A stretch of 64,000 nt of DNA, from the IMG/VR virus record IMGVR_UViG_3300006192_000007, positions 1 to 64,000 of that record; one strand, 5' to 3'. The DNA comes from a virus. Below are positions 1 through 64,000 of the stretch, piece after piece. The number at the start of each line of letters is the position of its first letter. Positions within the stretch are counted from its first letter, which is position 1. Below the pieces are notes generated by a model. It was not told the origin of the DNA, did no database searches, and saw nothing but the letters and a program-made list of their open reading frames with translations. The translations under genes and the position numbers were made by a program.

Positions 1-2138
1 TGATTCTACATGCCGGAGACTGGGGATATTATCCTAACGCCATAGCGGATACCACAACTAAGAACGCTAGCTTTCTCCATTATGCGAAAACCCTAACCGC
101 CTTAGGGGTAGAAAACCACGCATGGCCATTGGCTCTGCATAACCCTGAAATCCAGGGCATAGACCCCTTCAACAGTAAACTCACTGTAGAAGAAGTCGCT
201 GCTATCTCGTATGAATCTAAATTTAACTATTGGTATTTCTTACGGGAAGTCTCTAGGGTTCCACAAACCGGTACCACCATCCCTTCTTGCTATTTAGCAA
301 ACCGAGCTAATATGGCACTGAACTGGTGTTTCTTAAATAACATTGACTTCGCTAACATTATGCCCCGTCAGTGTGGTAAGTCGGTCGGAGCTGACGTATT
401 AAACAACTGGTTAATGCATGTTAGTGGCGTTAACTTAAACATACAGCTCATTACGCGCGGTGATGACCTGCGTGTTAAAAACATTAAGCGGCTAAAAGCC
501 ATCCGGGATTTACTCCCTCCTTATCTAAACTTTTACCGTCCAGGCAAGGACGCTAATAACACCGAGCGCTTAACCTGTATGGCGCTTGAGAATGAATATG
601 TGACTGCTGTTGCACAAAAAGATAAAGCAGCAGCAGATAACCTAGGGCGTGGATTGACATCGTCCATTATTCAGGCGGATGAACCACCATACTGTGCAAA
701 CATACATATATCTTTGCCTGTAGCGCTGGCAGGTGCCGGTACGGCTCGTGATTTGGCTGAAGCGAACGGTACGTTCTATGGTAACATCTATACAACAACG
801 GCTGGTAAAAAGGATACGCCGGAAGGGAAGTACATGTACGACCTTATCCACTCCGGTATGTACTGGACTGAAAAGCTATTAGATGCCGGTAGCCGTGAAC
901 AAGCCTGGGACATGATTGCACTGCACAGTAAACGTCGGTTGGTAAACGGTACGTTCTCACATCGCCAGATAGGTAAAGACGATGAATGGTTACGCAAGAA
1001 GATTATCGACTCTACAGGGGATAAAGATGCGGCGGAGCGCGACTATCTGAACCAATGGACATCCGGTAGTGAGAGCTCACCTTTATCAGTAGCGCTTAAC
1101 AGAGCCGTAGCGCAGTCTAAGAAAGAAGCTACCTATACGCAACGCTTTAAACAGAACTACCTCTTAGATTGGTTTATAGGGCGTGCCGACATGCAGTCTA
1201 GGCTCATGAACAATGAAATCATTCTAAACATCGACCCGTCTCAGCTTGTAGGGGAAGACGGTAACGGAGTGGTGATAGAAGACCTGCGTAATATGGAAGT
1301 AATTGCCGGTACAGATATTACGACTTCTAATATCTTCAGTTTTGCCAGTTGGGTGACTGACATGTTGGTGATGTTTAAGAAAATGACCTTAGTCATTGAG
1401 AATGCGGCATCCGGACAAGCCATACTTGACATCGTGGCACACCAACTCATGCAGTTAGGTATTAACCCATTCAGACGTATCTTTAACCGCGTTATCGATA
1501 ACCCTATCTCCATGAAGGCAGCCTATCTTGACGTCGTTGAAAACAGTGACAAGTGTGAACCTGAGCTTTATGAGAAATACAAAAAGTATTTTGGGTTTAA
1601 TACGAATGGGGCGACTCGCCCACTACTGTACGGAATGGTACTTCAGAAAGCGGCTAAATCCACTGCTCATTTATGTAACCATCCTGCTCTAGTAGAACAG
1701 ATACTGAGTTTGGTGAAAAAGAATGGGCGTGTAGACCACCCATCAGGCGGTCACGATGATATGGTTATCGCGTGGTTGCTTGGACACTGGTTCAGTACTT
1801 ATGCTCAAAACTTAGCCTGGTACGGAATCCGCCCAGGGGTCGTGCAGTCACTGGTGAGTGAGTTAGGCGCCGAACTGAGTGACGAAGAGATACGTGACCG
1901 TATCTTTAGGGAAGGATTGATTAAGCGCATTAACGGCTTAAAAGAGAAACTGGAGACTTGTAATGACATTGTACTGACACAGTCATACTCAATGCAGATT
2001 AAGTTGCTGGTGGCTCAACTTGACGATACTGACTTTGAAGCTAAGGTTATGGCAGACATCCGGGCTATTAGTGAAGAGAAAGGTAAGGAGAAACGTTCGT
2101 TAAGTCAAATCCTTAAAGAAGAAAATAAGTATTACTAA
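1..2138 (+). CDS. Terminase large subunit (5' end outside window)
   Basis: ATPase-nuclease that drives DNA packaging at the portal. The frame is open from base 3 with no stop or convincing start, so the gene begins left of the window; a TTG at 129 is not needed as a start. Visible motifs: a Walker A-like PRQCGKS near base 365, a Walker B-like SIIQADE near base 665, and the nuclease acidic clusters AGTDITTSN (about base 1310) and GGHDDMVIAW (about base 1750). The order ATPase then RNase-H-like nuclease is that of tailed-phage TerL. About 711 residues are visible, a size typical of jumbo phages. A bidirectional hairpin follows the stop. Confidence 0.88.
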   Translation, partial: ILHAGDWGYYPNAIADTTTKNASFLHYAKTLTALGVENHAWPLALHNPEIQGIDPFNSKLTVEEVAAISYESKFNYWYFLREVSRVPQTGTTIPSCYLANRANMALNWCFLNNIDFANIMPRQCGKSVGADVLNNWLMHVSGVNLNIQLITRGDDLRVKNIKRLKAIRDLLPPYLNFYRPGKDANNTERLTCMALENEYVTAVAQKDKAAADNLGRGLTSSIIQADEPPYCANIHISLPVALAGAGTARDLAEANGTFYGNIYTTTAGKKDTPEGKYMYDLIHSGMYWTEKLLDAGSREQAWDMIALHSKRRLVNGTFSHRQIGKDDEWLRKKIIDSTGDKDAAERDYLNQWTSGSESSPLSVALNRAVAQSKKEATYTQRFKQNYLLDWFIGRADMQSRLMNNEIILNIDPSQLVGEDGNGVVIEDLRNMEVIAGTDITTSNIFSFASWVTDMLVMFKKMTLVIENAASGQAILDIVAHQLMQLGINPFRRIFNRVIDNPISMKAAYLDVVENSDKCEPELYEKYKKYFGFNTNGATRPLLYGMVLQKAAKSTAHLCNHPALVEQILSLVKKNGRVDHPSGGHDDMVIAWLLGHWFSTYAQNLAWYGIRPGVVQSLVSELGAELSDEEIRDRIFREGLIKRINGLKEKLETCNDIVLTQSYSMQIKLLVAQLDDTDFEAKVMADIRAISEEKGKEKRSLSQILKEENKYY

Positions 2139-2145
2139 AACGACA

Positions 2146-2179
2146 TTACTCTCCTTCCCCGTTAAAGGAAGGAGAGTAA
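2146..2179. terminator. Bidirectional hairpin terminator
   Basis: A perfect 13-bp stem (2146-2158 with 2167-2179) and an 8-nt loop sit between the convergent ends of the terminase and the minus-strand gene at 2193. Confidence 0.75.
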
Positions 2180-2192
2180 TTGTCTATTCTGG

Positions 2193-3419
2193 TTAAGTTG
2201 AAGAACTGCCGCCGGATTTAAGGGTAAAGATACGCAGGATGAGATAGATGTAAAGGGCAACGCCTGTGGCGACCCGCATAGCTGGTCTAGCTCTAGGTAC
2301 CGCTTCTTCTACGAGTTCAACACATAGGCGCTTAATCGTAATCAAATCTTTGCGTTTGGTACGTGAAGAACGATAGTAGTCTCGGCATTTACTAATCATA
2401 GCAGGGACATCCGTAAGCGATATACCGTCACCACGAGAGACATCAAACAACATGATAACTAGTTCTTCGGATAGCTCATCGAGTTGAGGACGTAAGACAC
2501 GGCTGTTTTCTGACATGTAAGATAAGGTATCTCTAAGGTAACGAATGTCAGCAGTTGTGACCACTGTCATTGTGTCTTCTAGTAACGACTCCTTAATGAG
2601 TTCGGCTTTAGTCTTGTAGCGTCCCTTTAAGTCCTCAATGAGTTCTCTTTGGAAGCTACGGACGTTACCGACGACCTTAACACCTTCATGTTCACCTATG
2701 CGGCTAAAACTACCAATGCGTGCTTCTTGGTCTTTAATGCGATGGAAGGATTCCGTTAAAGCGTTTAAGACGTCGGTTAAACGGTCCTGTAGGTCATTTG
2801 CCCACTTAGCCACATCATAGGTGCCTTGGAATGTTTGAAGCTGCTGACGCCATAGGAACTTATCTGAAACGACTTGTTCACCACGCATCTTAAGTAGTTC
2901 AAACCAGCTCCCTGCTTTCTTTAAATCCGACCGATAGTCCAATGACTCATAGTGAGCCATGGCAATGGATTCATTGGCTTTAAATCGAAAACGGTTACGC
3001 ATGCCTGATGTTAAGTGTTTCATGTGGGCGCCGATAATGGTGTATACAATACCAATCTCTTTTTCGTCTTGAGAAAGACGGCTGGTAGCAATACGGTGAG
3101 CCACATATAGAAACGAAAGGTTCATGAGACTAGAAGCCACGCGCCAGCGAGATTCAATCCCGTCTAGCTCGTAGATGTCATTCTGGCAATCTTCAATATC
3201 GATAATACCACAGATTTCTTCTAGCCAATAGCGACCGTCGACTTCGTCCATCCATACCGCACGGTAAACCCCTAAGAGGTGCCCACCGAAAAAATTGGTG
3301 TGTTCTTCATTTTTGTTTGCGAACTTCTGGACGAACTGAAGTACGCGATTGATAAATTGCTTATCGACCTCAATGTTGGTATAGGTATCCATTAGGTCTT
3401 TGAGTGATGGAAATGCCAT
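2193..3419 (-). CDS. Hypothetical protein with C-terminal membrane segment
   Basis: Unrecognised 408-residue protein. It is mostly helical, with charged helices from about residue 190 to 360. Near the C-terminus a hydrophobic stretch (about residues 380-398, ATGVALYIYLILRIF) looks like a single membrane segment followed by a short Gly/Ser tail. The ATG at 3419 has an AGGATA-like ribosome site upstream. It is convergent with the terminase gene and divergent from the gene at 3583. A virion or membrane role is possible but not shown. Confidence 0.7.
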   Translation of the reverse strand: MAFPSLKDLMDTYTNIEVDKQFINRVLQFVQKFANKNEEHTNFFGGHLLGVYRAVWMDEVDGRYWLEEICGIIDIEDCQNDIYELDGIESRWRVASSLMNLSFLYVAHRIATSRLSQDEKEIGIVYTIIGAHMKHLTSGMRNRFRFKANESIAMAHYESLDYRSDLKKAGSWFELLKMRGEQVVSDKFLWRQQLQTFQGTYDVAKWANDLQDRLTDVLNALTESFHRIKDQEARIGSFSRIGEHEGVKVVGNVRSFQRELIEDLKGRYKTKAELIKESLLEDTMTVVTTADIRYLRDTLSYMSENSRVLRPQLDELSEELVIMLFDVSRGDGISLTDVPAMISKCRDYYRSSRTKRKDLITIKRLCVELVEEAVPRARPAMRVATGVALYIYLILRIFTLKSGGSSST

Positions 3420-3484
3420 AAAGTTATCCTATCAGTGAGGATGAATAAAAAGAGTATCTAGAGGATTCGTTTTCGGCACGGGTT

Positions 3485-3498
3485 AAAACCCATATTAC
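3485..3498 (+). promoter_or_regulatory. Early-promoter-like element (variant)
   Basis: AAAACC followed by CATATTAC, one base from the TATATTAC core found at several other operon starts here. It lies 85 bases before the gene at 3583. Confidence 0.45.
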
Positions 3499-3582
3499 CT
3501 TAACGCATAAACACTACCTGTTAACTATAGGGAATACTTATAACCATGTTCAACATTTTAACTTTACTGTGCGAGGCACATT

Positions 3583-4350
3583 ATGAATGCAAAGAAAGAG
3601 CAAGAAGCTCGAGTTGCCGCCATGCGGCTAGTACTCGACCACTACAGGCGAGATACCGTCAGTCCCATTTTTATTACGCCGGAGATACTTAGGGAATACC
3701 ACTACCAGCTAAAGGATGTTGACCGTGTAGTTGTGTTTATTGGGTTTGACATTAACAGCCCATTAATGATACCGACAGGAACGCACTTTAAACAAGATGT
3801 ATGGGTGGTAGAGTCCATCTATCGCTCCGCAATTGACGTAACTATCGAAGGTGACATGTATTTCATGGACACTGAGATTAGATTACGTTATGGAACCGAC
3901 ATCGTAATTAATACCCACCCTCTGGCTGAAGTCAAAGGTATCCACCGCTTCGATGCAGTGAGTTGGGAGCACTGGAAGTCTGAAAAGATACGGACACGAC
4001 TTATGGGTAACAAAGCTGTTAGAGTCTTTCATAACGAAACCGACGCTAAAGTGTTACAACAGAAGTTCCGCGATGTCTTTTTAGCCCTCCCTACATTTCC
4101 ACTGAAAGATTTTATTAAACTCCTTCCGTCAGTCAAACTTTTGTATAATAAAAATAAGGGGCTACATAAAGTAGTCGGTGATATCATCATAAAAGGACCT
4201 TACCGATACACCATACCCGAAAACCTATTATTCACAGGAGACGTCAGTCATCTAGATTACATCCAGCAAGACTATCCATCAACCACTCGGATAGAAGGCG
4301 GTAAAATCGAGATGCTGAGTTACTTCAACTATGCTGACAACAACCCTTAA
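3583..4350 (+). CDS. Hypothetical protein
   Basis: Unrecognised 255-residue soluble protein. An ATG start follows the purine-rich GCGAGGCAC. It has alternating hydrophobic strands in the middle (about residues 45-130) and no signal peptide or membrane segment. Its last 20 bases overlap the next gene in another frame, so the two are probably translated together. Confidence 0.65.
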   Translation: MNAKKEQEARVAAMRLVLDHYRRDTVSPIFITPEILREYHYQLKDVDRVVVFIGFDINSPLMIPTGTHFKQDVWVVESIYRSAIDVTIEGDMYFMDTEIRLRYGTDIVINTHPLAEVKGIHRFDAVSWEHWKSEKIRTRLMGNKAVRVFHNETDAKVLQQKFRDVFLALPTFPLKDFIKLLPSVKLLYNKNKGLHKVVGDIIIKGPYRYTIPENLLFTGDVSHLDYIQQDYPSTTRIEGGKIEMLSYFNYADNNP

Positions 4351-4690
4351 TCAAAAGAAACTTATCGTAGTCGGTAATTTCTTCTCCTGTAACGGGGAGA
4401 TAGGAAACCCACTGCGCGTGGCCTATACGGGAGCGGATGTTGCCCCGTGGCTAAAAGAAGCCTTTGATAATAACGTATCTGAAGAAGACTATGGCGCACT
4501 CGCCCAACACCCAGACCCTCATGTGAGGTGTCTGGTTGCTCGTAATCTAGAATGTCTGGATATACTGGCAAATGATGTCGATGCTTCAGTACGTCAAATT
4601 GCAAAGGAAGCTTTGCGCTATACTAGAGGACCCATGCGGGACCCGATTGATATAAAGCGTGAATTTCACCATGAATGGGTGCGGCAGTAA
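4331..4690 (+). CDS. Small HEAT-like repeat protein
   Basis: 119 residues, starting inside the end of the previous gene. Residues about 55-95 contain two HEAT-like helical units (LAQHPDPHVRCLVARN and DVDASVRQIAKEAL), the D-x-x-V-R-x-x-A signature of ARM/HEAT-type repeats that usually mediate binding. The N-terminal 40 residues look like a small beta segment. The partner is unknown. Confidence 0.6.
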   Translation: MLTTTLNQKKLIVVGNFFSCNGEIGNPLRVAYTGADVAPWLKEAFDNNVSEEDYGALAQHPDPHVRCLVARNLECLDILANDVDASVRQIAKEALRYTRGPMRDPIDIKREFHHEWVRQ

Positions 4691-4777
4691 TCCCATAGAC
4701 TCAGGACAATAAATTAAACCTTTAATTTATGCCCTCTTCGTATTTTAAACCCACTAATCCGTAAACAGGAGTTTTAC

Positions 4778-5728
4778 ATGAGTAATTGGCAAGGCGGTGG
4801 CGGTAACTGGGGCGGTAAACGCGCTCCTAAGCCACGTCCACAACACGGTCCAGAGCACGAACTAGAGCCACGCATTGAAGCTATCTTACGCAAAGACCGT
4901 AATGTCCCTAAGAACTATCACAGTCCAGGTGAATCTCCATCGCGTGAAACCATACTGTTAGAAGGTGACCCAGAACGTCAAAGTATTGAAGTACCAAAAG
5001 CGGCAATGTTGTTTAAGCAAGCAGGCTACCCACTGAACCACGACCAGTATCCACCGATTAAGAAGTTTAATTCTGAATACCCAGATTCAAACTACTACTT
5101 CGTACACAGCGGTCCTGTATTCTGGAAGAAAGACGAAAACTTCCGTCATATCCCGACATACTCACGTTATGTCATCGACCGCTTCGGTCGTGTACTCAAT
5201 GCCTGCACTGGTGTTGCTGTACAACCTGAAAACGATCGTATGTATAAACTGGTGGCTGATGGTCCTGCCTTTAGCAATAACCCATACTGGGCAGCTAAAG
5301 ACACACTGCTGATGTTAGCATTCAGTACCTTACCTGAAAACTTCATTGACTATGGCGGTGGTACATACAGCCATGAGCTTAAAGTTGATGCAGAGAAAGG
5401 TGAGTACACATGGGTTGCTCGTCCAGCAGTGAAAGTCCGCAATGGCGAAACTGGTCAAACGAAGTTATATCGTAATTTCCCTGAGTTTATTGAATGTGCG
5501 GTAAAAGACTTCCAGCAAGCCGGTGATTTACGACGTCAAATCCGTACACCGATTGATGGCGTTCTGACCGTAGGTCCGTTCCAAATCAAGCTAGCAGAAG
5601 AAACGGCGATGCCTGAACTTCCAGTGGCTAGCGAAAGCAGTTCTACTGCGGCAGTCAGTGAGCCTGCTCCAGCAGCAGCCACACAAGAAGAAACCGTCGA
5701 TATTGATTTCGATGATTTAGAATTCTAA
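4778..5728 (+). CDS. Putative ssDNA-binding-like protein with acidic C-terminal tip
   Basis: 316 residues with three parts. The N-terminus (1-25) is Gly/Trp-rich and basic, as in flexible nucleic-acid-binding arms. The core (about 60-255) is unrecognised; it carries YVIDRFGRVLNACTG, which looks like the short beta motif of NUMOD4-type DNA-binding modules. An Ala/Glu linker leads to the terminal residues DIDFDDLEF. That acidic tip ending in Phe is the hallmark of bacterial SSB and T7 gp2.5 tails, which recruit replication partners. The function is inferred from the tail and N-terminus only. The gene is preceded by an AACAGGAG ribosome site and followed by a 15-bp hairpin. Confidence 0.5.
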   Translation: MSNWQGGGGNWGGKRAPKPRPQHGPEHELEPRIEAILRKDRNVPKNYHSPGESPSRETILLEGDPERQSIEVPKAAMLFKQAGYPLNHDQYPPIKKFNSEYPDSNYYFVHSGPVFWKKDENFRHIPTYSRYVIDRFGRVLNACTGVAVQPENDRMYKLVADGPAFSNNPYWAAKDTLLMLAFSTLPENFIDYGGGTYSHELKVDAEKGEYTWVARPAVKVRNGETGQTKLYRNFPEFIECAVKDFQQAGDLRRQIRTPIDGVLTVGPFQIKLAEETAMPELPVASESSSTAAVSEPAPAAATQEETVDIDFDDLEF

Positions 5729-5735
5729 CATGAAC

Positions 5736-5771
5736 TAGTGTACTGTCTGATTTCGGTCAGACAGTACACTA
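5736..5771. terminator. Hairpin after the SSB-tail gene
   Basis: Perfect 15-bp stem (5736-5750 with 5757-5771) with loop TTTCGG, just before the cca ribosome site. The weak T-tract means it could also stabilise or process mRNA. Confidence 0.6.
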
Positions 5772-5783
5772 ATAGGAGCTTTT

Positions 5784-7061
5784 ATGAAAATATACTTAGT
5801 AGGTGGTGCAGTACGTGACATAGCAATGGGCTTAAGTCCAAAGGACTTTGACTATGTGGCTGTTGGCGGTAATCCCGATTATTTTCAGGAATGGAAGATG
5901 GTCGGTAAAGACTTTCCGGTTTTTATTGAACCGGCACATGGATGGGAAGTTGCATTAGCACGTAAAGAAAGTAAGACAGGACTAGGGTATACCGGTTTTT
6001 CTATAGAGTGGGAAGGGGTGACTCTAGAAGAAGATTTAGCTCGACGTGACCTGACCATCAATGCAATGGCGCAGGAAGTTGACTGGGAGCAAACGGTTGA
6101 GAAAGGGTACCCTATAACAACCGGGGATATCATAGACCCCTACGGTGGCTTAGACAGTCTTAAGAACCGATTGTTGCATCCGACCTCAGTGCGGTTCGAA
6201 GAGGACCCAGTGAGGCTATTACGCGCCGGGCGCTTTCTAGCACGGTATACTGAGTTTAAGCCGAGTGTCCAGTTAATCGAAGTTTGTAAAAGAATGGCGC
6301 GACAGGGTACAATGGGTGAACTTAATGCGGCCCGTGTATGGAAAGAAACGGAAAAGGCCCTAACTGAGCACTTTCCAGTGAACTACTTCGACTTCATTAC
6401 CCAGTTTGACTTTCCCTTTGTACGGTTCTTACGGGCAATGAAACATACCCGTGAGGACAATGCTTATCATCGTGAAGAGTCTGTCTATGACCATACAATG
6501 ATGGTATTAGCTCATGCCAGTCAAACCGATAATAATCCTAGGCTTAACTTTGCCTGCTTAATGCATGACATTGCTAAACCCTATTGTTATGCAACTCAAG
6601 GGAATGGACATGGACATGAAGAGGTAGGAGTAGGGATGGTTAAAGAGTTCTGCTCTACATGGAGTATACCTAAGGCATATCGAGATTCGGCCATTGCAGT
6701 TACACGTTACCACCAAATGGTACATTCTGCACTAGGACGTAATGGCGATAGTCCGCTTAGACCACGCAGTGTTATGACTCTCTTCAATGGCATCCATGCC
6801 TTTAATCAACCCGATAATTTAGAGTTTCTACTGCAAGCATGTTTCGCTGACCATTACGGACGCATTGGCGATGAGCCCCCAGCCGTTTATCGCAATAGCG
6901 AGTTTCTAAAGGAGTGTTATGCCGCAGCTTCGCAGGTTGACGCACAAGCTTTAGCCGCTCGTCTTATCGAGAAGGGGAACTGCGCAGGACACGTCATTGG
7001 TGAACGTATCAATGAAGCGAGATGTAAAGCTATCTCGGTGGTCCGTAACCAATGGGTTTAA
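5784..7061 (+). CDS. cca: CCA tRNA nucleotidyltransferase
   Basis: Adds or repairs the 3' CCA end of tRNAs using CTP and ATP. 425 residues, close to the bacterial enzyme with an HD domain. The nucleotidyltransferase head has VGGAVRD (6-12), the catalytic pair D21 and D23 in KDFDYVAVG, and RRDLTINAMA (87-96). DPVRLLRAGRF (141-151) belongs to the nucleotide-recognition region. A C-terminal HD phosphohydrolase domain has H237 and HD at 261-262, as in the multifunctional E. coli type. No tRNA gene was found in the window, so it probably repairs host tRNAs or phage tRNAs encoded elsewhere. A ribosome site AGGAGC precedes the ATG. Confidence 0.93.
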   Translation: MKIYLVGGAVRDIAMGLSPKDFDYVAVGGNPDYFQEWKMVGKDFPVFIEPAHGWEVALARKESKTGLGYTGFSIEWEGVTLEEDLARRDLTINAMAQEVDWEQTVEKGYPITTGDIIDPYGGLDSLKNRLLHPTSVRFEEDPVRLLRAGRFLARYTEFKPSVQLIEVCKRMARQGTMGELNAARVWKETEKALTEHFPVNYFDFITQFDFPFVRFLRAMKHTREDNAYHREESVYDHTMMVLAHASQTDNNPRLNFACLMHDIAKPYCYATQGNGHGHEEVGVGMVKEFCSTWSIPKAYRDSAIAVTRYHQMVHSALGRNGDSPLRPRSVMTLFNGIHAFNQPDNLEFLLQACFADHYGRIGDEPPAVYRNSEFLKECYAAASQVDAQALAARLIEKGNCAGHVIGERINEARCKAISVVRNQWV

Positions 7062-7072
7062 TAAGTTAGATT

Positions 7073-7106
7073 AGGTTATCTGCGTGATAGCAGATAACCT
7101 ATCTTT
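7073..7106 (+). terminator. Rho-independent terminator of cca
   Basis: 11-bp stem (7073-7083 with 7090-7100) followed by ATCTTTTT. Confidence 0.8.
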
Positions 7107-8220
7107 TTAACTTAACTTATTTTTCTCTCTATAAAAGCCCAGAAGGCGGTTTAGATATAAATCAACCCACTTGCCTTAGTTAACTAAAATAACCCTCTTA
7201 GAAATCGATACAATGCGTTTTAAGCTATATTTGAATACAAAGATTAAAGTAAGTTAAAAACATCCTGTTAAAGTTATGTTTTCTTAGTAGGTAATTTTGA
7301 CTCTTGTAAAATACCCAATTTTGACCTAAATATTTTTAAGTGCGATGACTTTCTAAAATTAGGACATTTCTCTCTATCCATTGCCCCACCTTTAGTATGC
7401 CTTAATTTGTAAAAATTTACAGAGCCGATCAAATTAAGATGAGGAGCTTTTCTAGATCTATTTTTTTCTAAAGAAAAAAATAAGTAATTATTAATATATA
7501 TATAGAAAAAAATATTTTAATAAGATTAGTCATATAAAGATATTAAAAAAAAACAACTGAAAGTTGTTTTTAAAGAATATAAAACCTAAAAGAAAAAGAT
7601 CAGGAACTCGAACTACGTTCTCATTCTGGAAATTAGATCGGTTTAAATATATCTCGAAGAGTCTGCTATGAGTGTAAGCACTCATAGACTCACTAGGAAG
7701 ATTCTAGAGAAAAGTTTAGTAGGTTTATATAAAAACTCAACATTTACACTCTACTCCTCCTGAGGACTACCTCAGGAGAGATGAAGTAAACTTTCAAAAA
7801 ACATTGGATTATAACTGATGCCTCCCTTGAGGGGAGTCATAGAAAGTCCCGGAGGGAGATCTAAAATAAACAAAATATATTTGGGCCGCGACGCGACGCC
7901 GTCGGGCACACCTCTGGCAAAAATAAAGTCCCTAATGCCCTCTAAAAGTTCCTGTATCGAACGTAGAGCCACGTTAAAGTATTAAGGTGATAGATTGCTT
8001 ACCTTTTACATTATCGTCGCTCTAATCGCTTTACAGAGAAGATTTTATATTTTAATCAAAAACAGTAAAAACACATTCCTGTCTCCTTTTACGGAAGACA
8101 GGAATGGTTTGTAAACCCCGTAGGGGAGGTGCCACTAAGATACCAGAGTGTGAAAACAGTGGCACCTCTATTCATCGCTGTAGCTAGGTCTAATAATTAC
8201 AGCCATACAATTGGTGCGAT
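7107..8220. other. Gene-poor A+T-rich stretch with stem-loops
   Basis: About 1.1 kb with no convincing gene. The first 500 bases are strongly A+T-rich with A- and T-runs and a TATATATA tract near 7490. Perfect stem-loops follow: 7666-7674 with 7679-7687, 7757-7765 with 7770-7778, 8074-8084 with 8096-8106, and 8126-8136 with 8158-8168. A minus-strand frame at 7772-7972 is open, but its GTG start lacks a ribosome site. No tRNA cloverleaf was found. It could hold structured RNA or a replication-related region; neither is proved. Confidence 0.5.
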
Positions 8221-8676
8221 ATGAAAACAACCGTAACCTATCTCGAGGACATCTGTGATGTAGCACGGCTACGCACGGGGGATGTTCTTATCAATTTCTG
8301 TAACTGTCGCTGTGAATGGCGGAGTGATTGGCAGCAATCTTTAAAGCGTGCTTGTCAGAACGCATACATTGCCGATTTGAATACCCGTAAGGGAGACGCT
8401 ACTAAGTTAGGCATGGTAACATGGGCTAAAGAACGTAATGGGGTCTTTGTTGTAAACCTATACTGTTACATTGAACATACCAAAGAACCTTTAACCACCA
8501 TTGAGGAAAACCTCTATCGAGGACTTAAGGTGGTTCATGCCCTGTTCCCTAAGAGTAGGGTAGTTGTCCCTGCCCATGTGCCTTGTATCCTGCCTCGATG
8601 GCATACTTCACTTATGCAGCAACTCCATAGCGTACTGCATGACCGAGACCTTGTTTTGTACGTAGACGGTAAATAG
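8221..8676 (+). CDS. Macrodomain-like protein
   Basis: 151 residues resembling small phage and bacterial macrodomains, which bind or hydrolyse ADP-ribose. The strand-loop DVLINFCNCRCEW (about 21-33) sits where macrodomains have their V-N-x-x-N loop. LGMVTWAKE and VFVVNLYCY (61-82) match the next strands, and a helix with EENLYRGLKVVHALFP is followed by RVVVPAHVPC. Similarity is at pattern level only, and the Gly-rich diphosphate loop is weak, so the protein may be inactive. The ribosome site is weak. A hairpin with a CGAA loop (8680-8701) follows the stop. Confidence 0.45.
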   Translation: MKTTVTYLEDICDVARLRTGDVLINFCNCRCEWRSDWQQSLKRACQNAYIADLNTRKGDATKLGMVTWAKERNGVFVVNLYCYIEHTKEPLTTIEENLYRGLKVVHALFPKSRVVVPAHVPCILPRWHTSLMQQLHSVLHDRDLVLYVDGK

Positions 8677-8679
8677 AGA

Positions 8680-8701
8680 CCCAGTCACCGAAGTGACTGG
8701 G
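8680..8701 (+). terminator. Hairpin after the macrodomain-like gene
   Basis: 9-bp perfect stem (8680-8688 with 8693-8701) closed by CGAA, without a T-tract. Confidence 0.45.
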
Positions 8702-8759
8702 GTACAACAGGCGACTCACGTGAAGCCACAAAGCTCTCTACTAAATTTGTAAGTTATCT

Positions 8760-8773
8760 AAAACCTATATTAC
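8760..8773 (+). promoter_or_regulatory. Early-promoter-like element AAAACC-TATATTAC
   Basis: Exact match to the motif shared with 30924 and 38761, 38 bases before the ATG at 8811. The phiKZ virion RNA polymerase is reported to use a TATATTAC core. Confidence 0.65.
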
Positions 8774-8810
8774 TTCAGTGATATACTCTAATAAACCAAA
8801 GGAGACTGTT

Positions 8811-9539
8811 ATGTCTAACGAACTTTTAAAACCACAAGAATTATTGGCGCTCTGTAAACAGAACTTTGAATCCGACTCCCTTACCTTGGAAGACAGTGAC
8901 AGTCTGAAGACAGCCCTGGAAGGATATGTACAGACTTACCCAGCCGTAGCGAAGGGGTTGTTTTATTCACAGAGCGAGAACGGTGTGTTGTGTACCGAAC
9001 TTAACGACTATGTGGCTCGACTGTTCATGCAGTACCTGGATGACCTGGTTAAGCTGAACCAGACGGTCTATGTGAAAACCTCTACATTCAACATCCAAGA
9101 TACCGCAATGCCTAAAGCGATGCAGGCAGCACTATACAAAGCTATCCCGTATTACCTTAATGGCCCATGGTGCGTTACTGTCGATAAAGACCTACGTCAG
9201 TTCAGTCGCCGCTATCTAGCAGAAGACTCGGTTAGTCAGATTGAAAAGATTAAGCGCATAACCGAGCGTCGTTTGCGTTATATCGCACCCGGCTCACCTG
9301 TCAGCATCGTTGGCGGCGGGGATAACCAGCACCGTGTAGGCATCCTCTGTGAAGCTAAGGGCGATATCCATTTAGGTTGGACAGAGTGTACTATTGCGTT
9401 CAGTGCCGGCGGTAATCTGGTAGAGTACGCAACCTATCACCGTTCTGAGATACGTCCATTTAGTACCCAGAAGAAAGACCTAGATAAAATCGGTCAGTCT
9501 TTATGGGATACCTTAGAAGCTAAATTGGTAAAGGCGTAA
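8811..9539 (+). CDS. Hypothetical protein, early-type promoter
   Basis: 242 residues starting at the ATG at 8811, which has AAAGGAG at proper spacing; an in-frame GTG at 8778 overlaps the promoter and is unlikely. Not recognised. The N-terminal half is helical, and the C-terminal half (about 150-225) alternates strands, with GSPVSIVGGGDN suggesting a compact beta domain. No membrane segment. Its position just after an exact promoter motif suggests early expression, when host-takeover proteins are made. Confidence 0.7.
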   Translation: MSNELLKPQELLALCKQNFESDSLTLEDSDSLKTALEGYVQTYPAVAKGLFYSQSENGVLCTELNDYVARLFMQYLDDLVKLNQTVYVKTSTFNIQDTAMPKAMQAALYKAIPYYLNGPWCVTVDKDLRQFSRRYLAEDSVSQIEKIKRITERRLRYIAPGSPVSIVGGGDNQHRVGILCEAKGDIHLGWTECTIAFSAGGNLVEYATYHRSEIRPFSTQKKDLDKIGQSLWDTLEAKLVKA

Positions 9540-9554
9540 CTTCAGAACCTATAA

Positions 9555-9564
9555 CCCCCCCCCC
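9555..9564. repeat. Ten-base poly-C tract
   Basis: A run of ten C in the 47-base gap between two genes, about 15 bases upstream of the next ribosome site (GAGAGGAG). Long C-runs are rare in this A+T-richer sequence and prone to slippage. Confidence 0.85.
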
Positions 9565-9586
9565 ATCATGAGAGGAGTATTAAAGC

Positions 9587-9778
9587 ATGCAACCCAGTAA
9601 GTCAGAAGCGGATTACGAGCTTATACGTAAAGGCGAATGCCCTAAGTGTCATGCTGTCGGTACCCTACAGGAAATCTCCTTAGGACATGGCGGCATGATA
9701 GCCTGTACCCGCTGTAATCAGGAATGGGACCTCGTTACCCTCATGCATGGGGCTAACCCCACTAAAACTCAATCTTAG
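9587..9778 (+). CDS. Small zinc-ribbon protein
   Basis: 63 residues with two Cys pairs, CPKC (residues 17-20) and CTRC (40-43), spaced as in a single zinc ribbon. Such proteins often bind nucleic acid or serve as adaptors. The start follows AGAGGAG. The gene is downstream of the poly-C tract, so its translation or transcription could vary with tract length. Confidence 0.7.
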   Translation: MQPSKSEADYELIRKGECPKCHAVGTLQEISLGHGGMIACTRCNQEWDLVTLMHGANPTKTQS

Positions 9779-9792
9779 AAGGGATATTAATC

Positions 9793-10092
9793 ATGGCGAT
9801 TATTACAGAATGGTGGTGGCTAGCGTTACTAGTAGGGCTGCCTGCTGGCATAGCAATCAGTCTCATCAATCACCGCACCATGCGTAATTGTAAATCCCCT
9901 GTTTTTCCAGAAACGGAATTAAAGGAAATTATAGCGACCTGTCGCAGTGAAGGGAAATCCCCTAAGCAAGCCCTTTCATTAGCGAGGGTTTATCTCATCA
10001 ACCATGGCCATATGGGTTCCAGTTGTGGTTTCCATTTAGAAAGGCTGGTCTCTGAAGAGTACTACGGTAAACTTCCTTTAAGTACCGGTTAA
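9793..10092 (+). CDS. Small membrane-anchored protein
   Basis: 99 residues. The N-terminal segment (about 4-26, WWWLALLVGLPAGIAISLI) is a membrane anchor without a lipobox. The rest is soluble and helical. The start follows AGAAGGG. It is in one transcription unit with the zinc-ribbon gene and is followed by a terminator. Function unknown. Confidence 0.65.
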   Translation: MAIITEWWWLALLVGLPAGIAISLINHRTMRNCKSPVFPETELKEIIATCRSEGKSPKQALSLARVYLINHGHMGSSCGFHLERLVSEEYYGKLPLSTG

Positions 10093-10106
10093 GGTACTGT
10101 GCTATT

Positions 10107-10150
10107 GCTCCTACTGTCCTTTACGGGGCAGTAGGAGCTTTATTTCTTTC
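10107..10150 (+). terminator. Rho-independent terminator
   Basis: 10-bp stem (10107-10116 with 10129-10138) followed by TTTATTTCTTTC. Confidence 0.8.
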
Positions 10151-10182
10151 TATCTTAATTTTTCATAGATTGGAGATAACGC

Positions 10183-10791
10183 ATGTCGTTACTACAACCA
10201 AAAATCAAACGGGTATCTGGGTACGGTAACTTAGACGTAGAGAACCCTGACCCTCAGCGTTATATGCAATGGGCGTGTTTACTACACGCCATAGTAAAGC
10301 GAGATAAAATCCCTACGGGTGACTTCCTAACCTACAGTGCGTTTTCACACTGGTTAGACAGTGTCGACTATAGACCGAGCCATACTCGCTTGGTTGACCT
10401 ATCCCCTTTACTGGAACCTGGAAACTGTCTAGGTACAGAGCACTATGTTTGTTTACCTGTAGACGAAGCTTATCAGGTTCGAATTACAGTTAAGCAGAGT
10501 AAGGCAGGGTTACCTCGATGGGTACGTCGGTCTAACAGTCACCGTACCGCTTATGCGTTTACTATTACTCAGTATTTGAAAACGGGTAATCGTGTTATAC
10601 GTGGTACTCGTAATACTCCCTTAGAAGCTCACAATGAAGCTCTAAGGGTTTTTATTGGTAATCTTAAACGTATCTACCAGGGTAATTCTAATTCGTTAAA
10701 TAGAGCTGTTTTAGAGCGTTCTATTGAAGTACTAGAATCTCGTTATAAAAGTAATCTTACTCTTATTGAGAATAAGGTATTTTTTATTTAA
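10183..10791 (+). CDS. Homing-nuclease-associated-type protein, copy A
   Basis: 202 residues, with a start after TTGGAGAT. The layout is shared with the gene at 11119: a short conserved start (VSGYGNLDVENP), a helical block with an aromatic-rich FLTYSAFSHWLD segment, then basic strands (KQSKAGLPRWVRRSN) and a helical end. This resembles N-terminal modules common in phage proteins near homing endonucleases (GVGINDxxxP ... CPFYxxW ... FxxFKxWL). The codon use becomes A+T-rich near the 3' end. No catalytic motif is visible. DNA binding is an inference. Confidence 0.5.
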   Translation: MSLLQPKIKRVSGYGNLDVENPDPQRYMQWACLLHAIVKRDKIPTGDFLTYSAFSHWLDSVDYRPSHTRLVDLSPLLEPGNCLGTEHYVCLPVDEAYQVRITVKQSKAGLPRWVRRSNSHRTAYAFTITQYLKTGNRVIRGTRNTPLEAHNEALRVFIGNLKRIYQGNSNSLNRAVLERSIEVLESRYKSNLTLIENKVFFI

Positions 10792-11118
10792 CTTTACTTG
10801 CCTAATATTTTGAGGGGGGTACCGAGCAGAGCGAGGTGGGGGGAGATACCCCCCTCTATCTAATATTAGAAATAGTATTATGAAACTGTGAGTACTCAAT
10901 ACTCACAGAGGAGATCATGAACACTGTGTACTGATAGACAGTACACACATGAGAGACATTTAAGCCCTACTATCGTACTATAACCTGATGATTCTATCTA
11001 CTCTCCTAGAAAGAGAGTAGATAGGGTTATAGACTGTATTTAGGGATATTATGATTTATCTGTTTACTTTGAGTAAACAGAGTAGTAAGTACTGAATACT
11101 TAGAAAAGGAGAAAAGAG
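10792..11118. other. Gene-less stretch with six consecutive stem-loops
   Basis: Six perfect stem-loops in about 300 bases: 10812-10820/10848-10856, 10886-10894/10900-10908, 10925-10933/10939-10947, 10994-11005/11013-11024, 11060-11068/11072-11080 and 11086-11091/11097-11102. None has a strong T-tract. No open frame of note is present. Confidence 0.75.
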
Positions 11119-11712
11119 ATGAGTCGATTAGTATGTGGATTGGGTATCAATGACATAGAGAACCCTGTCGTGATTAAAGACAATGGTCTGATTGTCTATC
11201 GATGTCCATTCTACGCCAGATGGCACCATATGTTAAGTTTGGCTAAAAAGCGTGGCTATGACGTGTGTCCTGAGTTTCTTAAGTTTAGTGGATATAAGGC
11301 CTTTTTAAAGCGCAGTGGGTATACTGACGGTAAACTCGTCCTGTTACTGCCGGCTTATCTAAGCACCTCAGTCATTGACCCTACCTCCGTTGCCGTATTA
11401 GACGCTCACCAGGTTCGCTACATTACGAATATCCGTTGGAGTCGTAAAGCCCTACCTTGGGTAACAGCACGTAACAGAGGCTACGTAGGTGACTTAACCC
11501 TACACTATCCAGTCACGCATCGTGCTACCCATCGTGGGGATAACGAGCTGGATATTCATCTACGATGCTTAGCGGATAAGATTAAAGACTTAACTCACTT
11601 AGCTGAGGAGTATCGTACTAACCCATGGACCTTTCACAGCTTACGTCGGCTAGTTTCCCATATGGAGAATTCCTTTAAGGAATGTCTCCCTTATGCCCCT
11701 GACCCATTTTAA
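11119..11712 (+). CDS. Homing-nuclease-associated-type protein, copy B
   Basis: 197 residues, with a start after AAAAGGAGAAAAG. The N-terminus LVCGLGINDIENP, then CPFYARWHHMLSLAKKRGYDVCPEF and FSGYKAFLKRSGY, follow the pattern of a phage protein family that often carries an AP2 or HNH module. Here the C-terminal part is a basic beta region (HQVRYITNIRWSRK) plus helices, and no nuclease motif is seen. It resembles the gene at 10183 in layout and is probably an old paralogue. Confidence 0.55.
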   Translation: MSRLVCGLGINDIENPVVIKDNGLIVYRCPFYARWHHMLSLAKKRGYDVCPEFLKFSGYKAFLKRSGYTDGKLVLLLPAYLSTSVIDPTSVAVLDAHQVRYITNIRWSRKALPWVTARNRGYVGDLTLHYPVTHRATHRGDNELDIHLRCLADKIKDLTHLAEEYRTNPWTFHSLRRLVSHMENSFKECLPYAPDPF

Positions 11713-11718
11713 TCAATT

Positions 11719-11757
11719 CTCCCTCTTTACGGAGGGAGTTTCCTATTTCTTTTTTTG
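11719..11757 (+). terminator. Rho-independent terminator
   Basis: 7-bp G+C-rich stem (11719-11725 with 11732-11738) followed by TTTCCTATTTCTTTTTTT. The remaining bases up to 11978 hold one further stem-loop (CATTTGC-CTCCA-GCAAATG) and no gene. Confidence 0.75.
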
Positions 11758-11978
11758 TAATTATTATTTACAGACTCGTGTTATATAGGTAGTGGATAAC
11801 CGACATTTGCCTCCAGCAAATGGGTAGGGGATTATGATCTTAAAAGAATCTAGAAAGATCTTGTAAATAGATCGTGAAAATTAACAAGGTAATCCTATGT
11901 AGGTTTTACCTAAAACAACGTCGTTATTCACTCAGCCTCAATCGACTAAGGGTATCCATTTACCCTAGGAGAATGATC

Positions 11979-12362
11979 ATGCTCACAGGAAACTACATAG
12001 AAATGTTTGAAGTATTAGGAATTAGTCTAGGGTACCTTATCCTCATCGTGCTATTTCTGACGATTGCCGTAGGCAGCTTCATTGCTGCAGGGCCATTTAA
12101 TCAAAATGCCATGGATGCCGTCAAAGAAGAAGAGATAGAGCGGTTAGCACTAATCCTCAAAACCAAACTCATCTATAGTCCTCGCTTATCTAACCCTAAG
12201 CGATGGATACAACACCGATGTTCCAAACACTGTAAGAACACTTCCCTAGAATCTAAGTTTACGTCACACGACATTGACACCATTGTCATGAAGGCACGGG
12301 TATTAGTCCATGACTATCGTCGTACCGTAGGTCGCCTAAAAGAGGAAGGTAAACTCATATAA
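11979..12362 (+). CDS. Small membrane protein
   Basis: 127 residues. The ATG at 11979 is chosen because TAGGAG ends seven bases before it; the open frame reaches back to 11874. A membrane segment (about residues 11-36, LGISLGYLILIVLFLTIAVGSFIAAG) is followed by an acidic then basic cytosolic or periplasmic part. It is the first of three consecutive small membrane-anchored proteins. Function unknown. Confidence 0.6.
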   Translation: MLTGNYIEMFEVLGISLGYLILIVLFLTIAVGSFIAAGPFNQNAMDAVKEEEIERLALILKTKLIYSPRLSNPKRWIQHRCSKHCKNTSLESKFTSHDIDTIVMKARVLVHDYRRTVGRLKEEGKLI

Positions 12363-12380
12363 CAACTAAGTAGGCTAGCT

Positions 12381-12767
12381 ATGGACGCGGAGCGCGAACT
12401 CATCTACCAACTCCTCTCCATTGCCGGTATTATCGCCGGTGGCATCTTTGCGATATGGAAGGGGTATTTACAAAAAAAGAATACTCGCCTGGAACTCATC
12501 ACCGTCAATAAGAAACGGGAGATTCAGAAAGAGAAAGTATTCATTGCAAAATTCATTGCCTCTATCGCCTTAATGCTGGCACGTACTGAAAATGCCCCTT
12601 TAGGAGGGCGTCATTTCTCTAGAGCAAAGGAGTTCTATCTAGAGTATGGACATCTATTAGGTCATGAGCCTAAGGTGTACCCTGGACTGTTTAAGCTTGC
12701 TAAGAAGATAGCGGTACGTGACTTGTCTCAGGGAGTAGACCCGGAGTCTTACTACGATGAAGATTAA
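12381..12767 (+). CDS. Small membrane-anchored protein
   Basis: 128 residues. Residues about 7-28 (LLSIAGIIAGGIFAIWKGYL) form a membrane anchor. The following KKKNTRLELITVNKKREIQKE is strongly basic, which predicts the C-terminus inside the cell. The soluble part has no recognised motif. It follows the previous gene by 18 bases and has a weak ribosome site. Confidence 0.6.
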   Translation: MDAERELIYQLLSIAGIIAGGIFAIWKGYLQKKNTRLELITVNKKREIQKEKVFIAKFIASIALMLARTENAPLGGRHFSRAKEFYLEYGHLLGHEPKVYPGLFKLAKKIAVRDLSQGVDPESYYDED

Positions 12768-12816
12768 CCGGGTACTATAATTAAATGTGTGAAACTGACA
12801 GTAGGGAAGGTTGTCA

Positions 12817-13104
12817 ATGATAGTACGCTTGAGTTTAGTGCTCCTTGCGTTATGGTCATTCTACAGCTTGTCTGTCTTCGTACATACGCGTGTTATTCCA
12901 GTTGATAGCCCATGGGTAGTTGCTTTAGAAAGCAATTCCCATGATAGTGCTATCATTCCAGCCGGAATAGCGCTGGAGCGACGAATTGAATCCGGGATTA
13001 TCCAATCTTGTGTAGACCACAAGAAGAATGGCCCGGCATTCGTAGATGGACATAGATGTGACCATAACACACAACAATACCGGTTGGTTTGGGAAACAGG
13101 CTGA
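12817..13104 (+). CDS. Small exported or membrane-anchored protein
   Basis: 95 residues from the ATG at 12817; a TTG six bases upstream is an alternative start. Residues 1-21 (MIVRLSLVLLALWSFYSLSVF) are a signal anchor or signal peptide without a lipobox. Two cysteines in the remainder (IIQSCVDHKK and DGHRCDHN) could form a disulfide after export. It is the last gene of the small membrane-protein cluster. Function unknown. Confidence 0.55.
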   Translation: MIVRLSLVLLALWSFYSLSVFVHTRVIPVDSPWVVALESNSHDSAIIPAGIALERRIESGIIQSCVDHKKNGPAFVDGHRCDHNTQQYRLVWETG

Positions 13105-13243
13105 ATGTATGGTTAATCTATACGACGCCTAAAATGGCTTAAGTCCCATATATCTTTTTGTTTATTAGACCGTCCATAGATAGGTCAGCCTTAAATGGCA
13201 AAACAAAACAGTCCGTCAATACTGAGAGATTGATATAAGACCT

Positions 13244-13275
13244 CCTAGGGAGATAGCTAATGCTATCTCCCTAGG
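13244..13275. terminator. Bidirectional terminator
   Basis: Perfect 14-bp stem (13244-13257 with 13262-13275), then CACTCTTATCTTTTTT. It lies between convergent genes. Confidence 0.8.
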
Positions 13276-13295
13276 CACTCTTATCTTTTTTCTTT

Positions 13296-14072
13296 TTAAT
13301 AGATACCGCCTAACATGATACCGATATGTTCACGGCTGGCTTCAGGGTCACTGAAGATGGCGATGCGATGGAACGTGTCCTCGATGAATTCTTGATATCG
13401 CACATACGCGTCTTCCATCTGGTCTAGCCGACTCAGTAAACGGTCGTTAGGCGTACCACCAGTCGATGAACCACTGCCAATTTGAATGGATACGCGGTTG
13501 TAGACAATGGCTTCGGTCGCCATCACGCAGAGGTTAGCAAAGTCTCTCCAGTAAGCTTTATCGACAGTAGAGAACTGCTCGTCATAGGAAAGAACGCATT
13601 TTAACCAAGCAATACCGCCTAGCGTTTCATGTACCAGTACGGTATTCGGACCGACTAATCGTACATTCGAAATTCCTGCACTTTCAAAAGGTGTAGAGGA
13701 CGCCAACATGGCATTCGCGGCATTAGTTAATGGGTCTGACCCAGTATCGAAGTTATTCCTACGTGCCCCGTACTCGATGGCCATTACTCTGGAGATTTCG
13801 CGTCCTTGAGTCATAGAGGTAGGTATGCGGTAGATGTAGGCGCCTTCAGCAACAGTCGGTGTTAGTCCAGACAAATCAATGTTCGTGTGTTGACCACCGA
13901 TGGTGTTAAGGTCTGGTAATACAAACTGGTCAATGACTTCACTCTTAATGAGCCATTCCAAAGAAGTCGTGTTATGTCGTTGATAGAGGGAATGTTGTTT
14001 AAAGGCCATATTAAGTAAATCGTAAGGAATACGGTTTCTAATATGGGATATGACGTAATCGATTAATTCCAT
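13296..14072 (-). CDS. Hypothetical protein, possible virion component
   Basis: 258 residues, unrecognised. The N-terminal third is helical with aromatic residues. The middle is rich in Thr, Gly and Ala with short strands (TPTVAEGAYIYRIPTSMTQGREISRVMAIEYGARR), and a Ser/Gly linker (IGSGSSTGGTPNDR) precedes a C-terminal helix. This composition is common in head or tail structural proteins, but there is no motif. It is divergent from phuZ. Confidence 0.6.
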   Translation of the reverse strand: MELIDYVISHIRNRIPYDLLNMAFKQHSLYQRHNTTSLEWLIKSEVIDQFVLPDLNTIGGQHTNIDLSGLTPTVAEGAYIYRIPTSMTQGREISRVMAIEYGARRNNFDTGSDPLTNAANAMLASSTPFESAGISNVRLVGPNTVLVHETLGGIAWLKCVLSYDEQFSTVDKAYWRDFANLCVMATEAIVYNRVSIQIGSGSSTGGTPNDRLLSRLDQMEDAYVRYQEFIEDTFHRIAIFSDPEASREHIGIMLGGIY

Positions 14073-14165
14073 TGCTCTCGGCCCCTTTGTGGTCTTTTAC
14101 GGGTGACGTGAATAGGATAGGGTATGGGCCCTAGTATACATAATGTTTAAAAGGAAAACAACACA

Positions 14166-15167
14166 ATGAAAACCAAACTAATGATTTACGGCTGTGGTGG
14201 TACAGGACTTAACCTACTGCAGGATGTGATTGACCACCCTAATCTACCGACTCAATCACCGGTAGATGCTGTACGTATTGACCTGTCTAACGCAAACGAG
14301 CGTAAGGACTGTCCTCTACCAAATTACTCTATTCCTGGTACCGGCGCTGGTAAAGACCGTGCTTTAGCACTCGAACAAACACGTCCTCACATTGACGACA
14401 TCCTTAAGCAGCACTTACCTGGCACCAACAACATCGTACTGTTCAGTGCCGCAGGCGGTACGGGTTCAGTCGTTGGTCCTCTTATTATCGCTGAACTGTT
14501 ACGTCGCGGACATTCTGTAACAGCCTTTGTAGTAGGTTCTACCTTAACGGGTAAGCACTGTAAGAACACACATAAAACATTGCTTACCTTACAGCAGCAA
14601 GTACGCAACATTAAAGTGCCTTTAGCATTGGCGTATTATGAGAACGCAGAAACTGAGACTGAGACAGGTCGTAAAGGTAATCGCCCTATGGTCGATAAGA
14701 CGATTGCTAACGATATTTACCGTATGTCTCTTCTTTCTTCAGAAACACATCGTGAGCTTGACCGTAACGACTTTAAGAACTTCTTAGACTATCGTAAAGT
14801 TACCGATGTACCACCACAGCTTACCGAAATTATCTTTGGTGTAGTGGGCGATGAGAACGCGAATGACTTTAGCGCATACCAAGGTTCCGTTATCAGTTCT
14901 GTCTCTGTGCTACGCTCTAAAGCCGATACGGGTCCTGACTTAGGTCAGCCTTATGGCGCCGAAGGTTACTATCAAGAAGAAGTCGTAGAAGAGTACGGTG
15001 ATAAAGCCCATGGCCAATGTGCGATTCTGACAACATTGAATCTAAGCACCTATATGGATAATGTGCTGGCACGACTACAGCATTTAGAAGAAGTGGAAGA
15101 AAACCTAAAGCGCGATAACGGTTTCCGCTGTGATATTGCTTCTGATGACGATGACGTCCTACTATAA
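14166..15167 (+). CDS. phuZ: Tubulin/FtsZ-like PhuZ
   Basis: GTP-binding cytoskeletal protein that in phiKZ-like phages forms a spindle centring the phage nucleus and carrying capsids. 333 residues. The N-terminal nucleotide loop is GCGGTGLN (about 9-16). The tubulin signature is SAAGGTGSVVG (94-104), matching GGGTGSG. Later helices are followed by an acidic C-terminal tail DIASDDDDVLL, like the acidic tip that PhuZ uses for polymer contacts. The start has AAAAGGAAAAC upstream. Its position about 9 kb before the ChmA candidate agrees with phiKZ-like gene order. Confidence 0.9.
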   Translation: MKTKLMIYGCGGTGLNLLQDVIDHPNLPTQSPVDAVRIDLSNANERKDCPLPNYSIPGTGAGKDRALALEQTRPHIDDILKQHLPGTNNIVLFSAAGGTGSVVGPLIIAELLRRGHSVTAFVVGSTLTGKHCKNTHKTLLTLQQQVRNIKVPLALAYYENAETETETGRKGNRPMVDKTIANDIYRMSLLSSETHRELDRNDFKNFLDYRKVTDVPPQLTEIIFGVVGDENANDFSAYQGSVISSVSVLRSKADTGPDLGQPYGAEGYYQEEVVEEYGDKAHGQCAILTTLNLSTYMDNVLARLQHLEEVEENLKRDNGFRCDIASDDDDVLL

Positions 15168-15180
15168 CCATTAAAATCCA

Positions 15181-15221
15181 AATAATTCTGTTACCTATAT
15201 TACCTGGGTAGCAGAATTATT
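15181..15221 (+). promoter_or_regulatory. Hairpin enclosing an early-promoter-like core
   Basis: Arms AATAATTCTG (15181-15190) and CAGAATTATT (15212-15221) pair, extended by weaker pairs. The loop region holds CCTATATTAC (15194-15203). It precedes the cluster of small genes and follows phuZ, so it may be a terminator, a promoter, or both. Confidence 0.5.
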
Positions 15222-15234
15222 AATGGAGTTTCTT

Positions 15235-15603
15235 ATGCATACTGCATATATTCAATCTTTAACCCCTGAGCAAATACAGTTATTAAACCACGTTATACAA
15301 ACCTATGACTCTTCCTTTGTGCCGTCCTCCTCGCGTCATGTATCATACCGCTTACGCATCTACGAACAAATCATTGGAACGCTATTAGCGGAACACTGGG
15401 GGGCGAGGTTTAAACCCCATCTTACCCAGAGCTATGTCCAGCTACAGCAGTATGTCAGAACCTGTACCAATAAAGAAATACTTTTAAGTGTTTTAAAACC
15501 CATTCCATTGTGGCAAGTAACTTTCCATGTGGAGTTTATTGACCCTGTGTCGTTTATTGTCTATGAAGAAGGAGCAAGAAGGCCATGCGCCCCGATTATT
15601 TAA
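15235..15603 (+). CDS. Tandem small-gene family member 1
   Basis: 122 residues from the ATG at 15235 (GGAG six bases upstream; an earlier ATG at 15223 overlaps that site). A helical N-terminal region of about 80 residues is followed by a C-terminal strand pair (WQVTFHVEFIDPVSFIVYEEG). The same layout recurs in the next eight genes. It overlaps the next gene by 19 bases. Confidence 0.6.
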   Translation: MHTAYIQSLTPEQIQLLNHVIQTYDSSFVPSSSRHVSYRLRIYEQIIGTLLAEHWGARFKPHLTQSYVQLQQYVRTCTNKEILLSVLKPIPLWQVTFHVEFIDPVSFIVYEEGARRPCAPII

Positions 15604-16082
15604 AATCCATGGTACTGGATACCTACACTCTCGCTTCTAGACTACTGTCCCATGCTGACTATATGCAACACGAACTAATGCAGCCATGGCCATTTCCTTT
15701 TAAGCCCACTATCGAAGTCTTCCAAGGAATGCTAGTAGCCCATGCTAAAGACATCGTAGAGTATAGTCTATGTGCCCACATTCGTGGACATCATGATTCT
15801 CAGCTAGAGCTATGCTGTCAATCCCTAACGGGACGTAATAATCCAGAACAGGCTCAGTCCTTAAAGCGCTTCTATAATGAAATCGCAGGAATGGACTGGC
15901 ATGAGCGAATCATTGCTTTAGTCGGTACACAAACCTACGACATCTGGAATATTGATGCGACACCCGACACAGTAGTCATCGTACATATAGGTGATTTTCG
16001 AATAATGGAGTGGGAACGAGACCATATGGAAAACGGAGAGTATTATGCAGACCCCATTACTATTAGGAATTCACGACGTTAA
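15585..16082 (+). CDS. Tandem small-gene family member 2
   Basis: 165 residues. Helical N-terminal region, then a C-terminal strand pair (TYDIWNIDATPDTVVIVHIG). It starts inside member 1 and ends inside member 3, the overlaps suggesting coupled translation. No similarity to a named family was recognised. Confidence 0.6.
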   Translation: MRPDYLKSMVLDTYTLASRLLSHADYMQHELMQPWPFPFKPTIEVFQGMLVAHAKDIVEYSLCAHIRGHHDSQLELCCQSLTGRNNPEQAQSLKRFYNEIAGMDWHERIIALVGTQTYDIWNIDATPDTVVIVHIGDFRIMEWERDHMENGEYYADPITIRNSRR

Positions 16083-16446
16083 GGAGTGCCTGGGTGCGAC
16101 TCTAGAGACCTATGGGTTTGTGTTCCATGGGCCTCTAGAAGAAATCGTTAAGCACGAATTCGAATGTCATTTCTATGGTAAGACCTTTCGTGACCTCACG
16201 GTATCTCCGTTAGAAGAGTACTTTGACAATAACCGTGTTCCTACCGATTACCGCCACTACATATACTCCGTGTTAGCAGAACAGTTCAGTCGCCTTATTG
16301 ACCGCATTGTTGATAGCCAAGCACGTGAGTATTACCATTACCAATTAGAATGGGTAGATAACCTTACCGTCTATTTACATAGATTGGAACCTACTCTTAC
16401 CGATACATCTAGTTCATCACTGGAGGGACTGTTATGCAGTTATTAG
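16045..16446 (+). CDS. Tandem small-gene family member 3
   Basis: 133 residues, start after CGGAGAG. Helical with several aromatic residues, ending in YHYQLEWVDNLTVYLHRLEP, the strand-D-x-strand pattern typical of this cluster. It overlaps members 2 and 4. Confidence 0.6.
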   Translation: MQTPLLLGIHDVKECLGATLETYGFVFHGPLEEIVKHEFECHFYGKTFRDLTVSPLEEYFDNNRVPTDYRHYIYSVLAEQFSRLIDRIVDSQAREYYHYQLEWVDNLTVYLHRLEPTLTDTSSSSLEGLLCSY

Positions 16447-17132
16447 TAAACCACCACGATGCAGGTAGTCCGTATTATCGTAATAAAGCACTAGCCGCGG
16501 TTGCGGCTAGTGCTTTATATTCTTTAGCACAGACTTTTCTTTGCAGAACGTATAATCGTCATCAGGACTTGAATGAAGTGAACGGCATGTTCCGTCACGC
16601 TATTTCTGCCCTATTGAACGAAACCCCGGTCGAGCACTACTACGACCCAGAACCATGTAGCTGTACCACACATTATGTCCAGTGCCCCCAATGTTTAGAT
16701 AAACAAAATACATTAAGTGCGTCTGGCCTAGTATTAGATAGTCTACCCTTTGCTGATTTACATGTCCAGAACTGCGAGTGTTATGACCAAGAAAGCATTT
16801 GCCAGTCATGTCTGATGAACGAGCAATATGAACGTGAAATTGAAATGATCATTTACGAGTTGTCTAACAACATGATGATTACACGCGAAATGATAGACTT
16901 TCTAATGGCTTACCCGTCACCAAACGTTTATCTGATTGACGATAATACCATCATGTTAACTGACCAAAACTTGCCTCAGTACAGCCTGCCTGCGTATAAT
17001 AACACTGCTCCTGGATTTGGAGTATTCCGTAATGCAATGGTGGGTGGTCCAGTGCAGAGCATAAAGTCCTATCTTAACGCTACACCAACACATGTCTTTT
17101 ATCCTCATGCGCTAATGGATGCAGAGTTATGA
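16434..17132 (+). CDS. Tandem small-gene family member 4, Cys-rich insert
   Basis: 232 residues, the longest of the cluster, start after ACTGGAGGG. Residues about 70-130 carry a Cys/His-rich insert (CSCTTHYVQCPQC, then CECYDQESICQSC) that could bind two zinc ions. The C-terminal pattern NVYLIDDNTIMLTDQ matches the cluster, followed by a Pro/Gly-rich tail. A 16-bp perfect inverted repeat lies inside the gene's first 90 bases. Confidence 0.6.
   Translation: MQLLVNHHDAGSPYYRNKALAAVAASALYSLAQTFLCRTYNRHQDLNEVNGMFRHAISALLNETPVEHYYDPEPCSCTTHYVQCPQCLDKQNTLSASGLVLDSLPFADLHVQNCECYDQESICQSCLMNEQYEREIEMIIYELSNNMMITREMIDFLMAYPSPNVYLIDDNTIMLTDQNLPQYSLPAYNNTAPGFGVFRNAMVGGPVQSIKSYLNATPTHVFYPHALMDAEL
16483..16518. 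repeat. 16-bp perfect inverted repeat inside a coding region
   Basis: ATAAAGCACTAGCCGC (16483-16498), loop GGTT, and its exact reverse complement (16503-16518), within member 4 about 50 bases after its start. No T-tract follows. Confidence 0.9.
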
Positions 17133-17470
17133 AGTTAGTCATCCATTTTAAACATATTCACCTCCTACAGGGCATTCCTGTAGGGAGTGACTTATGGGAG
17201 ATGTGGAAACTGGCAATAGAGATGCACTGCTGGAATATTCCGCATAGTGAGATACGCGCTGAGTTACAGGAATTTGAAGGGTGTTTTAATAATGGTAATG
17301 TAGACTGGAAGGTAGAATTTACAGACATTATAGATACCATAATCCACACACTAGCATCCTCAGCTAAACAAGACCACAGCGCGCTATTATGTGAGTATGA
17401 TGGTCTAACGCTGGATGACATCGATGTGTTGGATTCGGAAAGTCTAATATTGGAGTTTAACAATGAGTAA
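17129..17470 (+). CDS. Tandem small-gene family member 5
   Basis: 113 residues. Its ATGA overlaps the previous stop. The helical N-terminal part includes a short hydrophobic LLQGIPVGSDLWEMWKLA segment; the C-terminal LTLDDIDVLDSESLILEF follows the family pattern. Acidic overall. Confidence 0.6.
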   Translation: MKLVIHFKHIHLLQGIPVGSDLWEMWKLAIEMHCWNIPHSEIRAELQEFEGCFNNGNVDWKVEFTDIIDTIIHTLASSAKQDHSALLCEYDGLTLDDIDVLDSESLILEFNNE

Positions 17471-17822
17471 CTTTATTGTATTGTTGCACCATGAAGACAT
17501 CATGGACTACATCGAAGGCACTGACTATACCTTTAAGCATGCCTTAGGGGTCTGGGTACGTGGTCTTATTATGGGTCGGTCAGAAATGGCCATCTTTAAA
17601 GACGTTGAGACTCTCTTTAGTGGACCAGAAGAAGAGTTTGAAGACTTCTGTGATGATGTCACTACGATTATGGCCAATATCGATGAGGGTAGTCTCAGGC
17701 GAGTTAAGTCTCTTTACTGTGCCAAGGAAGAAGAGATAGGCGCCAGTGCCTTAGCGTGCTATGTCGAGGTTAATGCTATTGACCAGCATACGCTAGGCTT
17801 TACCGTAACAGGGATAAAGTAA
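17463..17822 (+). CDS. Tandem small-gene family member 6
   Basis: 119 residues, overlapping member 5 by eight bases. The helical region ends in LACYVEVNAIDQHTLGFTVTGIK, again a strand-turn-strand end with a central Asp. It abuts member 7 without a gap. Confidence 0.6.
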   Translation: MSNFIVLLHHEDIMDYIEGTDYTFKHALGVWVRGLIMGRSEMAIFKDVETLFSGPEEEFEDFCDDVTTIMANIDEGSLRRVKSLYCAKEEEIGASALACYVEVNAIDQHTLGFTVTGIK

Positions 17823-18179
17823 ATGTCTAAATACTTACACCGAGTCGTGGCCCCGTCTAATGGCGTACTAGAGCAAATCCTAGGAAGGTTCTGCAGTAGT
17901 AATGTTCCACCGGACGATTTTGAGACTCGTCTCAGGGATGTTCTTAGCTTTACCTACTCTACAGTTCGTGGAATAGAATGCGAACCGTTCCCTTTCGAAA
18001 CCCTAGAAGGAGATAAAATCGTTAAGGCAAGACTTCAGCTATTTAAGCAAATCATAAGTAGCCTTAGTGAGGCTGCCCTAGTCGAACTGAGGTATGACTC
18101 TTCTGTGGGTAATGACCTCATCTTTTTAACGGTGACCTATGAGCCAAAACCCAACATCCCCAACCCCCACTATCGGTAA
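17823..18179 (+). CDS. Tandem small-gene family member 7
   Basis: 118 residues. Helical N-terminal region (LEQILGRFCSSNVPPDDFETRLRDVL), C-terminal VELRYDSSVGNDLIFLTVTYEP. Its end overlaps member 8 by 41 bases in another frame. Confidence 0.6.
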   Translation: MSKYLHRVVAPSNGVLEQILGRFCSSNVPPDDFETRLRDVLSFTYSTVRGIECEPFPFETLEGDKIVKARLQLFKQIISSLSEAALVELRYDSSVGNDLIFLTVTYEPKPNIPNPHYR

Positions 18180-18576
18180 CCTTCAGCAAATGATAATCCA
18201 GGTCATAGGGATACAGAAACTGATTAACCTTTATCCAGAGGGATTTTCAGTGATGATTAAACCTACCCTGGACTGTCTATTGCAAGGCATCCGTGATAGA
18301 GATGATATATTAGAACATCTCTACGAAGATACCTGTGAAGGGTTATTGGTCCGTGTTTGCCACTGTCACTCCATGCGCATGGACTGTGCTGACTGTGAAG
18401 ACATGGCCCACGTTGATAGTCTAGCCATCGGGCTGTTAGACGCCCTTTTAGAACTACTGTTAAAATCGGACTTAGTATTGGATGAGATGGCAGTCTTTCT
18501 TTCACCGAGTCATTTCTTTGACTACCAAGTCCGTGTATTGGACAATGATAGTCTAGTACTTGATAAGAGGCTATAA
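18139..18576 (+). CDS. Tandem small-gene family member 8
   Basis: 145 residues. It has a CHCHSMRMDCADCED segment (about 75-90) that may bind one zinc ion, reminiscent of the insert in member 4, and the family ending FDYQVRVLDNDSLVLDK. It shares strand-turn-strand spacing with members 3 and 5. Confidence 0.6.
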   Translation: MSQNPTSPTPTIGNLQQMIIQVIGIQKLINLYPEGFSVMIKPTLDCLLQGIRDRDDILEHLYEDTCEGLLVRVCHCHSMRMDCADCEDMAHVDSLAIGLLDALLELLLKSDLVLDEMAVFLSPSHFFDYQVRVLDNDSLVLDKRL

Positions 18577-18578
18577 CA

Positions 18579-18926
18579 ATGGAACCCTTTGAAAAGGTCT
18601 CTTTAATCATAAGAGACCCCTCTTTAAGTGAATATGTCACTAAACTCAAAGAGATACACTGGTATGACTTACCCATTGAAAACGAAGTCGACCCATTCGT
18701 GTACGCTCAAGAAATGTTCTTAAAGTTAAATAACGACATTTATGGCGCCACTCAAGGTAAGTACTGTGACCCTGAAATTGTAGATGCCTTCTTAGAGTTT
18801 AAAGCCAAACTCGAGCACTCCATTGCATCCAATCATTACTTACCTCTCTATCGCTTAGAACACCTTACACTGGCTAGTGTAGAGTTTGTTTCCATGGACG
18901 GCGATGTTGTCGCTGTCTTTGATTAA
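18579..18926 (+). CDS. Tandem small-gene family member 9
   Basis: 115 residues, starting two bases after member 8. A helical body ends in RLEHLTLASVEFVSMDGDVVAVFD, the same two-strand end. Last gene of the array; the next gene (18957) is of a different kind. Confidence 0.6.
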   Translation: MEPFEKVSLIIRDPSLSEYVTKLKEIHWYDLPIENEVDPFVYAQEMFLKLNNDIYGATQGKYCDPEIVDAFLEFKAKLEHSIASNHYLPLYRLEHLTLASVEFVSMDGDVVAVFD

Positions 18927-18956
18927 AAGAATCTAGTAGGATTAAGGAGATTACCC

Positions 18957-19373
18957 ATGACCATTTATGACATTGTCCCTGGACAGAAACTGAAGTTTTC
19001 AATCTATGGACAGATTAACAGCGTGAAGAACTTCGAAGGAACAATTGCCGGGCTAGTACTCGGCAGCTATGTTCCACAAACCGAAGACCCTTCCATTAAC
19101 CATGCTAACATTTACCCAACCTTACCGGACTCTCGTAAAGAAGCGTTCCAAGACCTTTATACTTCATACCAGTATGTTCAGCTAGTACGTGCGGATAACA
19201 GCATTGTATATATCGGACTACCATGGATTAATGATGCAACCATTGAGTCTTTAGAAAACGTTATTTGTGACATCCGCCTAACTAACTTTAAAGCTTCTCG
19301 TCGTGACGAACTCGTTCTCAAGTTAGCACAGTGGAACTTTGATGTAGAAAAGATAACGGTATCGACCGAGTAA
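18957..19373 (+). CDS. Hypothetical beta-rich protein
   Basis: 138 residues, start after TAAGGAGA. The pattern GQKLKFSIYG ... FEGTIAGLVLGSYV ... YQYVQLVRADNSIVYIGLPWI looks like a small SH3-like barrel in phage proteins where a strand pair frames a variable loop. The C-terminal 40 residues are helical. No named family assigned. Confidence 0.6.
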   Translation: MTIYDIVPGQKLKFSIYGQINSVKNFEGTIAGLVLGSYVPQTEDPSINHANIYPTLPDSRKEAFQDLYTSYQYVQLVRADNSIVYIGLPWINDATIESLENVICDIRLTNFKASRRDELVLKLAQWNFDVEKITVSTE

Positions 19374-19482
19374 TTATTTTAAATGGGCTTGTCTTATAGC
19401 ATAGGTAAAGGCGGGTCCAGTTCATGATCGCACATGAATGGCTTTACCAATTGGGTTTGGACAACAAAGTGTTGTTATTTTT

Positions 19483-19526
19483 CAGATACTCTAGGCTTCG
19501 TGCTTAGGGTATCTGTTTTTTTTTTT
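19483..19526 (+). terminator. Strong rho-independent terminator
   Basis: Stem CAGATACTCTAGGC paired with TTAGGGTATCTG, followed by eleven T. Confidence 0.85.
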
Positions 19527-19574
19527 GCTTTTTTACAAGACATGGGAATAGATTAGACCCAAAAGGAGATAACC

Positions 19575-21740
19575 ATGTCCGCCTTTGTAAAACCTTTAGA
19601 TTACTATAGCCGAGATTATGACATCATCGGTAACTATAAGCAGTCCATGTCACAGGTCATTCATCTGTGCACTGGCGCAACAGTAGAAGAAGCACGTTCA
19701 TTTTTAGATGTCAAAATGGATAATGAGTGGAAACCTAAATCCCCTCAAATGAAAGCTCTGATGCGTGAACCCCGCGCTGACCGTGCTAAAAAGAAAATCG
19801 ATTTTTTATCTTACATGGACTGGGTGTCAGCACAGAACCATATCTTAGCCCCAAACCTTATCTGTTACGCTAACCCTAACATTGAAGAATCTTTCCTTTC
19901 TGGCTTTATCTCCAACAACCTAGCAACTCGTTCTGCGGTTAAGAAGGAAGGTCAAGCAGCCGGTATGGCTGGGGATAAGGAACATGAGAAGTTTTGTGAC
20001 CTATTACAAGCTAACTATAAAATCCGAAACAACTCTATCAGTGGCGCACTATCGAGTCCGTTCAACCCATTGTACTACGCTTCGTCTCATACATCCTTAA
20101 CCAGTGTGTGTCGTACGATTACGTCGTATGCCAATGCCTGCAATGAAAAGTTAATGGCCTCTAACCGCCATTACTATAGCCCTGAGGTTACAATAGAGAA
20201 CATTGCCTATGTTACCTCCCATGCTGACCTAACTGCCGTGTCAATGGCAATGGATGCGTTTAACATTAGTCCGCCATCGGTTGACTTTGTGTTAAACCAA
20301 ATCTTTGAATCTACCAGACTGTACTGGAATCAGGAATCGTCAGAAGCCATGATTGAAACCATGGTTCGCAATATGACGGATGTTGAACGCGCTGCCTTTA
20401 GCTTTACAGGTGACCTACACGCGCTCCATCAGTCTAACGATACTGTGGTTCGTTTATTCTATGATAAACTTTCTACGCGCACTGCGCCGGTCATGGATAA
20501 GGCAGAGCAGGAAAAATGGCTAGGTGTCGCTGAAGATAATGAAATCGCTCTAGCGTCTTTATTGTGTTCAGACTTTATGAAAGGTAAAAAACCAAAAGAC
20601 CTAGACCCAGAAGGTTATGGGGTTTGGATTGGACACATCAAGAATGTACTGACGGTGCTGGATGAATATCAGCTCTTTATTGACGCATTCATCAGTACTC
20701 GTCTAATGGTAGGGGCTATCCATAGTTTACCCACGATTGTACGTAAGGTCGTCGTAGGGTCAGACACAGACTCTTCTATCTTTAGTACGCAGAAGCAAGT
20801 GAAGTGGTATACTGGCGCGATAGACTTTAGTCATGCTGCCGTGCAAGCCGGAGCCATTACGTCGTATCTCGCTTCACAACACATTGTGCATACCTTAGCA
20901 CTGCTGTCAGGGCAGATGGCTGTTAAGAAAGACTTACTATTTAAACTCTCTATGAAATCAGAGTTCTATAGTAAAGGATACTCGCAAACCGGGGTCACAA
21001 AGGTATACACTATGTCAATAGACGCTCAGGAAGGAAACGTTTTTGGTAAACCTAAACTTGAGGTGAAAGGTGTACTATTAAAGAGCTCTAAACTCCCAGG
21101 TCCTGTGCGTGATGAAATTGAGAAATTCATCTGGTACTGCATGGGTGCCCCTGGTGTAAAAGGAGGAATATCCCCACTGCAACCTGCTGCCATTTTAGCC
21201 AAGATAGAGCATCGCATTATGCATCACTTACGTAGTGGTAATACGACGTACTTTAAAACCGAACAGATTAAGACTACAGCTACTTATGCAGCAGAAGACA
21301 GTGCTGCGCAGGTGGTGTGTAAAGACATATGGAATGAACTGTTTGGGGCAGAGAAAGGGTATATCGAGCAACTGCCGGCGGATGCCTATAAGGTTAACGT
21401 TGATTTAAGCAAGATGGATAAGCTTATGGCATGGGGTGACATGTTAGGACAAGATAAGAAGAACAAACTTCGTGAGTTCTTACATCAGCGAGGTAAGTCG
21501 TCCATGACACAGCTATTAGCCCCTACAGAGCTAATGGAAGGAGGCGTGATACCTAAAGAGTTGCTAATGGTAATGGATACGAGAAAGGTACTCTTTTCTC
21601 TGATGCAGCCATTTTATATTCTGAGTAACGCATTAAGCCTTAATATCGCTAACTCTAAGTTCACCCATTTCTGGAGTGATGACTTTACAGAAGAACAGGC
21701 AGATAAACATTTGCCAGAAGGATACACCATAGAAATCTAG
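19575..21740 (+). CDS. DNA polymerase B, C-terminal half (motifs B and C)
   Basis: Replicative polymerase half. Motif B is KIRNNSISGALSS (149-161), matching K-x-x-x-N-S-x-x-G of family B. Motif C is VVVGSDTDSSIF (392-403), whose D-T-D holds the catalytic metals. About 320 residues of thumb-like sequence follow. There is no exonuclease domain and no motif A (D-x-x-S-x-Y-P); both are in the minus-strand gene at 61911-63653, over 40 kb away. The two proteins must therefore assemble into one enzyme. 721 residues; AAAAGGAG precedes the ATG. No intein or intron boundary is seen at the cut. Confidence 0.85.
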   Translation: MSAFVKPLDYYSRDYDIIGNYKQSMSQVIHLCTGATVEEARSFLDVKMDNEWKPKSPQMKALMREPRADRAKKKIDFLSYMDWVSAQNHILAPNLICYANPNIEESFLSGFISNNLATRSAVKKEGQAAGMAGDKEHEKFCDLLQANYKIRNNSISGALSSPFNPLYYASSHTSLTSVCRTITSYANACNEKLMASNRHYYSPEVTIENIAYVTSHADLTAVSMAMDAFNISPPSVDFVLNQIFESTRLYWNQESSEAMIETMVRNMTDVERAAFSFTGDLHALHQSNDTVVRLFYDKLSTRTAPVMDKAEQEKWLGVAEDNEIALASLLCSDFMKGKKPKDLDPEGYGVWIGHIKNVLTVLDEYQLFIDAFISTRLMVGAIHSLPTIVRKVVVGSDTDSSIFSTQKQVKWYTGAIDFSHAAVQAGAITSYLASQHIVHTLALLSGQMAVKKDLLFKLSMKSEFYSKGYSQTGVTKVYTMSIDAQEGNVFGKPKLEVKGVLLKSSKLPGPVRDEIEKFIWYCMGAPGVKGGISPLQPAAILAKIEHRIMHHLRSGNTTYFKTEQIKTTATYAAEDSAAQVVCKDIWNELFGAEKGYIEQLPADAYKVNVDLSKMDKLMAWGDMLGQDKKNKLREFLHQRGKSSMTQLLAPTELMEGGVIPKELLMVMDTRKVLFSLMQPFYILSNALSLNIANSKFTHFWSDDFTEEQADKHLPEGYTIEI

Positions 21741-21767
21741 TTAGTAAAATGTGTTTCAGTGCAAAGT

Positions 21768-21781
21768 AAAACCTATATTCC
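21768..21781 (+). promoter_or_regulatory. Early-promoter-like element (AAAACC-TATATTCC)
   Basis: One mismatch to the TATATTAC core, with the AAAACC extension intact. It lies upstream of a terminator hairpin and then the gene at 21878. Confidence 0.55.
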
Positions 21782-21815
21782 CATAGTGTATATGAGTAAA
21801 TAAAACAATGACTCT

Positions 21816-21866
21816 GTGTCCCTTAAGCCTTCGCTTAAGGGACACTCGGTCTTTTTTCTTTTTTAG
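21816..21866 (+). terminator. Rho-independent terminator downstream of a promoter-like element
   Basis: 12-bp perfect stem (21816-21827 with 21834-21845) and a CTTTTTTCTTTTTT tract. It lies between the element at 21768 and the gene at 21878, so it may act as an attenuator. Confidence 0.8.
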
Positions 21867-21877
21867 GGAGTATAAAA

Positions 21878-22162
21878 ATGCGCATTTCAAATATGGAAAT
21901 CAATGAAGACTTTACCGTTCAATGTATTAAAGGCAGTCTGGTTGCAGTTATTACCATTGGCCTATTTAAAACCAGTGATATTAAAACTGAACGAGTCGTG
22001 GTTCAGTTACAGCGTAAGGGTAAGTTAGACACTATCTACGATGCTGTAACTCGTAAAGCCTTAGCTATCTCTTTACGTGATAAAGGCATTAAGTCAGCTA
22101 CTGATGTAGAAGCTTACTTATATGAAGAGATGTTAAAGCGATACGCGATATTCGAAGCATAA
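21878..22162 (+). CDS. Hypothetical small protein
   Basis: 94 residues, start after TTAGGGAG. Short beta strands (VQCIKGSLVAVITIGLFK ... ERVVVQLQRKG) followed by helices. No motif. Flanked on both sides by terminators, so it is its own transcription unit. Confidence 0.6.
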   Translation: MRISNMEINEDFTVQCIKGSLVAVITIGLFKTSDIKTERVVVQLQRKGKLDTIYDAVTRKALAISLRDKGIKSATDVEAYLYEEMLKRYAIFEA

Positions 22163-22200
22163 ATAGAGAGGAGGGCAAACCCGTCCTCTCTATTTTTTTT
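22163..22200. terminator. Bidirectional terminator
   Basis: 10-bp stem (22163-22172 with 22184-22193) and a run of T, between convergent genes. Confidence 0.8.
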
Positions 22201-23282
22201 TAGTTAAACGAGAAAGCAACGTCTGTATAGCCTAAGGTGATTAAGTCCACAATATCTCGGTTAGGGGCTTTTTCAATCACGCGTTGCGACCTTAATACAC
22301 GGTCGTATTTGCGCCATAGGTTTTCCTGTGTAGTCTGCTCTGGGTTATTAGGAGTAAACTTAAGGCATACCTGAATAGAAGGGATAATCGCCGCAAACTG
22401 AACCCAGTGATTCTGTGGACTAATGTCAGTGGCCAATTCAGGTAGCCCTATACCCATGTCCGGATACACAAACGAAGGTACATGGGATAGTATTTTCTCC
22501 CATGTAGCAGAACGGTTGGATACGTCCTCTAGAAGCCCATAAAGGGTTTCGAGTAACTCACTGGTGCGGTTAGGAATAGCGAGATGAGTAGGAAAGCTCC
22601 CACTATCCATCTCCCATGCCCCCTTACCTATTACTAGGCTGCGCATCATGATGGCGTCCATCTGTGACCACATCATAGATGGGTATACGTATTGTCCGAT
22701 AAAGTGCTCAATCCGACGCTGATATTCTACAGGCAGCTTTTGGTTTTCCAGATGCCAACCTAAATACATGTAGGCGAGTAGTCCTATGTCGATGCTTACG
22801 ACACAGTAGTTAATGTCTCCCTCATCAATGAGGTCTGGGCGAACATATGACCCTTTAACGCCCGCTCGGTCGATTACGCGTAGAGGTTGGAGGGTTTTCC
22901 ATGGAGCTTGACTAAATACACGGTGGCGGTTTTTCACCACGGTCTCTGCGACTAGTATTGTCTGTGTGCGCTCTCCGTAAAAGAGGCCACTGAATGCTTC
23001 ACCCGAATTCTGCGATGTGGTAATGCCAACACTAAAAGCAAGCTCTTCAATGTTCTCATTAACCTTATTATACAGCCCTAAGGAATCGGTTGTCAATAGC
23101 CCTTGTAGTCGATAGCATAGACGTACAATAGGACTGGACATGTCAATCGGCACATACTTGTTGTTATAGTAGTTAATTGCCGTTGCTATGTTTTTGGCTT
23201 GAAGTTTTACCAAGCGGTCAAGCCCTGCCTCTATTGTGAGTCCACGAGACAGGCCAGTAAATGTTTTAAAAAGGGGTAACAT
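22200..23282 (-). CDS. Hypothetical protein upstream of chmA
   Basis: 360 residues, not recognised. Mixed helix and strand, no membrane segment or signal peptide. Segments such as INYCVVSIDIGLLAYMYLGWHLE and SMMWSQMDAIMMRSLVIGKGAWE suggest a helical core rich in Met and Trp. Divergent from chmA and sharing the 313-base intergenic region. A structural role is possible but not shown. Confidence 0.65.
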   Translation of the reverse strand: MLPLFKTFTGLSRGLTIEAGLDRLVKLQAKNIATAINYYNNKYVPIDMSSPIVRLCYRLQGLLTTDSLGLYNKVNENIEELAFSVGITTSQNSGEAFSGLFYGERTQTILVAETVVKNRHRVFSQAPWKTLQPLRVIDRAGVKGSYVRPDLIDEGDINYCVVSIDIGLLAYMYLGWHLENQKLPVEYQRRIEHFIGQYVYPSMMWSQMDAIMMRSLVIGKGAWEMDSGSFPTHLAIPNRTSELLETLYGLLEDVSNRSATWEKILSHVPSFVYPDMGIGLPELATDISPQNHWVQFAAIIPSIQVCLKFTPNNPEQTTQENLWRKYDRVLRSQRVIEKAPNRDIVDLITLGYTDVAFSFN

Positions 23283-23477
23283 GACATGGCCTCTAGTAAT
23301 AAAAAATATGGATGTCCTATAGGATGTGGACGATGCACTTTGGTGTTATCGCCCAGTGCAAAAATGCTATTAGAGGAATAAGTAACTATACTTTGCCTAA
23401 TAGTATGTTAGAGTTTATCCTTGATTGGGTAAACCTAACAGGTAGACTGTCCACTTTTCTGTTTTTCAAGAAAACGT

Positions 23478-23491
23478 GACACCTATATTCC
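23478..23491 (+). promoter_or_regulatory. Early-promoter-like element of chmA
   Basis: GACACC-TATATTCC, a near match to the AAAACC-TATATTAC motif, about 105 bases before chmA. The leader between them holds an inverted repeat (AACATCA with TGATGTT) and a T-rich tract. The rest of the 23283-23595 gap shows no gene. Confidence 0.55.
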
Positions 23492-23595
23492 CCATATGCT
23501 TTAACATCATTAAAACAATTGATGTTAGCGGAAATAAGCCATACACGGCTTTTTCTTTTATTTAAATTATCATATCTCACCAGAGGATATTTACT

Positions 23596-25473
23596 ATGTT
23601 CGATCCAAATGAAAACAAAGCACCTAAAGCAACTAAAGTTCCAGCAGGCGACAATACTCAAGCAACATCGCAATCAAGCGACTTTTTCTCTGACTATCTA
23701 GCCGGTGCTTCTGACGTAGCATCACGTTCTTCTGAAATCGTAGTTAAGGCAGTTGAGTTCCTAAACAAACGTTCTGAAGACGCTAAGCGTCTAAACGCTG
23801 ACCGTGTAGGTCTACGTTTCACTCACATCGATGACGAAACAGCGCTAGGTCTACCTGTTATCATCGCTTACAACACTAAAGGTCCGGTTAACGGTTTCTT
23901 CACTATCATCGTTGAAGAAGGCGCATACGACGGTAAGTTAAAAGGTCGTGAAGTACATGTACTGAACGAACAGATTGTTATCGACCAATCGACTTCTGAT
24001 TATTGGGATGGTATCTTAGTTACAACTATCGCTAAGCATCTGAAGCAGCTTACTCAAAAAGACTATGCGCACAATAGCTACATGGTTGCACGCGAGTGCA
24101 TGGACTTGTCTAACGAGAAGTACCTAGGTGCACTATACGCGACATCAGAGCGTAACCTAATGTCTCTGTCTGTAGTTAATGTCCCAACAATCGAAAACTT
24201 GAACCAACACGGTCTGTCATTGGAAATAAGCCATGACGTATCACCTGGTGCAACAGTTGAAGATTTAGAAGGTAACCCTGTTTACTGTGACGTTGAATCA
24301 ACCGTAAGTCTAGGTGTGCCACGTGACCGCAACAACAAAAACCGTTCACACAATGCCCGTGAGCGTCGTGCTACTCTTGTAAACGTACGTAGTTACCTAG
24401 ACTTCGTGTTCCAACCAGCAAGTCAAGTCGCTACGTTACCTGGCACTCAAGAAATGATTCGCCCAGCATACCACCCAGTATTGATTCAAGCAGACAGCTC
24501 AGGTATCGATGCTCAAACTGGTAAAGCATTTGAATCACGTGAAACTGCACTGTTCGCATTGCTAGCAATGGCAGAGCTGGCGGCTAACCGTAACTACATC
24601 AACATTCTGCGTCGTAACCACGGCGGTAAACCAGAAATTGGTGTATTAGGCTACCGTTGGGAAGGTCGCTACGGTGTACAAGACTGGGTACCGGCCGAAG
24701 TAGAAATCGATAAAGGTATCGCTACTGGCATGAACTCAGGTCGTCAAACACTGGATGCTTACCTAAAACGTAACGTACACGACACTATTACAGTAGCAGT
24801 CGACGTACTACGCGGTGGTCGTAACGCATGGATCTATGAACCATACGTACAGTCAGTGCTAGCGAACAACCCAAATGACCGTCTAGAAGCGAACACCAAT
24901 ATTGTTCGTATGATTGACGCGTTCACTAAAGGTCACTTCTCTGCACTATGGCCAGAAAACAAACCTATCTTCCAAGAGTCTGTTGTTGCAGTACACTCAG
25001 CAACTTACTTAGACAAAGATGGTCACGTACATGACGTACGTGAATGTGGTACGCTACAGCTACACCAACTTTACAAAGAGCAAACTGATGCACGCATGGC
25101 TGAGTTTGAAAAATCAATGGCACCGGGTGGTTCTAACGGTGATGTTGGTCTAGTCAACATTCACAATCGTCGTCAAGTACTAAAACAAGTACTAGGTGCA
25201 GAAATCAATGGTATGATTGAACGTCTGTTCTACATGCCTGACTTCTTCCCTGTGTTCTTAGAAGCGTGTGGTCGCGCTGGTCTTCGTGTTAGCTCTGAAG
25301 GTCTACACGACACAACTGTAGCTGGTAACATGGGCGTGGATAACTTCCACGCTGGTCAAATGCCTACAATGACAGGTATTTACCAAACCTCTACAGGTGG
25401 TTATGCAAACGGCCAAGGTCAATACATCGGTGGCAACTACAGCTACGGTGCATATGGTGCCTACAACGGTTAA
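23596..25473 (+). CDS. chmA: Probable nucleus-shell protein chimallin
   Basis: Main protein of the proteinaceous nucleus that shields DNA of phiKZ-like phages from host nucleases. 625 residues, close to the about 600-630 of known ChmA. The gene is followed by the nvRNAP beta' N-terminal gene after one exonuclease gene, as gp54-gp55 in phiKZ. It has its own promoter-like element and unusually uniform codons (CGT, GTA, AAC, GGT), as expected for a very abundant protein. The N-terminus is disordered, the middle is folded alpha/beta, and the last about 40 residues are Gly/Tyr/Asn-rich. Assignment rests on length, order and expression signs; a major capsid protein is the main alternative, less likely at this position. 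Confidence 0.72.
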   Translation: MFDPNENKAPKATKVPAGDNTQATSQSSDFFSDYLAGASDVASRSSEIVVKAVEFLNKRSEDAKRLNADRVGLRFTHIDDETALGLPVIIAYNTKGPVNGFFTIIVEEGAYDGKLKGREVHVLNEQIVIDQSTSDYWDGILVTTIAKHLKQLTQKDYAHNSYMVARECMDLSNEKYLGALYATSERNLMSLSVVNVPTIENLNQHGLSLEISHDVSPGATVEDLEGNPVYCDVESTVSLGVPRDRNNKNRSHNARERRATLVNVRSYLDFVFQPASQVATLPGTQEMIRPAYHPVLIQADSSGIDAQTGKAFESRETALFALLAMAELAANRNYINILRRNHGGKPEIGVLGYRWEGRYGVQDWVPAEVEIDKGIATGMNSGRQTLDAYLKRNVHDTITVAVDVLRGGRNAWIYEPYVQSVLANNPNDRLEANTNIVRMIDAFTKGHFSALWPENKPIFQESVVAVHSATYLDKDGHVHDVRECGTLQLHQLYKEQTDARMAEFEKSMAPGGSNGDVGLVNIHNRRQVLKQVLGAEINGMIERLFYMPDFFPVFLEACGRAGLRVSSEGLHDTTVAGNMGVDNFHAGQMPTMTGIYQTSTGGYANGQGQYIGGNYSYGAYGAYNG

Positions 25474-25502
25474 TTTGTAGTATTAAACCTACGTAAGAAA
25501 TA

Positions 25503-25556
25503 AGCTGAAGGCTGCGGTGAAAGCCGTGGTCTTCAGCTTTCTTATCTTTTTTCTTT
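25503..25556 (+). terminator. Rho-independent terminator of chmA
   Basis: Stem of AGCTGAAG with CTTCAGCT plus inner pairs, followed by TTCTTATCTTTTTT. Confidence 0.75.
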
Positions 25557-25594
25557 TTCTGTATAAAGCACTACTACTAACAAGGATAGCACGA

Positions 25595-26344
25595 ATGCCA
25601 AAAATCTTTTATCTCTCTACTGACACGGAAACCTTAGGGTTTAATGGACCGGTACGATTGCCAGATGGCACTATAGTCCAAGGTTGTGCATATTACCCTA
25701 TCGTACAGATTGCAGGTAAGTTATTAGACGGACATTTAAACGAACTAGCCCACTTTAATTATTTCATTCAACCTACCGCAGCACAAATGGCACGTGCCCT
25801 ACCTGAAACTGTAGAATTTCATATTAAAAATGGTTTTGACAAAGCATGGGACTCGGCCGAGCGCTTAAGTATCGAAGATGCACAGGTGGCTATCTACCAG
25901 TTCCTAGTCAGTCATCTGTCTATTCACTGCCCTGAGTACATTAAAGAAGGGAAACTTCCTGAATACAAATACGATAACCCTGCAGTTATTATACTGCATG
26001 GTAAGTCTGTTAATTTCGATCGTACCTTTTTAAACTGCCAGTTACCTGAAATCGGTATGATACTAGGGCATCAAACCGCGGATGTCTCCGCTATCCGTAC
26101 GTTAATGTACCCAGTAAAGCATTTACCTAACCGACTCTCTAAGACAACGTCTACCCATGATGCACTCGATGACGTCAATGCAGCGATTGCTGACCATAAG
26201 GCCATCTTAGATTTCTTAAACCTCGTCCCTGTACCCAAAGGCAAGTATCACTATTTAGAAGATGTCACTAACGTAGTATCTGAACAAAACAAAACCTATA
26301 TTGCTAAAGTGATAACCTTCCTAAAAACCCACCTCTTTAAATAA
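25595..26344 (+). CDS. DnaQ-like 3'-5' exonuclease (DEDDh)
   Basis: 249 residues from the ATG at 25595 (AAGGATAG upstream); the open frame reaches 25517 but that part lies in the chmA terminator. DEDDh motifs: STDTETLG (residues 8-15), GKSVNFDRTFL (about 133-143), and THDALDDVNAAIAD (about 187-200), whose H-x-x-x-x-D is Exo III. It may act on DNA as a proofreading or repair enzyme or on RNA like RNase T. A promoter-like sequence lies in its 3' end and could drive the following RNA polymerase gene. Confidence 0.85.
   Translation: MPKIFYLSTDTETLGFNGPVRLPDGTIVQGCAYYPIVQIAGKLLDGHLNELAHFNYFIQPTAAQMARALPETVEFHIKNGFDKAWDSAERLSIEDAQVAIYQFLVSHLSIHCPEYIKEGKLPEYKYDNPAVIILHGKSVNFDRTFLNCQLPEIGMILGHQTADVSAIRTLMYPVKHLPNRLSKTTSTHDALDDVNAAIADHKAILDFLNLVPVPKGKYHYLEDVTNVVSEQNKTYIAKVITFLKTHLFK
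26291..26304 (+). promoter_or_regulatory. Intragenic early-promoter-like element (AAAACC-TATATTGC)
   Basis: Motif inside the exonuclease gene's last 60 bases, 51 bases before the beta' N-terminal gene. One mismatch in the TATATTAC core. Confidence 0.45.
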
Positions 26345-26354
26345 GGAGTTTTAC

Positions 26355-27686
26355 ATGATAGGTGCCCGTGTCTTTAACTTCGTTAACTTAGACAATGTTA
26401 TCCAGCGGATGGATAAACCTCCCATTATCATTAACCAGCTTGCGCTCGATACGGAAGAAGACAGAAAACTCTTAGAGTCTTTAACCGTAACACGCTATGA
26501 AGCTACTGACGTGTTTTCTACTGTCCCTATGTGTTCCTGCCGCCGCACTAAGGTCGCTGAAGCCTTAGGGACTATCTGTGAGCACTGTGGTACAGAAGTC
26601 GTGTCTCACCACAACCAAGCCATGGAATCCGAACTGTGGATATCCGTCCCAGACGGGATTGAGTATTTCCTTTCTCCTCTGCCATGGATATTCTTAAATC
26701 AACGCCTCTCTGCTCGAGGCTTTAACGGCTTACAATGGGCCATGGATTCTAAAATCCCAGACCCAGAAGAGTCTAACAAGAAAGCCTCTTCTATTGTTAA
26801 CCGCTTTAAACAAGCGGGTTTTGTTCGTGGGTTATCTCACCTCAAAGACCAATTCGACACTATAGTCGATGTTGCTATTAGAGAAACCCAATCGGCTCAA
26901 AAGCGAGTTGAGTTACTAAACTTCATTGACTACTACAAGGATGCCCTGTTTGTCAAACACATCCCTATTCCGTCTAAGGTCGCGTTTACCATAGAGAATA
27001 CCGCCTATGGTAACTATTTCGACCGTACAATGACTTCCGCAATAGAAGCCATCTTCTCAGCAGCAGGTACGTCCTCTATGCGTAACATCAAACGCTTAGA
27101 GTCACGCTTTACCTCTATCTTAGTTAACCTAACGGCTTACTATGAAGACGTGGTTACCAATAACCTGTCATCTAAGTCAGGATGGCTGCGCCGAGTAAAC
27201 TACGGCACTCGTATGAACTATTCCTTCCGGAATATCATTACGTCCTACCATGGTCTACATGAGGTCGATACGATATTGGTTCCGTACCATCAGCTATTAA
27301 CGGTGTTAGAACCTTTAGTCGTGGCTCACCTCATCCGTGAGTATAACCATACCCACAGTCAGGCTCAAGCCTATGTAATCCAACACGCTACCGATAAAGA
27401 CCCACTGTTGTGGGAAATATTGGAAATGTTCATTGACGAAACGCCACCTGTGCCTGTATCGGAAACAGCGCACGTAGTGACGCTAGATAAGGGAGGAAGA
27501 CCGGTACTCACGGATTTACCGTGTACACTTACTACACGTAAGGTTAGAACCGGTGGAGGTATACGCTGTGCCCTTACGCGCTATCCCTCATTATCCCGTT
27601 CTAGCACGCAGGGCGTTAGGATAGTTGGATTAAGTGACTGCGAGATAAGGATTTCAGTCCTTGCTCTACGTGGTCCAAACGCCGAC
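26355..27686 (+). CDS. nvRNAP beta' N-terminal subunit, exon 1
   Basis: Part of the phage's multisubunit RNA polymerase; by position next to chmA it corresponds to phiKZ gp55 of the non-virion enzyme. 444 codons. A zinc-binding N-terminal region has CSCRRTKV and ICEHCGTE (about 56-80). The end RYPSLSRSSTQGVRIVGL ... RGPNAD matches the universal beta' run-up to NADFDGD. Without splicing, translation would stop after NADKLKYSLLH. Joined to 29062, the product reads NADFDGDQM and has 507 residues. AAGGAG precedes the ATG. Confidence 0.88.
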
Positions 27687-29061
27687 AAACTAAAGTACAG
27701 TTTGCTCCATTAAGGAGAAACTCGTGGAAATTAAACTACACGGAGACACTTTCAGAAAATCTTTAGAACATCCTTCTATTGTCGTTTCTCGGACCGGCAA
27801 ACTCTTTAATCTAAAAGAAAACGCTTACATTGAAATCAATCCTCCTAAAGAAGATTGGTACTTGACGTTTACTTCTCCTGACACAGGCAAGACATCATTA
27901 CTCCATCGCTTAGTTGGGGAATGCTGGGTGTCTAACCCTAGCCCGGAAACGTTCACCCTGATTAACCATAAGAACGGTAATAAACATGACCCGCACTTTG
28001 GAAATCTAGAGTGGACCGACCATAGTGGTAATATACGTCACGCCTATGAACATGGTCTACGTACCGAAATGCAGACACTCGAAGTTTTCGATAAAGTAAC
28101 ACAGAAATGGTTTAAATCTAAAGGTCTAAATAAGACCGCGGCCTTAATCGACCTATCTCCGGCGCAACTGTCTTATCACCTTAAGGCAAAGGGCTGGTTT
28201 GAAAATGCCAATTTCATCACTCAGCTTTCTAACCTGGAAAGCCGTAAGGTGGCTGACCGTACTTTGTTTCCAGTAGGTGTTTTCGCCAAAGATATCGAAA
28301 CAGGGAAGGTCGTTATAGCTGAAAACATTTCGCGCCTATCTAAAACCATAGGGGTTCCGAAGTCCAATATAAGACGTTGCATAGTGAAGGGAAAAGAATA
28401 CCCCTCCAATGGCTACTTGTTTAGTTTGGACGGTGAGTTCCCAGAGACATGGAAAGATAACCATCGGACTAAAAAAGCCGTGGTCTACTTACATGAAGAC
28501 GGGCGTAGAGTAATTGCCGTTTCGGATAGAGAAGCACAGAAACTGACAGGTATTAATGCTAAGCGTATAGTTAGAATGAAGAAAGAAGGTTCATCCTTTA
28601 AAGGTTGGAAAGTGCAAACTGGATAAGTCCGCCTCTATGGTGACATACAGGTGAGAATACGTGAATTGCTGGTAAAGTCTAAAGCCTAACACCAAAACGG
28701 ATAGCGAAAGCTAAAACGGTAACGGTGACGAAAGTCAGAAAAGACGTTAGGATGACCTATGGTGAGAGCCTAAGGGTTTTGACAATGGACAGCTCAGCAG
28801 CCAAGCGCCTACGGATTGTTGTGATAACAAGCTATGGTGAAGGTTCAACGACTATTACTGGGTACGGCACCCGATGTAGGAGAGCAAGCGCCTCCGAAGT
28901 GCGTATATCTGGAGTTGACTGAAGAAGTCTTATTCTCCAGAACTGATATAGTCTCGGCGTATCGCAAGATACCTGCTAGCCTGTGATGGTTAGTCGTCCG
29001 GTGAAACCCCGGAGCAGCATTAAGTTGCGGGTAAGGGATAGCATCCTTACTGAAGATAACG
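27687..29061 (+). other. Group I intron in the beta' active-site motif
   Basis: The junction is set by the protein: 27686 to 29062 restores NAD|FDGDQM in frame. The catalytic core lies after the intron's own gene: P-like AATTGCTGG (28664-28672), R element TTCAACGACTA (28844-28854) and S element GATATAGTC (28945-28953), whose GACTA and TAGTC pair as P7. The intron ends in G as group I introns do. The upstream exon ends in C rather than the usual U. GTCCGC just after the endonuclease stop could form an imperfect P1 with the exon end. Confidence 0.88.
27724..28626 (+). CDS. Intron-encoded HNH homing endonuclease
   Basis: 300 residues. GTG start after AAGGAGAAACTC, placed in the P1 loop of the intron. 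The HNH module has LLHRLVGECWV ... LINHKNGNKHDPHFGNLEWTDHSGN (about 59-100), the N-x-K-N-G-x-x-x-D-x-x-x-x-N-L-x-W form. Two helix-turn-helix repeats of NUMOD1 type follow (SRLSKTIGVPKSNIRR and REAQKLTGINAKRIVR) and would recognise the intronless site. It presumably cuts intronless beta' genes at the FDGD codons. Confidence 0.88.
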   Translation: MEIKLHGDTFRKSLEHPSIVVSRTGKLFNLKENAYIEINPPKEDWYLTFTSPDTGKTSLLHRLVGECWVSNPSPETFTLINHKNGNKHDPHFGNLEWTDHSGNIRHAYEHGLRTEMQTLEVFDKVTQKWFKSKGLNKTAALIDLSPAQLSYHLKAKGWFENANFITQLSNLESRKVADRTLFPVGVFAKDIETGKVVIAENISRLSKTIGVPKSNIRRCIVKGKEYPSNGYLFSLDGEFPETWKDNHRTKKAVVYLHEDGRRVIAVSDREAQKLTGINAKRIVRMKKEGSSFKGWKVQTG

Positions 29062-29253
29062 TTCGACGGTGACCAAATGACAGGGTCTATTGCTTTAGAT
29101 GAATACATGGCTGAACGCATGAGTTTACTCGCGCCTCACTATGACGTTTATTCTACGGCATACCCTTTAACATTAAAGCATAACATCGGTTTACCGTCTG
29201 TTACTGTTACAAACAAAGCAGAATGGATGGCATCCGAAGTTATGGTTATTTAA
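29062..29253 (+). CDS. nvRNAP beta' N-terminal subunit, exon 2
   Basis: 63 codons plus stop. It begins FDGDQMTGSIALDEYMAERM, which supplies the second and third aspartates of the metal-binding NADFDGD motif, and ends with TNKAEWMASEVMVI. It has no start of its own and is read only after intron removal. Confidence 0.87.
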   Translation, partial: FDGDQMTGSIALDEYMAERMSLLAPHYDVYSTAYPLTLKHNIGLPSVTVTNKAEWMASEVMVI

Positions 29254-29328
29254 ATTAGAAAAAAAGAATAGTCTGCAGGTAGTGACTACTACCTGCGGTT
29301 GTTCTATCTATAAAGAGAAGTGTATAGG

Positions 29329-29859
29329 ATGATAGTAACTAAACTCAAGTTTTATTACGGAGCGTGTACAGGTTTCTTCCATCGGAACATGCGCAAGATC
29401 ATTCCTAAATGGAATCAAGCTGCAATCGATAAGGCATCAGAATGGCCTGGTATTACCCTTATTCCGCTTGTGGCTGAACGAATAGGTATTGTATCTGGAT
29501 GCCCATTACCGGGATACGTAATGATGCTGCAACCTATTCGGGACTATGACCTTTTGCTCCAAGAACAATGGAAGGTCAATAACATCTGTCTAGACGAGTG
29601 GGTCTATTCGTCCGCCTGGCTAACAATGGTACAGTCTAAAACTATCACTGAAGATTCCTACTTTAGATATCTAAAGTACTTCCATGACCTAGACGTACAG
29701 TGGAAAGCGGGTACGTTAAAAGGAATGCCTACTTTAAGCCAAAATGTCTATAACGATTATGGAGCCGACGAGATGGCTTTAGTCATTGATATAAAGAATG
29801 CTTTATTCGAGATATTCAATAGTAAAGCCCTCACCGATAAACCCTACGTGATGTTATAA
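29329..29859 (+). CDS. Hypothetical protein
   Basis: 176 residues from the ATG at 29329; an in-frame GTG at 29320 is possible. Helical, rich in Trp and Tyr (YLKYFHDLDVQWKAGTLKG), with a Gly/Pro loop in the middle. No recognised domain. First of a run of small genes after the RNA polymerase gene. Confidence 0.6.
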   Translation: MIVTKLKFYYGACTGFFHRNMRKIIPKWNQAAIDKASEWPGITLIPLVAERIGIVSGCPLPGYVMMLQPIRDYDLLLQEQWKVNNICLDEWVYSSAWLTMVQSKTITEDSYFRYLKYFHDLDVQWKAGTLKGMPTLSQNVYNDYGADEMALVIDIKNALFEIFNSKALTDKPYVML

Positions 29860-29916
29860 GGCTATCTTACCTTAACACCCACATTATGTTTAAGCTAATT
29901 TGCAGGAGTACAGTAA

Positions 29917-30072
29917 ATGCAACCGTGTCTATGGGAAAGAATTAAAATTTGGTTTTGTGAGAATTTCGAACATAAGTTTGATAAGTCTAAGGCATGGGTC
30001 TTTAATGGTCATCGGCATAATACATGTAAGCGATGTCGCCGAGTTATTTCTACCACGCTGGAGAACGATTAA
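29917..30072 (+). CDS. Very small zinc-finger-like protein
   Basis: 51 residues with GCAGGAG seven bases before the ATG. Basic, with FNGHRHNTCKRCRR near the C-terminus (two His and two Cys in a finger-like spacing). Its stop overlaps the next start (TAATG), so it is likely translated with the next gene. Confidence 0.6.
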   Translation: MQPCLWERIKIWFCENFEHKFDKSKAWVFNGHRHNTCKRCRRVISTTLEND

Positions 30073-30239
30073 TGTGCTATTCCCTGCTAGAGTGTTATTT
30101 CGACGGAACATTAGTCATTATAATAGTAGCACTTATAGCCATCGCGGCCCTAGCCATGGCTCTAAGCCCATATCGCCGTAAAGTATATGTCACTTTGGCA
30201 CCCTTCAGGAGAATACCAACCATTGATAAAAGGGAATAA
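30072..30239 (+). CDS. Very small membrane protein
   Basis: 55 residues, start overlapping the previous stop. Membrane segment about residues 12-30 (LVIIIVALIAIAALAMAL) followed by a basic tail (SPYRRKVYV), predicting the C-terminus inside. Function unknown. Confidence 0.55.
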   Translation: MCYSLLECYFDGTLVIIIVALIAIAALAMALSPYRRKVYVTLAPFRRIPTIDKRE

Positions 30240-30243
30240 GTAA

Positions 30244-30495
30244 ATGAAGCATGACCCCGCAGAAGATGAGCTGTCAACGCATGATTTTAAAGGAGAATTT
30301 ATTAGAAATGGAATCCGTTATGTCACTTACTGGAATTATGGCCAAAATATACCACATGGTGTTATTCCTGACACCATAAAGGATCTTCGTCGACGTGGCG
30401 CACCATTGACCGGAACGATTACTGTCGAAGGACTGAGTGACTACTTAAATAAATATGTCAGAGGTTCAAATGAAGTGGTGGAAAGGAACAATTAG
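30244..30495 (+). CDS. Hypothetical small protein
   Basis: 83 residues, start four bases after the previous stop; the ribosome site is GGGAAT-like. Contains a strand-rich N-terminal half and RGAPLTGTITVEGLSDYLNK. It overlaps the next gene by 26 bases. Confidence 0.55.
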   Translation: MKHDPAEDELSTHDFKGEFIRNGIRYVTYWNYGQNIPHGVIPDTIKDLRRRGAPLTGTITVEGLSDYLNKYVRGSNEVVERNN

Positions 30496-30925
30496 AAGAC
30501 TTCAGGAAGACATGGTGTTAGTCGTAGGAACGAACCCAGCCGGGAGACATGGCAAGGGTGCTGCTAAGTTTGCGATGCAGTTCGGTGCTAAATACGGTCA
30601 AGGGAGAGGGATGATGGGGCAGACTTATGGTCTTGTTACTAAGAACCTCAATAAAGACTTTATAGAGCAACACGGTAACCGAGAGATACATTACGACAAG
30701 ACTGGCCCACGTTCTTTATCTAAGGAACAGGTTGAAGAGAATATCTTTGATATGTACACCATCGCGATGACCCTTCCTGCATTGCGCTTCATCGTTATCT
30801 ATCAGGCTACAGACGACAATCTAAACGGATACACTGCTAAAGAAATGTGGGAGATGTTTACTCACGTAGACCCACCCGATAACATCTATTTCCATGTTAG
30901 CTTTAAAAAGTTCTTAACAGAATAA
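30470..30925 (+). CDS. Phage macrodomain-like protein
   Basis: 151 residues from the ATG at 30470 (AGAGG upstream). The conserved block VLVVGTNPAGRHGKGAAKFAM (about 17-37), then FGAKYGQGRGMMGQTYGL, matches a widespread phage protein family with a macrodomain-like fold, in which N-x-x-G-R-H-G-x-G-A-A forms the nucleotide-binding loop. Such proteins may bind ADP-ribose or a related nucleotide. This copy keeps the motif, unlike the weaker candidate at 8221. A possible role in countering NAD-based or ADP-ribosyl defence is inference. Confidence 0.75.
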   Translation: MKWWKGTIRRLQEDMVLVVGTNPAGRHGKGAAKFAMQFGAKYGQGRGMMGQTYGLVTKNLNKDFIEQHGNREIHYDKTGPRSLSKEQVEENIFDMYTIAMTLPALRFIVIYQATDDNLNGYTAKEMWEMFTHVDPPDNIYFHVSFKKFLTE

Positions 30926-30937
30926 AACCTATATTAC
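30924..30937 (+). promoter_or_regulatory. Early-promoter-like element AAAACC-TATATTAC
   Basis: Exact motif overlapping the stop of the macrodomain-like gene, 90 bases before the gene at 31020. A hairpin (CTTCTTA with TAAGAAG) and TATCTTTT lie in the leader. Confidence 0.65.
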
Positions 30938-31019
30938 TTATGTGACCCAGCCTTCTTAGCAATAAGAAGTATCTTTTAACCAATACCTCTTATGCTATGA
31001 AACCCAATTGGAGAACACA

Positions 31020-31649
31020 ATGCTTAATACCATTTATGCCGATAGCGACGTCGGCATTGCCAGTTTGTTTGGTCGGCCCAGCCAAGCCTTACAAGCTAGA
31101 ATCAATCAAGGGGTACAGGCTTTCTTAGAAAGAACCAGCCCCTATTGTTCAGACTTAGCGGCATCGGTAGCCCACCGTTTCCATGAATATACACATGGTG
31201 ACTTTGCCCGCCGTGTAAATAGCGTCCGTGGGTACATTAATCAAAGCTTTAAATCTGATGGAATCCGTTATCTATCTAATGTAGAAGAGTTACAGAATGC
31301 CCCTGCATCAATGCGTCATTATGTAATGGCACATCCTGGCATGCGTGAACTCTATCAGCAAAACTGTATCGAAGGCTATGGCGATGCTTATCGTGATGCT
31401 TCGCCAACAGGTATTGGTCGCACTCACTACGACTATCGCGTCATTACTAATGGTGTTGTACAAGCAGAAGAAATGGATGACGGAGAAACAAGAATGATAG
31501 CTCGTCGTTATTACGAAGCGGTAGTGCCTGAGTACACGCCTACGTTAAGCGATAAGGCCGCAGTACAGATTACCTACGATGTACTGACTCGTCATTTACG
31601 TGACTCATTGCTTGACCCTAGTTCTGAAAACAATGCCTTAATCGGCTAA
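31020..31649 (+). CDS. Hypothetical protein, early-type promoter
   Basis: 209 residues from the ATG at 31020 (TTGGAG upstream). Helical and soluble; no motif recognised. It has its own promoter-like element and terminator. Confidence 0.6.
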   Translation: MLNTIYADSDVGIASLFGRPSQALQARINQGVQAFLERTSPYCSDLAASVAHRFHEYTHGDFARRVNSVRGYINQSFKSDGIRYLSNVEELQNAPASMRHYVMAHPGMRELYQQNCIEGYGDAYRDASPTGIGRTHYDYRVITNGVVQAEEMDDGETRMIARRYYEAVVPEYTPTLSDKAAVQITYDVLTRHLRDSLLDPSSENNALIG

Positions 31650-31652
31650 TAA

Positions 31653-31680
31653 AAGAAAGGGCGTTTGTCCTTTCTTTTTT
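31653..31680 (+). terminator. Rho-independent terminator
   Basis: Stem AGAAAGG with CCTTTCT, then TTTTTT. Confidence 0.75.
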
Positions 31681-31702
31681 GTCAACTATAGGAACCACCA
31701 TC

Positions 31703-32116
31703 ATGCCCGTACCTGCAATAGGCACTCTATCGTCAGACGGTTACGTTACTGACCCTAAAAAACAACTTTCGTATATGTTTGCCCACATATTCGAAACCCG
31801 TCATAATGACACCATCCTTTTCACAGGACAACTTACTTCGATTCAGTTACTGACCGCTAAGTACGCTAAAGACAGTGCGGTGTTTCGTACCGAACTTACG
31901 GCAGCATTAACAAAATACTTTTCTCGTGTCTTTGATAGTGCTAAAGTTATCGTTACCACTGAAGATATCGATGAGTCTAGCTACATGGCTTCTATAGACG
32001 TCAAGGTGACGCGTAATGGCGAACTTTATAGCTTAGGTGCTGAGCTGTCTATAGACCCCTTAAAATCCATTACACGCCTGATTAAGGAGATTAACCAGTC
32101 AATAACCTCCCCCTAA
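31703..32116 (+). CDS. Hypothetical protein with 3' end remade by IscB element
   Basis: 137 residues from the ATG at 31703 (TAGGAA upstream). Alpha/beta, unrecognised. The last four codons and the TAA stop lie within the conserved left end of the omega-RNA element, so the original C-terminus has been replaced or slightly changed. The 16 bases just before the element are the likely guide source for the first IscB. Confidence 0.6.
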   Translation: MPVPAIGTLSSDGYVTDPKKQLSYMFAHIFETRHNDTILFTGQLTSIQLLTAKYAKDSAVFRTELTAALTKYFSRVFDSAKVIVTTEDIDESSYMASIDVKVTRNGELYSLGAELSIDPLKSITRLIKEINQSITSP

Positions 32117-32344
32117 AGGGGTAGGCTTGTAAAAGCCTAATTGACCAGCCTTAGTTCTTAACAGAACTACGTTATCTTAGTTATCATACCCTGGGGTGGC
32201 CGGTCCAGCCCCAGGCTCTATGCAGGCTCTGTAAACAGTTCTAGAGGTAAGAACCGTCAACCTGGTGAGCCGATTACGGTAAGCTTTGATAACATTGGCG
32301 AGGACCACTTAACTGCTTAAATGCACGTAAACAGGAACGATATT
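32087..32344 (+). ncRNA. Omega-RNA of IscB copy 1 with 16-nt candidate guide
   Basis: The scaffold 32103-32344 runs to the iscB start and has the same length (242 nt) as copy 2. Stems: 32123-32127/32134-32138, 32153-32158/32163-32168, 32190-32196/32209-32215. In copy 2 these stems have different bases but still pair. Unpaired blocks such as CTATGCAGGCTCTGTAAACA and GCCGATTACGGTAAGCTTTG are conserved. The inferred guide GAGATTAACCAGTCAA (32087-32102) is the 3' end of the upstream gene, as IscB guides lie 5' of the scaffold. Confidence 0.82.
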
Positions 32345-33802
32345 ATGTCTAATTCCGTATTCGTCTTAAATGACGATAAAACGCCCTTAATGCCGTGTAA
32401 GCCGGCTAGGGCGAGATTATTATTAAAACAAGGTAGGGCGGCTGTGTTTAGAACCCATCCCTTTACTATCATTCTAAAAGAACAGATAGAGAACCCTGTA
32501 CTGGAAACGATAAGGGTAAAGGTAGACCCCGGTAGTAAAACCACCGGGATAGCCTTAACAGTTCACTATAAAAGAGGAGTAAAGTGCATCTGGGGAGCCA
32601 ACCTAGAACACCGAGGTCATGCTATAAAAGATGCATTACTATCTAGAGCACAGTGTCGTAGAGGGAGGCGTGGCCGAAAGTTACGCCACCGTAAACCTAG
32701 ATTCTTAAATCGGTTTAAACCTGAGGGATGGCTTGCACCAAGCATTATGTCTAGAGTAGATAATACACTAACTTGGGTAAATCGCTTGATGCGGTACTGT
32801 CCTGTGGGACAGGCCTCTGTAGAACTTGTTAAGTTTGATATGCAGAAGATGGAAAATCCTGAGGTTACAGGTAAAGGATACCAACAAGGTACTTTACACA
32901 ACTATGAAGTTAAAGAATACTTACTGTATCGCTATAACCATACTTGTCAGTATTGCAAAGGCGTCAGTAAAGACCATATTCTAGAGATAGAGCACATTGT
33001 ACCTAAATCTAAAGGAGGCACGAATAGTATTGGTAATCTAACTTTAGCCTGTTCGAGCTGTAACCGACATAAGAATAACCATACTTTGAAAGACTGGTTA
33101 GAAATAAACCGTGGTCTAAAAACACCTCTGGCTAAAGCCAGGGTACGTAACATCCCTAGTGTGATATCAAGACGTAAACCTACGCTTAGAGACGCTGCCG
33201 CTGTCAATGCGACGAGACATAGGCTAGTAGAAGAGCTAGGGTTTTTAGGACTACCGACGGAGTCGGAGGGAGGGCATGTTACGAAGTATAACCGCCGCCG
33301 GCAAGGCTATCCGAAGGACCACTGGATAGATGCTGCGCTAGTAGGTGATACGGGCAGTAACGTGCACATACCGAAATCTACGCATCCGTTACTTATTAAA
33401 AAGACTAAAGTTAATAACCGTCAAATGACTAGGCCGGATAAGTATGGTTTTCCTAGAACTAAACCTAAAGGCCCGTCTAAAGCCTTCGGGTTTAAAACAG
33501 GTGATGTGGCTAAGCATGGTAGGCTTATTGGCCGCGTAGCGATAAGAACATGCGGTTACTTTAACTTTTTAGGTAAAGGCTGCAGTTACCGGCACTTAAA
33601 ACGTATCCAGTCAGTAGATGGTTACCAGTACACCGACGGTAAGTTAACAAGTCTAATAACAGAAACCGACTACTTGCCATGGTTTACTTATGTACATTCC
33701 GTTACTAAAATAGATGGTAGTGCTAAAAAGATAACTGGCAAGCTTAATAAGGAGGGAAAGAGATTTTTATGTACACCAAAAAATACATCAGGCACGTCCT
33801 GA
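32345..33802 (+). CDS. iscB: IscB RNA-guided nuclease, copy 1
   Basis: 485 residues. Ancestor-type relative of Cas9 that nicks or cuts DNA with RuvC and HNH domains. The N-terminal PLMP domain has VLNDDKTPLMPCKPARARLL (7-26). RuvC-I is KVDPGSKTTG with D61; the Arg-rich bridge helix is about 105-123; RuvC-II has E160 in VELVKFD; HNH is CQYC (201-204), EHIVP with H217, and CSSCN (237-240); RuvC-III is HWIDAALVG with H326 and D329. The C-terminal region would read the target-adjacent motif. The ATG at 32345 is preceded by AACAGGAACG. All catalytic residues are present. No TnpA is nearby. Confidence 0.93.
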   Translation: MSNSVFVLNDDKTPLMPCKPARARLLLKQGRAAVFRTHPFTIILKEQIENPVLETIRVKVDPGSKTTGIALTVHYKRGVKCIWGANLEHRGHAIKDALLSRAQCRRGRRGRKLRHRKPRFLNRFKPEGWLAPSIMSRVDNTLTWVNRLMRYCPVGQASVELVKFDMQKMENPEVTGKGYQQGTLHNYEVKEYLLYRYNHTCQYCKGVSKDHILEIEHIVPKSKGGTNSIGNLTLACSSCNRHKNNHTLKDWLEINRGLKTPLAKARVRNIPSVISRRKPTLRDAAAVNATRHRLVEELGFLGLPTESEGGHVTKYNRRRQGYPKDHWIDAALVGDTGSNVHIPKSTHPLLIKKTKVNNRQMTRPDKYGFPRTKPKGPSKAFGFKTGDVAKHGRLIGRVAIRTCGYFNFLGKGCSYRHLKRIQSVDGYQYTDGKLTSLITETDYLPWFTYVHSVTKIDGSAKKITGKLNKEGKRFLCTPKNTSGTS

Positions 33803-33838
33803 TTCCTCAGGGGACTAAAGTCCCCGGTATTCTCAGGA
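33797..33838 (+). terminator. Hairpin at right end of IscB element 1
   Basis: GGGGACTAAAGTCCCC with flanking TCCTGA and TCAGGA arms, directly after the iscB stop and before the next ribosome site. It may be the element's right-end structure. Confidence 0.55.
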
Positions 33839-33847
33839 GAAAATAAA

Positions 33848-34324
33848 ATGAGTGGTTTTATAGTCCCAGAAAACGTTTTTCCTTCTATTAAGGAAAGTTT
33901 GTTCCGTGACCGTTATTTGCCTGCCTTCATTAATAACGATAAAGAGCTTTGCTTAGAGTGGGTAGAGCGCATCTCTATCTCTCCCTTTGCAAAAGTACGT
34001 GTAGTCGATGATTCGGATATGGATAAGATTCTATTTGAAGTCCCGCCACTAGTACGTGGTCCAGAGACTCAGATAGGCGGAAACTTCAATGCCGTAATGC
34101 AAACCGCTAGCCGTATTGCAGAAAACTACAACAGTAAAGTGACTGAGCGCTATATCCGTGATACGTTAAATGGGCGCTTTGTCTGTGAAACCGAATCCGA
34201 CGCTGACATGGAAGCGTGGATTGACATTGCAATTCGTTATGGATATAGTCGTCCAGATACACCACAATCTACTGCCTCAGGAAACAATAATGGATTGGTT
34301 AACGAAGAAGAAGACTGGGATTAA
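33848..34324 (+). CDS. Hypothetical protein
   Basis: 158 residues, start after TCAGGAGAAAATAAA. Helical, acidic C-terminus (NEEEDWD). Overlaps the nuclease gene that follows by 35 bases, suggesting coupled translation. Not recognised. Confidence 0.62.
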   Translation: MSGFIVPENVFPSIKESLFRDRYLPAFINNDKELCLEWVERISISPFAKVRVVDDSDMDKILFEVPPLVRGPETQIGGNFNAVMQTASRIAENYNSKVTERYIRDTLNGRFVCETESDADMEAWIDIAIRYGYSRPDTPQSTASGNNNGLVNEEEDWD

Positions 34325-35462
34325 CATCCTTTACTTTTCCGATGTACATATGCTTCATCCCCGTGTACGCAGTCGAGATATTGCTGACCGATTACAAAAG
34401 CTAATCCTTAATGTTATCAAACACCATGTGTTAGACTATATCATCATTGCTGGGGACTTTTATGATGAAAGTGGCTATTTACCCGATGAAGATGTATTTG
34501 TAGTAGAAGAGTTTATACGTGTGCTGATTCATCTATGTGCACATAATCATATCAAGCTTCGGATACTAGAAGGTACCCCGTCCCACGATAGAAAGCAATC
34601 TCGCCACTTCGTTAAGGTAAATAATTTCCTTAGTGGAAAAGAAAAGGCCGACTTAAAATACATCGAGACATTGGACATTGTTAAGGAAGAAGATGGTTCG
34701 ACATGGCTTTATGTCCCAGATGAATGGCATCATGACCCAGATGTTGTCTGGAAGCAGGTACGGGATAGGCTGAATCAGGAAGGTTTAACTCAGGTAGACT
34801 TTTCCGTAACACACGGGATGTATAAGCACCATGTACCACATGGACTGGATTTAAAAGCCCATGACCCTGACCGGTATCTGGATATCACCCGTTACTATGT
34901 AGACAATGGGCATATCCATACAAAGTCTGTCTACAAAGACAGGTTCATTACCAATGGGTCACCTGACCGTTTGGCTATGGGGGAAGAGGAAAGTAAAGGG
35001 ATATGGATGGCTCATGTAAGTAGTCACTCACGTATGGAAGACAAATTGTTTTTCTTTGAAAATAAAGAAGCCACGTATATGGTAACTTTAGACATTAAAG
35101 AACATACCTTTGAGAGAAGTAAAGAAGTCATCGAGTCCCATTGCCATCCTACAGAAAGACGCTTTATTCGTCTGGAAATCTCAGAAGAGCTTTATAGTCA
35201 AGGACTGATGAGTTATTTCCAAGACTTATACCCTAATATAGTCTGGACAAAAAAGGTCACTCGCAATGACAATATGCAAGTCTCTTTTTTAGAGGCATTA
35301 AATGCTAAAGTGCACAATAGACCTATTAATGCCAACACAATCGAAGACCTTTTCTTAGAAGAAGCACGTCTTCGTAATGTAGACGAGAATGAGGTTATAG
35401 ATGCCTTAGCTTTTTTGAAATCCCAACCCTTTTATGTCAGTAACCTCCCCCTAAAGGGGTAG
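34290..35462 (+). CDS. SbcD-like metallophosphoesterase nuclease
   Basis: 390 residues from the ATG at 34290 (TCAGGAAAC upstream). Calcineurin-type motifs in order: FSDVHMLHPR (D and H), IIAGDFYDE (G-D), EGTPSHDR (replacing G-N-H-D), SVTHGMY (H), and DNGHIHT (G-H-x-H). This is the Mre11/SbcD nuclease layout, with a C-terminal capping region. It would process DNA ends in replication or recombination. Its last four codons and TAG stop are provided by the second IscB element. Confidence 0.83.
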   Translation: MDWLTKKKTGINILYFSDVHMLHPRVRSRDIADRLQKLILNVIKHHVLDYIIIAGDFYDESGYLPDEDVFVVEEFIRVLIHLCAHNHIKLRILEGTPSHDRKQSRHFVKVNNFLSGKEKADLKYIETLDIVKEEDGSTWLYVPDEWHHDPDVVWKQVRDRLNQEGLTQVDFSVTHGMYKHHVPHGLDLKAHDPDRYLDITRYYVDNGHIHTKSVYKDRFITNGSPDRLAMGEEESKGIWMAHVSSHSRMEDKLFFFENKEATYMVTLDIKEHTFERSKEVIESHCHPTERRFIRLEISEELYSQGLMSYFQDLYPNIVWTKKVTRNDNMQVSFLEALNAKVHNRPINANTIEDLFLEEARLRNVDENEVIDALAFLKSQPFYVSNLPLKG

Positions 35463-35682
35463 GCATGTAAGTGCCTAACTGACCAGCCTTAGTCCCGTTA
35501 GGGACTACGTTATCTTAGTTATCATACCCCGGTGTGGCCGGTCCAGCACCGGGCGCTATGCAGGCTCTGTAAACATACCTAGAGGTAGGGTAAGTCAACC
35601 TGGAGAGCCGATTACGGTAAGCTTTGATAACATTGACGAGGACCACGTAACTGCCCTACGGGCACGTAAAGGGAACGATATT
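35425..35682 (+). ncRNA. Omega-RNA of IscB copy 2 with 16-nt candidate guide
   Basis: The scaffold 35441-35682 is 242 nt, equal to copy 1. Pairing is kept with changed bases: AGGCA/TGCCT (35461-35465/35472-35476), AGTCCC/GGGACT (35491-35496/35501-35506) and CCCGGTG/CACCGGG (35528-35534/35547-35553). The inferred guide AACCCTTTTATGTCAG (35425-35440) is the 3' end of the SbcD-like gene and differs from that of copy 1. Confidence 0.82.
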
Positions 35683-37155
35683 ATGTCTAATTCCGTATTC
35701 GTCTTAAATGACGATAAAACGCCATTAATGCCGTGTAAACCGGCACGGGCGAGATTATTATTAAAACAAGGTAGGGCAGCAGTTTTCAGAAAGCAGCCCT
35801 TTACTATCATTATGAAAGAACAGATAGAAAACCCTGTTCTTGAGAACATTGAGGTAAAGATAGACCCCGGTAGTAAAACCACCGGGATAGCGCTAGTAAT
35901 GAATACTAAACGTGGAGCTAGATGTATCTGGGGTGCCAACCTTAAGCACCGAGGTCAGCAGATACGTGATGCCTTATTGTCCCGCGCTCAAACGCGACGG
36001 GGGCGACGCAGTCGTAAACTGCGCTACCGTAAGCCTCGATTTTTAAACCGAGTTAAATCTAAAGGGTGGTTGGCGCCCAGTATTTACACTCGAGTAGATA
36101 ATACCCTCACTTGGGTTAACCGTCTTATGCGCTATTCGCCAGTGACGTCGGCAGTGGTTGAACTCGTTAAGTTTGATATGCAAAAGATGGAAAACCCGGA
36201 GATTGCAGGTAAGGCGTATCAGCGAGGAAGTCTCTTTAACTATGAAGTTAAAGAGTATTTACTGTATCGATATAACCACACCTGTCAGTATTGTTCTGGT
36301 GCATCTAAAGACCCCATTTTGGAGATTGAACATATTGTTCCTAGAGCATCAGGTGGTAGCAATCGACTGAGTAACCTGACACTCTCCTGTGCGACATGTA
36401 ACCGAGAGAAAGGGAAACTGTCTTTGGCTGACTGGAAGGATAAATGTACCCACCGAAAAAACCCTATTGACATGAAGCGATTAAAAGGTATTGTTCGAGT
36501 GGGACAGAACATTAAGCCCGCACTGAAAGATGCGGCTGCCGTGAACGCTACTCGATATCGTCTAGTAGCTGAGCTGGACTATCTGGGACTACATACGGAA
36601 ACCTCAGGAGGACACATTACCAAATATAATCGTAAGCAACAGGGTTATCCGAAGGACCATTGGATAGATGCTGCTTTAGTCGGAGAAAGGGGTTCTCACG
36701 TTCATATCCCTCCGGAGTTACATCCTTTAATCATTAAAAAGGTAAAAGTTAATAACCGCCAGATGACAAAGCCTGACAAATATGGCTTCCCTCGAACGAA
36801 AGCTAAAGGTCCTTCCCGAGCTTTCGGTTTTAAGACAGGAGATATCGCGGCTTCCCCGTTTGGCGTGGGGAGGGTGGTCATCCGGACCTCGGGTACTTTT
36901 AACGTATTAGGAAGAGATGTTAGCTGGAAGCGTTTAGTCCATCTCTCCTTTACTGACGGTTACGAATATGTGGACCAACGCATCGTCAAGATGATTGTTG
37001 ATAAGCATACTGTAATTAAAGAGGTGTTTGAGAGAGTCATATCAAAAACATTAATTGACGCCGATTCCCTTCTCATAGAAGGTACATTGAATCGTAAAGT
37101 AGTTCATGGTATCCGTAGGGACAGTAAAACTAGAGACCATACTAAACTATATTAA
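35683..37155 (+). CDS. iscB: IscB RNA-guided nuclease, copy 2
   Basis: 490 residues, close to copy 1 over the PLMP, RuvC and HNH parts and more different in the C-terminal target-recognition region. The PLMP domain is kept; RuvC-I D61 in KIDPGSKTTG; E160 in VELVKFD; HNH with EHIVP and CQYC/CATC pairs; RuvC-III HWIDAALVG. It has about 60 extra residues of different sequence at the C-terminus compared with copy 1. The start follows AAAGGGAACG. The next phage gene starts 16 bases after its stop. Confidence 0.93.
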   Translation: MSNSVFVLNDDKTPLMPCKPARARLLLKQGRAAVFRKQPFTIIMKEQIENPVLENIEVKIDPGSKTTGIALVMNTKRGARCIWGANLKHRGQQIRDALLSRAQTRRGRRSRKLRYRKPRFLNRVKSKGWLAPSIYTRVDNTLTWVNRLMRYSPVTSAVVELVKFDMQKMENPEIAGKAYQRGSLFNYEVKEYLLYRYNHTCQYCSGASKDPILEIEHIVPRASGGSNRLSNLTLSCATCNREKGKLSLADWKDKCTHRKNPIDMKRLKGIVRVGQNIKPALKDAAAVNATRYRLVAELDYLGLHTETSGGHITKYNRKQQGYPKDHWIDAALVGERGSHVHIPPELHPLIIKKVKVNNRQMTKPDKYGFPRTKAKGPSRAFGFKTGDIAASPFGVGRVVIRTSGTFNVLGRDVSWKRLVHLSFTDGYEYVDQRIVKMIVDKHTVIKEVFERVISKTLIDADSLLIEGTLNRKVVHGIRRDSKTRDHTKLY

Positions 37156-37171
37156 TCATAAGGAGTAAACG

Positions 37172-37948
37172 ATGACTCCACGTACCGTAGGAGAAAAGTT
37201 AGCGTTTTCAGTAGGGACAGCTATCCCTTTAGAGGAACACGTTGTTTCAGATGGGTATAAAGCCGACGCTATTCTGTTAAACGTGAAAACGTTATTTAGA
37301 AACTTCTGGGGGGCGTGGCCAAATACCGACCGTCCTCCAGTACAGCAAATGTTTGAGCTTTTTGTAGAAGAAGTTAGAGACATTATGGCACTGTGTCAAA
37401 CGATGGGAATAACACCTGTCCTATATCACTTGACTTATGCCTCACTGAGCAATCGTTATCCGAATGCTACGTTAGTAGTTCCTAAGACCGATAACCAGAA
37501 GGCCTATGCCAGCGCCGAAGCAGCTATGATGAAGGTAGCCATTAGTCAGTTCCCAGAAATGGTAAAGAGCGATTTAACATTACCGTCTTTTAACGGAAAC
37601 GTTTATCTGTTAAGTTCATACCCAGTAGACTTACTTAATGCGCATCGCTATGTATCGTTAAAGTTACTCGAGAGCCATACGGGGAATGTGAAAGGACGCG
37701 CTGAGTGGTTTAGTAAACTCAGTAACGCTCCTGAACTACAACACCTTCCATTTAACCATTTCATGTTACAGGTATTTGGTGACCGGGCTACTCAGTTTGT
37801 AGGCCAATCCCAGAAGATAAAGAAAGCCGTCATTAAACTAGCACTTTCTCGTAACTGGAATCAGTCTACTACCCTTACCCGTATACGTGAAAATCTCACA
37901 TCGATTGAAGACAGTGACTTGCGCAAACAGTGCCTGTCATTTGTCTAA
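37172..37948 (+). CDS. Hypothetical conserved-looking protein
   Basis: 258 residues, start after TAAGGAGTAAACG. Mostly helical with a mid region VYLLSSYPVDLLNAHRYVSLKLLESHTG that looks like a folded alpha/beta core. No motif recognised. It leads an operon with the gene at 37969, both downstream of the second IscB. Confidence 0.62.
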   Translation: MTPRTVGEKLAFSVGTAIPLEEHVVSDGYKADAILLNVKTLFRNFWGAWPNTDRPPVQQMFELFVEEVRDIMALCQTMGITPVLYHLTYASLSNRYPNATLVVPKTDNQKAYASAEAAMMKVAISQFPEMVKSDLTLPSFNGNVYLLSSYPVDLLNAHRYVSLKLLESHTGNVKGRAEWFSKLSNAPELQHLPFNHFMLQVFGDRATQFVGQSQKIKKAVIKLALSRNWNQSTTLTRIRENLTSIEDSDLRKQCLSFV

Positions 37949-37968
37949 CCCGACAATAAGGATACCCT

Positions 37969-38655
37969 ATGACAGGCTATGTAAAAACCCCACTGAGTCA
38001 TCGTAAGCTGGCACTTCGAGGTGTTCCCTACTCCGAAGACAGTTATAAGGCACCGCAGTTTGTACCCGACATGTTCGCTGGTAACCCGCAGTTAGTTGCC
38101 TGGGCAGAGTTTCCAGAAGAAAAAGACAAAGTCGATAGCCGCACTGGAAAGTCCATGTGGAAGGTACCCATTAAGGCCTCTACAAGCTGGCCTAGACTGC
38201 GCAGCTTATTGATGGACATAAAGTCATTGATTGGTAACAGTGACCCCGTAGTGAGACGCGTAGAGACCCTTACACTACCACCGGACGAAAGCGGTGAAGG
38301 AGTAGGCACTGGACGAGTGCATCAGGCCTACATCTATTATGGCCGAGCCAAATCTGGGCACTTGTTCATTGCTCTAGAAAACGCAGACCGACCACGATGT
38401 ACTTTCTTGTTTGAAGAAGACAGTTGGCATAATTACCAAAGTAAAGAAGACAGTCAGCAGGCTGCCTCTGTACGTTCGGATAATGTGGCGCTGGGGTATA
38501 TTGATACGCTTATCGATACATACCAGTGGGTCTTTACTAACAAGTATGACCCTGACTTCGTTCCAAAACGAAAACCACGCATTCCGCCAAACCCTGTGTA
38601 CGAAGAGCAACCTAAAACGGAAACGACTCCTGTTGTAACAGAAGGCTGGGAATAA
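37969..38655 (+). CDS. Hypothetical protein with Pro-rich tail
   Basis: 228 residues, start after AAGGATACCC. Alpha/beta core to about residue 195, then a Pro/Lys-rich disordered tail (PKRKPRIPPNPVYEEQPK). A terminator follows. Unknown function. Confidence 0.62.
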   Translation: MTGYVKTPLSHRKLALRGVPYSEDSYKAPQFVPDMFAGNPQLVAWAEFPEEKDKVDSRTGKSMWKVPIKASTSWPRLRSLLMDIKSLIGNSDPVVRRVETLTLPPDESGEGVGTGRVHQAYIYYGRAKSGHLFIALENADRPRCTFLFEEDSWHNYQSKEDSQQAASVRSDNVALGYIDTLIDTYQWVFTNKYDPDFVPKRKPRIPPNPVYEEQPKTETTPVVTEGWE

Positions 38656-38664
38656 AGCGATCAT

Positions 38665-38693
38665 TAGCTACGTCCTTTTAAAGGACGTAGCTA
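38665..38693 (+). terminator. Rho-independent terminator
   Basis: Perfect 13-bp stem (38665-38677 with 38681-38693), followed by TCCTTCTTTT. Confidence 0.75.
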
Positions 38694-38760
38694 TCCTTCT
38701 TTTGCCTTATTTAACGAGGCGCGTGAATTCTCTGGAAGGTGGCTATTTTCAGCCATTTTT

Positions 38761-38774
38761 AAAACCTATATTAC
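38761..38774 (+). promoter_or_regulatory. Early-promoter-like element AAAACC-TATATTAC
   Basis: Exact motif, 38 bases before the gene at 38812 that opens the nvRNAP-type operon. Confidence 0.68.
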
Positions 38775-38811
38775 TCTTATGTATACCCACTATTAACATT
38801 AGGAGAACACC

Positions 38812-40251
38812 ATGTCTTTAGCCATATCTATCATACCCGCCACTAAGCGGCTATCGACTTCCTATAAAGGAAAGGAGATTACGTGGCAGTATAGCGTATG
38901 GGGACGGTTAAACACTGAGCCAACCGAGCGTATTTTCGGTGCGACCAACGACTATCTGGCAACTCTACCCGAAGCCGTTCAAGATGACCTATGGGCGTGT
39001 TACGAAGAAGCCAATGATTTATTACTGTCTATTGGTAACTTAAAAACCTTAGAGTCTGACTTGATTACTATTGTTAACCGTATGTCACAACATTTTGATT
39101 TTGACCATCTGCTTAACTGGGCAGTTACCAAAGGTAATATTCTACCAGACACTAATATTGAAGAGCGCAACAACACGACTAACCCTGACTCAATGCACTA
39201 TGTTCGCCAAGACGCTCATGAAATGGCGGTGTTCTGCGTACTGGTAAAACTCATTACGCCAATCTGGGGACCATACATCAACCATGTTAAAGACGAAGTA
39301 GGCAATCTACAAAAAGAACGTATTGCTGCGCGTATCTTTGCAAAGTCTGCGTTTTCTGAAATGCGCCCATATGTACGCATTCAAGATTACCTAACCATAC
39401 TTGCAGAAGTCAAAACCAAAAACATCAATACAGCAATGATGTATGGCCTGCCAAAAACAGACCTAGACAGTTTCCTGATGGGGTTAACACTGACTCGTCG
39501 TTTTACGGTTATCCCGCTGCGTGCAAAGGGACAGCCGTCAATTGTAGCCTATGTCTTTAAGTTCCTAGAAGACAAAATCACGCAATTAGGAAACGGACCA
39601 TATCGTGACAAGTTCCCATTAGGACAAGGGACATCACAGGAATCCGACAGCTTTGCTGACCAGTACCGTATCTCTCAAGATGTATCGGACATGATACCGA
39701 TTGAGATAGAGTACTATTTGGAAGATGTTCCTCGTATCTGTGAAACCATGGGACTCGATGAAACAGGCCTAGAAGACGTCGTAGCACTGCGCCGTGCTCT
39801 AAAGGAAAACAAACGTTTTAAAATTATTGACGTTATCCATGAAGTGATTCCGGCGTTAGTGTTTAGACACGTTGTCTCACCTGCCCTGCATCGTCATCTA
39901 TGCCGTGACGCACGATTAACCTTAATCGCCGTTACTGCGGTATACTGCCATGTACGTGGCTTAACAGATATCACTCGACTGCTTACGGCAGTTAAACAAC
40001 CATTAGACCTTACTGAAATGGAGATGGGGACTCAAAATGGTCAACAGTTACGTCGGATGAGTAAAGAACTTGAAGATGCACTTAATGACCGCTACCCACA
40101 TCGACAACCCAGTGATTTAAGAAACGGCACTAACCCAGGCCGTAACATAATCGAAGAAATCGTCAAATTCATTAATGCCCATGACTGGCTAGGTTTAGAC
40201 GATGTCTCTGAAATTCGTAACTCTTTAGCTACACTCTTTATTGAAAAGTAA
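38812..40251 (+). CDS. Candidate nvRNAP accessory subunit (phiKZ gp68-like by position)
   Basis: 479 residues, helical throughout, start after TTAGGAG. It is the first gene of the operon that ends in the beta C-terminal and beta' C-terminal genes. In phiKZ, genes 68 to 74 have this order, and gp68 is a fifth, essential subunit of the non-virion RNA polymerase. Length and position fit; no sequence motif could be checked, so the assignment is inference. A structural virion protein is the alternative. Confidence 0.45.
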   Translation: MSLAISIIPATKRLSTSYKGKEITWQYSVWGRLNTEPTERIFGATNDYLATLPEAVQDDLWACYEEANDLLLSIGNLKTLESDLITIVNRMSQHFDFDHLLNWAVTKGNILPDTNIEERNNTTNPDSMHYVRQDAHEMAVFCVLVKLITPIWGPYINHVKDEVGNLQKERIAARIFAKSAFSEMRPYVRIQDYLTILAEVKTKNINTAMMYGLPKTDLDSFLMGLTLTRRFTVIPLRAKGQPSIVAYVFKFLEDKITQLGNGPYRDKFPLGQGTSQESDSFADQYRISQDVSDMIPIEIEYYLEDVPRICETMGLDETGLEDVVALRRALKENKRFKIIDVIHEVIPALVFRHVVSPALHRHLCRDARLTLIAVTAVYCHVRGLTDITRLLTAVKQPLDLTEMEMGTQNGQQLRRMSKELEDALNDRYPHRQPSDLRNGTNPGRNIIEEIVKFINAHDWLGLDDVSEIRNSLATLFIEK

Positions 40252-40281
40252 TCCACCATACACTCTTAGGAGAACAACACG

Positions 40282-41778
40282 ATGTATCACCAAAACCCAT
40301 TAACTGAAGGCATCCAAGCAGCAAACTCTATTCAAGTAGACGTTGTTAAGGCATTCTTCATTGCGGTACCTGGAGAACACCCGATGCATTACCGTCCAAT
40401 GGTGATGACCTTCGATGATAACAGTTTCCGTCAGATGCGAGATATTACTGCCAATGGTTTAACCCTAGACCATGCGGCACTTCGTCAAGTCTCACGTAAC
40501 ATTATTTCGCAATCACGTCAGTCCCAAGGCGTAATCGGTATCGATAACGGATGGGGCACTCAGCGCTTTGCATTCTATATCCTTTTCCGCATTACTACAC
40601 CCGCTCGTACGTCAGATGAGATTTTAACAGGTTATACCGACCATTTAGGTATGTCTGAACTAAATGGCCCATCATCACGTGTATGGGACCAGAACATGAC
40701 ATTGTCTATTAATAGCCATATGCGTGTTCATACTACGGAAACCTATGGTACACATGGCAGTCAGTTAGTTTATGCCGGCCGTGACGTCAATCAGGTCTTA
40801 CGCCCTACTTACGTCCAGCTCAATGACCAGCCGATTAATATGACTGAGTCATCCATTGCAATGCGCCCAGTGGACACGTTGCATCGTTTACAAGTTGAAA
40901 AGATGGGAGGTGCTGACACGGTACATGACGTTCGCGGACGAATTGCTATCGGCGATGGTTCTTACGGCGTATCTAGCTCACGTAAAAACGAATTATCTTC
41001 CCAGTATCTGTCTAAGATTCTACAGTCGTACTCAAACGCTCACCGTCAAACCAACGGTATGGGAGGTGAAGTTATGACTACGGGTACAGCGGCATCCTAT
41101 GCTCGTGAGATATCTCTAGATAGCTCAGTACTGTTCCGCCATCTAGGACAGTACAGTTCGTATGCTCATGCTGGCTACCTAACCTTTGGTGAGCTAGTTC
41201 GCATGTTCCCGTATGTCGAGCAAAACATCCAAGTAGTTATGCCTGGACGCGGCTCAATCGTGAGCAACGCCGAAGATACACATGGCTGGGGTGCCCCTGA
41301 TGAAATCACTAACGTGGCACATGCCCTGTCACATACTATCCCGGCTATACTCTCAGACTGCTTAGCAGTTAGCTCAACCTTTACTATTCATAACCGTACC
41401 ATTAATGGTCAGCCAGACATTGCGGTAGAAGCACTCCAACCTATGTTTGACAGTGTTGCGGATGAGCGCATTTATCCTGCGTTTTGTGAGAGTATCCTAA
41501 ATGACGTTATTCCGGAACTCTTCCCATATAACGAAACCGACTTCCTTATCCAGATGCGCTGCTCGCTTTTTGGCTCATCACGTATCGAAGTTAGTATTAA
41601 CGGTTCTCCACTGACACCCTATACTGCACCTAACTATGCCGATGGTTTAACTGCCTCGTCTATTGGTGCTAACGACGCACAGCTTGCTGACACGGCTATT
41701 AAAACCGGTGGCATGTTAGACGCTGTGTTCTCAAATGCCATTGACCCTGGTTTAGCGACACGCCAGTACACGTACTAA
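40282..41778 (+). CDS. Hypothetical protein in the RNA polymerase operon
   Basis: 498 residues, start after TTAGGAGAAC. Alpha/beta with a long beta-rich middle (QLVYAGRDVNQVLRPTYVQLNDQP) and a Thr/Gly-rich end. Many such sequences are virion structural proteins in jumbo phages. It lies where phiKZ has gp69. No motif allows a firmer call. Confidence 0.58.
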   Translation: MYHQNPLTEGIQAANSIQVDVVKAFFIAVPGEHPMHYRPMVMTFDDNSFRQMRDITANGLTLDHAALRQVSRNIISQSRQSQGVIGIDNGWGTQRFAFYILFRITTPARTSDEILTGYTDHLGMSELNGPSSRVWDQNMTLSINSHMRVHTTETYGTHGSQLVYAGRDVNQVLRPTYVQLNDQPINMTESSIAMRPVDTLHRLQVEKMGGADTVHDVRGRIAIGDGSYGVSSSRKNELSSQYLSKILQSYSNAHRQTNGMGGEVMTTGTAASYAREISLDSSVLFRHLGQYSSYAHAGYLTFGELVRMFPYVEQNIQVVMPGRGSIVSNAEDTHGWGAPDEITNVAHALSHTIPAILSDCLAVSSTFTIHNRTINGQPDIAVEALQPMFDSVADERIYPAFCESILNDVIPELFPYNETDFLIQMRCSLFGSSRIEVSINGSPLTPYTAPNYADGLTASSIGANDAQLADTAIKTGGMLDAVFSNAIDPGLATRQYTY

Positions 41779-41835
41779 TTACTATTTTAACTTAAATGGA
41801 TGGGGTAGAGATACCTGCCCCATCAGGAGAAGACA

Positions 41836-43614
41836 ATGAAACTATCTGACCTATATCTAGCATTAGCCGCGGCACTGGACGTGTTCCCTAACGAAGAAAC
41901 CAAGTACCTGTGTGCGAACTATGGTGAAGAAATCGTACCGATTACAGTACCTGTTGTACGCAATGGTCAAACCGTAAACCTGCCAGTTATTATTCCTGAC
42001 GATGAAGTCATGAAGGTGGAAGAAGACGGTACAACCATTAAGTTCCATCCATATGCCGAAAGTCCATTCGGTGGTCAAAGCGAAATGTTAAATCGCTTAA
42101 TCATCCTTGCAGGTGGTAAACTATGTACTACTGTTATCAGTCTGGTAAGTCAGCTCATTAACCTATCGGTTAACTACGAAGAGTTCGACAAGTACAGCAA
42201 CAAAACCATGCAGCTTATCGGTAAGTTACCTCCTGTGAAGAAAGACAAGTCGCGTGAGAAAATCCTAGAGTATGCCAATAAAGTTATGCGTGCTAACACC
42301 GCCATTGCAGGCCAGCATCCATTGCTGCGTATTAACGTAGGTCGTCGTGAGCGCAGTGACATTAAAGCACTGCGTTGGTGTGAGCTTTCATTGCCTGTAC
42401 TAAAAGACGATGGCGATATGCGTATCTTTGGTGTTAAAGCACCTTCTAAGTTAGCATACGATACCGTTTACGGTGCATTTGCAACCGTACTAGGGCATGA
42501 CAGTTTAACTGAAGACAACAAAGTCTTTCTAAACGGTTCCCTATCGCAAACTGCACCATACTTTCAGGCGCTATTAAAGACACTGAAAGAAGCGACAGAA
42601 CACTTTAACCATGTCCTGTCACAAATGGGCCGTCAAGGCGATAAGTCTGCAAAACTTAATACGGACTGGTTTGGTTTACTGGATGACCCTGATACTCTAG
42701 TAAAAGAAATCCCAGTACCATTTGAAGGTAACGTAGGCAAAGCCGATGGTAAGTCTGCATCTATTGCAGTAGCCGAAGGCACTCAAGCCCCTAAACCTGC
42801 AGCAATTAATATGGAACTGAGTTCCAAAGCTAAAGCACCGGCGCCTGTTACACAATCGGTTGCTCAGACGACCACTATCGACCATAAGGATACCATGAAC
42901 ACTATGCGCAAACAGACTATGTCCGCGTTACACAAAACCAATGCCAGTGCCGCTAGCACTTCTATGCGTAAACAGCCAGCACAATCTGCTGTACGTGATG
43001 AAGCGCCTGTGGAGGTGGCCGAGACGGCAAAAAAGCCTCAACTGGAAATTGGAACCCGTTCTCGGGAAGTAGCTTCCGCAAATAACCAGTTGCAGATAGG
43101 TGCACGTGTTCGTGAAACGCAAGTACACGATGCTTTAGGTGAACCAGTGTTTACACGTAACGGTCAGCCACTGATGATGCCTTCTACGGATAAAATCCAT
43201 AAGGAGCTTTTCATCATTGCACGTGAACCTAATGGTACGATTGCATGGAATGGGGATGTTCCTCACTTAGACCCAATCACACGTATCGAAGTCGACCGTC
43301 TAAAGCAACAGCGTCAAGGTAACGGTGCGTATGGTGCAGGTCCTGCTCGTATGGGCTACCAACCTCAACCGGCCGCCTTTGCAAACCCTAATGACCCACG
43401 CAATCGCTATCAACTAGCTGCGCCTCCGGCTCAGCCTGGCTATGGTCAGCCAGCGGCTCCTGGATACGGTCAACCTGGTTATGGTCAGCCCGGTTATGGA
43501 CAACCTGCAGCACCAGTCTATGGAACCGCACCGGCCTATGGCACGGCTCCTGGGTATGGTTATACATCACAGCCAATCGTCCAGGGTACAGGCTATGCAG
43601 GACGTGTAAGATAA
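41836..43614 (+). CDS. Protein with Gly/Tyr/Pro-rich repeat tail
   Basis: 592 residues, start after CAGGAGAAG. Folded N-terminal half to about residue 300, a Lys/Ala/Thr-rich linker, a small repeated motif (LEIGTRSRE ... LQIGARVRE, about 398-425), and from residue 490 a low-complexity tail with repeated GYGQP and YGTAP units. Such tails can drive multivalent self-association. Position matches phiKZ gp70. A 14-bp hairpin terminator follows. Confidence 0.6.
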   Translation: MKLSDLYLALAAALDVFPNEETKYLCANYGEEIVPITVPVVRNGQTVNLPVIIPDDEVMKVEEDGTTIKFHPYAESPFGGQSEMLNRLIILAGGKLCTTVISLVSQLINLSVNYEEFDKYSNKTMQLIGKLPPVKKDKSREKILEYANKVMRANTAIAGQHPLLRINVGRRERSDIKALRWCELSLPVLKDDGDMRIFGVKAPSKLAYDTVYGAFATVLGHDSLTEDNKVFLNGSLSQTAPYFQALLKTLKEATEHFNHVLSQMGRQGDKSAKLNTDWFGLLDDPDTLVKEIPVPFEGNVGKADGKSASIAVAEGTQAPKPAAINMELSSKAKAPAPVTQSVAQTTTIDHKDTMNTMRKQTMSALHKTNASAASTSMRKQPAQSAVRDEAPVEVAETAKKPQLEIGTRSREVASANNQLQIGARVRETQVHDALGEPVFTRNGQPLMMPSTDKIHKELFIIAREPNGTIAWNGDVPHLDPITRIEVDRLKQQRQGNGAYGAGPARMGYQPQPAAFANPNDPRNRYQLAAPPAQPGYGQPAAPGYGQPGYGQPGYGQPAAPVYGTAPAYGTAPGYGYTSQPIVQGTGYAGRVR

Positions 43615-43624
43615 AATAGAGTTT

Positions 43625-43658
43625 ATTAACCCACAGACGTAATGGTCTGTGGGTTAAT
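43625..43658. terminator. Bidirectional hairpin terminator
   Basis: Perfect 14-bp stem (43625-43638 with 43645-43658) between convergent genes. Confidence 0.8.
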
Positions 43659-43688
43659 ATTAATTGTCTCTATAAATTTTTCTTTTTC

Positions 43689-44033
43689 TTAGCGTAAACT
43701 ATTTTTGTATCGCTGTAACAAGGTATCGAGATAACTTAGACTAGGGAGTAAAAAGGAAGTCTTAACCCCGTTATAGGCAGAAGGATGTGTTAACCCATTT
43801 AACCGAGCAATGACCCAATGATAGTCTTCACGCACCCCACGTGATATTAGCCATCCGCCTAAGTCACCTCTATATTTTAAATTATCATTTCGGTCCATTA
43901 TTACCGTGGTGGTATTAGAGTGACTAGCGATAACTTTTAGTTGTGCCTCTATGGCATTTCTAAAACCTTGAGAGTTAAACCCATCTACGTCCTCATCCAC
44001 GGTAGGGATGAGCTTATTTAAAGAAAATGTCAT
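43689..44033 (-). CDS. Hypothetical small protein
   Basis: 114 residues from the ATG at 44033 (AAAGGGGC upstream on the minus strand); the frame is open further but overlaps the opposite gene. Short alpha/beta, no motif. Divergent from the beta C-terminal gene. Confidence 0.55.
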   Translation of the reverse strand: MTFSLNKLIPTVDEDVDGFNSQGFRNAIEAQLKVIASHSNTTTVIMDRNDNLKYRGDLGGWLISRGVREDYHWVIARLNGLTHPSAYNGVKTSFLLPSLSYLDTLLQRYKNSLR

Positions 44034-44054
44034 AATTGCCCCTTTACCATAAAT

Positions 44055-44068
44055 AAAACCTATATTAT
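44055..44068 (+). promoter_or_regulatory. Early-promoter-like element (AAAACC-TATATTAT)
   Basis: One mismatch from the motif, 69 bases before the GTG start of the beta C-terminal gene. Confidence 0.58.
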
Positions 44069-44136
44069 CTTTTATGAATGCGTTGATAGTAACGCATGGT
44101 GTTCTAAAAGATTCACAACAGCACAAGGAGAAACCA

Positions 44137-45336
44137 GTGGGAACCATCGAAAAGTTACTCAATCGTTCTGAGTTAACAGGTACAACCGATCTTATTACCC
44201 CATATGGAAGTCCAGACTCCAGCCCGCGTTTACACATGGTCGCCGCCCAGTCCCAACAGGCAATGCAGCCATTACGCCCAGATATCCCTATCTCTTTGAC
44301 AGGTTACGAAGTACAGATGTCTAAGACGACAATGGCCATCACGATGCCCTGTGACGCTATTATCGAGGACATCATCTCGCATCACGTATCCGCCGTTATG
44401 TCACAGCGTGACACGGTAACCAAAACGATAGTCTATCAAGACGTAGATACGGGTGAGTATGGGAGTATTGAGCTAGAAGGGTATTTCCGAGCACACGACG
44501 TGTTTGGGGCACGTTTAAACCTAACCCCAGAAGGTCAGCGTCTGCGCCCTGGCATGCAGGTCAAAAAGGATACAATTCTCGCTCACTCAAATGGCGCTAA
44601 TGTTGGTGGTGTGTATACTACGTCATTAACCACTGAAGTGGCTAACCTATCATTAAACGGCGTTATAGAAGACGGACTGATTGTTTCTGAAGAGTTCCTG
44701 AAAAGAGCTGCGCCTGTGGCGATGGCATCGCGTGATATTGAAACCGGAAAAGAGCGTTATTTCGTTGGAGTATATAGCGAAGGTGGCGTATTCCGTGCCT
44801 TTCCCGGACCAGGCGAAAAGATACGTGACGACAACTTAGTTTTCGCTACGCGTAACTATGACCCATTGTTAGACTGTGTCTATATGCTAGAAGACATGGT
44901 TGATACTGTGGACTTTGCCTATGACGAATGCGTCTTTGCACCACCAGAGTGTGAAAATGCTAAAGTGGTAGATGTTACTGTATATAGCTCACCTTCAACC
45001 TCGCGCTTACGTCAGACTCCACCTACCATGGAAGAGTCCTTAAACGTTTACCGTGAACAGAAAGGACACTACTGTAATAAACTGGTTGATATCTACCGTC
45101 GGCTAAGAAAGCAAGAAGGGAATCGCTTAAAGCTATCACCGAAGCTAGAAGAGCTACTTACCTATGCGCTGGCAGATAAGCCGAATGACCAACCTCGTTC
45201 AAACAACTATTCTGGTGCAGGTACGGTTCAGTACACCTATAAGGCTAAGCAGATTGATGAGTGGTACGTATCAATTGAATTAGCCTGGATGTACGATTTA
45301 AGCTACGGTGCAAAATTCGCGGACTTACACGGATGT
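44137..45336 (+). CDS. nvRNAP beta C-terminal subunit, exon 1
   Basis: 400 codons from a GTG at 44137 with AAGGAG. Corresponds by motif and order to phiKZ gp71-73, itself known as an intron-split gene. It ends YGAKFADLHGC, which aligns with the universal beta sequence GDKMAGRHGN; the Lys of GAK corresponds to the first conserved active-site lysine. Without splicing, translation stops after CFSIRTDFN. The spliced protein would be 693 residues. Confidence 0.88.
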
Positions 45337-47224
45337 TTCTCTATAAGGACTGATTTTAATTAGTAACAAATGTACCAATAGTATGTATTTAAATTTTAAT
45401 AGTGCGAGAATACAACTATGTTTTGGTACATTCCAGGAACAAACGATTGGGCGATTGATGAAGAACATATTCTTCGTAGTCCAGAAGGAAAACTCATCCG
45501 GCCGAGTGTTAACCAAAGGGTTAGATTAACCCTGTACGGTAAACCAACGGCTACTTCATTGAAGCGTCTATTCCTTTTAGCGCATCATGACATGTTTTTA
45601 CCAGATAGAAGTCTAGAGGGGCTCCAAAACGTTAAGTTTGTCCCTCAAGAGAAATCTGGCTTTACTGAAAGTAGTGGGTTCATGCCTATCTTCAAGGAAC
45701 CCATTCACATTAATAAGGATTTTCGCGTATGTCCACTATGCCCAAGTCTGGCCGTAAATAAGGAGGGTACTAAAATTTATTGCTGGAGGACTGATAAGTA
45801 TCTAAATGTTTATAGTCTCGCCGGTTACCGATACCTTACTCACTACGGCCGAAATTACAGGGTTCATAGATTAGTAGCATCGGCATGGGTAGAAAATCCA
45901 AATCCTCGGACTAAACCGGTTGTTAATCACATTGACCACAATAGAGATAACCCGCATTATCTTAACTTAGAATGGTGTACCCAGCAAGAAAATGCCGAGG
46001 CTATGGTGGAATATGGAAACAGCGCTACAGCCATCGAGTGTAAAGTTAGAGACTTTGTAACGGGCGTGGTAACTATTTATCCTAGTGTCAATGCCGTCGC
46101 TAAGGCGTTAGGTTTAAAACCACCAATACATTTAAGTACTTTAATGTCTACCAACCCTTATCGTCTTTATATGGACCGCTACGAAATAAAGCCACTGATG
46201 GATCAGACCCCATGGAAAAAGATATCTCCAGGAGAATCCAGGAAGTCCCAGTACACATTTGCAGTCTACGAGTCACCTGGTAATGCCTTGATTTATCATG
46301 ATCGTATGCAGGTACAGAAAAACTATAAGATATGGAACGTTCCTAACATCGAGCGCCTAATCGATAAGTTTTCTGAACTCCATCCTGACAAACGTATCTA
46401 TTATTGCAAAAACTATATACATGAGACTATACAGTCGATGCGTATAGGCACATGGGAAATTAAGGAGTGGGCTTCAATACGAGAAGCCTCTAGAAAACTT
46501 AATGTCAGTTTTTCGGCCATACATGGAGTTATCCGTGATAACGCTTCTTCTAGAGAAGTTAAAGGTTACCTCTTTAGAACAACATCCTCGTTGCCGTGGG
46601 AACGCAATGTAGATGCATTTAAAAGTAAAAAAATGAGTTTAAAAGCAGTGCACGAAAAGGACGGAAGTACAATCAACTTTGTATCTCTGCGTGCCGCCGC
46701 CACCCACTTTAACTGTGATAGAAGCACCGTTAAAAGATGGATACGTAAAAAAATTGTTTTGTTCGGTTACTTTTTAAACAAAAGTTAATAGCATCCCTTA
46801 GCCAGTAATGGCTTTGAACAAACTCCTCTAATTGCGGGAAGTTCTTGGTGAAACTTACTACCAACTTAATGCGGAAACGTAATTAAGGGCGCAGCTAATC
46901 ACTGCGGTATGGTAAAAAGGTAAGTGGAAAGAAAATCGACGCAGCGAAGTTCCTAAGTCTATTAACAGATATGGAATGAGTTCAACGACTATCGAAAGGA
47001 TAGCCATAGTGGTGACATTATGGTGAATAACTGAGTAGAGTACAGCCACAGGCTTATGGTGGCCCTGGAGAACAGGATAGCGCACATGCGTAATGGAAAC
47101 GGGGAGCCCCTACCTCATCTTTATAAAGATGTCGAGGGTGATGATATAGTCTGCCCCTTATGGCGACATAAGGCGGGTGTCTGAGCACACCGGGTCAACA
47201 ATTGCACGTTGATTGGACAAAGGG
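45337..47224 (+). other. Group I intron in the beta HG-x-KG motif
   Basis: Junction 45336|47225 yields HGC|KGVVCEI, equal in length to the consensus HGNKGVV. The exon ends in U and the intron in G. Exon end GGATGT pairs with GCATCC (46791-46796) to form P1 with the U-G wobble at the splice site, so the endonuclease gene sits in the P1 loop. Core: P-like AATTGCGGG (46830-46838), R element TTCAACGACTA (46981-46991), S element GATATAGTC (47143-47151). Confidence 0.92.
45418..46788 (+). CDS. Intron-encoded HNH homing endonuclease
   Basis: 456 residues, in the P1 loop of the intron. HNH module about 155-200: VHRLVASAWVENPNP ... VVNHIDHNRDNPHYLNLEWCTQQEN, with the N-H-x-D-x-x-x-x-N and N-L-E-W-C pattern. 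The N-terminal 140 residues include a degenerate first module (HILRSPEGKLIRPSVNQR, like NUMOD4). Two helix-turn-helix modules at the end (IREASRKLNVSFSAIHGVI and RAAATHFNCDRSTVKRWIR) are NUMOD1-like and should bind the intronless site. Confidence 0.88.
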   Translation: MFWYIPGTNDWAIDEEHILRSPEGKLIRPSVNQRVRLTLYGKPTATSLKRLFLLAHHDMFLPDRSLEGLQNVKFVPQEKSGFTESSGFMPIFKEPIHINKDFRVCPLCPSLAVNKEGTKIYCWRTDKYLNVYSLAGYRYLTHYGRNYRVHRLVASAWVENPNPRTKPVVNHIDHNRDNPHYLNLEWCTQQENAEAMVEYGNSATAIECKVRDFVTGVVTIYPSVNAVAKALGLKPPIHLSTLMSTNPYRLYMDRYEIKPLMDQTPWKKISPGESRKSQYTFAVYESPGNALIYHDRMQVQKNYKIWNVPNIERLIDKFSELHPDKRIYYCKNYIHETIQSMRIGTWEIKEWASIREASRKLNVSFSAIHGVIRDNASSREVKGYLFRTTSSLPWERNVDAFKSKKMSLKAVHEKDGSTINFVSLRAAATHFNCDRSTVKRWIRKKIVLFGYFLNKS

Positions 47225-48106
47225 AAAGGCGTAGTCTGTGAAATTCGTCCACGTAGCCAAATGCCACGTGATGACTTCGGCAATATTGCCGATGTAGTAC
47301 AATCAGGAATCTCTGTCTTTGCCCGTATGAATATCGGGCAAGAATATGAGCGTTACATTAATGCCGCATGTCGAGACGTGTCTAAAGATATGCGTAGAAT
47401 GAATGCAGAAGGAGAATGGCTAGAAGCATTTAACCATGGTATGGGACTAATCCGTATTGTCTCACCGGAACAATACGAGCACTATCTTAAGGTTAAAAAT
47501 ACTGACCTTAAGAAACGTGAATGGGTAGACAGTGTTGCTGAAGATATACTGCGTCTATTAGTGCGTCCGGATTCCGGAATACTAAGCAAAGAGCTTATCA
47601 CTGCGATTCGAGAATATCGTCGTCCCGATAAGTCACCTATTACTTATTATAACTATGACGGTAATCTTATCCGCACTGAAAAGACGGCTTTAATCGGTCC
47701 TAAACAAATGATTGTCTTAGATAAGTCATCGTTTAAACCAATGGCGGTAGCCGTATCCCGACGTCAACAACATGGTTTACCAGCGACCACCAACAAACGC
47801 ACCAAGGTTGCCTTCCCGACTAACCGACAGCCGCCGAGAAGTTGGGGTGAAACCGAAAACCGAAATCTGTGTGCCGCAATGGGAGGTGAAGCCGTATTGT
47901 ACCAAACAGACCAATCCACTAACCCAGACGCAACGCGCAATGCATTAGAGAGCATGTTACGTAAACCTAAGCCATTTAAAACCTTTAAGCACTTAGACCG
48001 CACTAAGGTACCTGAAGGTGGGTCACGCACGATTCAGTTCGTTAAGAACTTATTAGGCGCGATGGCGATTAAATTTACCACACTGATACCAAAAGGAAAT
48101 CGATGA
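47225..48106 (+). CDS. nvRNAP beta C-terminal subunit, exon 2
   Basis: 293 codons plus stop, reading KGVVCEIRPRSQMPRDDFGN after splicing. The first Lys corresponds to the second conserved active-site lysine of beta. The stop overlaps the next start (ATGA), giving coupled translation of beta and beta'. An in-frame TTG at 47213 lies in the intron and is not a plausible separate start. Confidence 0.87.
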   Translation, partial: KGVVCEIRPRSQMPRDDFGNIADVVQSGISVFARMNIGQEYERYINAACRDVSKDMRRMNAEGEWLEAFNHGMGLIRIVSPEQYEHYLKVKNTDLKKREWVDSVAEDILRLLVRPDSGILSKELITAIREYRRPDKSPITYYNYDGNLIRTEKTALIGPKQMIVLDKSSFKPMAVAVSRRQQHGLPATTNKRTKVAFPTNRQPPRSWGETENRNLCAAMGGEAVLYQTDQSTNPDATRNALESMLRKPKPFKTFKHLDRTKVPEGGSRTIQFVKNLLGAMAIKFTTLIPKGNR

Positions 48107-50052
48107 TGAATCGGCACTATCATGTACGCGACATATTGGCAATGCCGAAAAATGAAGTATGGGCTCTTCCTGATGGGGGGCTCTTTCTCACCTTTGATAA
48201 TGGAGAAGAACTTAAAGTACCGACCCGAAGTACCATAGAGAGCAGCTATTACTGGAAGCTCTTTAAGTACTGGCCCGGTGCTCAGATTCTGCCCAGACAC
48301 CATTTCCAAGATAAGTTCTATAAAGCCGATAGTCACGACAAAATGTCAACACTGGTTTTACAGGACGTTTTCTTTGGCCACCATACTGAGTACCTCATGG
48401 GGGAAGGTAACGAGACCATATGGGAAATGGCACGTAAAATCTACGAAATCACCAATGAGCTTTACAACGACAGTATCTGTATGATAGGACAGCATGTAGT
48501 CGGACTAGACATTGAAGACATCGTGGACATATTAAACCATCCTGGAGTCATTAAAGCCAAGACGGATTATGAACATGGTCGTATCGATGTAGAAGAAGCC
48601 CATAATACAGTGTTTTCTATTGTAGCTGACACTGAAGGAGACCTTAAAGGAAACGTTGTATCCAATGGCATGGCTTCAGATAACTTAAACCGCCGTCAAG
48701 CTACCCAGGTGATTGGTCCTCGTGCCTATGTCCCTGACATTAACGGTGAGTCCTGTAAGACACCTATCTATGTCGGTTATGCAGATGGCTTACATACGCT
48801 CTATGACCGCTTCCGTGAGTCACGTGCCGCAGCTATCTCACTGTATATGGCATCAGGTCCACTGGAGCAATCCGAATACAACAACCGCATGTGTCAGTTC
48901 CTATGTGGTGTAATTACGGGCGTGTACTATGGTGACTGCGGTGGTAGTGTTACGTTACCATGGAAGGTCGCCCCTGATGATTTAAAATACCTTCAGGGTA
49001 AAGTGCATATGGTAGAAGGTAAACAGAAAGTTATTTTCGGCCACGAGACGGACCTTATTGGTAAAACAATTAACTTACGGTCAATCACGACATGTACCCA
49101 TCATGACCCGTCTAAACCGTGTTCGGTCTGTCTAGGCCTCAATGCATTAACCGTACCGCCCGGTACCAACTTAGGCCACCATCTATCGACGGAACCACTT
49201 GCTCGTATTTCGCAGACCATCTTATCCACCAAACACGTATTGGCTTCTACAAAGTCTGTCTATTTGGAGATTAACGAAGGGAATGCAAGATACCTAAGAC
49301 TGGACCCGAACGATAACTTTAAAGTACTCTTTACTAAAGATGTGGTGGAGGGCAACATCTCTTTAAGAATACCTTTAGAGCAAGCCGCCTTTGTTAATGA
49401 CATTTTAGCTGAGGTGGATATTGATGAGTTATCCCCAGAACGCATATCCGCCTTAGAAACCATTCAGTTTATTGAATACGATAAACACGGCGGTATTCGT
49501 AGCACGATGGATGTCAGTGTGGATATTGGTGGTAAAGGCTCCCCGTTAACATTAGCGTTCCTAAGTTACATGCGGGATGTAAAGTGGGACTATGTCGGAC
49601 AATCACTGGAGGTGAAACTGAACGAATGGGATTATACCCAACCCTTCATTAAGACACCGCGTCGTGGTGAAGACATCATGTCAATCCTTAAAATCACAAC
49701 GCAGTTCTTACATTCACCAAACGACTCTGGGTCGGTTCGAGCAGTAGACTTTACTAAGCCAGGTCCTGCTCTACGTGGGTTACTGGATGGCATGTCATCT
49801 AAAATCCATGTAAACTTGACACACGTGGAAGTATTTGTACGTGCTTTAATGGCATTGGGGGAAGACTCATATGCGCTTCCTAAAGGCGGGGAACCTTTCC
49901 GTTTCATCCGTCTAAAAGAAGCCATTCAGAAACGTGGACTAGGTGCGGCACTGGCGTTTGAAGGTGTCTCTGATTTAATCAAAGACCCATCGACATACAT
50001 GCGACATATGGATGACATTCCGTCACATCCACTAGAACATCTCGTTATGTAG
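48103..50052 (+). CDS. nvRNAP beta' C-terminal subunit
   Basis: 649 residues, overlapping the beta gene. Corresponds to phiKZ gp74. A zinc site (CTHHDPSKPCSVC, about 328-340) is followed by LGHHLSTEPLARISQTILST, the position of the beta' trigger-loop sequence GEAVGIIAAQSIGEPGTQ. No interruption by an intron. A hairpin terminator follows the stop. With the beta' N-terminal, beta C-terminal and gp68-like candidates, most of one RNA polymerase is encoded here; a beta N-terminal subunit was not seen in the window. Confidence 0.82.
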   Translation: MMNRHYHVRDILAMPKNEVWALPDGGLFLTFDNGEELKVPTRSTIESSYYWKLFKYWPGAQILPRHHFQDKFYKADSHDKMSTLVLQDVFFGHHTEYLMGEGNETIWEMARKIYEITNELYNDSICMIGQHVVGLDIEDIVDILNHPGVIKAKTDYEHGRIDVEEAHNTVFSIVADTEGDLKGNVVSNGMASDNLNRRQATQVIGPRAYVPDINGESCKTPIYVGYADGLHTLYDRFRESRAAAISLYMASGPLEQSEYNNRMCQFLCGVITGVYYGDCGGSVTLPWKVAPDDLKYLQGKVHMVEGKQKVIFGHETDLIGKTINLRSITTCTHHDPSKPCSVCLGLNALTVPPGTNLGHHLSTEPLARISQTILSTKHVLASTKSVYLEINEGNARYLRLDPNDNFKVLFTKDVVEGNISLRIPLEQAAFVNDILAEVDIDELSPERISALETIQFIEYDKHGGIRSTMDVSVDIGGKGSPLTLAFLSYMRDVKWDYVGQSLEVKLNEWDYTQPFIKTPRRGEDIMSILKITTQFLHSPNDSGSVRAVDFTKPGPALRGLLDGMSSKIHVNLTHVEVFVRALMALGEDSYALPKGGEPFRFIRLKEAIQKRGLGAALAFEGVSDLIKDPSTYMRHMDDIPSHPLEHLVM

Positions 50053-50056
50053 CTAC

Positions 50057-50088
50057 ATTCCTCCTACTCTTAACCGGGTAGGAGGAAT
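50057..50088 (+). terminator. Hairpin terminator of the RNA polymerase operon
   Basis: Perfect 11-bp stem (50057-50067 with 50078-50088), followed by AGCTTCTTTTCTTT. Confidence 0.75.
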
Positions 50089-50144
50089 AGCTTCTTTTCT
50101 TTGTAAAACATTAATAGGAGTGCGAATCTAATAAGGATAAGGTT

Positions 50145-50167
50145 TTATGCCGCCATACGGCATAAAC
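50145..50167 (+). promoter_or_regulatory. Stem-loop in helicase leader
   Basis: TTTATGCCG and CGGCATAAA flank a CCATA loop directly upstream of the helicase start, which lacks a good ribosome site. It could hide or set the start. Confidence 0.45.
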
Positions 50168-50175
50168 GACGATAA

Positions 50176-51720
50176 ATGGAGCCTACCTTTGTGATTAACA
50201 TTACTGTCGGTAATCATGGTTGTAAGATAGTGCCAGAAAACAGGTCGGAGTTATTAGCCGTGCTCGGCTATATCCGTCAACATCTTGTGCAATCTGAACA
50301 AACCTTTAATCCGCGTACTCGCCAATACGAAGTTGAGCAGAAAGCCATCTTTGCATCTGCAACTTCAGACAAAAGCGAGTTAAGAATATTACGTTCCGAC
50401 TTAGAGCCCCTATTGTCCCATCTTGACTTCATGGGGTATGACTCAAGTCGCTATACCCTACAGGAGAATCTATCTACCGATGTTTATGAAACCATTGACA
50501 TCGAAATGCACCCTAACTTTACCCCTAGAAACAGCCAGCAACAACAAGCCGTAGACTTTGCTCTAGTCCCTAACAAAATCACAAGGGTACTGCAAGCCGC
50601 TACTGGTTTTGGTAAAACGTTCTGTGGGTATTGGACAGCCTGTCAGCTTAAGCGCCGTACAGGCTTTATCATGGAACCTTCTCATATAAAGACCTGGTTA
50701 AAAGACGCTAAGGCCTATTGTACTATACGAGACAAAGAAATCCTTGTAATCCAGGGCTCAGAGTCTTTACGTGCAGTAATGGAACTTAAAGCACTAGGGC
50801 AGTTAACCCATAAGTTTATCTTTTTCTCCGCCGTGACTTTACGTAACTACATTACGGACTATGAGAATAAAGACGAGCCCTTTCCATTCGATGTTAAACC
50901 TGAAGACCTAATGTCCTATTTAGGCATTGGGTATCTCATACGTGACGAAGCACATGAGGCTATCCACGCCCTCTGTAAGCAGACTATGTACTTTAACGTC
51001 CCTAAGATACTGTTTCTATCTGCGACACTTGTTAGTGACAATCGCTTTATTAATACTATCTATGACAGAGTCTATCCAAAAGAAGACATGTGGGTATCAG
51101 AGCCTAATAAGCACATCCATGTAAGGAGCTGCTTCTATCATGCCTCTTCTAAAATTGGATTAACTGGTAAAGGACCTCGTGGTTATAGTCATGCTAACTA
51201 TGAGAAGACCATTCTTAAGAAAGCGTCTTTGAAGAAAGAGTATTGGGAACTCATCCGTCAATGTGTCACCGTCTCTTACATAAAGAGCCATAAGCCTAAA
51301 CTTAAATGCCTCGTCATTGTAGCTACCATTAAAATGGCAGAATATCTGTCTAAGATGGCACGGGAACAGTGGCCACAGTTTACAGTAGGCTGTTATGTCG
51401 CTGGAGCTAAGTCAGAAGAACTCTATGAAAGAGACATTGTCTTCTCAACTCCTAAAGGAGCAGGTACTGGCGTAGATATTCCAAACCTTTATGTAGGTTG
51501 GAATACGGTGGCTATTGGCTCTACTCAGCTACAGAGACAAATCATGGGTCGATTAAGGGAAGTAAAAGCTTACCCTGATATGTCGCCTTACTTCTTCATG
51601 TTGTTTAATGAAGACGTACCACAGCACCGTGCCTATGAAAAGAAACGTCAGATTGACAACGTCGGTCGATGTAAGTCTTATCAGAAGGTACCGCTAGGAG
51701 TTACACTAGGATTAAAATAA
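50176..51720 (+). CDS. SF2 DNA helicase (UvsW-like)
   Basis: 514 residues. Motif I AATGFGKTFCGYW (about 137-149), motif II RDEAHEAIH (about 256-264), motif III LSATLV (about 280-285), motif V GAGTGVDIPN (about 431-440) and motif VI QRQIMGRLRE (about 455-464). The arrangement is that of UvsW/T4-type superfamily 2 helicases acting in recombination and fork repair. ATG at 50176 has no ribosome site; a GTG 15 bases on has GGAG eight bases before it and may be the real start. Confidence 0.88.
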   Translation: MEPTFVINITVGNHGCKIVPENRSELLAVLGYIRQHLVQSEQTFNPRTRQYEVEQKAIFASATSDKSELRILRSDLEPLLSHLDFMGYDSSRYTLQENLSTDVYETIDIEMHPNFTPRNSQQQQAVDFALVPNKITRVLQAATGFGKTFCGYWTACQLKRRTGFIMEPSHIKTWLKDAKAYCTIRDKEILVIQGSESLRAVMELKALGQLTHKFIFFSAVTLRNYITDYENKDEPFPFDVKPEDLMSYLGIGYLIRDEAHEAIHALCKQTMYFNVPKILFLSATLVSDNRFINTIYDRVYPKEDMWVSEPNKHIHVRSCFYHASSKIGLTGKGPRGYSHANYEKTILKKASLKKEYWELIRQCVTVSYIKSHKPKLKCLVIVATIKMAEYLSKMAREQWPQFTVGCYVAGAKSEELYERDIVFSTPKGAGTGVDIPNLYVGWNTVAIGSTQLQRQIMGRLREVKAYPDMSPYFFMLFNEDVPQHRAYEKKRQIDNVGRCKSYQKVPLGVTLGLK

Positions 51721-51724
51721 GATG

Positions 51725-51775
51725 ATTGAGGTACCTTAACCGGTACCTCAATGCTTTGTCTATTTTTTTTTTTGT
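51725..51775 (+). terminator. Rho-independent terminator
   Basis: Perfect 11-bp stem (51725-51735 with 51742-51752), then a long T-run. Confidence 0.82.
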
Positions 51776-51827
51776 CAAATCTTGTAGCTTTACCTAACCT
51801 TTATTTACCACAACAAGGAAATGCATT

Positions 51828-52415
51828 ATGTATCGTCAACATGTACTTTGTGACGGGACATCATTAATGGCCTTTTTTCTAGAACTAGAAAAAGATAATG
51901 AGTCCAGACTGGAAAAAGGGAAAGAACCTTTAATTCCGTGTTTACTTCTAACGGGTCCTATTAGTAGTCCTTGGGCTATGTTAGGCATCTACGACATCAT
52001 TCGCCAGAATGCACATCTAAATCCCGTGCTACGCATTATGGCAAATATGTTTATTCATAACCTTATCTTTGCACTGGCCGTAGGCAAAGACAATACCTAT
52101 GTGACCGAATCTATAATCGTACTTCCGTTCGAGTTGACTTACTTTGACTACGCTACCTTAACGGACATGGAAATCGCTACAGAAGCAAACGTTCGCCTTA
52201 TTGAACGTATCTATGGCATTTTGGGTGAAGGCTATTCATGGGAAACCGAAAAGCTTATCGATTTTAATATCGAGAAAGACGTGCTGCTTTATAAAGAGCT
52301 TTCAGCAATGGGCTATAAACTCTTCCCAGGTAACCCAGTTGGCATTGAGAACGAAGTTATTGATGAAGATGACGCGTTAGATGATGATGCTGACGTGCCA
52401 CAGCCAGCGATTTAA
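51828..52415 (+). CDS. ClpP-fold-like protein, probably inactive
   Basis: 195 residues, start after CAAGGAAATG. It can be aligned by pattern with the ClpP-like gene that follows: LLLTGPIS at the position of the first strand, WAMLGIYDII at the helix after the Gly-rich turn, then ALAVGKDNTYV ... IIVLPFELTYFDY and a C-terminal helical end. The Ser of M-S-A-G and the His of Y-H-E are absent. An acidic tail follows (DEDDALDDDADVP). It may form a mixed ring with the active partner. Confidence 0.45.
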   Translation: MYRQHVLCDGTSLMAFFLELEKDNESRLEKGKEPLIPCLLLTGPISSPWAMLGIYDIIRQNAHLNPVLRIMANMFIHNLIFALAVGKDNTYVTESIIVLPFELTYFDYATLTDMEIATEANVRLIERIYGILGEGYSWETEKLIDFNIEKDVLLYKELSAMGYKLFPGNPVGIENEVIDEDDALDDDADVPQPAI

Positions 52416-52424
52416 GGAGCGACC

Positions 52425-52931
52425 ATGAAACGAACACTAGTTTTAAGTGGTAATGTTGAGATGGACCATATCCTATTCATTATTTCTGAAATGGAACGAA
52501 TGGACGCCGAGTCTAACGATGACATATTCCTCATTGTAGATAGCTTTGGTGGCTGTGTAGCATCAGCTCTAGCCCTGTATGAAGCATCACGTAATATCAA
52601 GTCTGACATCGTTACGATTGGTGTCGGTAAGGTAATGTCTGCGGGCTTGTTCATCGTTGCGACGATTGGAACCGAAGCAAAACGTCTAGCTATGCCAAAC
52701 ACACAGTTTATGTATCATGAAGTGCGTGGGTTTGGTATGATGGATGTTTCATCCGTAAGAGTACGTCGCATTTACAACCAGCGCCTACTGGAACTGTTTT
52801 CTAAACATACAGGCAGCCCAGTAGAGACCTTACGTGAACTGGGTAAGCGTGACACTTATAAGTTCCCTGAAGAAATCATCAATGAAGGCTTAGGCTGGAT
52901 TGATGCCATTGTGCAGCCACAGACAGCATAA
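52425..52931 (+). CDS. ClpP-like serine protease
   Basis: 168 residues, start after TAAGGAGCG. LIVDSFGGCVASALALYE (about 36-53) is the Gly-rich oxyanion turn and helix. VMSAGLFI (67-74) holds the nucleophilic Ser, and MPNTQFMYHEVRG (about 88-100) holds the catalytic His. This is the ClpP and phage head-protease layout. It could process virion proteins or take part in proteolysis of host factors; the substrate is unknown. Confidence 0.85.
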   Translation: MKRTLVLSGNVEMDHILFIISEMERMDAESNDDIFLIVDSFGGCVASALALYEASRNIKSDIVTIGVGKVMSAGLFIVATIGTEAKRLAMPNTQFMYHEVRGFGMMDVSSVRVRRIYNQRLLELFSKHTGSPVETLRELGKRDTYKFPEEIINEGLGWIDAIVQPQTA

Positions 52932-52937
52932 TAAGAC

Positions 52938-52975
52938 CTCCTATGCCCTAGGGCATAGGAGTGTCCTTTTTACCG
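52938..52975. terminator. Hairpin between convergent genes
   Basis: Near-continuous palindrome CTCCTATGCCC/GGGCATAGGAG (52938-52948 with 52951-52961) followed by TGTCCTTTTT. Confidence 0.7.
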
Positions 52976-53445
52976 TGTTGGGTGGCATTGATGGCTGCTT
53001 GCACGTCTTTATCATGGCCTTGCATCGCATTAGCGGCGAGTTCGTTTTCACGTCTTAGTACTCGCTCACACTTATCCATGATGTCTTCAAAATCCTGTAC
53101 ACAGGTTTCATACAGTAAAGTGTGTATCGACATCCCTGTCTTTTCCGTAATCCCTGCGTCTATGATACGGTCAATCATCGCTTTCTTAGCCCAGTCTCTG
53201 GCACGCTTCTTTTTAATGGTTACCAAAGGAAAAGGGTCAGTCGCATTGACGACATTGTGATTATGAATGTTAAAAGACGTTTCAAATATTTCCCTAGCCA
53301 GCAGTTGCCGTAAGACGGCATCGGTGGTACCTATCTCTAGGAACTTTATCCAATGCCGCTCACGTTCTTCTAGGGTAGGGACGAAGTCTAAGGCACTTAA
53401 CGTGTCCCTTAGCGCCTCTGGCCTGAACTCAATACCATTATAACG
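52948..53445 (-). CDS. -1 frame extension of the 53409-54998 protein
   Basis: 165 codons, open without interruption in the -1 frame from the heptamer T TTT TTC (53451-53445) to the stop at 52948. It continues the upstream product as FRYNGIEFRPEALRDTL. The extension is basic and helical in its second half (TIKKKRARDWAKK). It has no independent ribosome site at the first ATG (53226). It is made only if ribosomes slip or if the sequence has lost one T; the joined product would be 683 residues. Confidence 0.6.
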   Translation of the reverse strand, partial: RYNGIEFRPEALRDTLSALDFVPTLEERERHWIKFLEIGTTDAVLRQLLAREIFETSFNIHNHNVVNATDPFPLVTIKKKRARDWAKKAMIDRIIDAGITEKTGMSIHTLLYETCVQDFEDIMDKCERVLRRENELAANAMQGHDKDVQAAINATQHGKKDTPMP

Positions 53446-54998
53446 AAAAAATAGTGCACCACTGGGATAGGGATGATCCCCGGACGCTTATCCGACTTAC
53501 GAGACTGACCTCGCCCACAGGCAGGGCATTTATAGTTAGGAATCCCCACAAAGGCATGAGTGTACTTCGCCTTAAAATCTTCGACTGCGTCAATCAGCGC
53601 ATCGCTGACTTCGTCAGACGCCGATAGGTCGCCTAGACGGTCCATGACTTCTTCACGGGTTTTCCAGCCCATCTCACCTACGTTTTCGCCGCCACATGTC
53701 CATGTTGTCCCAGTAGACTCTTCAATAATTTCACGAATCCAACTACTGTGACGCTGTGCAGTCAATCGTGAAATTAACATGCGTATTGCGTTCTGACGAC
53801 GTTCGGTAGACGCTTTAAGACCTAAGTCAGGAGCGGTTTCTAAAGCACGGTCTACTGACATCACGACGTCCGATAACCAGCGTTTACATTCTAGTCGGTA
53901 GTCTTTGTACATAGGCGCACGGATAACAACTTTATAAATCGCTTTACCTTGTTCGTTTAAAGGACCCGATGTAATAGCAAGGTCTTTAAAGTCATTGCGG
54001 TAATCTTCGATGTCCTTTAACGTAACAGACTGCATCGGCATATTAATGAGGCGGGCTTGTTTGGCAGTAAATCTGTCTGTGTCAATATGTGTCACCATAC
54101 GAAAATCTAGACGCACGAGTTCGTCTACATTCTTAACGGCTTTTAAGGTACTCCAGTCACAGCTCCCTTCGCTATCGAACTTATAGGTACAGTCACGCAC
54201 AAAAGGATATCCACGTGGATACATCGCGGCTAAGCCACCCACTAGTAGCGTATAGAGGTCACGCACATCAAGATGTTCTTCGATAATGGCCTTAGTCCAT
54301 CCCTTAATCGTAGTATCTGTTACGTGGTCTAGTACAAAGTCCGTCATGTGACACAATAAGTGAGCGTCATCGGCTGAAATGATTTGCCCATTGGTTTTCA
54401 TACCTACATCTTCAACCATCGTAAGCAGTTGAGTCTGGAAGGTAAAGATTTCACCAGGAGTAAAACCTCCCAATTGCACGGTAAAGCCGCTGTGCCATAA
54501 ACGCCATACTACGTTTTCACCCGTACCCAGCATTGCTTGAATGCGACGCCGCGCAGCATCACCAGAAAGTCTATCAGTGCCTTCGGCTACCGCACTACTT
54601 AAGAAGGTGTTGGTTACGCGCTTAGCATCGGACATCAGATACTGAGCAAGCTTCTTATCGCCAACCATATCATCGTAGCGTTCAGTAAGTGTCATATGGC
54701 TTAAACGCAAAAGGTAGTCACCTATCTCTTTACGTCGAGCTGGACTGAGGGTATCGTCTTTAGCGATTTCTTCAATCAGCCCTTTAATCGTTACGATGTC
54801 TGCTTGACCAGACGGAAGAGGTAATACTTCATCAGGGTCGAGTTTATCGTCCACTTCTAAAGGGTTATGGTAACTATAGCCCTCGGGCATATCCCATTCG
54901 TCAATAATAGGGGATGTTGCTTCCTCCACCTTGGCAGTATCGTCTTCCGATATTAATGGGGTAATATCTTCAGGTTGATATTCAAATTCATCACTCAT
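53409..54998 (-). CDS. Hypothetical structural-type protein, 0-frame form
   Basis: 529 residues, start after AAGGAGC on the minus strand. Acidic N-terminal 60 residues, helical domains in the middle, a HSGFTVQLGGFTPGE strand pair (about 170-184) and later VRDLYTLLVGGLAAM, and a zinc-like CTYKFDSEGSC. The C-terminal CPACGRGQSRKSDK is a second Cys pair. The order is weakly like T4-type baseplate-hub assembly proteins, not enough to name it. The last 11 residues after the slippery site look unlike the rest. Confidence 0.6.
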   Translation of the reverse strand: MSDEFEYQPEDITPLISEDDTAKVEEATSPIIDEWDMPEGYSYHNPLEVDDKLDPDEVLPLPSGQADIVTIKGLIEEIAKDDTLSPARRKEIGDYLLRLSHMTLTERYDDMVGDKKLAQYLMSDAKRVTNTFLSSAVAEGTDRLSGDAARRRIQAMLGTGENVVWRLWHSGFTVQLGGFTPGEIFTFQTQLLTMVEDVGMKTNGQIISADDAHLLCHMTDFVLDHVTDTTIKGWTKAIIEEHLDVRDLYTLLVGGLAAMYPRGYPFVRDCTYKFDSEGSCDWSTLKAVKNVDELVRLDFRMVTHIDTDRFTAKQARLINMPMQSVTLKDIEDYRNDFKDLAITSGPLNEQGKAIYKVVIRAPMYKDYRLECKRWLSDVVMSVDRALETAPDLGLKASTERRQNAIRMLISRLTAQRHSSWIREIIEESTGTTWTCGGENVGEMGWKTREEVMDRLGDLSASDEVSDALIDAVEDFKAKYTHAFVGIPNYKCPACGRGQSRKSDKRPGIIPIPVVHYFFVIMVLSSGQRR

Positions 54999-55009
54999 GT
55001 GGGTGCTCC

Positions 55010-55345
55010 TTAAGAAATCAGTTTAGACAGTTCATTTCCGAGGTCTTCAACCTCAGTCATAATTGAGCAAAGTTCGCTATAGGTATTGTAATAGCGCATC
55101 ATGTCTGCTTCACCTACTAACATCTTAGCCGTAGGCAATGCATTAATTCTTAGCAGTGCATGCCTCTGACAGCACTGATTCAATCGCTTCATTAGGTTAT
55201 GGATGCTTGCCTTTTTCTCAGTAGTATTGGCAATGGTATCTAATGCGGTAATGCCGGTTAAGACATGCTGACATCCAGCGAGTACATTGCCCGACTGAGA
55301 GTGGACATCTGCCCACGTTACCGGCTTACGTTTCTTTTGTTTCAT
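55010..55345 (-). CDS. Hypothetical small protein
   Basis: 111 residues, the upstream partner of the 53409-54998 gene, separated by 11 bases. Basic N-terminus and helical body with Cys-rich RLNQCCQRHALL. No family recognised. Divergent from 55448. Confidence 0.6.
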   Translation of the reverse strand: MKQKKRKPVTWADVHSQSGNVLAGCQHVLTGITALDTIANTTEKKASIHNLMKRLNQCCQRHALLRINALPTAKMLVGEADMMRYYNTYSELCSIMTEVEDLGNELSKLIS

Positions 55346-55447
55346 TGGTTAAATCCTTTTCGTGATTAAATTAAAGTTATTCTCTATATGGGATGGTACT
55401 CCTATGTAAAGAAAGAACAAATTCTCTAGAATCTAGGAGTATAGACG

Positions 55448-56278
55448 ATGCTTAATACCTTATATGTCTACACAGGGTTACTCAAACCCTCTGTATTAGA
55501 ATCCTTAGTAAAACTGGAAGGTTTATTCGAAACCCTTAACTATACCGACCATGAAATTGAAACCAGTGAAATTGAAATGTTAGAAGGCATGTCGGACGAA
55601 GACAAAGCCCATCGAGTTACCAACGCCTATGAAAAACACATCGATGTTTTGTTGTTATTGTTAGGGGTTTTCTTAGTCCCCGATGATGACCGAATTACGT
55701 TACCTTTTAAAGTGTCTCTGCTAGAAGGGGTATTCTCACTGGAAGATACCGATAACCTAGATATCGTAACCTCTACACTGCTAGAGATGGACGATGCTGA
55801 TGCACTGATGGTCTTTGTAGAGTTACTGGTACAAGTCACCGCATTCCAGCCTGCTTTCTTACTAGCGCGCATTGAAGATGTTGAGACAAAGCTGATTCAG
55901 CGCTTAAAGAAAAAGACTGCGTTACCCGACCTACAAGCTTCTGTAGAACACGTACGTCATGATATCCGTGACCGTATCTTAGCGGTCGATGGGGCTAAAG
56001 AAGGTATCATTTACCGTACCATAGCTCGTACGTCACAGCTTCCTTTAAGTTGGTCTGTTGCAAGTGCTGCTATCCTAAGACACGCTGAAGATACAGCCCC
56101 CGACGTACTAGGAAGAGAAGTCTATTTAGCCACCTTAGCTGCCGATATTGACCCCATTGCCCAAAGGCAAGAAGCCATTACTTTACTGGACGATGTCTAC
56201 GGAGATAACCCTTCATACTCATTCGCCCTAGACAGCCTACTGAGCTATCTAAAGGAATCTACCCATGTTAAAGAGTGA
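55448..56278 (+). CDS. Hypothetical protein upstream of beta' gene
   Basis: 276 residues, start after CTAGGAGTATAGACG. Highly acidic and helical (DDADALMVFVELLVQVTAF). Overlaps the next gene by 14 bases. Position before a second beta' C-terminal gene is like phiKZ gp79-gp80. Unknown function. Confidence 0.6.
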   Translation: MLNTLYVYTGLLKPSVLESLVKLEGLFETLNYTDHEIETSEIEMLEGMSDEDKAHRVTNAYEKHIDVLLLLLGVFLVPDDDRITLPFKVSLLEGVFSLEDTDNLDIVTSTLLEMDDADALMVFVELLVQVTAFQPAFLLARIEDVETKLIQRLKKKTALPDLQASVEHVRHDIRDRILAVDGAKEGIIYRTIARTSQLPLSWSVASAAILRHAEDTAPDVLGREVYLATLAADIDPIAQRQEAITLLDDVYGDNPSYSFALDSLLSYLKESTHVKE

Positions 56279-57503
56279 TTATTTTAAAATGGCCTTAAAG
56301 GAAGGTTGGTATCGTGACCGCCAGTGGATACTGCGCGTCAATACCATCCAGAAGGCCGATAGAGCCCCTACGGATACCCTTCCTGGTTTTAAAGAGGGAC
56401 AGTTCTACATCCTCTTAGAGGGCGCAGAAGAACCCATTACGGATACTGTACCAGACCAACCTCTCTTCCCTATTAAAGAAGTCCTCAGTCTAACCCCAGA
56501 TGACTTAAAGTGCGTAAAAGAACCTATTACGACCAACTATGGCGAAGCCACGATTAACGCCATTATCTTTGAGTACGGCAGTGCAGGTAAACTCCCTTTT
56601 ATCCGGGGAGAAATCACCGGTAAACTTCTTTCTAAAGTGGTTGCTCGTGCTTTAGAAACGGATGTGATTACCGTCGATGACTACTTACGCATTATTGAAG
56701 GCATGAATTTCATTACGATGTTTGCAGACATCCATGTTGTCGCCTATACTCCTCGGTCTCTACAGGCATCTCCAGAAGCTTTACGTATACGAGATGAACT
56801 CTTAGCTAAGTTTAAAGACCAGCTCCATGACCCTGCGATTGTGGCGATGATAGACGAGGCCATTGTAGCTGCAGATAAAGAGTTTATGGAAGGTGACCCA
56901 GCCGCTAAGTTCTACTTAGCCGATAAAGCCTACGCTGTCGTTCGTAAGAAACTCTTCCATGTTCAAGGCGGGTTAACTCGACTGGATGACCCTTCTAAGA
57001 TGGACTATATTCCACGAAGCTTAGATGAAGGGTATGCACCAGAAGACTTACCGGCTATCATTAACTCTCTGCGTAGTGGCTCTTATGACCGTGGTGCGTC
57101 TACCGCACTGGGTGGTGAAGCCGCTAAGTTCTCTAACCGTGTGTTCCAGAACTTAAAGATTGCTGAAGAGGACTGCGGGACTAAAGTAGGTAAACCAGAA
57201 ACGGTCTCAGCAGAACGTAACTTAGTCGGACGGTATATTGTCGGACGTGACACGCCAATTACCGAAGCGGAGTTTGAGACACTGATAGGTAAGCGCATTA
57301 TCCTACGAGACCCTACGGGGTGTAAAACGGCAAACCGTGCGTACTGTGGCAAGTGCATGGGGGATAAAGAAGTGGAGTCTGAATTAGGACTAGGCCCCCG
57401 TCTGTCCGAGGTCTGTTCGGTATTCTTGTCTGTTAGTCTTGCCGCATTCCACTCGGTTGCCTCTAAACTGGTAGTCTTCGACCCCAGTAAAGATATACAT
57501 TAG
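56265..57503 (+). CDS. vRNAP-type beta' C-terminal subunit
   Basis: 412 residues. Zinc site GCKTANRAYCGKCMGD (about 346-361) and then LGLGPRLSEVCSVFLSVSLAAFHS, which occupies the place of the beta' trigger-loop region. It is a second beta' C-terminal protein besides the one at 48103, as expected because phiKZ-like phages make two RNA polymerases; by order it resembles phiKZ gp80 of the virion enzyme. Its last 19 codons are duplicated downstream of the endonuclease, so its present end may have arrived with that element. Confidence 0.72.
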   Translation: MLKSDYFKMALKEGWYRDRQWILRVNTIQKADRAPTDTLPGFKEGQFYILLEGAEEPITDTVPDQPLFPIKEVLSLTPDDLKCVKEPITTNYGEATINAIIFEYGSAGKLPFIRGEITGKLLSKVVARALETDVITVDDYLRIIEGMNFITMFADIHVVAYTPRSLQASPEALRIRDELLAKFKDQLHDPAIVAMIDEAIVAADKEFMEGDPAAKFYLADKAYAVVRKKLFHVQGGLTRLDDPSKMDYIPRSLDEGYAPEDLPAIINSLRSGSYDRGASTALGGEAAKFSNRVFQNLKIAEEDCGTKVGKPETVSAERNLVGRYIVGRDTPITEAEFETLIGKRIILRDPTGCKTANRAYCGKCMGDKEVESELGLGPRLSEVCSVFLSVSLAAFHSVASKLVVFDPSKDIH

Positions 57504-57582
57504 TCATTGTTTAATAGATTTTTTGTATAGAAAGATATTGCCTAACTAATCATATAATAATTACGATTAATGGGACTATCTT

Positions 57583-58770
57583 ATGACTATTCGTTATCCG
57601 GAAAAAACCGCAGCCTTTATTGAAAGAGCAAGGAAAAAGCACGGTGATAAATATGATTACAGTAAGACGGATTTTATCTCTTGTAGAAAGAAGGTAATTA
57701 TAACCTGCCACGTTCATGGGGACTTCGAACAAGTCCCCATTTACCACCAGTCTAAAAATGGTTGTCCTAAGTGCGCTATAGATAGCATGAAGAAGTCTAA
57801 GTTTCACGGCATCGAGCGATTCATTGAAAAGGCCCGGAAAGTGCACGGTACTAAGTATGACTATTCCAGGTCTAAGTATATTGGTGCTCTTAAAAAGCTC
57901 ACGGTAACTTGCCCTGAACACGGAGACTTCTCCGTACAGGCTTCTAACCACCTAGAGGGACTAGGCTGTGCGAAATGCAGCTACGATGCTCAGCGTGAGC
58001 GCTATCGACGAGAGTTCTTTGAGAAGGCTAAACGCGTGCATGGTAATCGTTATGACTACTCTAAAACGGAGTTCGTTAACCGTAGCACATTAGCAACCAT
58101 TACTTGCCCTGTCCACGGTAATTTCCAGATGCGCCCAGGTAACCACCTAATGGGGCAGGGCTGTCCCAAGTGTGGAATTACTAAAAATACAGAGAGGATG
58201 ACCGGCAATACAAAAGACTTTATCTGTAAAGCCAAGGAAGTCCATGGCCCGTGGTATGATTATGGCAAGGTCAAATACACTAAAGCCCTGGAACCAGTGA
58301 CTATCACTTGTCCTTTGCATGGGGACTTCGAGCAAACTGCTAGTCGTCATCTTTCAGGCCATAACTGTCCGAGATGTGAAACTGACCCAGATTCTGGCAT
58401 TAGACGGTATGTGTATATTCTAGAATTGGGTAAGATAAATGGTTTGACGGTGTACAAAATCGGTAAAGCCATTGCGCCTAAGGTTCGCCAGCGTACTCTA
58501 ACCAAAAGGTTGAAACTAGATAATGGCGTGGAGGATGTTAAGCAGGTGTGGCTTTATACAACAACCTCGAAGCAAACACAAACGACTGTAGAAAACATGC
58601 TACTTGAAAGTATCAATTATCCTAAGCTTCAGAAACATGAGTTGCCTGATGGCTATTTTGAATCACGGATTACTAACTTAACCAATAGTGAGATATGTGG
58701 CTTTGCCGATAAGTTGGTGGAGAACATCAAGAAAACGATTGCCGGATTTAAAATTGGACAGGCTTCATGA
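57583..58770 (+). CDS. Free-standing GIY-YIG homing endonuclease with four zinc repeats
   Basis: 395 residues. Four repeats of about 70 residues, each with the pattern F-I-x-x-A-x-x-x-H-G-x-x-Y-D-Y-S and a CP-x-H-G-x-F ... GCPKC zinc pair (about 7-70, 75-140, 145-207, 208-265), are likely DNA-binding fingers. The nuclease domain follows: YVYILELGKINGLTVYKIGKA (about 273-293), then ENMLLESI with the catalytic Glu. It sits directly after a beta' gene and before that gene's degenerate 3' copy. Not in an intron: no P, Q, R or S elements were found. Confidence 0.83.
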   Translation: MTIRYPEKTAAFIERARKKHGDKYDYSKTDFISCRKKVIITCHVHGDFEQVPIYHQSKNGCPKCAIDSMKKSKFHGIERFIEKARKVHGTKYDYSRSKYIGALKKLTVTCPEHGDFSVQASNHLEGLGCAKCSYDAQRERYRREFFEKAKRVHGNRYDYSKTEFVNRSTLATITCPVHGNFQMRPGNHLMGQGCPKCGITKNTERMTGNTKDFICKAKEVHGPWYDYGKVKYTKALEPVTITCPLHGDFEQTASRHLSGHNCPRCETDPDSGIRRYVYILELGKINGLTVYKIGKAIAPKVRQRTLTKRLKLDNGVEDVKQVWLYTTTSKQTQTTVENMLLESINYPKLQKHELPDGYFESRITNLTNSEICGFADKLVENIKKTIAGFKIGQAS

Positions 58771-58819
58771 TGGCATTTCTAAGACCGTTATTTTTAATCC
58801 TACACAGGACATACGTTAA
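58763..58819 (+). pseudogene. Remnant 3' end of the beta' C-terminal gene
   Basis: 19 codons reading LHDGISKTVIFNPTQDIR and stop, aligned without gaps to the last 19 codons of the gene at 56265 (57447-57503: FHSVASKLVVFDPSKDIH). Third-codon bases differ widely while most residues are the same or similar. There is no start of its own; the first bases overlap the endonuclease stop. Confidence 0.72.
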
Positions 58820-58991
58820 TCCATAAAAGACATAGCATGCTTTAGAGTACACACGCTATAATAAAGAGGTAGTTTCATTACTGCCTTTTTAATAAACCTT
58901 AGTAAACAATCCTATGGCTATAGATAGGACGCATGCACCCTAACTATATTCTCTATTTTTAAACCATTAACGATCGTAAGGTAATATAATC

Positions 58992-59846
58992 ATGGCTAAA
59001 AGACAAGTACGTACTAAAACTGAAACGCCAGTTGCAGATAAGCAAACGGCAGAAACTAAAAACGAAACAGTAGTTGTAAAAGAGACCCCTGTGGCCGAAG
59101 GTACAGACGCTGGCACTGAAACTGTTACGCCAACAGGTGATAGTGCCGGTACTGATAGCGATACTGACGGTGGTGACACCACGAGTACTGAAGGTACAAC
59201 TGCTACTACAGAAGGTTCGGAATCTACAGGCGACTCAGGTCCCGTAGATACTGATTCTAAAGAAGACCCTGCGGATAACACCCCAGATGTCGTTCCTCCA
59301 GTTGACCCTACGCCAGCCGCTAATCCAGCTCCGGATGCAGCAGCAACACCGGCAGAAACACAAGAAGCTCGTCATGCCCGTATTCGCGCGGAAGCAAAAG
59401 AAAAAGCACGTTTAGTCCCGTGGTCACATGTGGAAGAGTACTTGGATAAAATGCATCCATCTCGACCTAATAATCGCGATACTATTGTGGGCCATCAGTC
59501 TCGTCTATCTCAAGCGTTCATATTGCTACTGGCAGAAGAGAGCGATGATACCGTGGCAATCGAGTCTATTAAGAAACTCGTAGCGATTATTCGTGAGCGC
59601 CGTAAGCCAGGCTCGGTGTTCCATGACAGCATGTGCATGCGCTTTGTCAATGATCTAGGTGCGGCTGGCATGACCACGGTTCGTATTACTGAGTTCCAAA
59701 ACATCCTTTTTGCATTGCTGGAAATTGCAGATAAAGGAAGTAAGGTAGTACTAGACTGGGAAGTCTTTGCTCAGCGCTGCATTAAAGGACGCGGTGAAAT
59801 CATCGCTTCTCGTCTACAGCGTGCATGTAACGTTAAAATCGACTAA
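58992..59846 (+). CDS. Protein with long acidic disordered N-terminus
   Basis: 284 residues. Residues 10-130 are Thr/Asp/Glu/Ala/Pro-rich and should be unfolded. The C-terminal 150 residues form a helical domain (LVPWSHVEEYLDKM ... FQNILFALLEIADKG). Start after TAAGGTAATATAATC. A near-consensus CTATATTC lies about 55 bases upstream. No family recognised; the domain looks conserved-type and could be a phage scaffold or structural protein. Confidence 0.6.
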   Translation: MAKRQVRTKTETPVADKQTAETKNETVVVKETPVAEGTDAGTETVTPTGDSAGTDSDTDGGDTTSTEGTTATTEGSESTGDSGPVDTDSKEDPADNTPDVVPPVDPTPAANPAPDAAATPAETQEARHARIRAEAKEKARLVPWSHVEEYLDKMHPSRPNNRDTIVGHQSRLSQAFILLLAEESDDTVAIESIKKLVAIIRERRKPGSVFHDSMCMRFVNDLGAAGMTTVRITEFQNILFALLEIADKGSKVVLDWEVFAQRCIKGRGEIIASRLQRACNVKID

Positions 59847-59850
59847 ACCA

Positions 59851-59890
59851 GGTTCCTCTCTCCTTATGGGGGAGAGGATACCTTTTTTAT
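59851..59890 (+). terminator. Rho-independent terminator
   Basis: Stem GGTTCCTCTCTCC paired with GGAGAGGATACC, then TTTTTT. Confidence 0.75.
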
Positions 59891-59910
59891 ACTATTAAGG
59901 AGCCTGCTTT

Positions 59911-60321
59911 ATGTTAAAATTACTAAAGGCGAAAGTTACCCCTTACATGACCTATATTGTCCTTGCTGTCATTATAGCCATGGCGGTGGCGTTATTCGCG
60001 CTTACGAATTTATACAGCGACGCTTTAACTGAAAATGGAAAGTTAAATACTCAGCTAGAAGCCAGCAAAGCACAAGTCGTTACCTTGACCGACCAACTCG
60101 CCCGTGAAAGGGACAGTCGGGCATCTATACGTGAATCCGAAGAAGTCTTAGATACTAAATATGAGGGTATCCGAAATGAAGCACAACATATCCCTACTGT
60201 GGAAACTACCCCTGGTTTGGACACTGACGCTGTTGCTCAGCTCCTGTGCGCTAATGGACTGGCTACAGCCGAAGCCTGCAGTCGTGCCAATAGACCCAGA
60301 AACGATTCGTCCAGTCACTAA
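59911..60321 (+). CDS. Inner-membrane spanin (Rz-like)
   Basis: 136 residues, start after AAGGAGCC. Membrane segment about 14-34 (YIVLAVIIAMAVALFALTNLY), then a coiled-coil-like periplasmic part (LNTQLEASKAQVVTLTDQLARERDSR), the layout of i-spanins. The outer-membrane partner is encoded within and beyond its 3' end in another frame. Together they fuse inner and outer membranes at lysis of Gram-negative hosts. Confidence 0.78.
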   Translation: MLKLLKAKVTPYMTYIVLAVIIAMAVALFALTNLYSDALTENGKLNTQLEASKAQVVTLTDQLARERDSRASIRESEEVLDTKYEGIRNEAQHIPTVETTPGLDTDAVAQLLCANGLATAEACSRANRPRNDSSSH

Positions 60322-60511
60322 ACCTTTAGCAAAGGGATTTACTCCAGACCTATTGTTTGATTGGGCATTAGAAAGTGCAGAAGCCATTGATAAAGCGAAT
60401 TGCCGGTTGTTTGAAGCCCGTAAGCTAAACACGAACCTAGCGGGTTTAACCTTCAGTGAGGAAAAGCCTGTCTACTGTTTAAAGCCTACGAATCCAGTGG
60501 ATTCTAAATAA
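60176..60511 (+). CDS. Outer-membrane spanin lipoprotein (Rz1-like)
   Basis: 111 residues from the ATG at 60176. A signal peptide ends in the lipobox LLSS-C (C24) for lipidation and outer-membrane anchoring. The mature part is Pro-rich at first (QPKPAVVPIDPETIRPVTKP). It overlaps the Rz-like gene by 146 bases in a different frame, the classic embedded Rz/Rz1 arrangement but with a longer unique end. Confidence 0.78.
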   Translation: MKHNISLLWKLPLVWTLTLLLSSCALMDWLQPKPAVVPIDPETIRPVTKPLAKGFTPDLLFDWALESAEAIDKANCRLFEARKLNTNLAGLTFSEEKPVYCLKPTNPVDSK

Positions 60512-60536
60512 ACCTTTTTCTTTTTAGGGAGTCACC

Positions 60537-61868
60537 ATGACTTTATTAACTCGCTTCGTTAAAGGCGAAGCCGACATCGAAGCCCTGTACCGTGAACTCG
60601 ATATGTTGAGTACGGCTAGGGATATGGCGACGTCATTACAAACCGCCGTTCAGGCACTGGATACACCTCAGGCGCAACACGACACGCTACAGCTAGGCTT
60701 TACCCTCATTAGTCAGCGCTTAGGGTTTGAAAGTGCCGACATGATGTTTAACGAGTTTGATGTCGAGCGTCTAGAGATAGGCATGGAGAGTATCCGTGAG
60801 CTACCAGGTCGCATCTATCGAACGATTGCAGATTTAATCAATGAACTGATTAAAAAGGCAAAAGCCCTATACCGTTTGATTGTAGATAAACTCACAGACA
60901 ATACGGTTAAGGTTTCTAGCGGAATGGATAAGCTAGAAGCTCGTATTGCAGAGAACGAAAGCACTATTGCGATGTTCTCATTAGAACCAGGTGCGAAACT
61001 CAGTGATGCTGACCGCGAGAAAATTGAGCAGGCAGGTCGAGAAATCATTCTTGATACGCAAGGACGTATCCTTAATAAAGTCATGATTGAAAGTGACCTA
61101 ACCCTTCTTATCCCATCGGAATACCGAGGTGGTACTGAGATGCTTCGTGCACTAGTAATGGGTAATAAGTGGGGCGATGTTACCGTGGGCATTAAAGGAG
61201 CACTAGAGTGGTCTACATTGCTATTGTCTAAAATAGACCGTACGCCGTATACTGACCTGATTGATGCGTTGATGACTATCTCTAGCGAGAAAGACATTAC
61301 AGACATTCTAGAGGTAAAACTGCCAGCGATTGAAGCACTGGATAAAAGCCAAATAGAAAGTCTACCAGTACGTGGTAAAGACTTTAAGTCAGCTCGTCCA
61401 TTAATCGGGGATATCTATCCTACGTTCCTAGTCGAGCGTGCTGGCGGTGTACGTATGAGCACATTGGTGTACTCGTATACTGAACAGCGCTTAACCATGC
61501 AGCCGACTCAGAAGCTACCTAAAGGGCTTCCCGAAATGTCACTGTCTCGCGCTAATGAAGTTAGAGAACTGATTGCCCGCTTAAGTACCGTTCGTACCCA
61601 GTACAGTAATGCATTAACCACGCATTTAGACCAGCTTGAAAAACTGGGCGCTAATGACCATCGTAAGCTAGCAACGGCAGGTGAGCTCGTATTGCAGTAT
61701 GAAACACCACGTAATGGAAATGAAATTAAGGAAGTTCAAGCACTACAGAAATCCTTACCTAAACTCCATCGCATGGCGACTACCTACTTAGATGCTACTG
61801 AGCGTTATTTACGTACATTGATTGCGACACTAAACGCTTACCTCGTTCTTATTGCAGGTAAAAGCTAA
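60537..61868 (+). CDS. Possible internal virion (inner-body) protein
   Basis: 443 residues, start after TTAGGGAGTC. Helical N-terminus (EADIEALYRELDML ... RLGFESADMMFNEF) then MESIRELPGRIYRTIADLINELIKKAKALYRLI, a pattern of amphipathic helices common in the inner-body protein families of phiKZ-like phages, which are cleaved and ejected with DNA. Assignment is by composition and pattern only. Followed by a bidirectional terminator. Confidence 0.48.
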   Translation: MTLLTRFVKGEADIEALYRELDMLSTARDMATSLQTAVQALDTPQAQHDTLQLGFTLISQRLGFESADMMFNEFDVERLEIGMESIRELPGRIYRTIADLINELIKKAKALYRLIVDKLTDNTVKVSSGMDKLEARIAENESTIAMFSLEPGAKLSDADREKIEQAGREIILDTQGRILNKVMIESDLTLLIPSEYRGGTEMLRALVMGNKWGDVTVGIKGALEWSTLLLSKIDRTPYTDLIDALMTISSEKDITDILEVKLPAIEALDKSQIESLPVRGKDFKSARPLIGDIYPTFLVERAGGVRMSTLVYSYTEQRLTMQPTQKLPKGLPEMSLSRANEVRELIARLSTVRTQYSNALTTHLDQLEKLGANDHRKLATAGELVLQYETPRNGNEIKEVQALQKSLPKLHRMATTYLDATERYLRTLIATLNAYLVLIAGKS

Positions 61869-61875
61869 AAGACAT

Positions 61876-61906
61876 ATCTCCTATCCCTCAGCGAGGGATA
61901 GGAGAT
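61876..61906. terminator. Bidirectional terminator
   Basis: Perfect 13-bp stem (61876-61888 with 61894-61906) between convergent genes; the distal end overlaps the last codon region of the polymerase gene. Confidence 0.78.
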
Positions 61907-61910
61907 AGTA

Positions 61911-63653
61911 TTATGCTGCTTCTTTTTCTAGCATCTGTTTAATAAAGGTCTTTTCACCGCGTTCTTCTAAGTACACATCAATGACTTGTTTGGCTGTAGG
62001 TAAACCTAGTAGAGTATGACCTAGGTCAATTGCGTTAGCGGGCACACATGTAATGTTAACCGCGCAACGACGTAACTCTATTTCCAGTAATCCTACAATG
62101 CCACATATCTCGGCCAATGTCGTTTCAGGTGACACATTTAGTGCCCACTGTCCAGATGGGTACCCAGAGGTGATATCAATGTCGTATACGTGTGTCGCAA
62201 TACGACTTAATAGGTCTCCTCTATGTTCTGGCTTCCATATGTCTGCCCCTATCTCTCTAGTAAGCTCATTGGCTAAGGTAACAATCCAATCCCGCTTACC
62301 TAATACCTCTTTGTCAAATTCATGAGTCATGTCTGAAGACGTAGACGCAATGACTTTATCTTCAGCATCTAGATAGAAGTGTAGGGCGTTAGCTAACCGC
62401 TTAGGGTTAGACTTAAGAGTTGAGAACTCAGAGCCATCGGCATATAAAGAGATTTTCTTTGATAAATCCCCTGTCTTATCGTCCAGTAGCTCTACCGAGA
62501 TACAGTCAAACAAGTTATACACTAAATAGATGAGTTTATGATAGCGCTGCATCGCCCGGTGCCAACTCACGTTGTGATTACCAGAGGCTTCTTCTGCTTC
62601 ATACTCCAGTTTTCTAAACCCTAGCTCTTCTTCTAGAATAGCATCTAGAGAGTAAGAGCGTCGCATCCCTTCTACCACCCGCAACATCTTAAATACGGAC
62701 ATTGCATCAATGACATAGAACGAAGCGGGAGCTTCCACGATATGCCATAGGTCGGCATTATGAAAGTTCATCTTCTTGCCAGAAGCTGTAATCTTGTTTG
62801 CTTTACCTTCACGAAAGTTAAACTTTCGAAACTCCGGTGGGATAGAAGGGTCACAGAAAATGTTAGCTGGGTCTACGCCTTTACGTTCACAAGCAAGCAA
62901 TATCTTTTTAATATCAAAGCTCATGTTCCAGAAAACCAAAAAGTCAGGTTTTAGGATATGAGCCGTTTGCATTAAGCGAGCAGCGACTTCAAAGTCATCT
63001 TTACAGACGACGACTTTTAAACGAATATTCCGTGTCGTCATATCGCGCTCTAGGTAGTGCATAGCCAGCTTGTTGATTTCGGCCTCTATAGTCTCCTTAG
63101 TCGCAGCGCCTTTTATAAAGTCTTCCGTGACTGCAATTACGGCTTTGTCTTTGAATGTAATCGCCCCAGAGATAATCTGCTCGGTCCCGTTTAACATGTC
63201 TGTTTCAAAGTCCATTACCGCAATGGACATATCAGGGTTCCATGTTGCATTCTGTTTAGCAGAGGCTTGGTCAGCCTCGTACTTATACAGAACTGGAGAT
63301 GTAATGTCGGCTCCGTAAACATAAGGACTTGCGCATAAGTCACTTAAACGAAAGAATCGCCCGTGTTTACCTAAAACCTTAGCAATGCGAAATGGAAGTT
63401 CCGCGGTTGTACATTCATAGAAGTCTAAGTTCTCTTTAAATTCCCAACTTCGTTTTTGCGCGTGATTACGCAGGCCTTTCTTAGTGACGGCAAATTTACG
63501 TTTGTAGTTACGAACTAGCTTTAAAGAAGGGCGCTCTTTTCCAGTATCAGGGTCGCGCAGTCTCTCCTTTACAACTAATAAATCATCAGTCTTAGACTGG
63601 GTGCTCGTCGCATAGAGTGCAAACATGCACTTGCGTTCAAGTTCTTTATTCAT
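61911..63653 (-). CDS. DNA polymerase B, N-terminal half (exonuclease and motif A)
   Basis: 580 residues. Exonuclease motifs: VMDFET (D148, E150), FWNMSFD (N243, F246, D247) and YNLFD (Y379, D383). Polymerase motif A is VYDIDITSGYPS (489-500), the D-x-x-S-x-Y-P-S of family B. It ends 80 residues later, before any motif B, which lies in the 19575-21740 protein. Together they give a whole proofreading polymerase. No ribosome site is obvious before the ATG. The gene is on the opposite strand from the other half. Confidence 0.88.
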   Translation of the reverse strand: MNKELERKCMFALYATSTQSKTDDLLVVKERLRDPDTGKERPSLKLVRNYKRKFAVTKKGLRNHAQKRSWEFKENLDFYECTTAELPFRIAKVLGKHGRFFRLSDLCASPYVYGADITSPVLYKYEADQASAKQNATWNPDMSIAVMDFETDMLNGTEQIISGAITFKDKAVIAVTEDFIKGAATKETIEAEINKLAMHYLERDMTTRNIRLKVVVCKDDFEVAARLMQTAHILKPDFLVFWNMSFDIKKILLACERKGVDPANIFCDPSIPPEFRKFNFREGKANKITASGKKMNFHNADLWHIVEAPASFYVIDAMSVFKMLRVVEGMRRSYSLDAILEEELGFRKLEYEAEEASGNHNVSWHRAMQRYHKLIYLVYNLFDCISVELLDDKTGDLSKKISLYADGSEFSTLKSNPKRLANALHFYLDAEDKVIASTSSDMTHEFDKEVLGKRDWIVTLANELTREIGADIWKPEHRGDLLSRIATHVYDIDITSGYPSGQWALNVSPETTLAEICGIVGLLEIELRRCAVNITCVPANAIDLGHTLLGLPTAKQVIDVYLEERGEKTFIKQMLEKEAA

Positions 63654-63733
63654 AGGGTAGGCTCTGTCAAATCTAGTGACTAACTAATCAATTAGACTCT
63701 AAGGTTTTTAACCACTTTTAAGGACACAACATT

Positions 63734-64000
63734 ATGTTCAACCATCTCCTAAATCAGTCTATGGTACAGGTTTCCATGGAAGCCATTGACCACCAGTTCA
63801 ATCGTGATGACATTGAAGACCTTATTAAAGCAGTGGCCATGGCACGTGAGACTCGCTTTACTCAAAGCGCAGTAGACCAGTCAGGTATGGCTGAGCTTAT
63901 TAAGAAAATCACAAATCTAAACGTCGTTATTAATGTTACCGATGATGTTAATGCCGCGGTAGTATTTCCAAAAGCGTTAAAAGATCATCCTTTCTACACC
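63734..64000 (+). CDS. Hypothetical protein (3' end outside window)
   Basis: 89 codons visible from an ATG at 63734 with TTAAGGACAC upstream; open to the right edge. Helical and acidic N-terminal part, then a short strand (VVINVTDDVNAAVVF). Divergent from the polymerase gene. Not enough sequence to assign. Confidence 0.6.
   Translation, partial: MFNHLLNQSMVQVSMEAIDHQFNRDDIEDLIKAVAMARETRFTQSAVDQSGMAELIKKITNLNVVINVTDDVNAAVVFPKALKDHPFYT

What the first reader, a model, noticed from the sequence alone, without database searches (positions are those of the whole stretch)
32087..37155. Two complete IscB/omega-RNA loci in a jumbo phage
Seen: two IscB proteins with intact PLMP, RuvC and HNH residues, each directly downstream of a 242-nt structured leader, 3.3 kb apart, no TnpA. 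Known: IscB is an omega-RNA-guided nuclease of IS200/IS605-type elements and the ancestor type of Cas9. Inference: here they act as RNA-guided homing elements or as weapons against co-infecting phages.
Basis: partly seen in the sequence, partly recalled or inferred. Interest (0 to 1): 0.9.

Follow-up and report, generated by a model that had tools for sequence, protein, structure and literature searches.

The report
Paired RNA-guided nucleases in giant phage
A nucleus-forming giant bacterial virus carries two intact Cas9-ancestor (IscB) genes, each with its own guide RNA and each sitting exactly between two neighbouring genes, which suggests self-spreading DNA that could cut rival viruses lacking it.

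Summary
Two IscB genes lie at 32345-33802 and 35683-37155, each right behind an omega-RNA (Rfam HEARO; 139 and 117 bits). RuvC and HNH residues are conserved and no TnpA was found. The two omega-RNAs differ by eight fully compensatory base-pair changes (null mean 0.44; 0 of 20,000 simulations reached eight), so both RNAs stayed under structural selection. The phage encodes a nuclear-shell protein and multisubunit RNA polymerases, so it is a chimallivirus-type jumbo phage, known here only from fragments. Each element sits at a gene junction, immediately before an ATGA start codon. The uninserted junctions survive in Vibrio phage XC31, which has no IscB. Across 58 related IscB loci, element homology stops at a shared ATGA in 41 of 81 pairs (0-4 at displaced positions), and natural guides are enriched for Shine-Dalgarno motifs. 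Best reading: RNA-guided homing elements whose target-adjacent motif (TAM) is the start codon ATGA. Damage to co-infecting relatives is plausible but untested. Site 2 is less clean: rejoining it fuses the flanking genes, and its 3' hairpin is missing. IscB in phages is already known. I found no report of it in nucleus-forming phages among the papers listed, and a second, apparently independent case exists.

The parts
32082..32097 (+). Guide 1 (16 nt 5' of the omega-RNA scaffold): Shine-Dalgarno and last codons of the upstream gene
   Evidence: 16 nt before scaffold start; best ATGA-adjacent match in the 25 kb XC31 locus is the syntenic junction, 13 of 16; one other place ties at 13 without ATGA
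32098..32344 (+). omega-RNA 1 (HEARO scaffold 32098-32313) and leader up to IscB-1
   Evidence: RF02033 139.1 bits; guide-adaptor hairpin z -3.43
32345..33802 (+). IscB-1, 485 aa
   Evidence: Pfam RRXRR + HNH; catalytic residues; AF2 model pLDDT 84.9, best PDB match an IscB (8csz) E 4.3e-26
33797..33838 (+). 3'-end imperfect palindrome of element 1
   Evidence: RNA fold of 33790-33847, -19.9 kcal/mol, z -2.95
33848..33851 (+). Predicted TAM ATGA = start codon of the downstream gene, site 1
35420..35435 (+). Guide 2 (end of the SbcD-like gene)
   Evidence: 16 nt before scaffold start
35436..35682 (+). omega-RNA 2 (HEARO scaffold 35436-35651) and leader up to IscB-2
   Evidence: RF02033 117.2 bits; hairpin z -3.76; 8 compensatory pairs against copy 1
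35683..37155 (+). IscB-2, 490 aa, 67% identical to IscB-1
   Evidence: Pfam RRXRR + HNH; catalytic residues
37172..37175 (+). Predicted TAM ATGA = start codon of the downstream gene, site 2 (3' boundary less certain)
   Evidence: no 3' hairpin
31679..32116 (+). Gene upstream of element 1; its last 5 codons and stop are read from the omega-RNA
   Evidence: homolog in XC31 46.9%, which ends where the element begins
33848..34324 (+). Gene downstream of element 1; an AGGAG Shine-Dalgarno lies in the element's 3' end
   Evidence: XC31 homolog overlaps the upstream gene
34293..35462 (+). SbcD-like nuclease gene upstream of element 2; its last 8 codons and stop are read from the omega-RNA
   Evidence: phrog_100 E 3.9e-39; XC31 homolog
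37172..37948 (+). Gene downstream of element 2
   Evidence: XC31 homolog overlaps the sbcD stop codon
23596..25473 (+). Nuclear shell protein (chimallin), context
   Evidence: phrog_4795 E 1.4e-35

Best explanation
Each element is a functional IscB/omega-RNA homing element. Shown: an omega-RNA directly upstream of an IscB with conserved catalytic residues, placed between two neighbouring genes just before an ATGA start codon, at junctions that are uninterrupted in a related phage. Inferred: the 16 nt before the scaffold (end of the upstream gene; at site 1 with its Shine-Dalgarno) are the guide, and ATGA, the next gene's start codon, is the target-adjacent motif. In a co-infecting relative without the element, guide target and ATGA are contiguous, so IscB cuts there; repair from the element-bearing genome copies the element in. 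After insertion the guide target is followed by GTCA, which does not fit NNRR, so the element's own genome is not cut. Stop codons in all three frames at the start of both scaffolds and a Shine-Dalgarno before each downstream start keep the flanking genes translatable. Cutting rivals that cannot repair would also give the carrier a competitive edge, as shown for the intron endonuclease gp210 of phage PhiPA3.
For: Rfam and Pfam hits. Catalytic residues and IscB fold. Eight compensatory pair changes between the omega-RNA copies, null mean 0.44, 0 of 20,000. IscB Ka/Ks about 0.11, dS near saturation. Uninserted syntenic junctions in XC31; no IscB-1 match in XC31, BONAISHI or Ea35-70. Rejoined site 1 restores the stop/start overlap ATGA, as in XC31. 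Family-wide boundary at ATGA in 41 of 81 pairs from 58 loci, displaced controls 0-4 of 81. Shine-Dalgarno in 28 of 92 guides (this phage's guide 1 is one of them) vs 58 of 651 control 16-mers, p 9.8e-8. OgeuIscB TAM is NNRR and its guide about 17 nt (PMC9640706, passages); ATGA fits. A second chimallivirus-type phage carries an IscB followed by an ATGA start. Precedent for competition: PMC11620839 (abstract and one section).
Against: No expression or cleavage data. No natural uninserted allele with a perfect guide match: of 26 pattern loci from viral contigs none has convincing homologs of the flanking genes. Guide 1 has 3 mismatches to XC31, one next to the TAM, and a second place in the same 25 kb ties at 13 of 16; guide 2 has no syntenic match among its best hits. 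In more distant phages the junctions differ: BONAISHI has ATGA at junction 2 but ATGG at junction 1, Ea35-70 ATGG at both. Rejoined site 2 would fuse SbcD in frame with the next gene unless one T is extra. Element 2 lacks the 3' hairpin. 40 of 81 pairs show no shared ATGA at the homology end. Only 42 of 74 related scaffolds close all three frames within 60 nt.
Confidence: 0.7

Rival explanations
1. Transposon passengers: the elements are ISC-type insertions moved by a TnpA supplied in trans (host or co-resident element). IscB mainly restores the element at its old site after excision; spread between phages is rare.
For: Ends shared with relatives: GTCA hairpin at the 5' end in 97 of 164 loci, ATGA at the 3' boundary; element 1 keeps a 3' palindrome. 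Relatives occur widely in bacterial genomes (393 found, 80 kept).
Against: No Y1 transposase match in this phage's records; element 2 has no 3' palindrome, yet its omega-RNA and IscB remain under selection.
Confidence: 0.15
2. Domesticated weapon: IscB has been kept for phage benefit, to exclude related superinfecting phages, and no longer spreads.
For: Element 2 looks immobile by transposition (no 3' palindrome); purifying selection on both; long C-terminal tails (59 and 64 residues after a conserved Gly; 2 of 117 other loci with the motif have tails of 45 or more, and these two are near-identical). Precedent gp210 (PMC11620839).
Against: The guide is dictated by the insertion site, which is the anatomy of homing; selection on a nuclease is also expected from homing. 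No perfect target in a named phage was found (only XC31's 25 kb locus was searched guide by guide).
Confidence: 0.12
3. Recently dead mobile elements, ORFs still open by chance.
For: Fragmentary record, no expression data; element 2 shows no 3' hairpin.
Against: Compensatory RNA changes, low Ka/Ks at high divergence, conserved catalytic residues.
Confidence: 0.03

Closest known systems
IscB/omega-RNA (HEARO, RF02033; OgeuIscB)
   Same: Protein domains, omega-RNA upstream on the same strand, guide at its 5' end, TAM class (ATGA fits NNRR; PMC9640706, passages)
   Different: Sits in a nucleus-forming phage, two diverged copies at neighbouring gene junctions, no TnpA found, long C-terminal tails
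PhiPA3 gp210 intron-encoded HNH homing endonuclease (PMC11620839; abstract and one section)
   Same: Nuclease inside an insertion that a related co-infecting phage lacks; targets the uninserted site
   Different: gp210 is an HNH endonuclease in an intron in a polymerase gene, not RNA-guided; IscB is RNA-guided and lies between genes
TnpB as gene drive of insertion sequences (PMC11870625; passages)
   Same: Guide records the insertion site; element-free copies are cut
   Different: TnpB (Cas12 ancestor) of IS200/605 on plasmids
Free-standing phage homing endonucleases such as T4 SegF (recalled; only a reference title seen)
   Same: Intronless homing, marker exclusion
   Different: Not RNA-guided (recalled)

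Membership tests
IscB | PLMP motif, RuvC-I/II/III with D, E, H, D and an Arg-rich bridge helix | tested here: met
   RRXRR 238.9 and 241 bits
IscB | HNH domain with catalytic His inserted in RuvC | tested here: met
   HNH PF01844 E 8.1e-13 and 6e-12; H217 invariant in 51 rows
IscB | WED/TAM-interacting C-terminal part | tested here: inconclusive
   Foldseek aligns 525 columns to 8csz with TMq 0.60, rmsd 7.8; domain not examined residue by residue
IscB | omega-RNA (HEARO) directly upstream, same strand | tested here: met
   RF02033 139.1 and 117.2 bits; covariation
IscB | RNA-guided, TAM-dependent DNA cleavage | not testable with these tools
   TAM ATGA inferred from boundaries only
IS200/IS605-type (ISC) transposon | TnpA Y1 transposase | tested here: not met
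   PF01797, 0 of 4 records at E <= 0.1; records are fragments
IS200/IS605-type (ISC) transposon | Palindromic ends | tested here: inconclusive
   5' hairpins in both copies, 3' hairpin in copy 1 only
Homing element | Interrupts a site that is intact in relatives, with its target split by the insertion | tested here: met
   site 1 clear against XC31; site 2 with a one-base problem; more distant phages differ at the junctions
Homing element | Biased inheritance in co-infection | not testable with these tools
   needs phages
Chimalliviridae | Nuclear shell protein | tested here: met
   phrog_4795 E 1.4e-35; control genomes 0 of 14
Chimalliviridae | Multisubunit phage RNA polymerases | tested here: met
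   phrog_3015, 2962, 2987, 3295
Chimalliviridae | PhuZ tubulin | tested here: inconclusive
   ORF 14166-15167, Tubulin PF00091 E 4.7e-6 but 27.5 bits, below the cut-off of 33
Jumbo phage | Genome over 200 kb | not testable with these tools
   only records of 101 and 105 kb held

The most novel reading that the evidence does not exclude
Nucleus-forming phages carry RNA-guided homing islands that reprogram themselves by where they land. Because the TAM is ATGA, the element slots into coupled gene junctions without breaking either gene, and the guide taken from that junction makes IscB a weapon that must enter a rival's phage nucleus; the unusual C-terminal tails of these two proteins might serve that entry. 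Such islands would be RNA-programmed interference and speciation factors.
Probability: 0.25. Interest if true: 0.85.

Novelty: new member of a known kind. Interest (0 to 1): 0.6.

Why it matters
A protein-guided homing nuclease is already known to act as a weapon between nucleus-forming phages. Finding the RNA-guided ancestor type of Cas9 in the same niche, with guides that can be read from the sequence, makes the rival's cut site predictable. It offers a direct test of whether RNA-guided nucleases served competition between mobile elements outside CRISPR. The ATGA rule would also explain how such elements can enter dense phage operons harmlessly.

Tried and rejected
Uninserted alleles: patterns of rejoined site 1 (25 loci) and site 2 (1 locus) in viral contigs; none of the 26 has convincing homologs of the flanking genes (best a 49-residue SbcD-like piece in L193, E 1.1e-4), so the pattern matches are probably ordinary ribosome-binding sites.

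Close relatives of two flanking genes in viral contigs: only the second record of the same phage was found.

Self-targeting: the one-mismatch copy of guide 1 at 18942 is one base out of phase with its ATGA; rejected. Only the 64 kb window was searched, not the rest of the record.

Equivalence with PhiPA3 gp210's site: the intron at 46707-47173 lies in a gene whose match in PhiPA3 is gp065, annotated 'similar to gp071', so it is not the gp178-type gene that gp210 targets; rejected.

Unusual tails as a phage-nucleus signal: kept as speculation only. The other chimallivirus-type IscB (L069) has a tail of 7 residues, and the first tail comparison used rows pre-selected for length, so I recounted without that filter: 2 of 117. 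L069's IscB has an N-terminal extension instead if its ORF starts at 2723.

L214 as an uninserted site for L069: the upstream gene was not found there, so it says nothing.

Promoter scan: 18 found against 14.1 expected, uninformative. Terminator-like hairpins: 15 against 6.1 (sd 2.3), one of them inside omega-RNA 2; not followed.

HEARO integrating at ATGA/GTGA: I recall this from Weinberg et al. 2009, but that paper and the ISC transposon paper are not held; one search for HEARO with ATGA (20 of 83 papers listed) showed no paper with both words. If the recall is right, the ATGA boundary is a confirmation, not a discovery.
Full report
Observation. The window holds two copies of one module: omega-RNA, then IscB, same strand, 3338 nt apart. 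Rfam's HEARO family matches 32098-32313 (139.1 bits) and 35436-35651 (117.2 bits) against a gathering score of 83. IscB-1 and IscB-2 carry Pfam RRXRR and HNH domains. The copies are 67% identical in protein and at 217 of 247 nt from scaffold start to IscB start. RuvC D61, E160, D329 and HNH H217 are invariant, and RuvC H326 nearly so, in a 51-row alignment; their equation with OgeuIscB's D61, E193, H340, D343 and H247 (listed in PMC9640706, passages) is by motif order. An AlphaFold2 model of IscB-1 (mean pLDDT 84.9, tail under 50) has IscB structures as its best PDB matches.

Both RNAs are under selection. Of 67 pairs of the Rfam structure mapped on both copies, 48 are unchanged and paired, 8 changed on both sides and still pair, 1 changed on one side and still pairs, 1 is broken in copy 2, 6 are unpaired in both and 3 have gaps. 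Random placement of the 29 substitutions gives 0.44 such double changes on average and never 8 in 20,000 trials. Ka/Ks between the IscB genes is about 0.11, but dS is near saturation, so this is indicative only.

The phage. The record is a 101 kb virus record; a second record of 105 kb shares the region with 2 differences in 13,290 bases. It encodes a nuclear shell protein (23596-25473), terminase and several multisubunit RNA polymerase subunits, and a weak tubulin match. Relatives of the genes around the elements lie in phages that I place, by recall of their names, in the phiKZ group; nearest are Vibrio phages Yong XC31/XC32/MS31/MS32 of 278-291 kb. It is therefore a chimallivirus-type jumbo phage; its full size is not known.

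Where the elements sit. XC31 has the same gene order without IscB. There the gene pair at site 1 overlaps at ATGA (AACCGATGACAG) and the pair at site 2 at TAATG (GCATAATGATAG). In two more distant phages the junctions differ: BONAISHI has ATGG at junction 1 and ATGA at junction 2, Ea35-70 has ATGG at both. In the window the scaffold starts with GTCA just behind the end of the region shared with XC31, and both downstream genes start with ATGA. Rejoining the flanks at site 1 gives GATTAACCA|ATGAGTGG, which restores the stop/start overlap of XC31. At site 2 rejoining gives TTTTAT|ATGACTCC, which would fuse SbcD in frame with the next gene; only without the T at 35435 does it give the TAATG overlap of XC31. 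Either that T belongs to the element or the boundary has changed; element 2 also lacks the 3' palindrome that element 1 has.

Is ATGA general? I took 164 related loci from phages, viral contigs and bacterial genomes; they include the second record of this phage (L021) and some duplicate records. In 81 pairs from 58 loci (pairs at 99.9% identity or more dropped), homology ends at least 10 nt past the IscB stop codon. In 41 of these 81, covering 32 loci, a shared ATGA lies at the end; the next 4-mers mostly overlap it (TATG 26, TTAT 18, TGAA 15). Displacing the ends by 20-100 nt gives 0-4 of 81. Guides, taken as the 16 nt before the scaffold where its hairpin was found (97 of 164 loci; 92 distinct guides), contain a Shine-Dalgarno motif in 28 of 92 cases against 58 of 651 control 16-mers further upstream (p 9.8e-8; only exact duplicates were removed, so relatedness inflates this). 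The family thus tends to insert just before ATGA start codons. This fits the NNRR TAM of OgeuIscB (PMC9640706, passages). In the window's two copies all three frames close within 27 nt of the scaffold start, and a Shine-Dalgarno (AGGAG, AAGGAG) lies just before the downstream ATG, so both neighbours stay translatable; among relatives 42 of 74 scaffolds close all frames within 60 nt.

Second case. I checked 48 of the 80 viral IscB loci kept, plus the window's record, for the nuclear shell family: 3 of 49 records match, namely both records of this phage and a 244,725 bp record, which also has the phage RNA polymerase (20 records searched). Its IscB is 41-44% identical and falls elsewhere in a quick tree of 119 IscB proteins (bacterial rows thinned by half), though on a long branch. 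It has a HEARO at 202735-202937 whose scaffold does not begin with GTCA, and the next ORF behind IscB starts with ATGA; its 3' boundary is not shown by homology. That next gene has relatives in 258 phage records. This points to repeated acquisition by such phages.

Mechanism. The anatomy is that of homing: a nuclease whose guide is the flank of its own insertion site, so that only uninserted alleles are targets. Direct evidence of cutting is missing. Guide 1's match to XC31's syntenic junction is 13 of 16 with a TAM-adjacent mismatch, and one other place in that 25 kb ties at 13 (followed by TAAG, not ATGA); OgeuIscB does not tolerate TAM-proximal mismatches (PMC9640706, passages), so XC31 itself may be resistant. 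Guide 2's best hits there are not at the syntenic place. The weapon reading rests on analogy with gp210 of PhiPA3, which nicks the PhiKZ gp178 gene and lowers PhiKZ titre (PMC11620839: abstract and one section).

Literature. [quoted passage not shown] In the named-phage collection 73 records match IscB-1, each best place under 60% identity, 9 over at least 80% of its length. Two jumbo-phage reviews (PMC12908238, PMC13282480) and one comparative study (PMC7824862) do not contain the word IscB (term searches). My searches show no paper describing IscB in a nucleus-forming phage among the rows listed; the lists are capped and most subscription papers are not held.

Verdict. Observation confirmed, interpretation partly supported: a known kind of RNA-guided system in a new and well-suited setting, with a readable guide and an inferred TAM.

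Noticed in passing
44074-48106: An RNA polymerase beta-type gene (phrog_3295) is split by a group I intron (Rfam 46707-47173) with an HNH endonuclease ORF (45418-46788).
   Followed up: partly
26355-29859: A second RNA polymerase beta-type gene (phrog_2987) is followed by an HNH endonuclease ORF (27724-28626) and a group I intron (28585-28974); 29320-29859 may be its last exon (not tested).
   Followed up: partly
57583-58770: ORF with DUF723 and a weak treble-clef zinc finger match below its cut-off; possibly a further homing-type nuclease (recalled association, not tested).
   Followed up: no
33623-33799 and 36961-37152: Both IscB proteins have long C-terminal tails (59 and 64 residues after a conserved Gly), low-confidence in the IscB-1 model and 28% identical over the last 50 aligned residues; 2 of 117 other loci have tails of 45 or more.
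   Followed up: partly
L022 and L023 (IMG/VR 3300018411_000019 and 3300018405_000014): The nearest other IscB (53%) lies in large viral contigs with similar sample numbers, in which the nuclear shell and phage RNA polymerase families were not found.
   Followed up: partly
L048:2114-4490: Two HEARO matches flank one IscB in a viral contig, perhaps tandem elements.
   Followed up: no
L018 (Nodularia phage kac68v162): An IscB-like HNH gene lies among genes annotated as an IS607 family transposase and two transposases.
   Followed up: no
L019 (LR756508, 484 kb uncultured phage): An IscB with HEARO (144.4 bits) in a very large phage genome.
   Followed up: no
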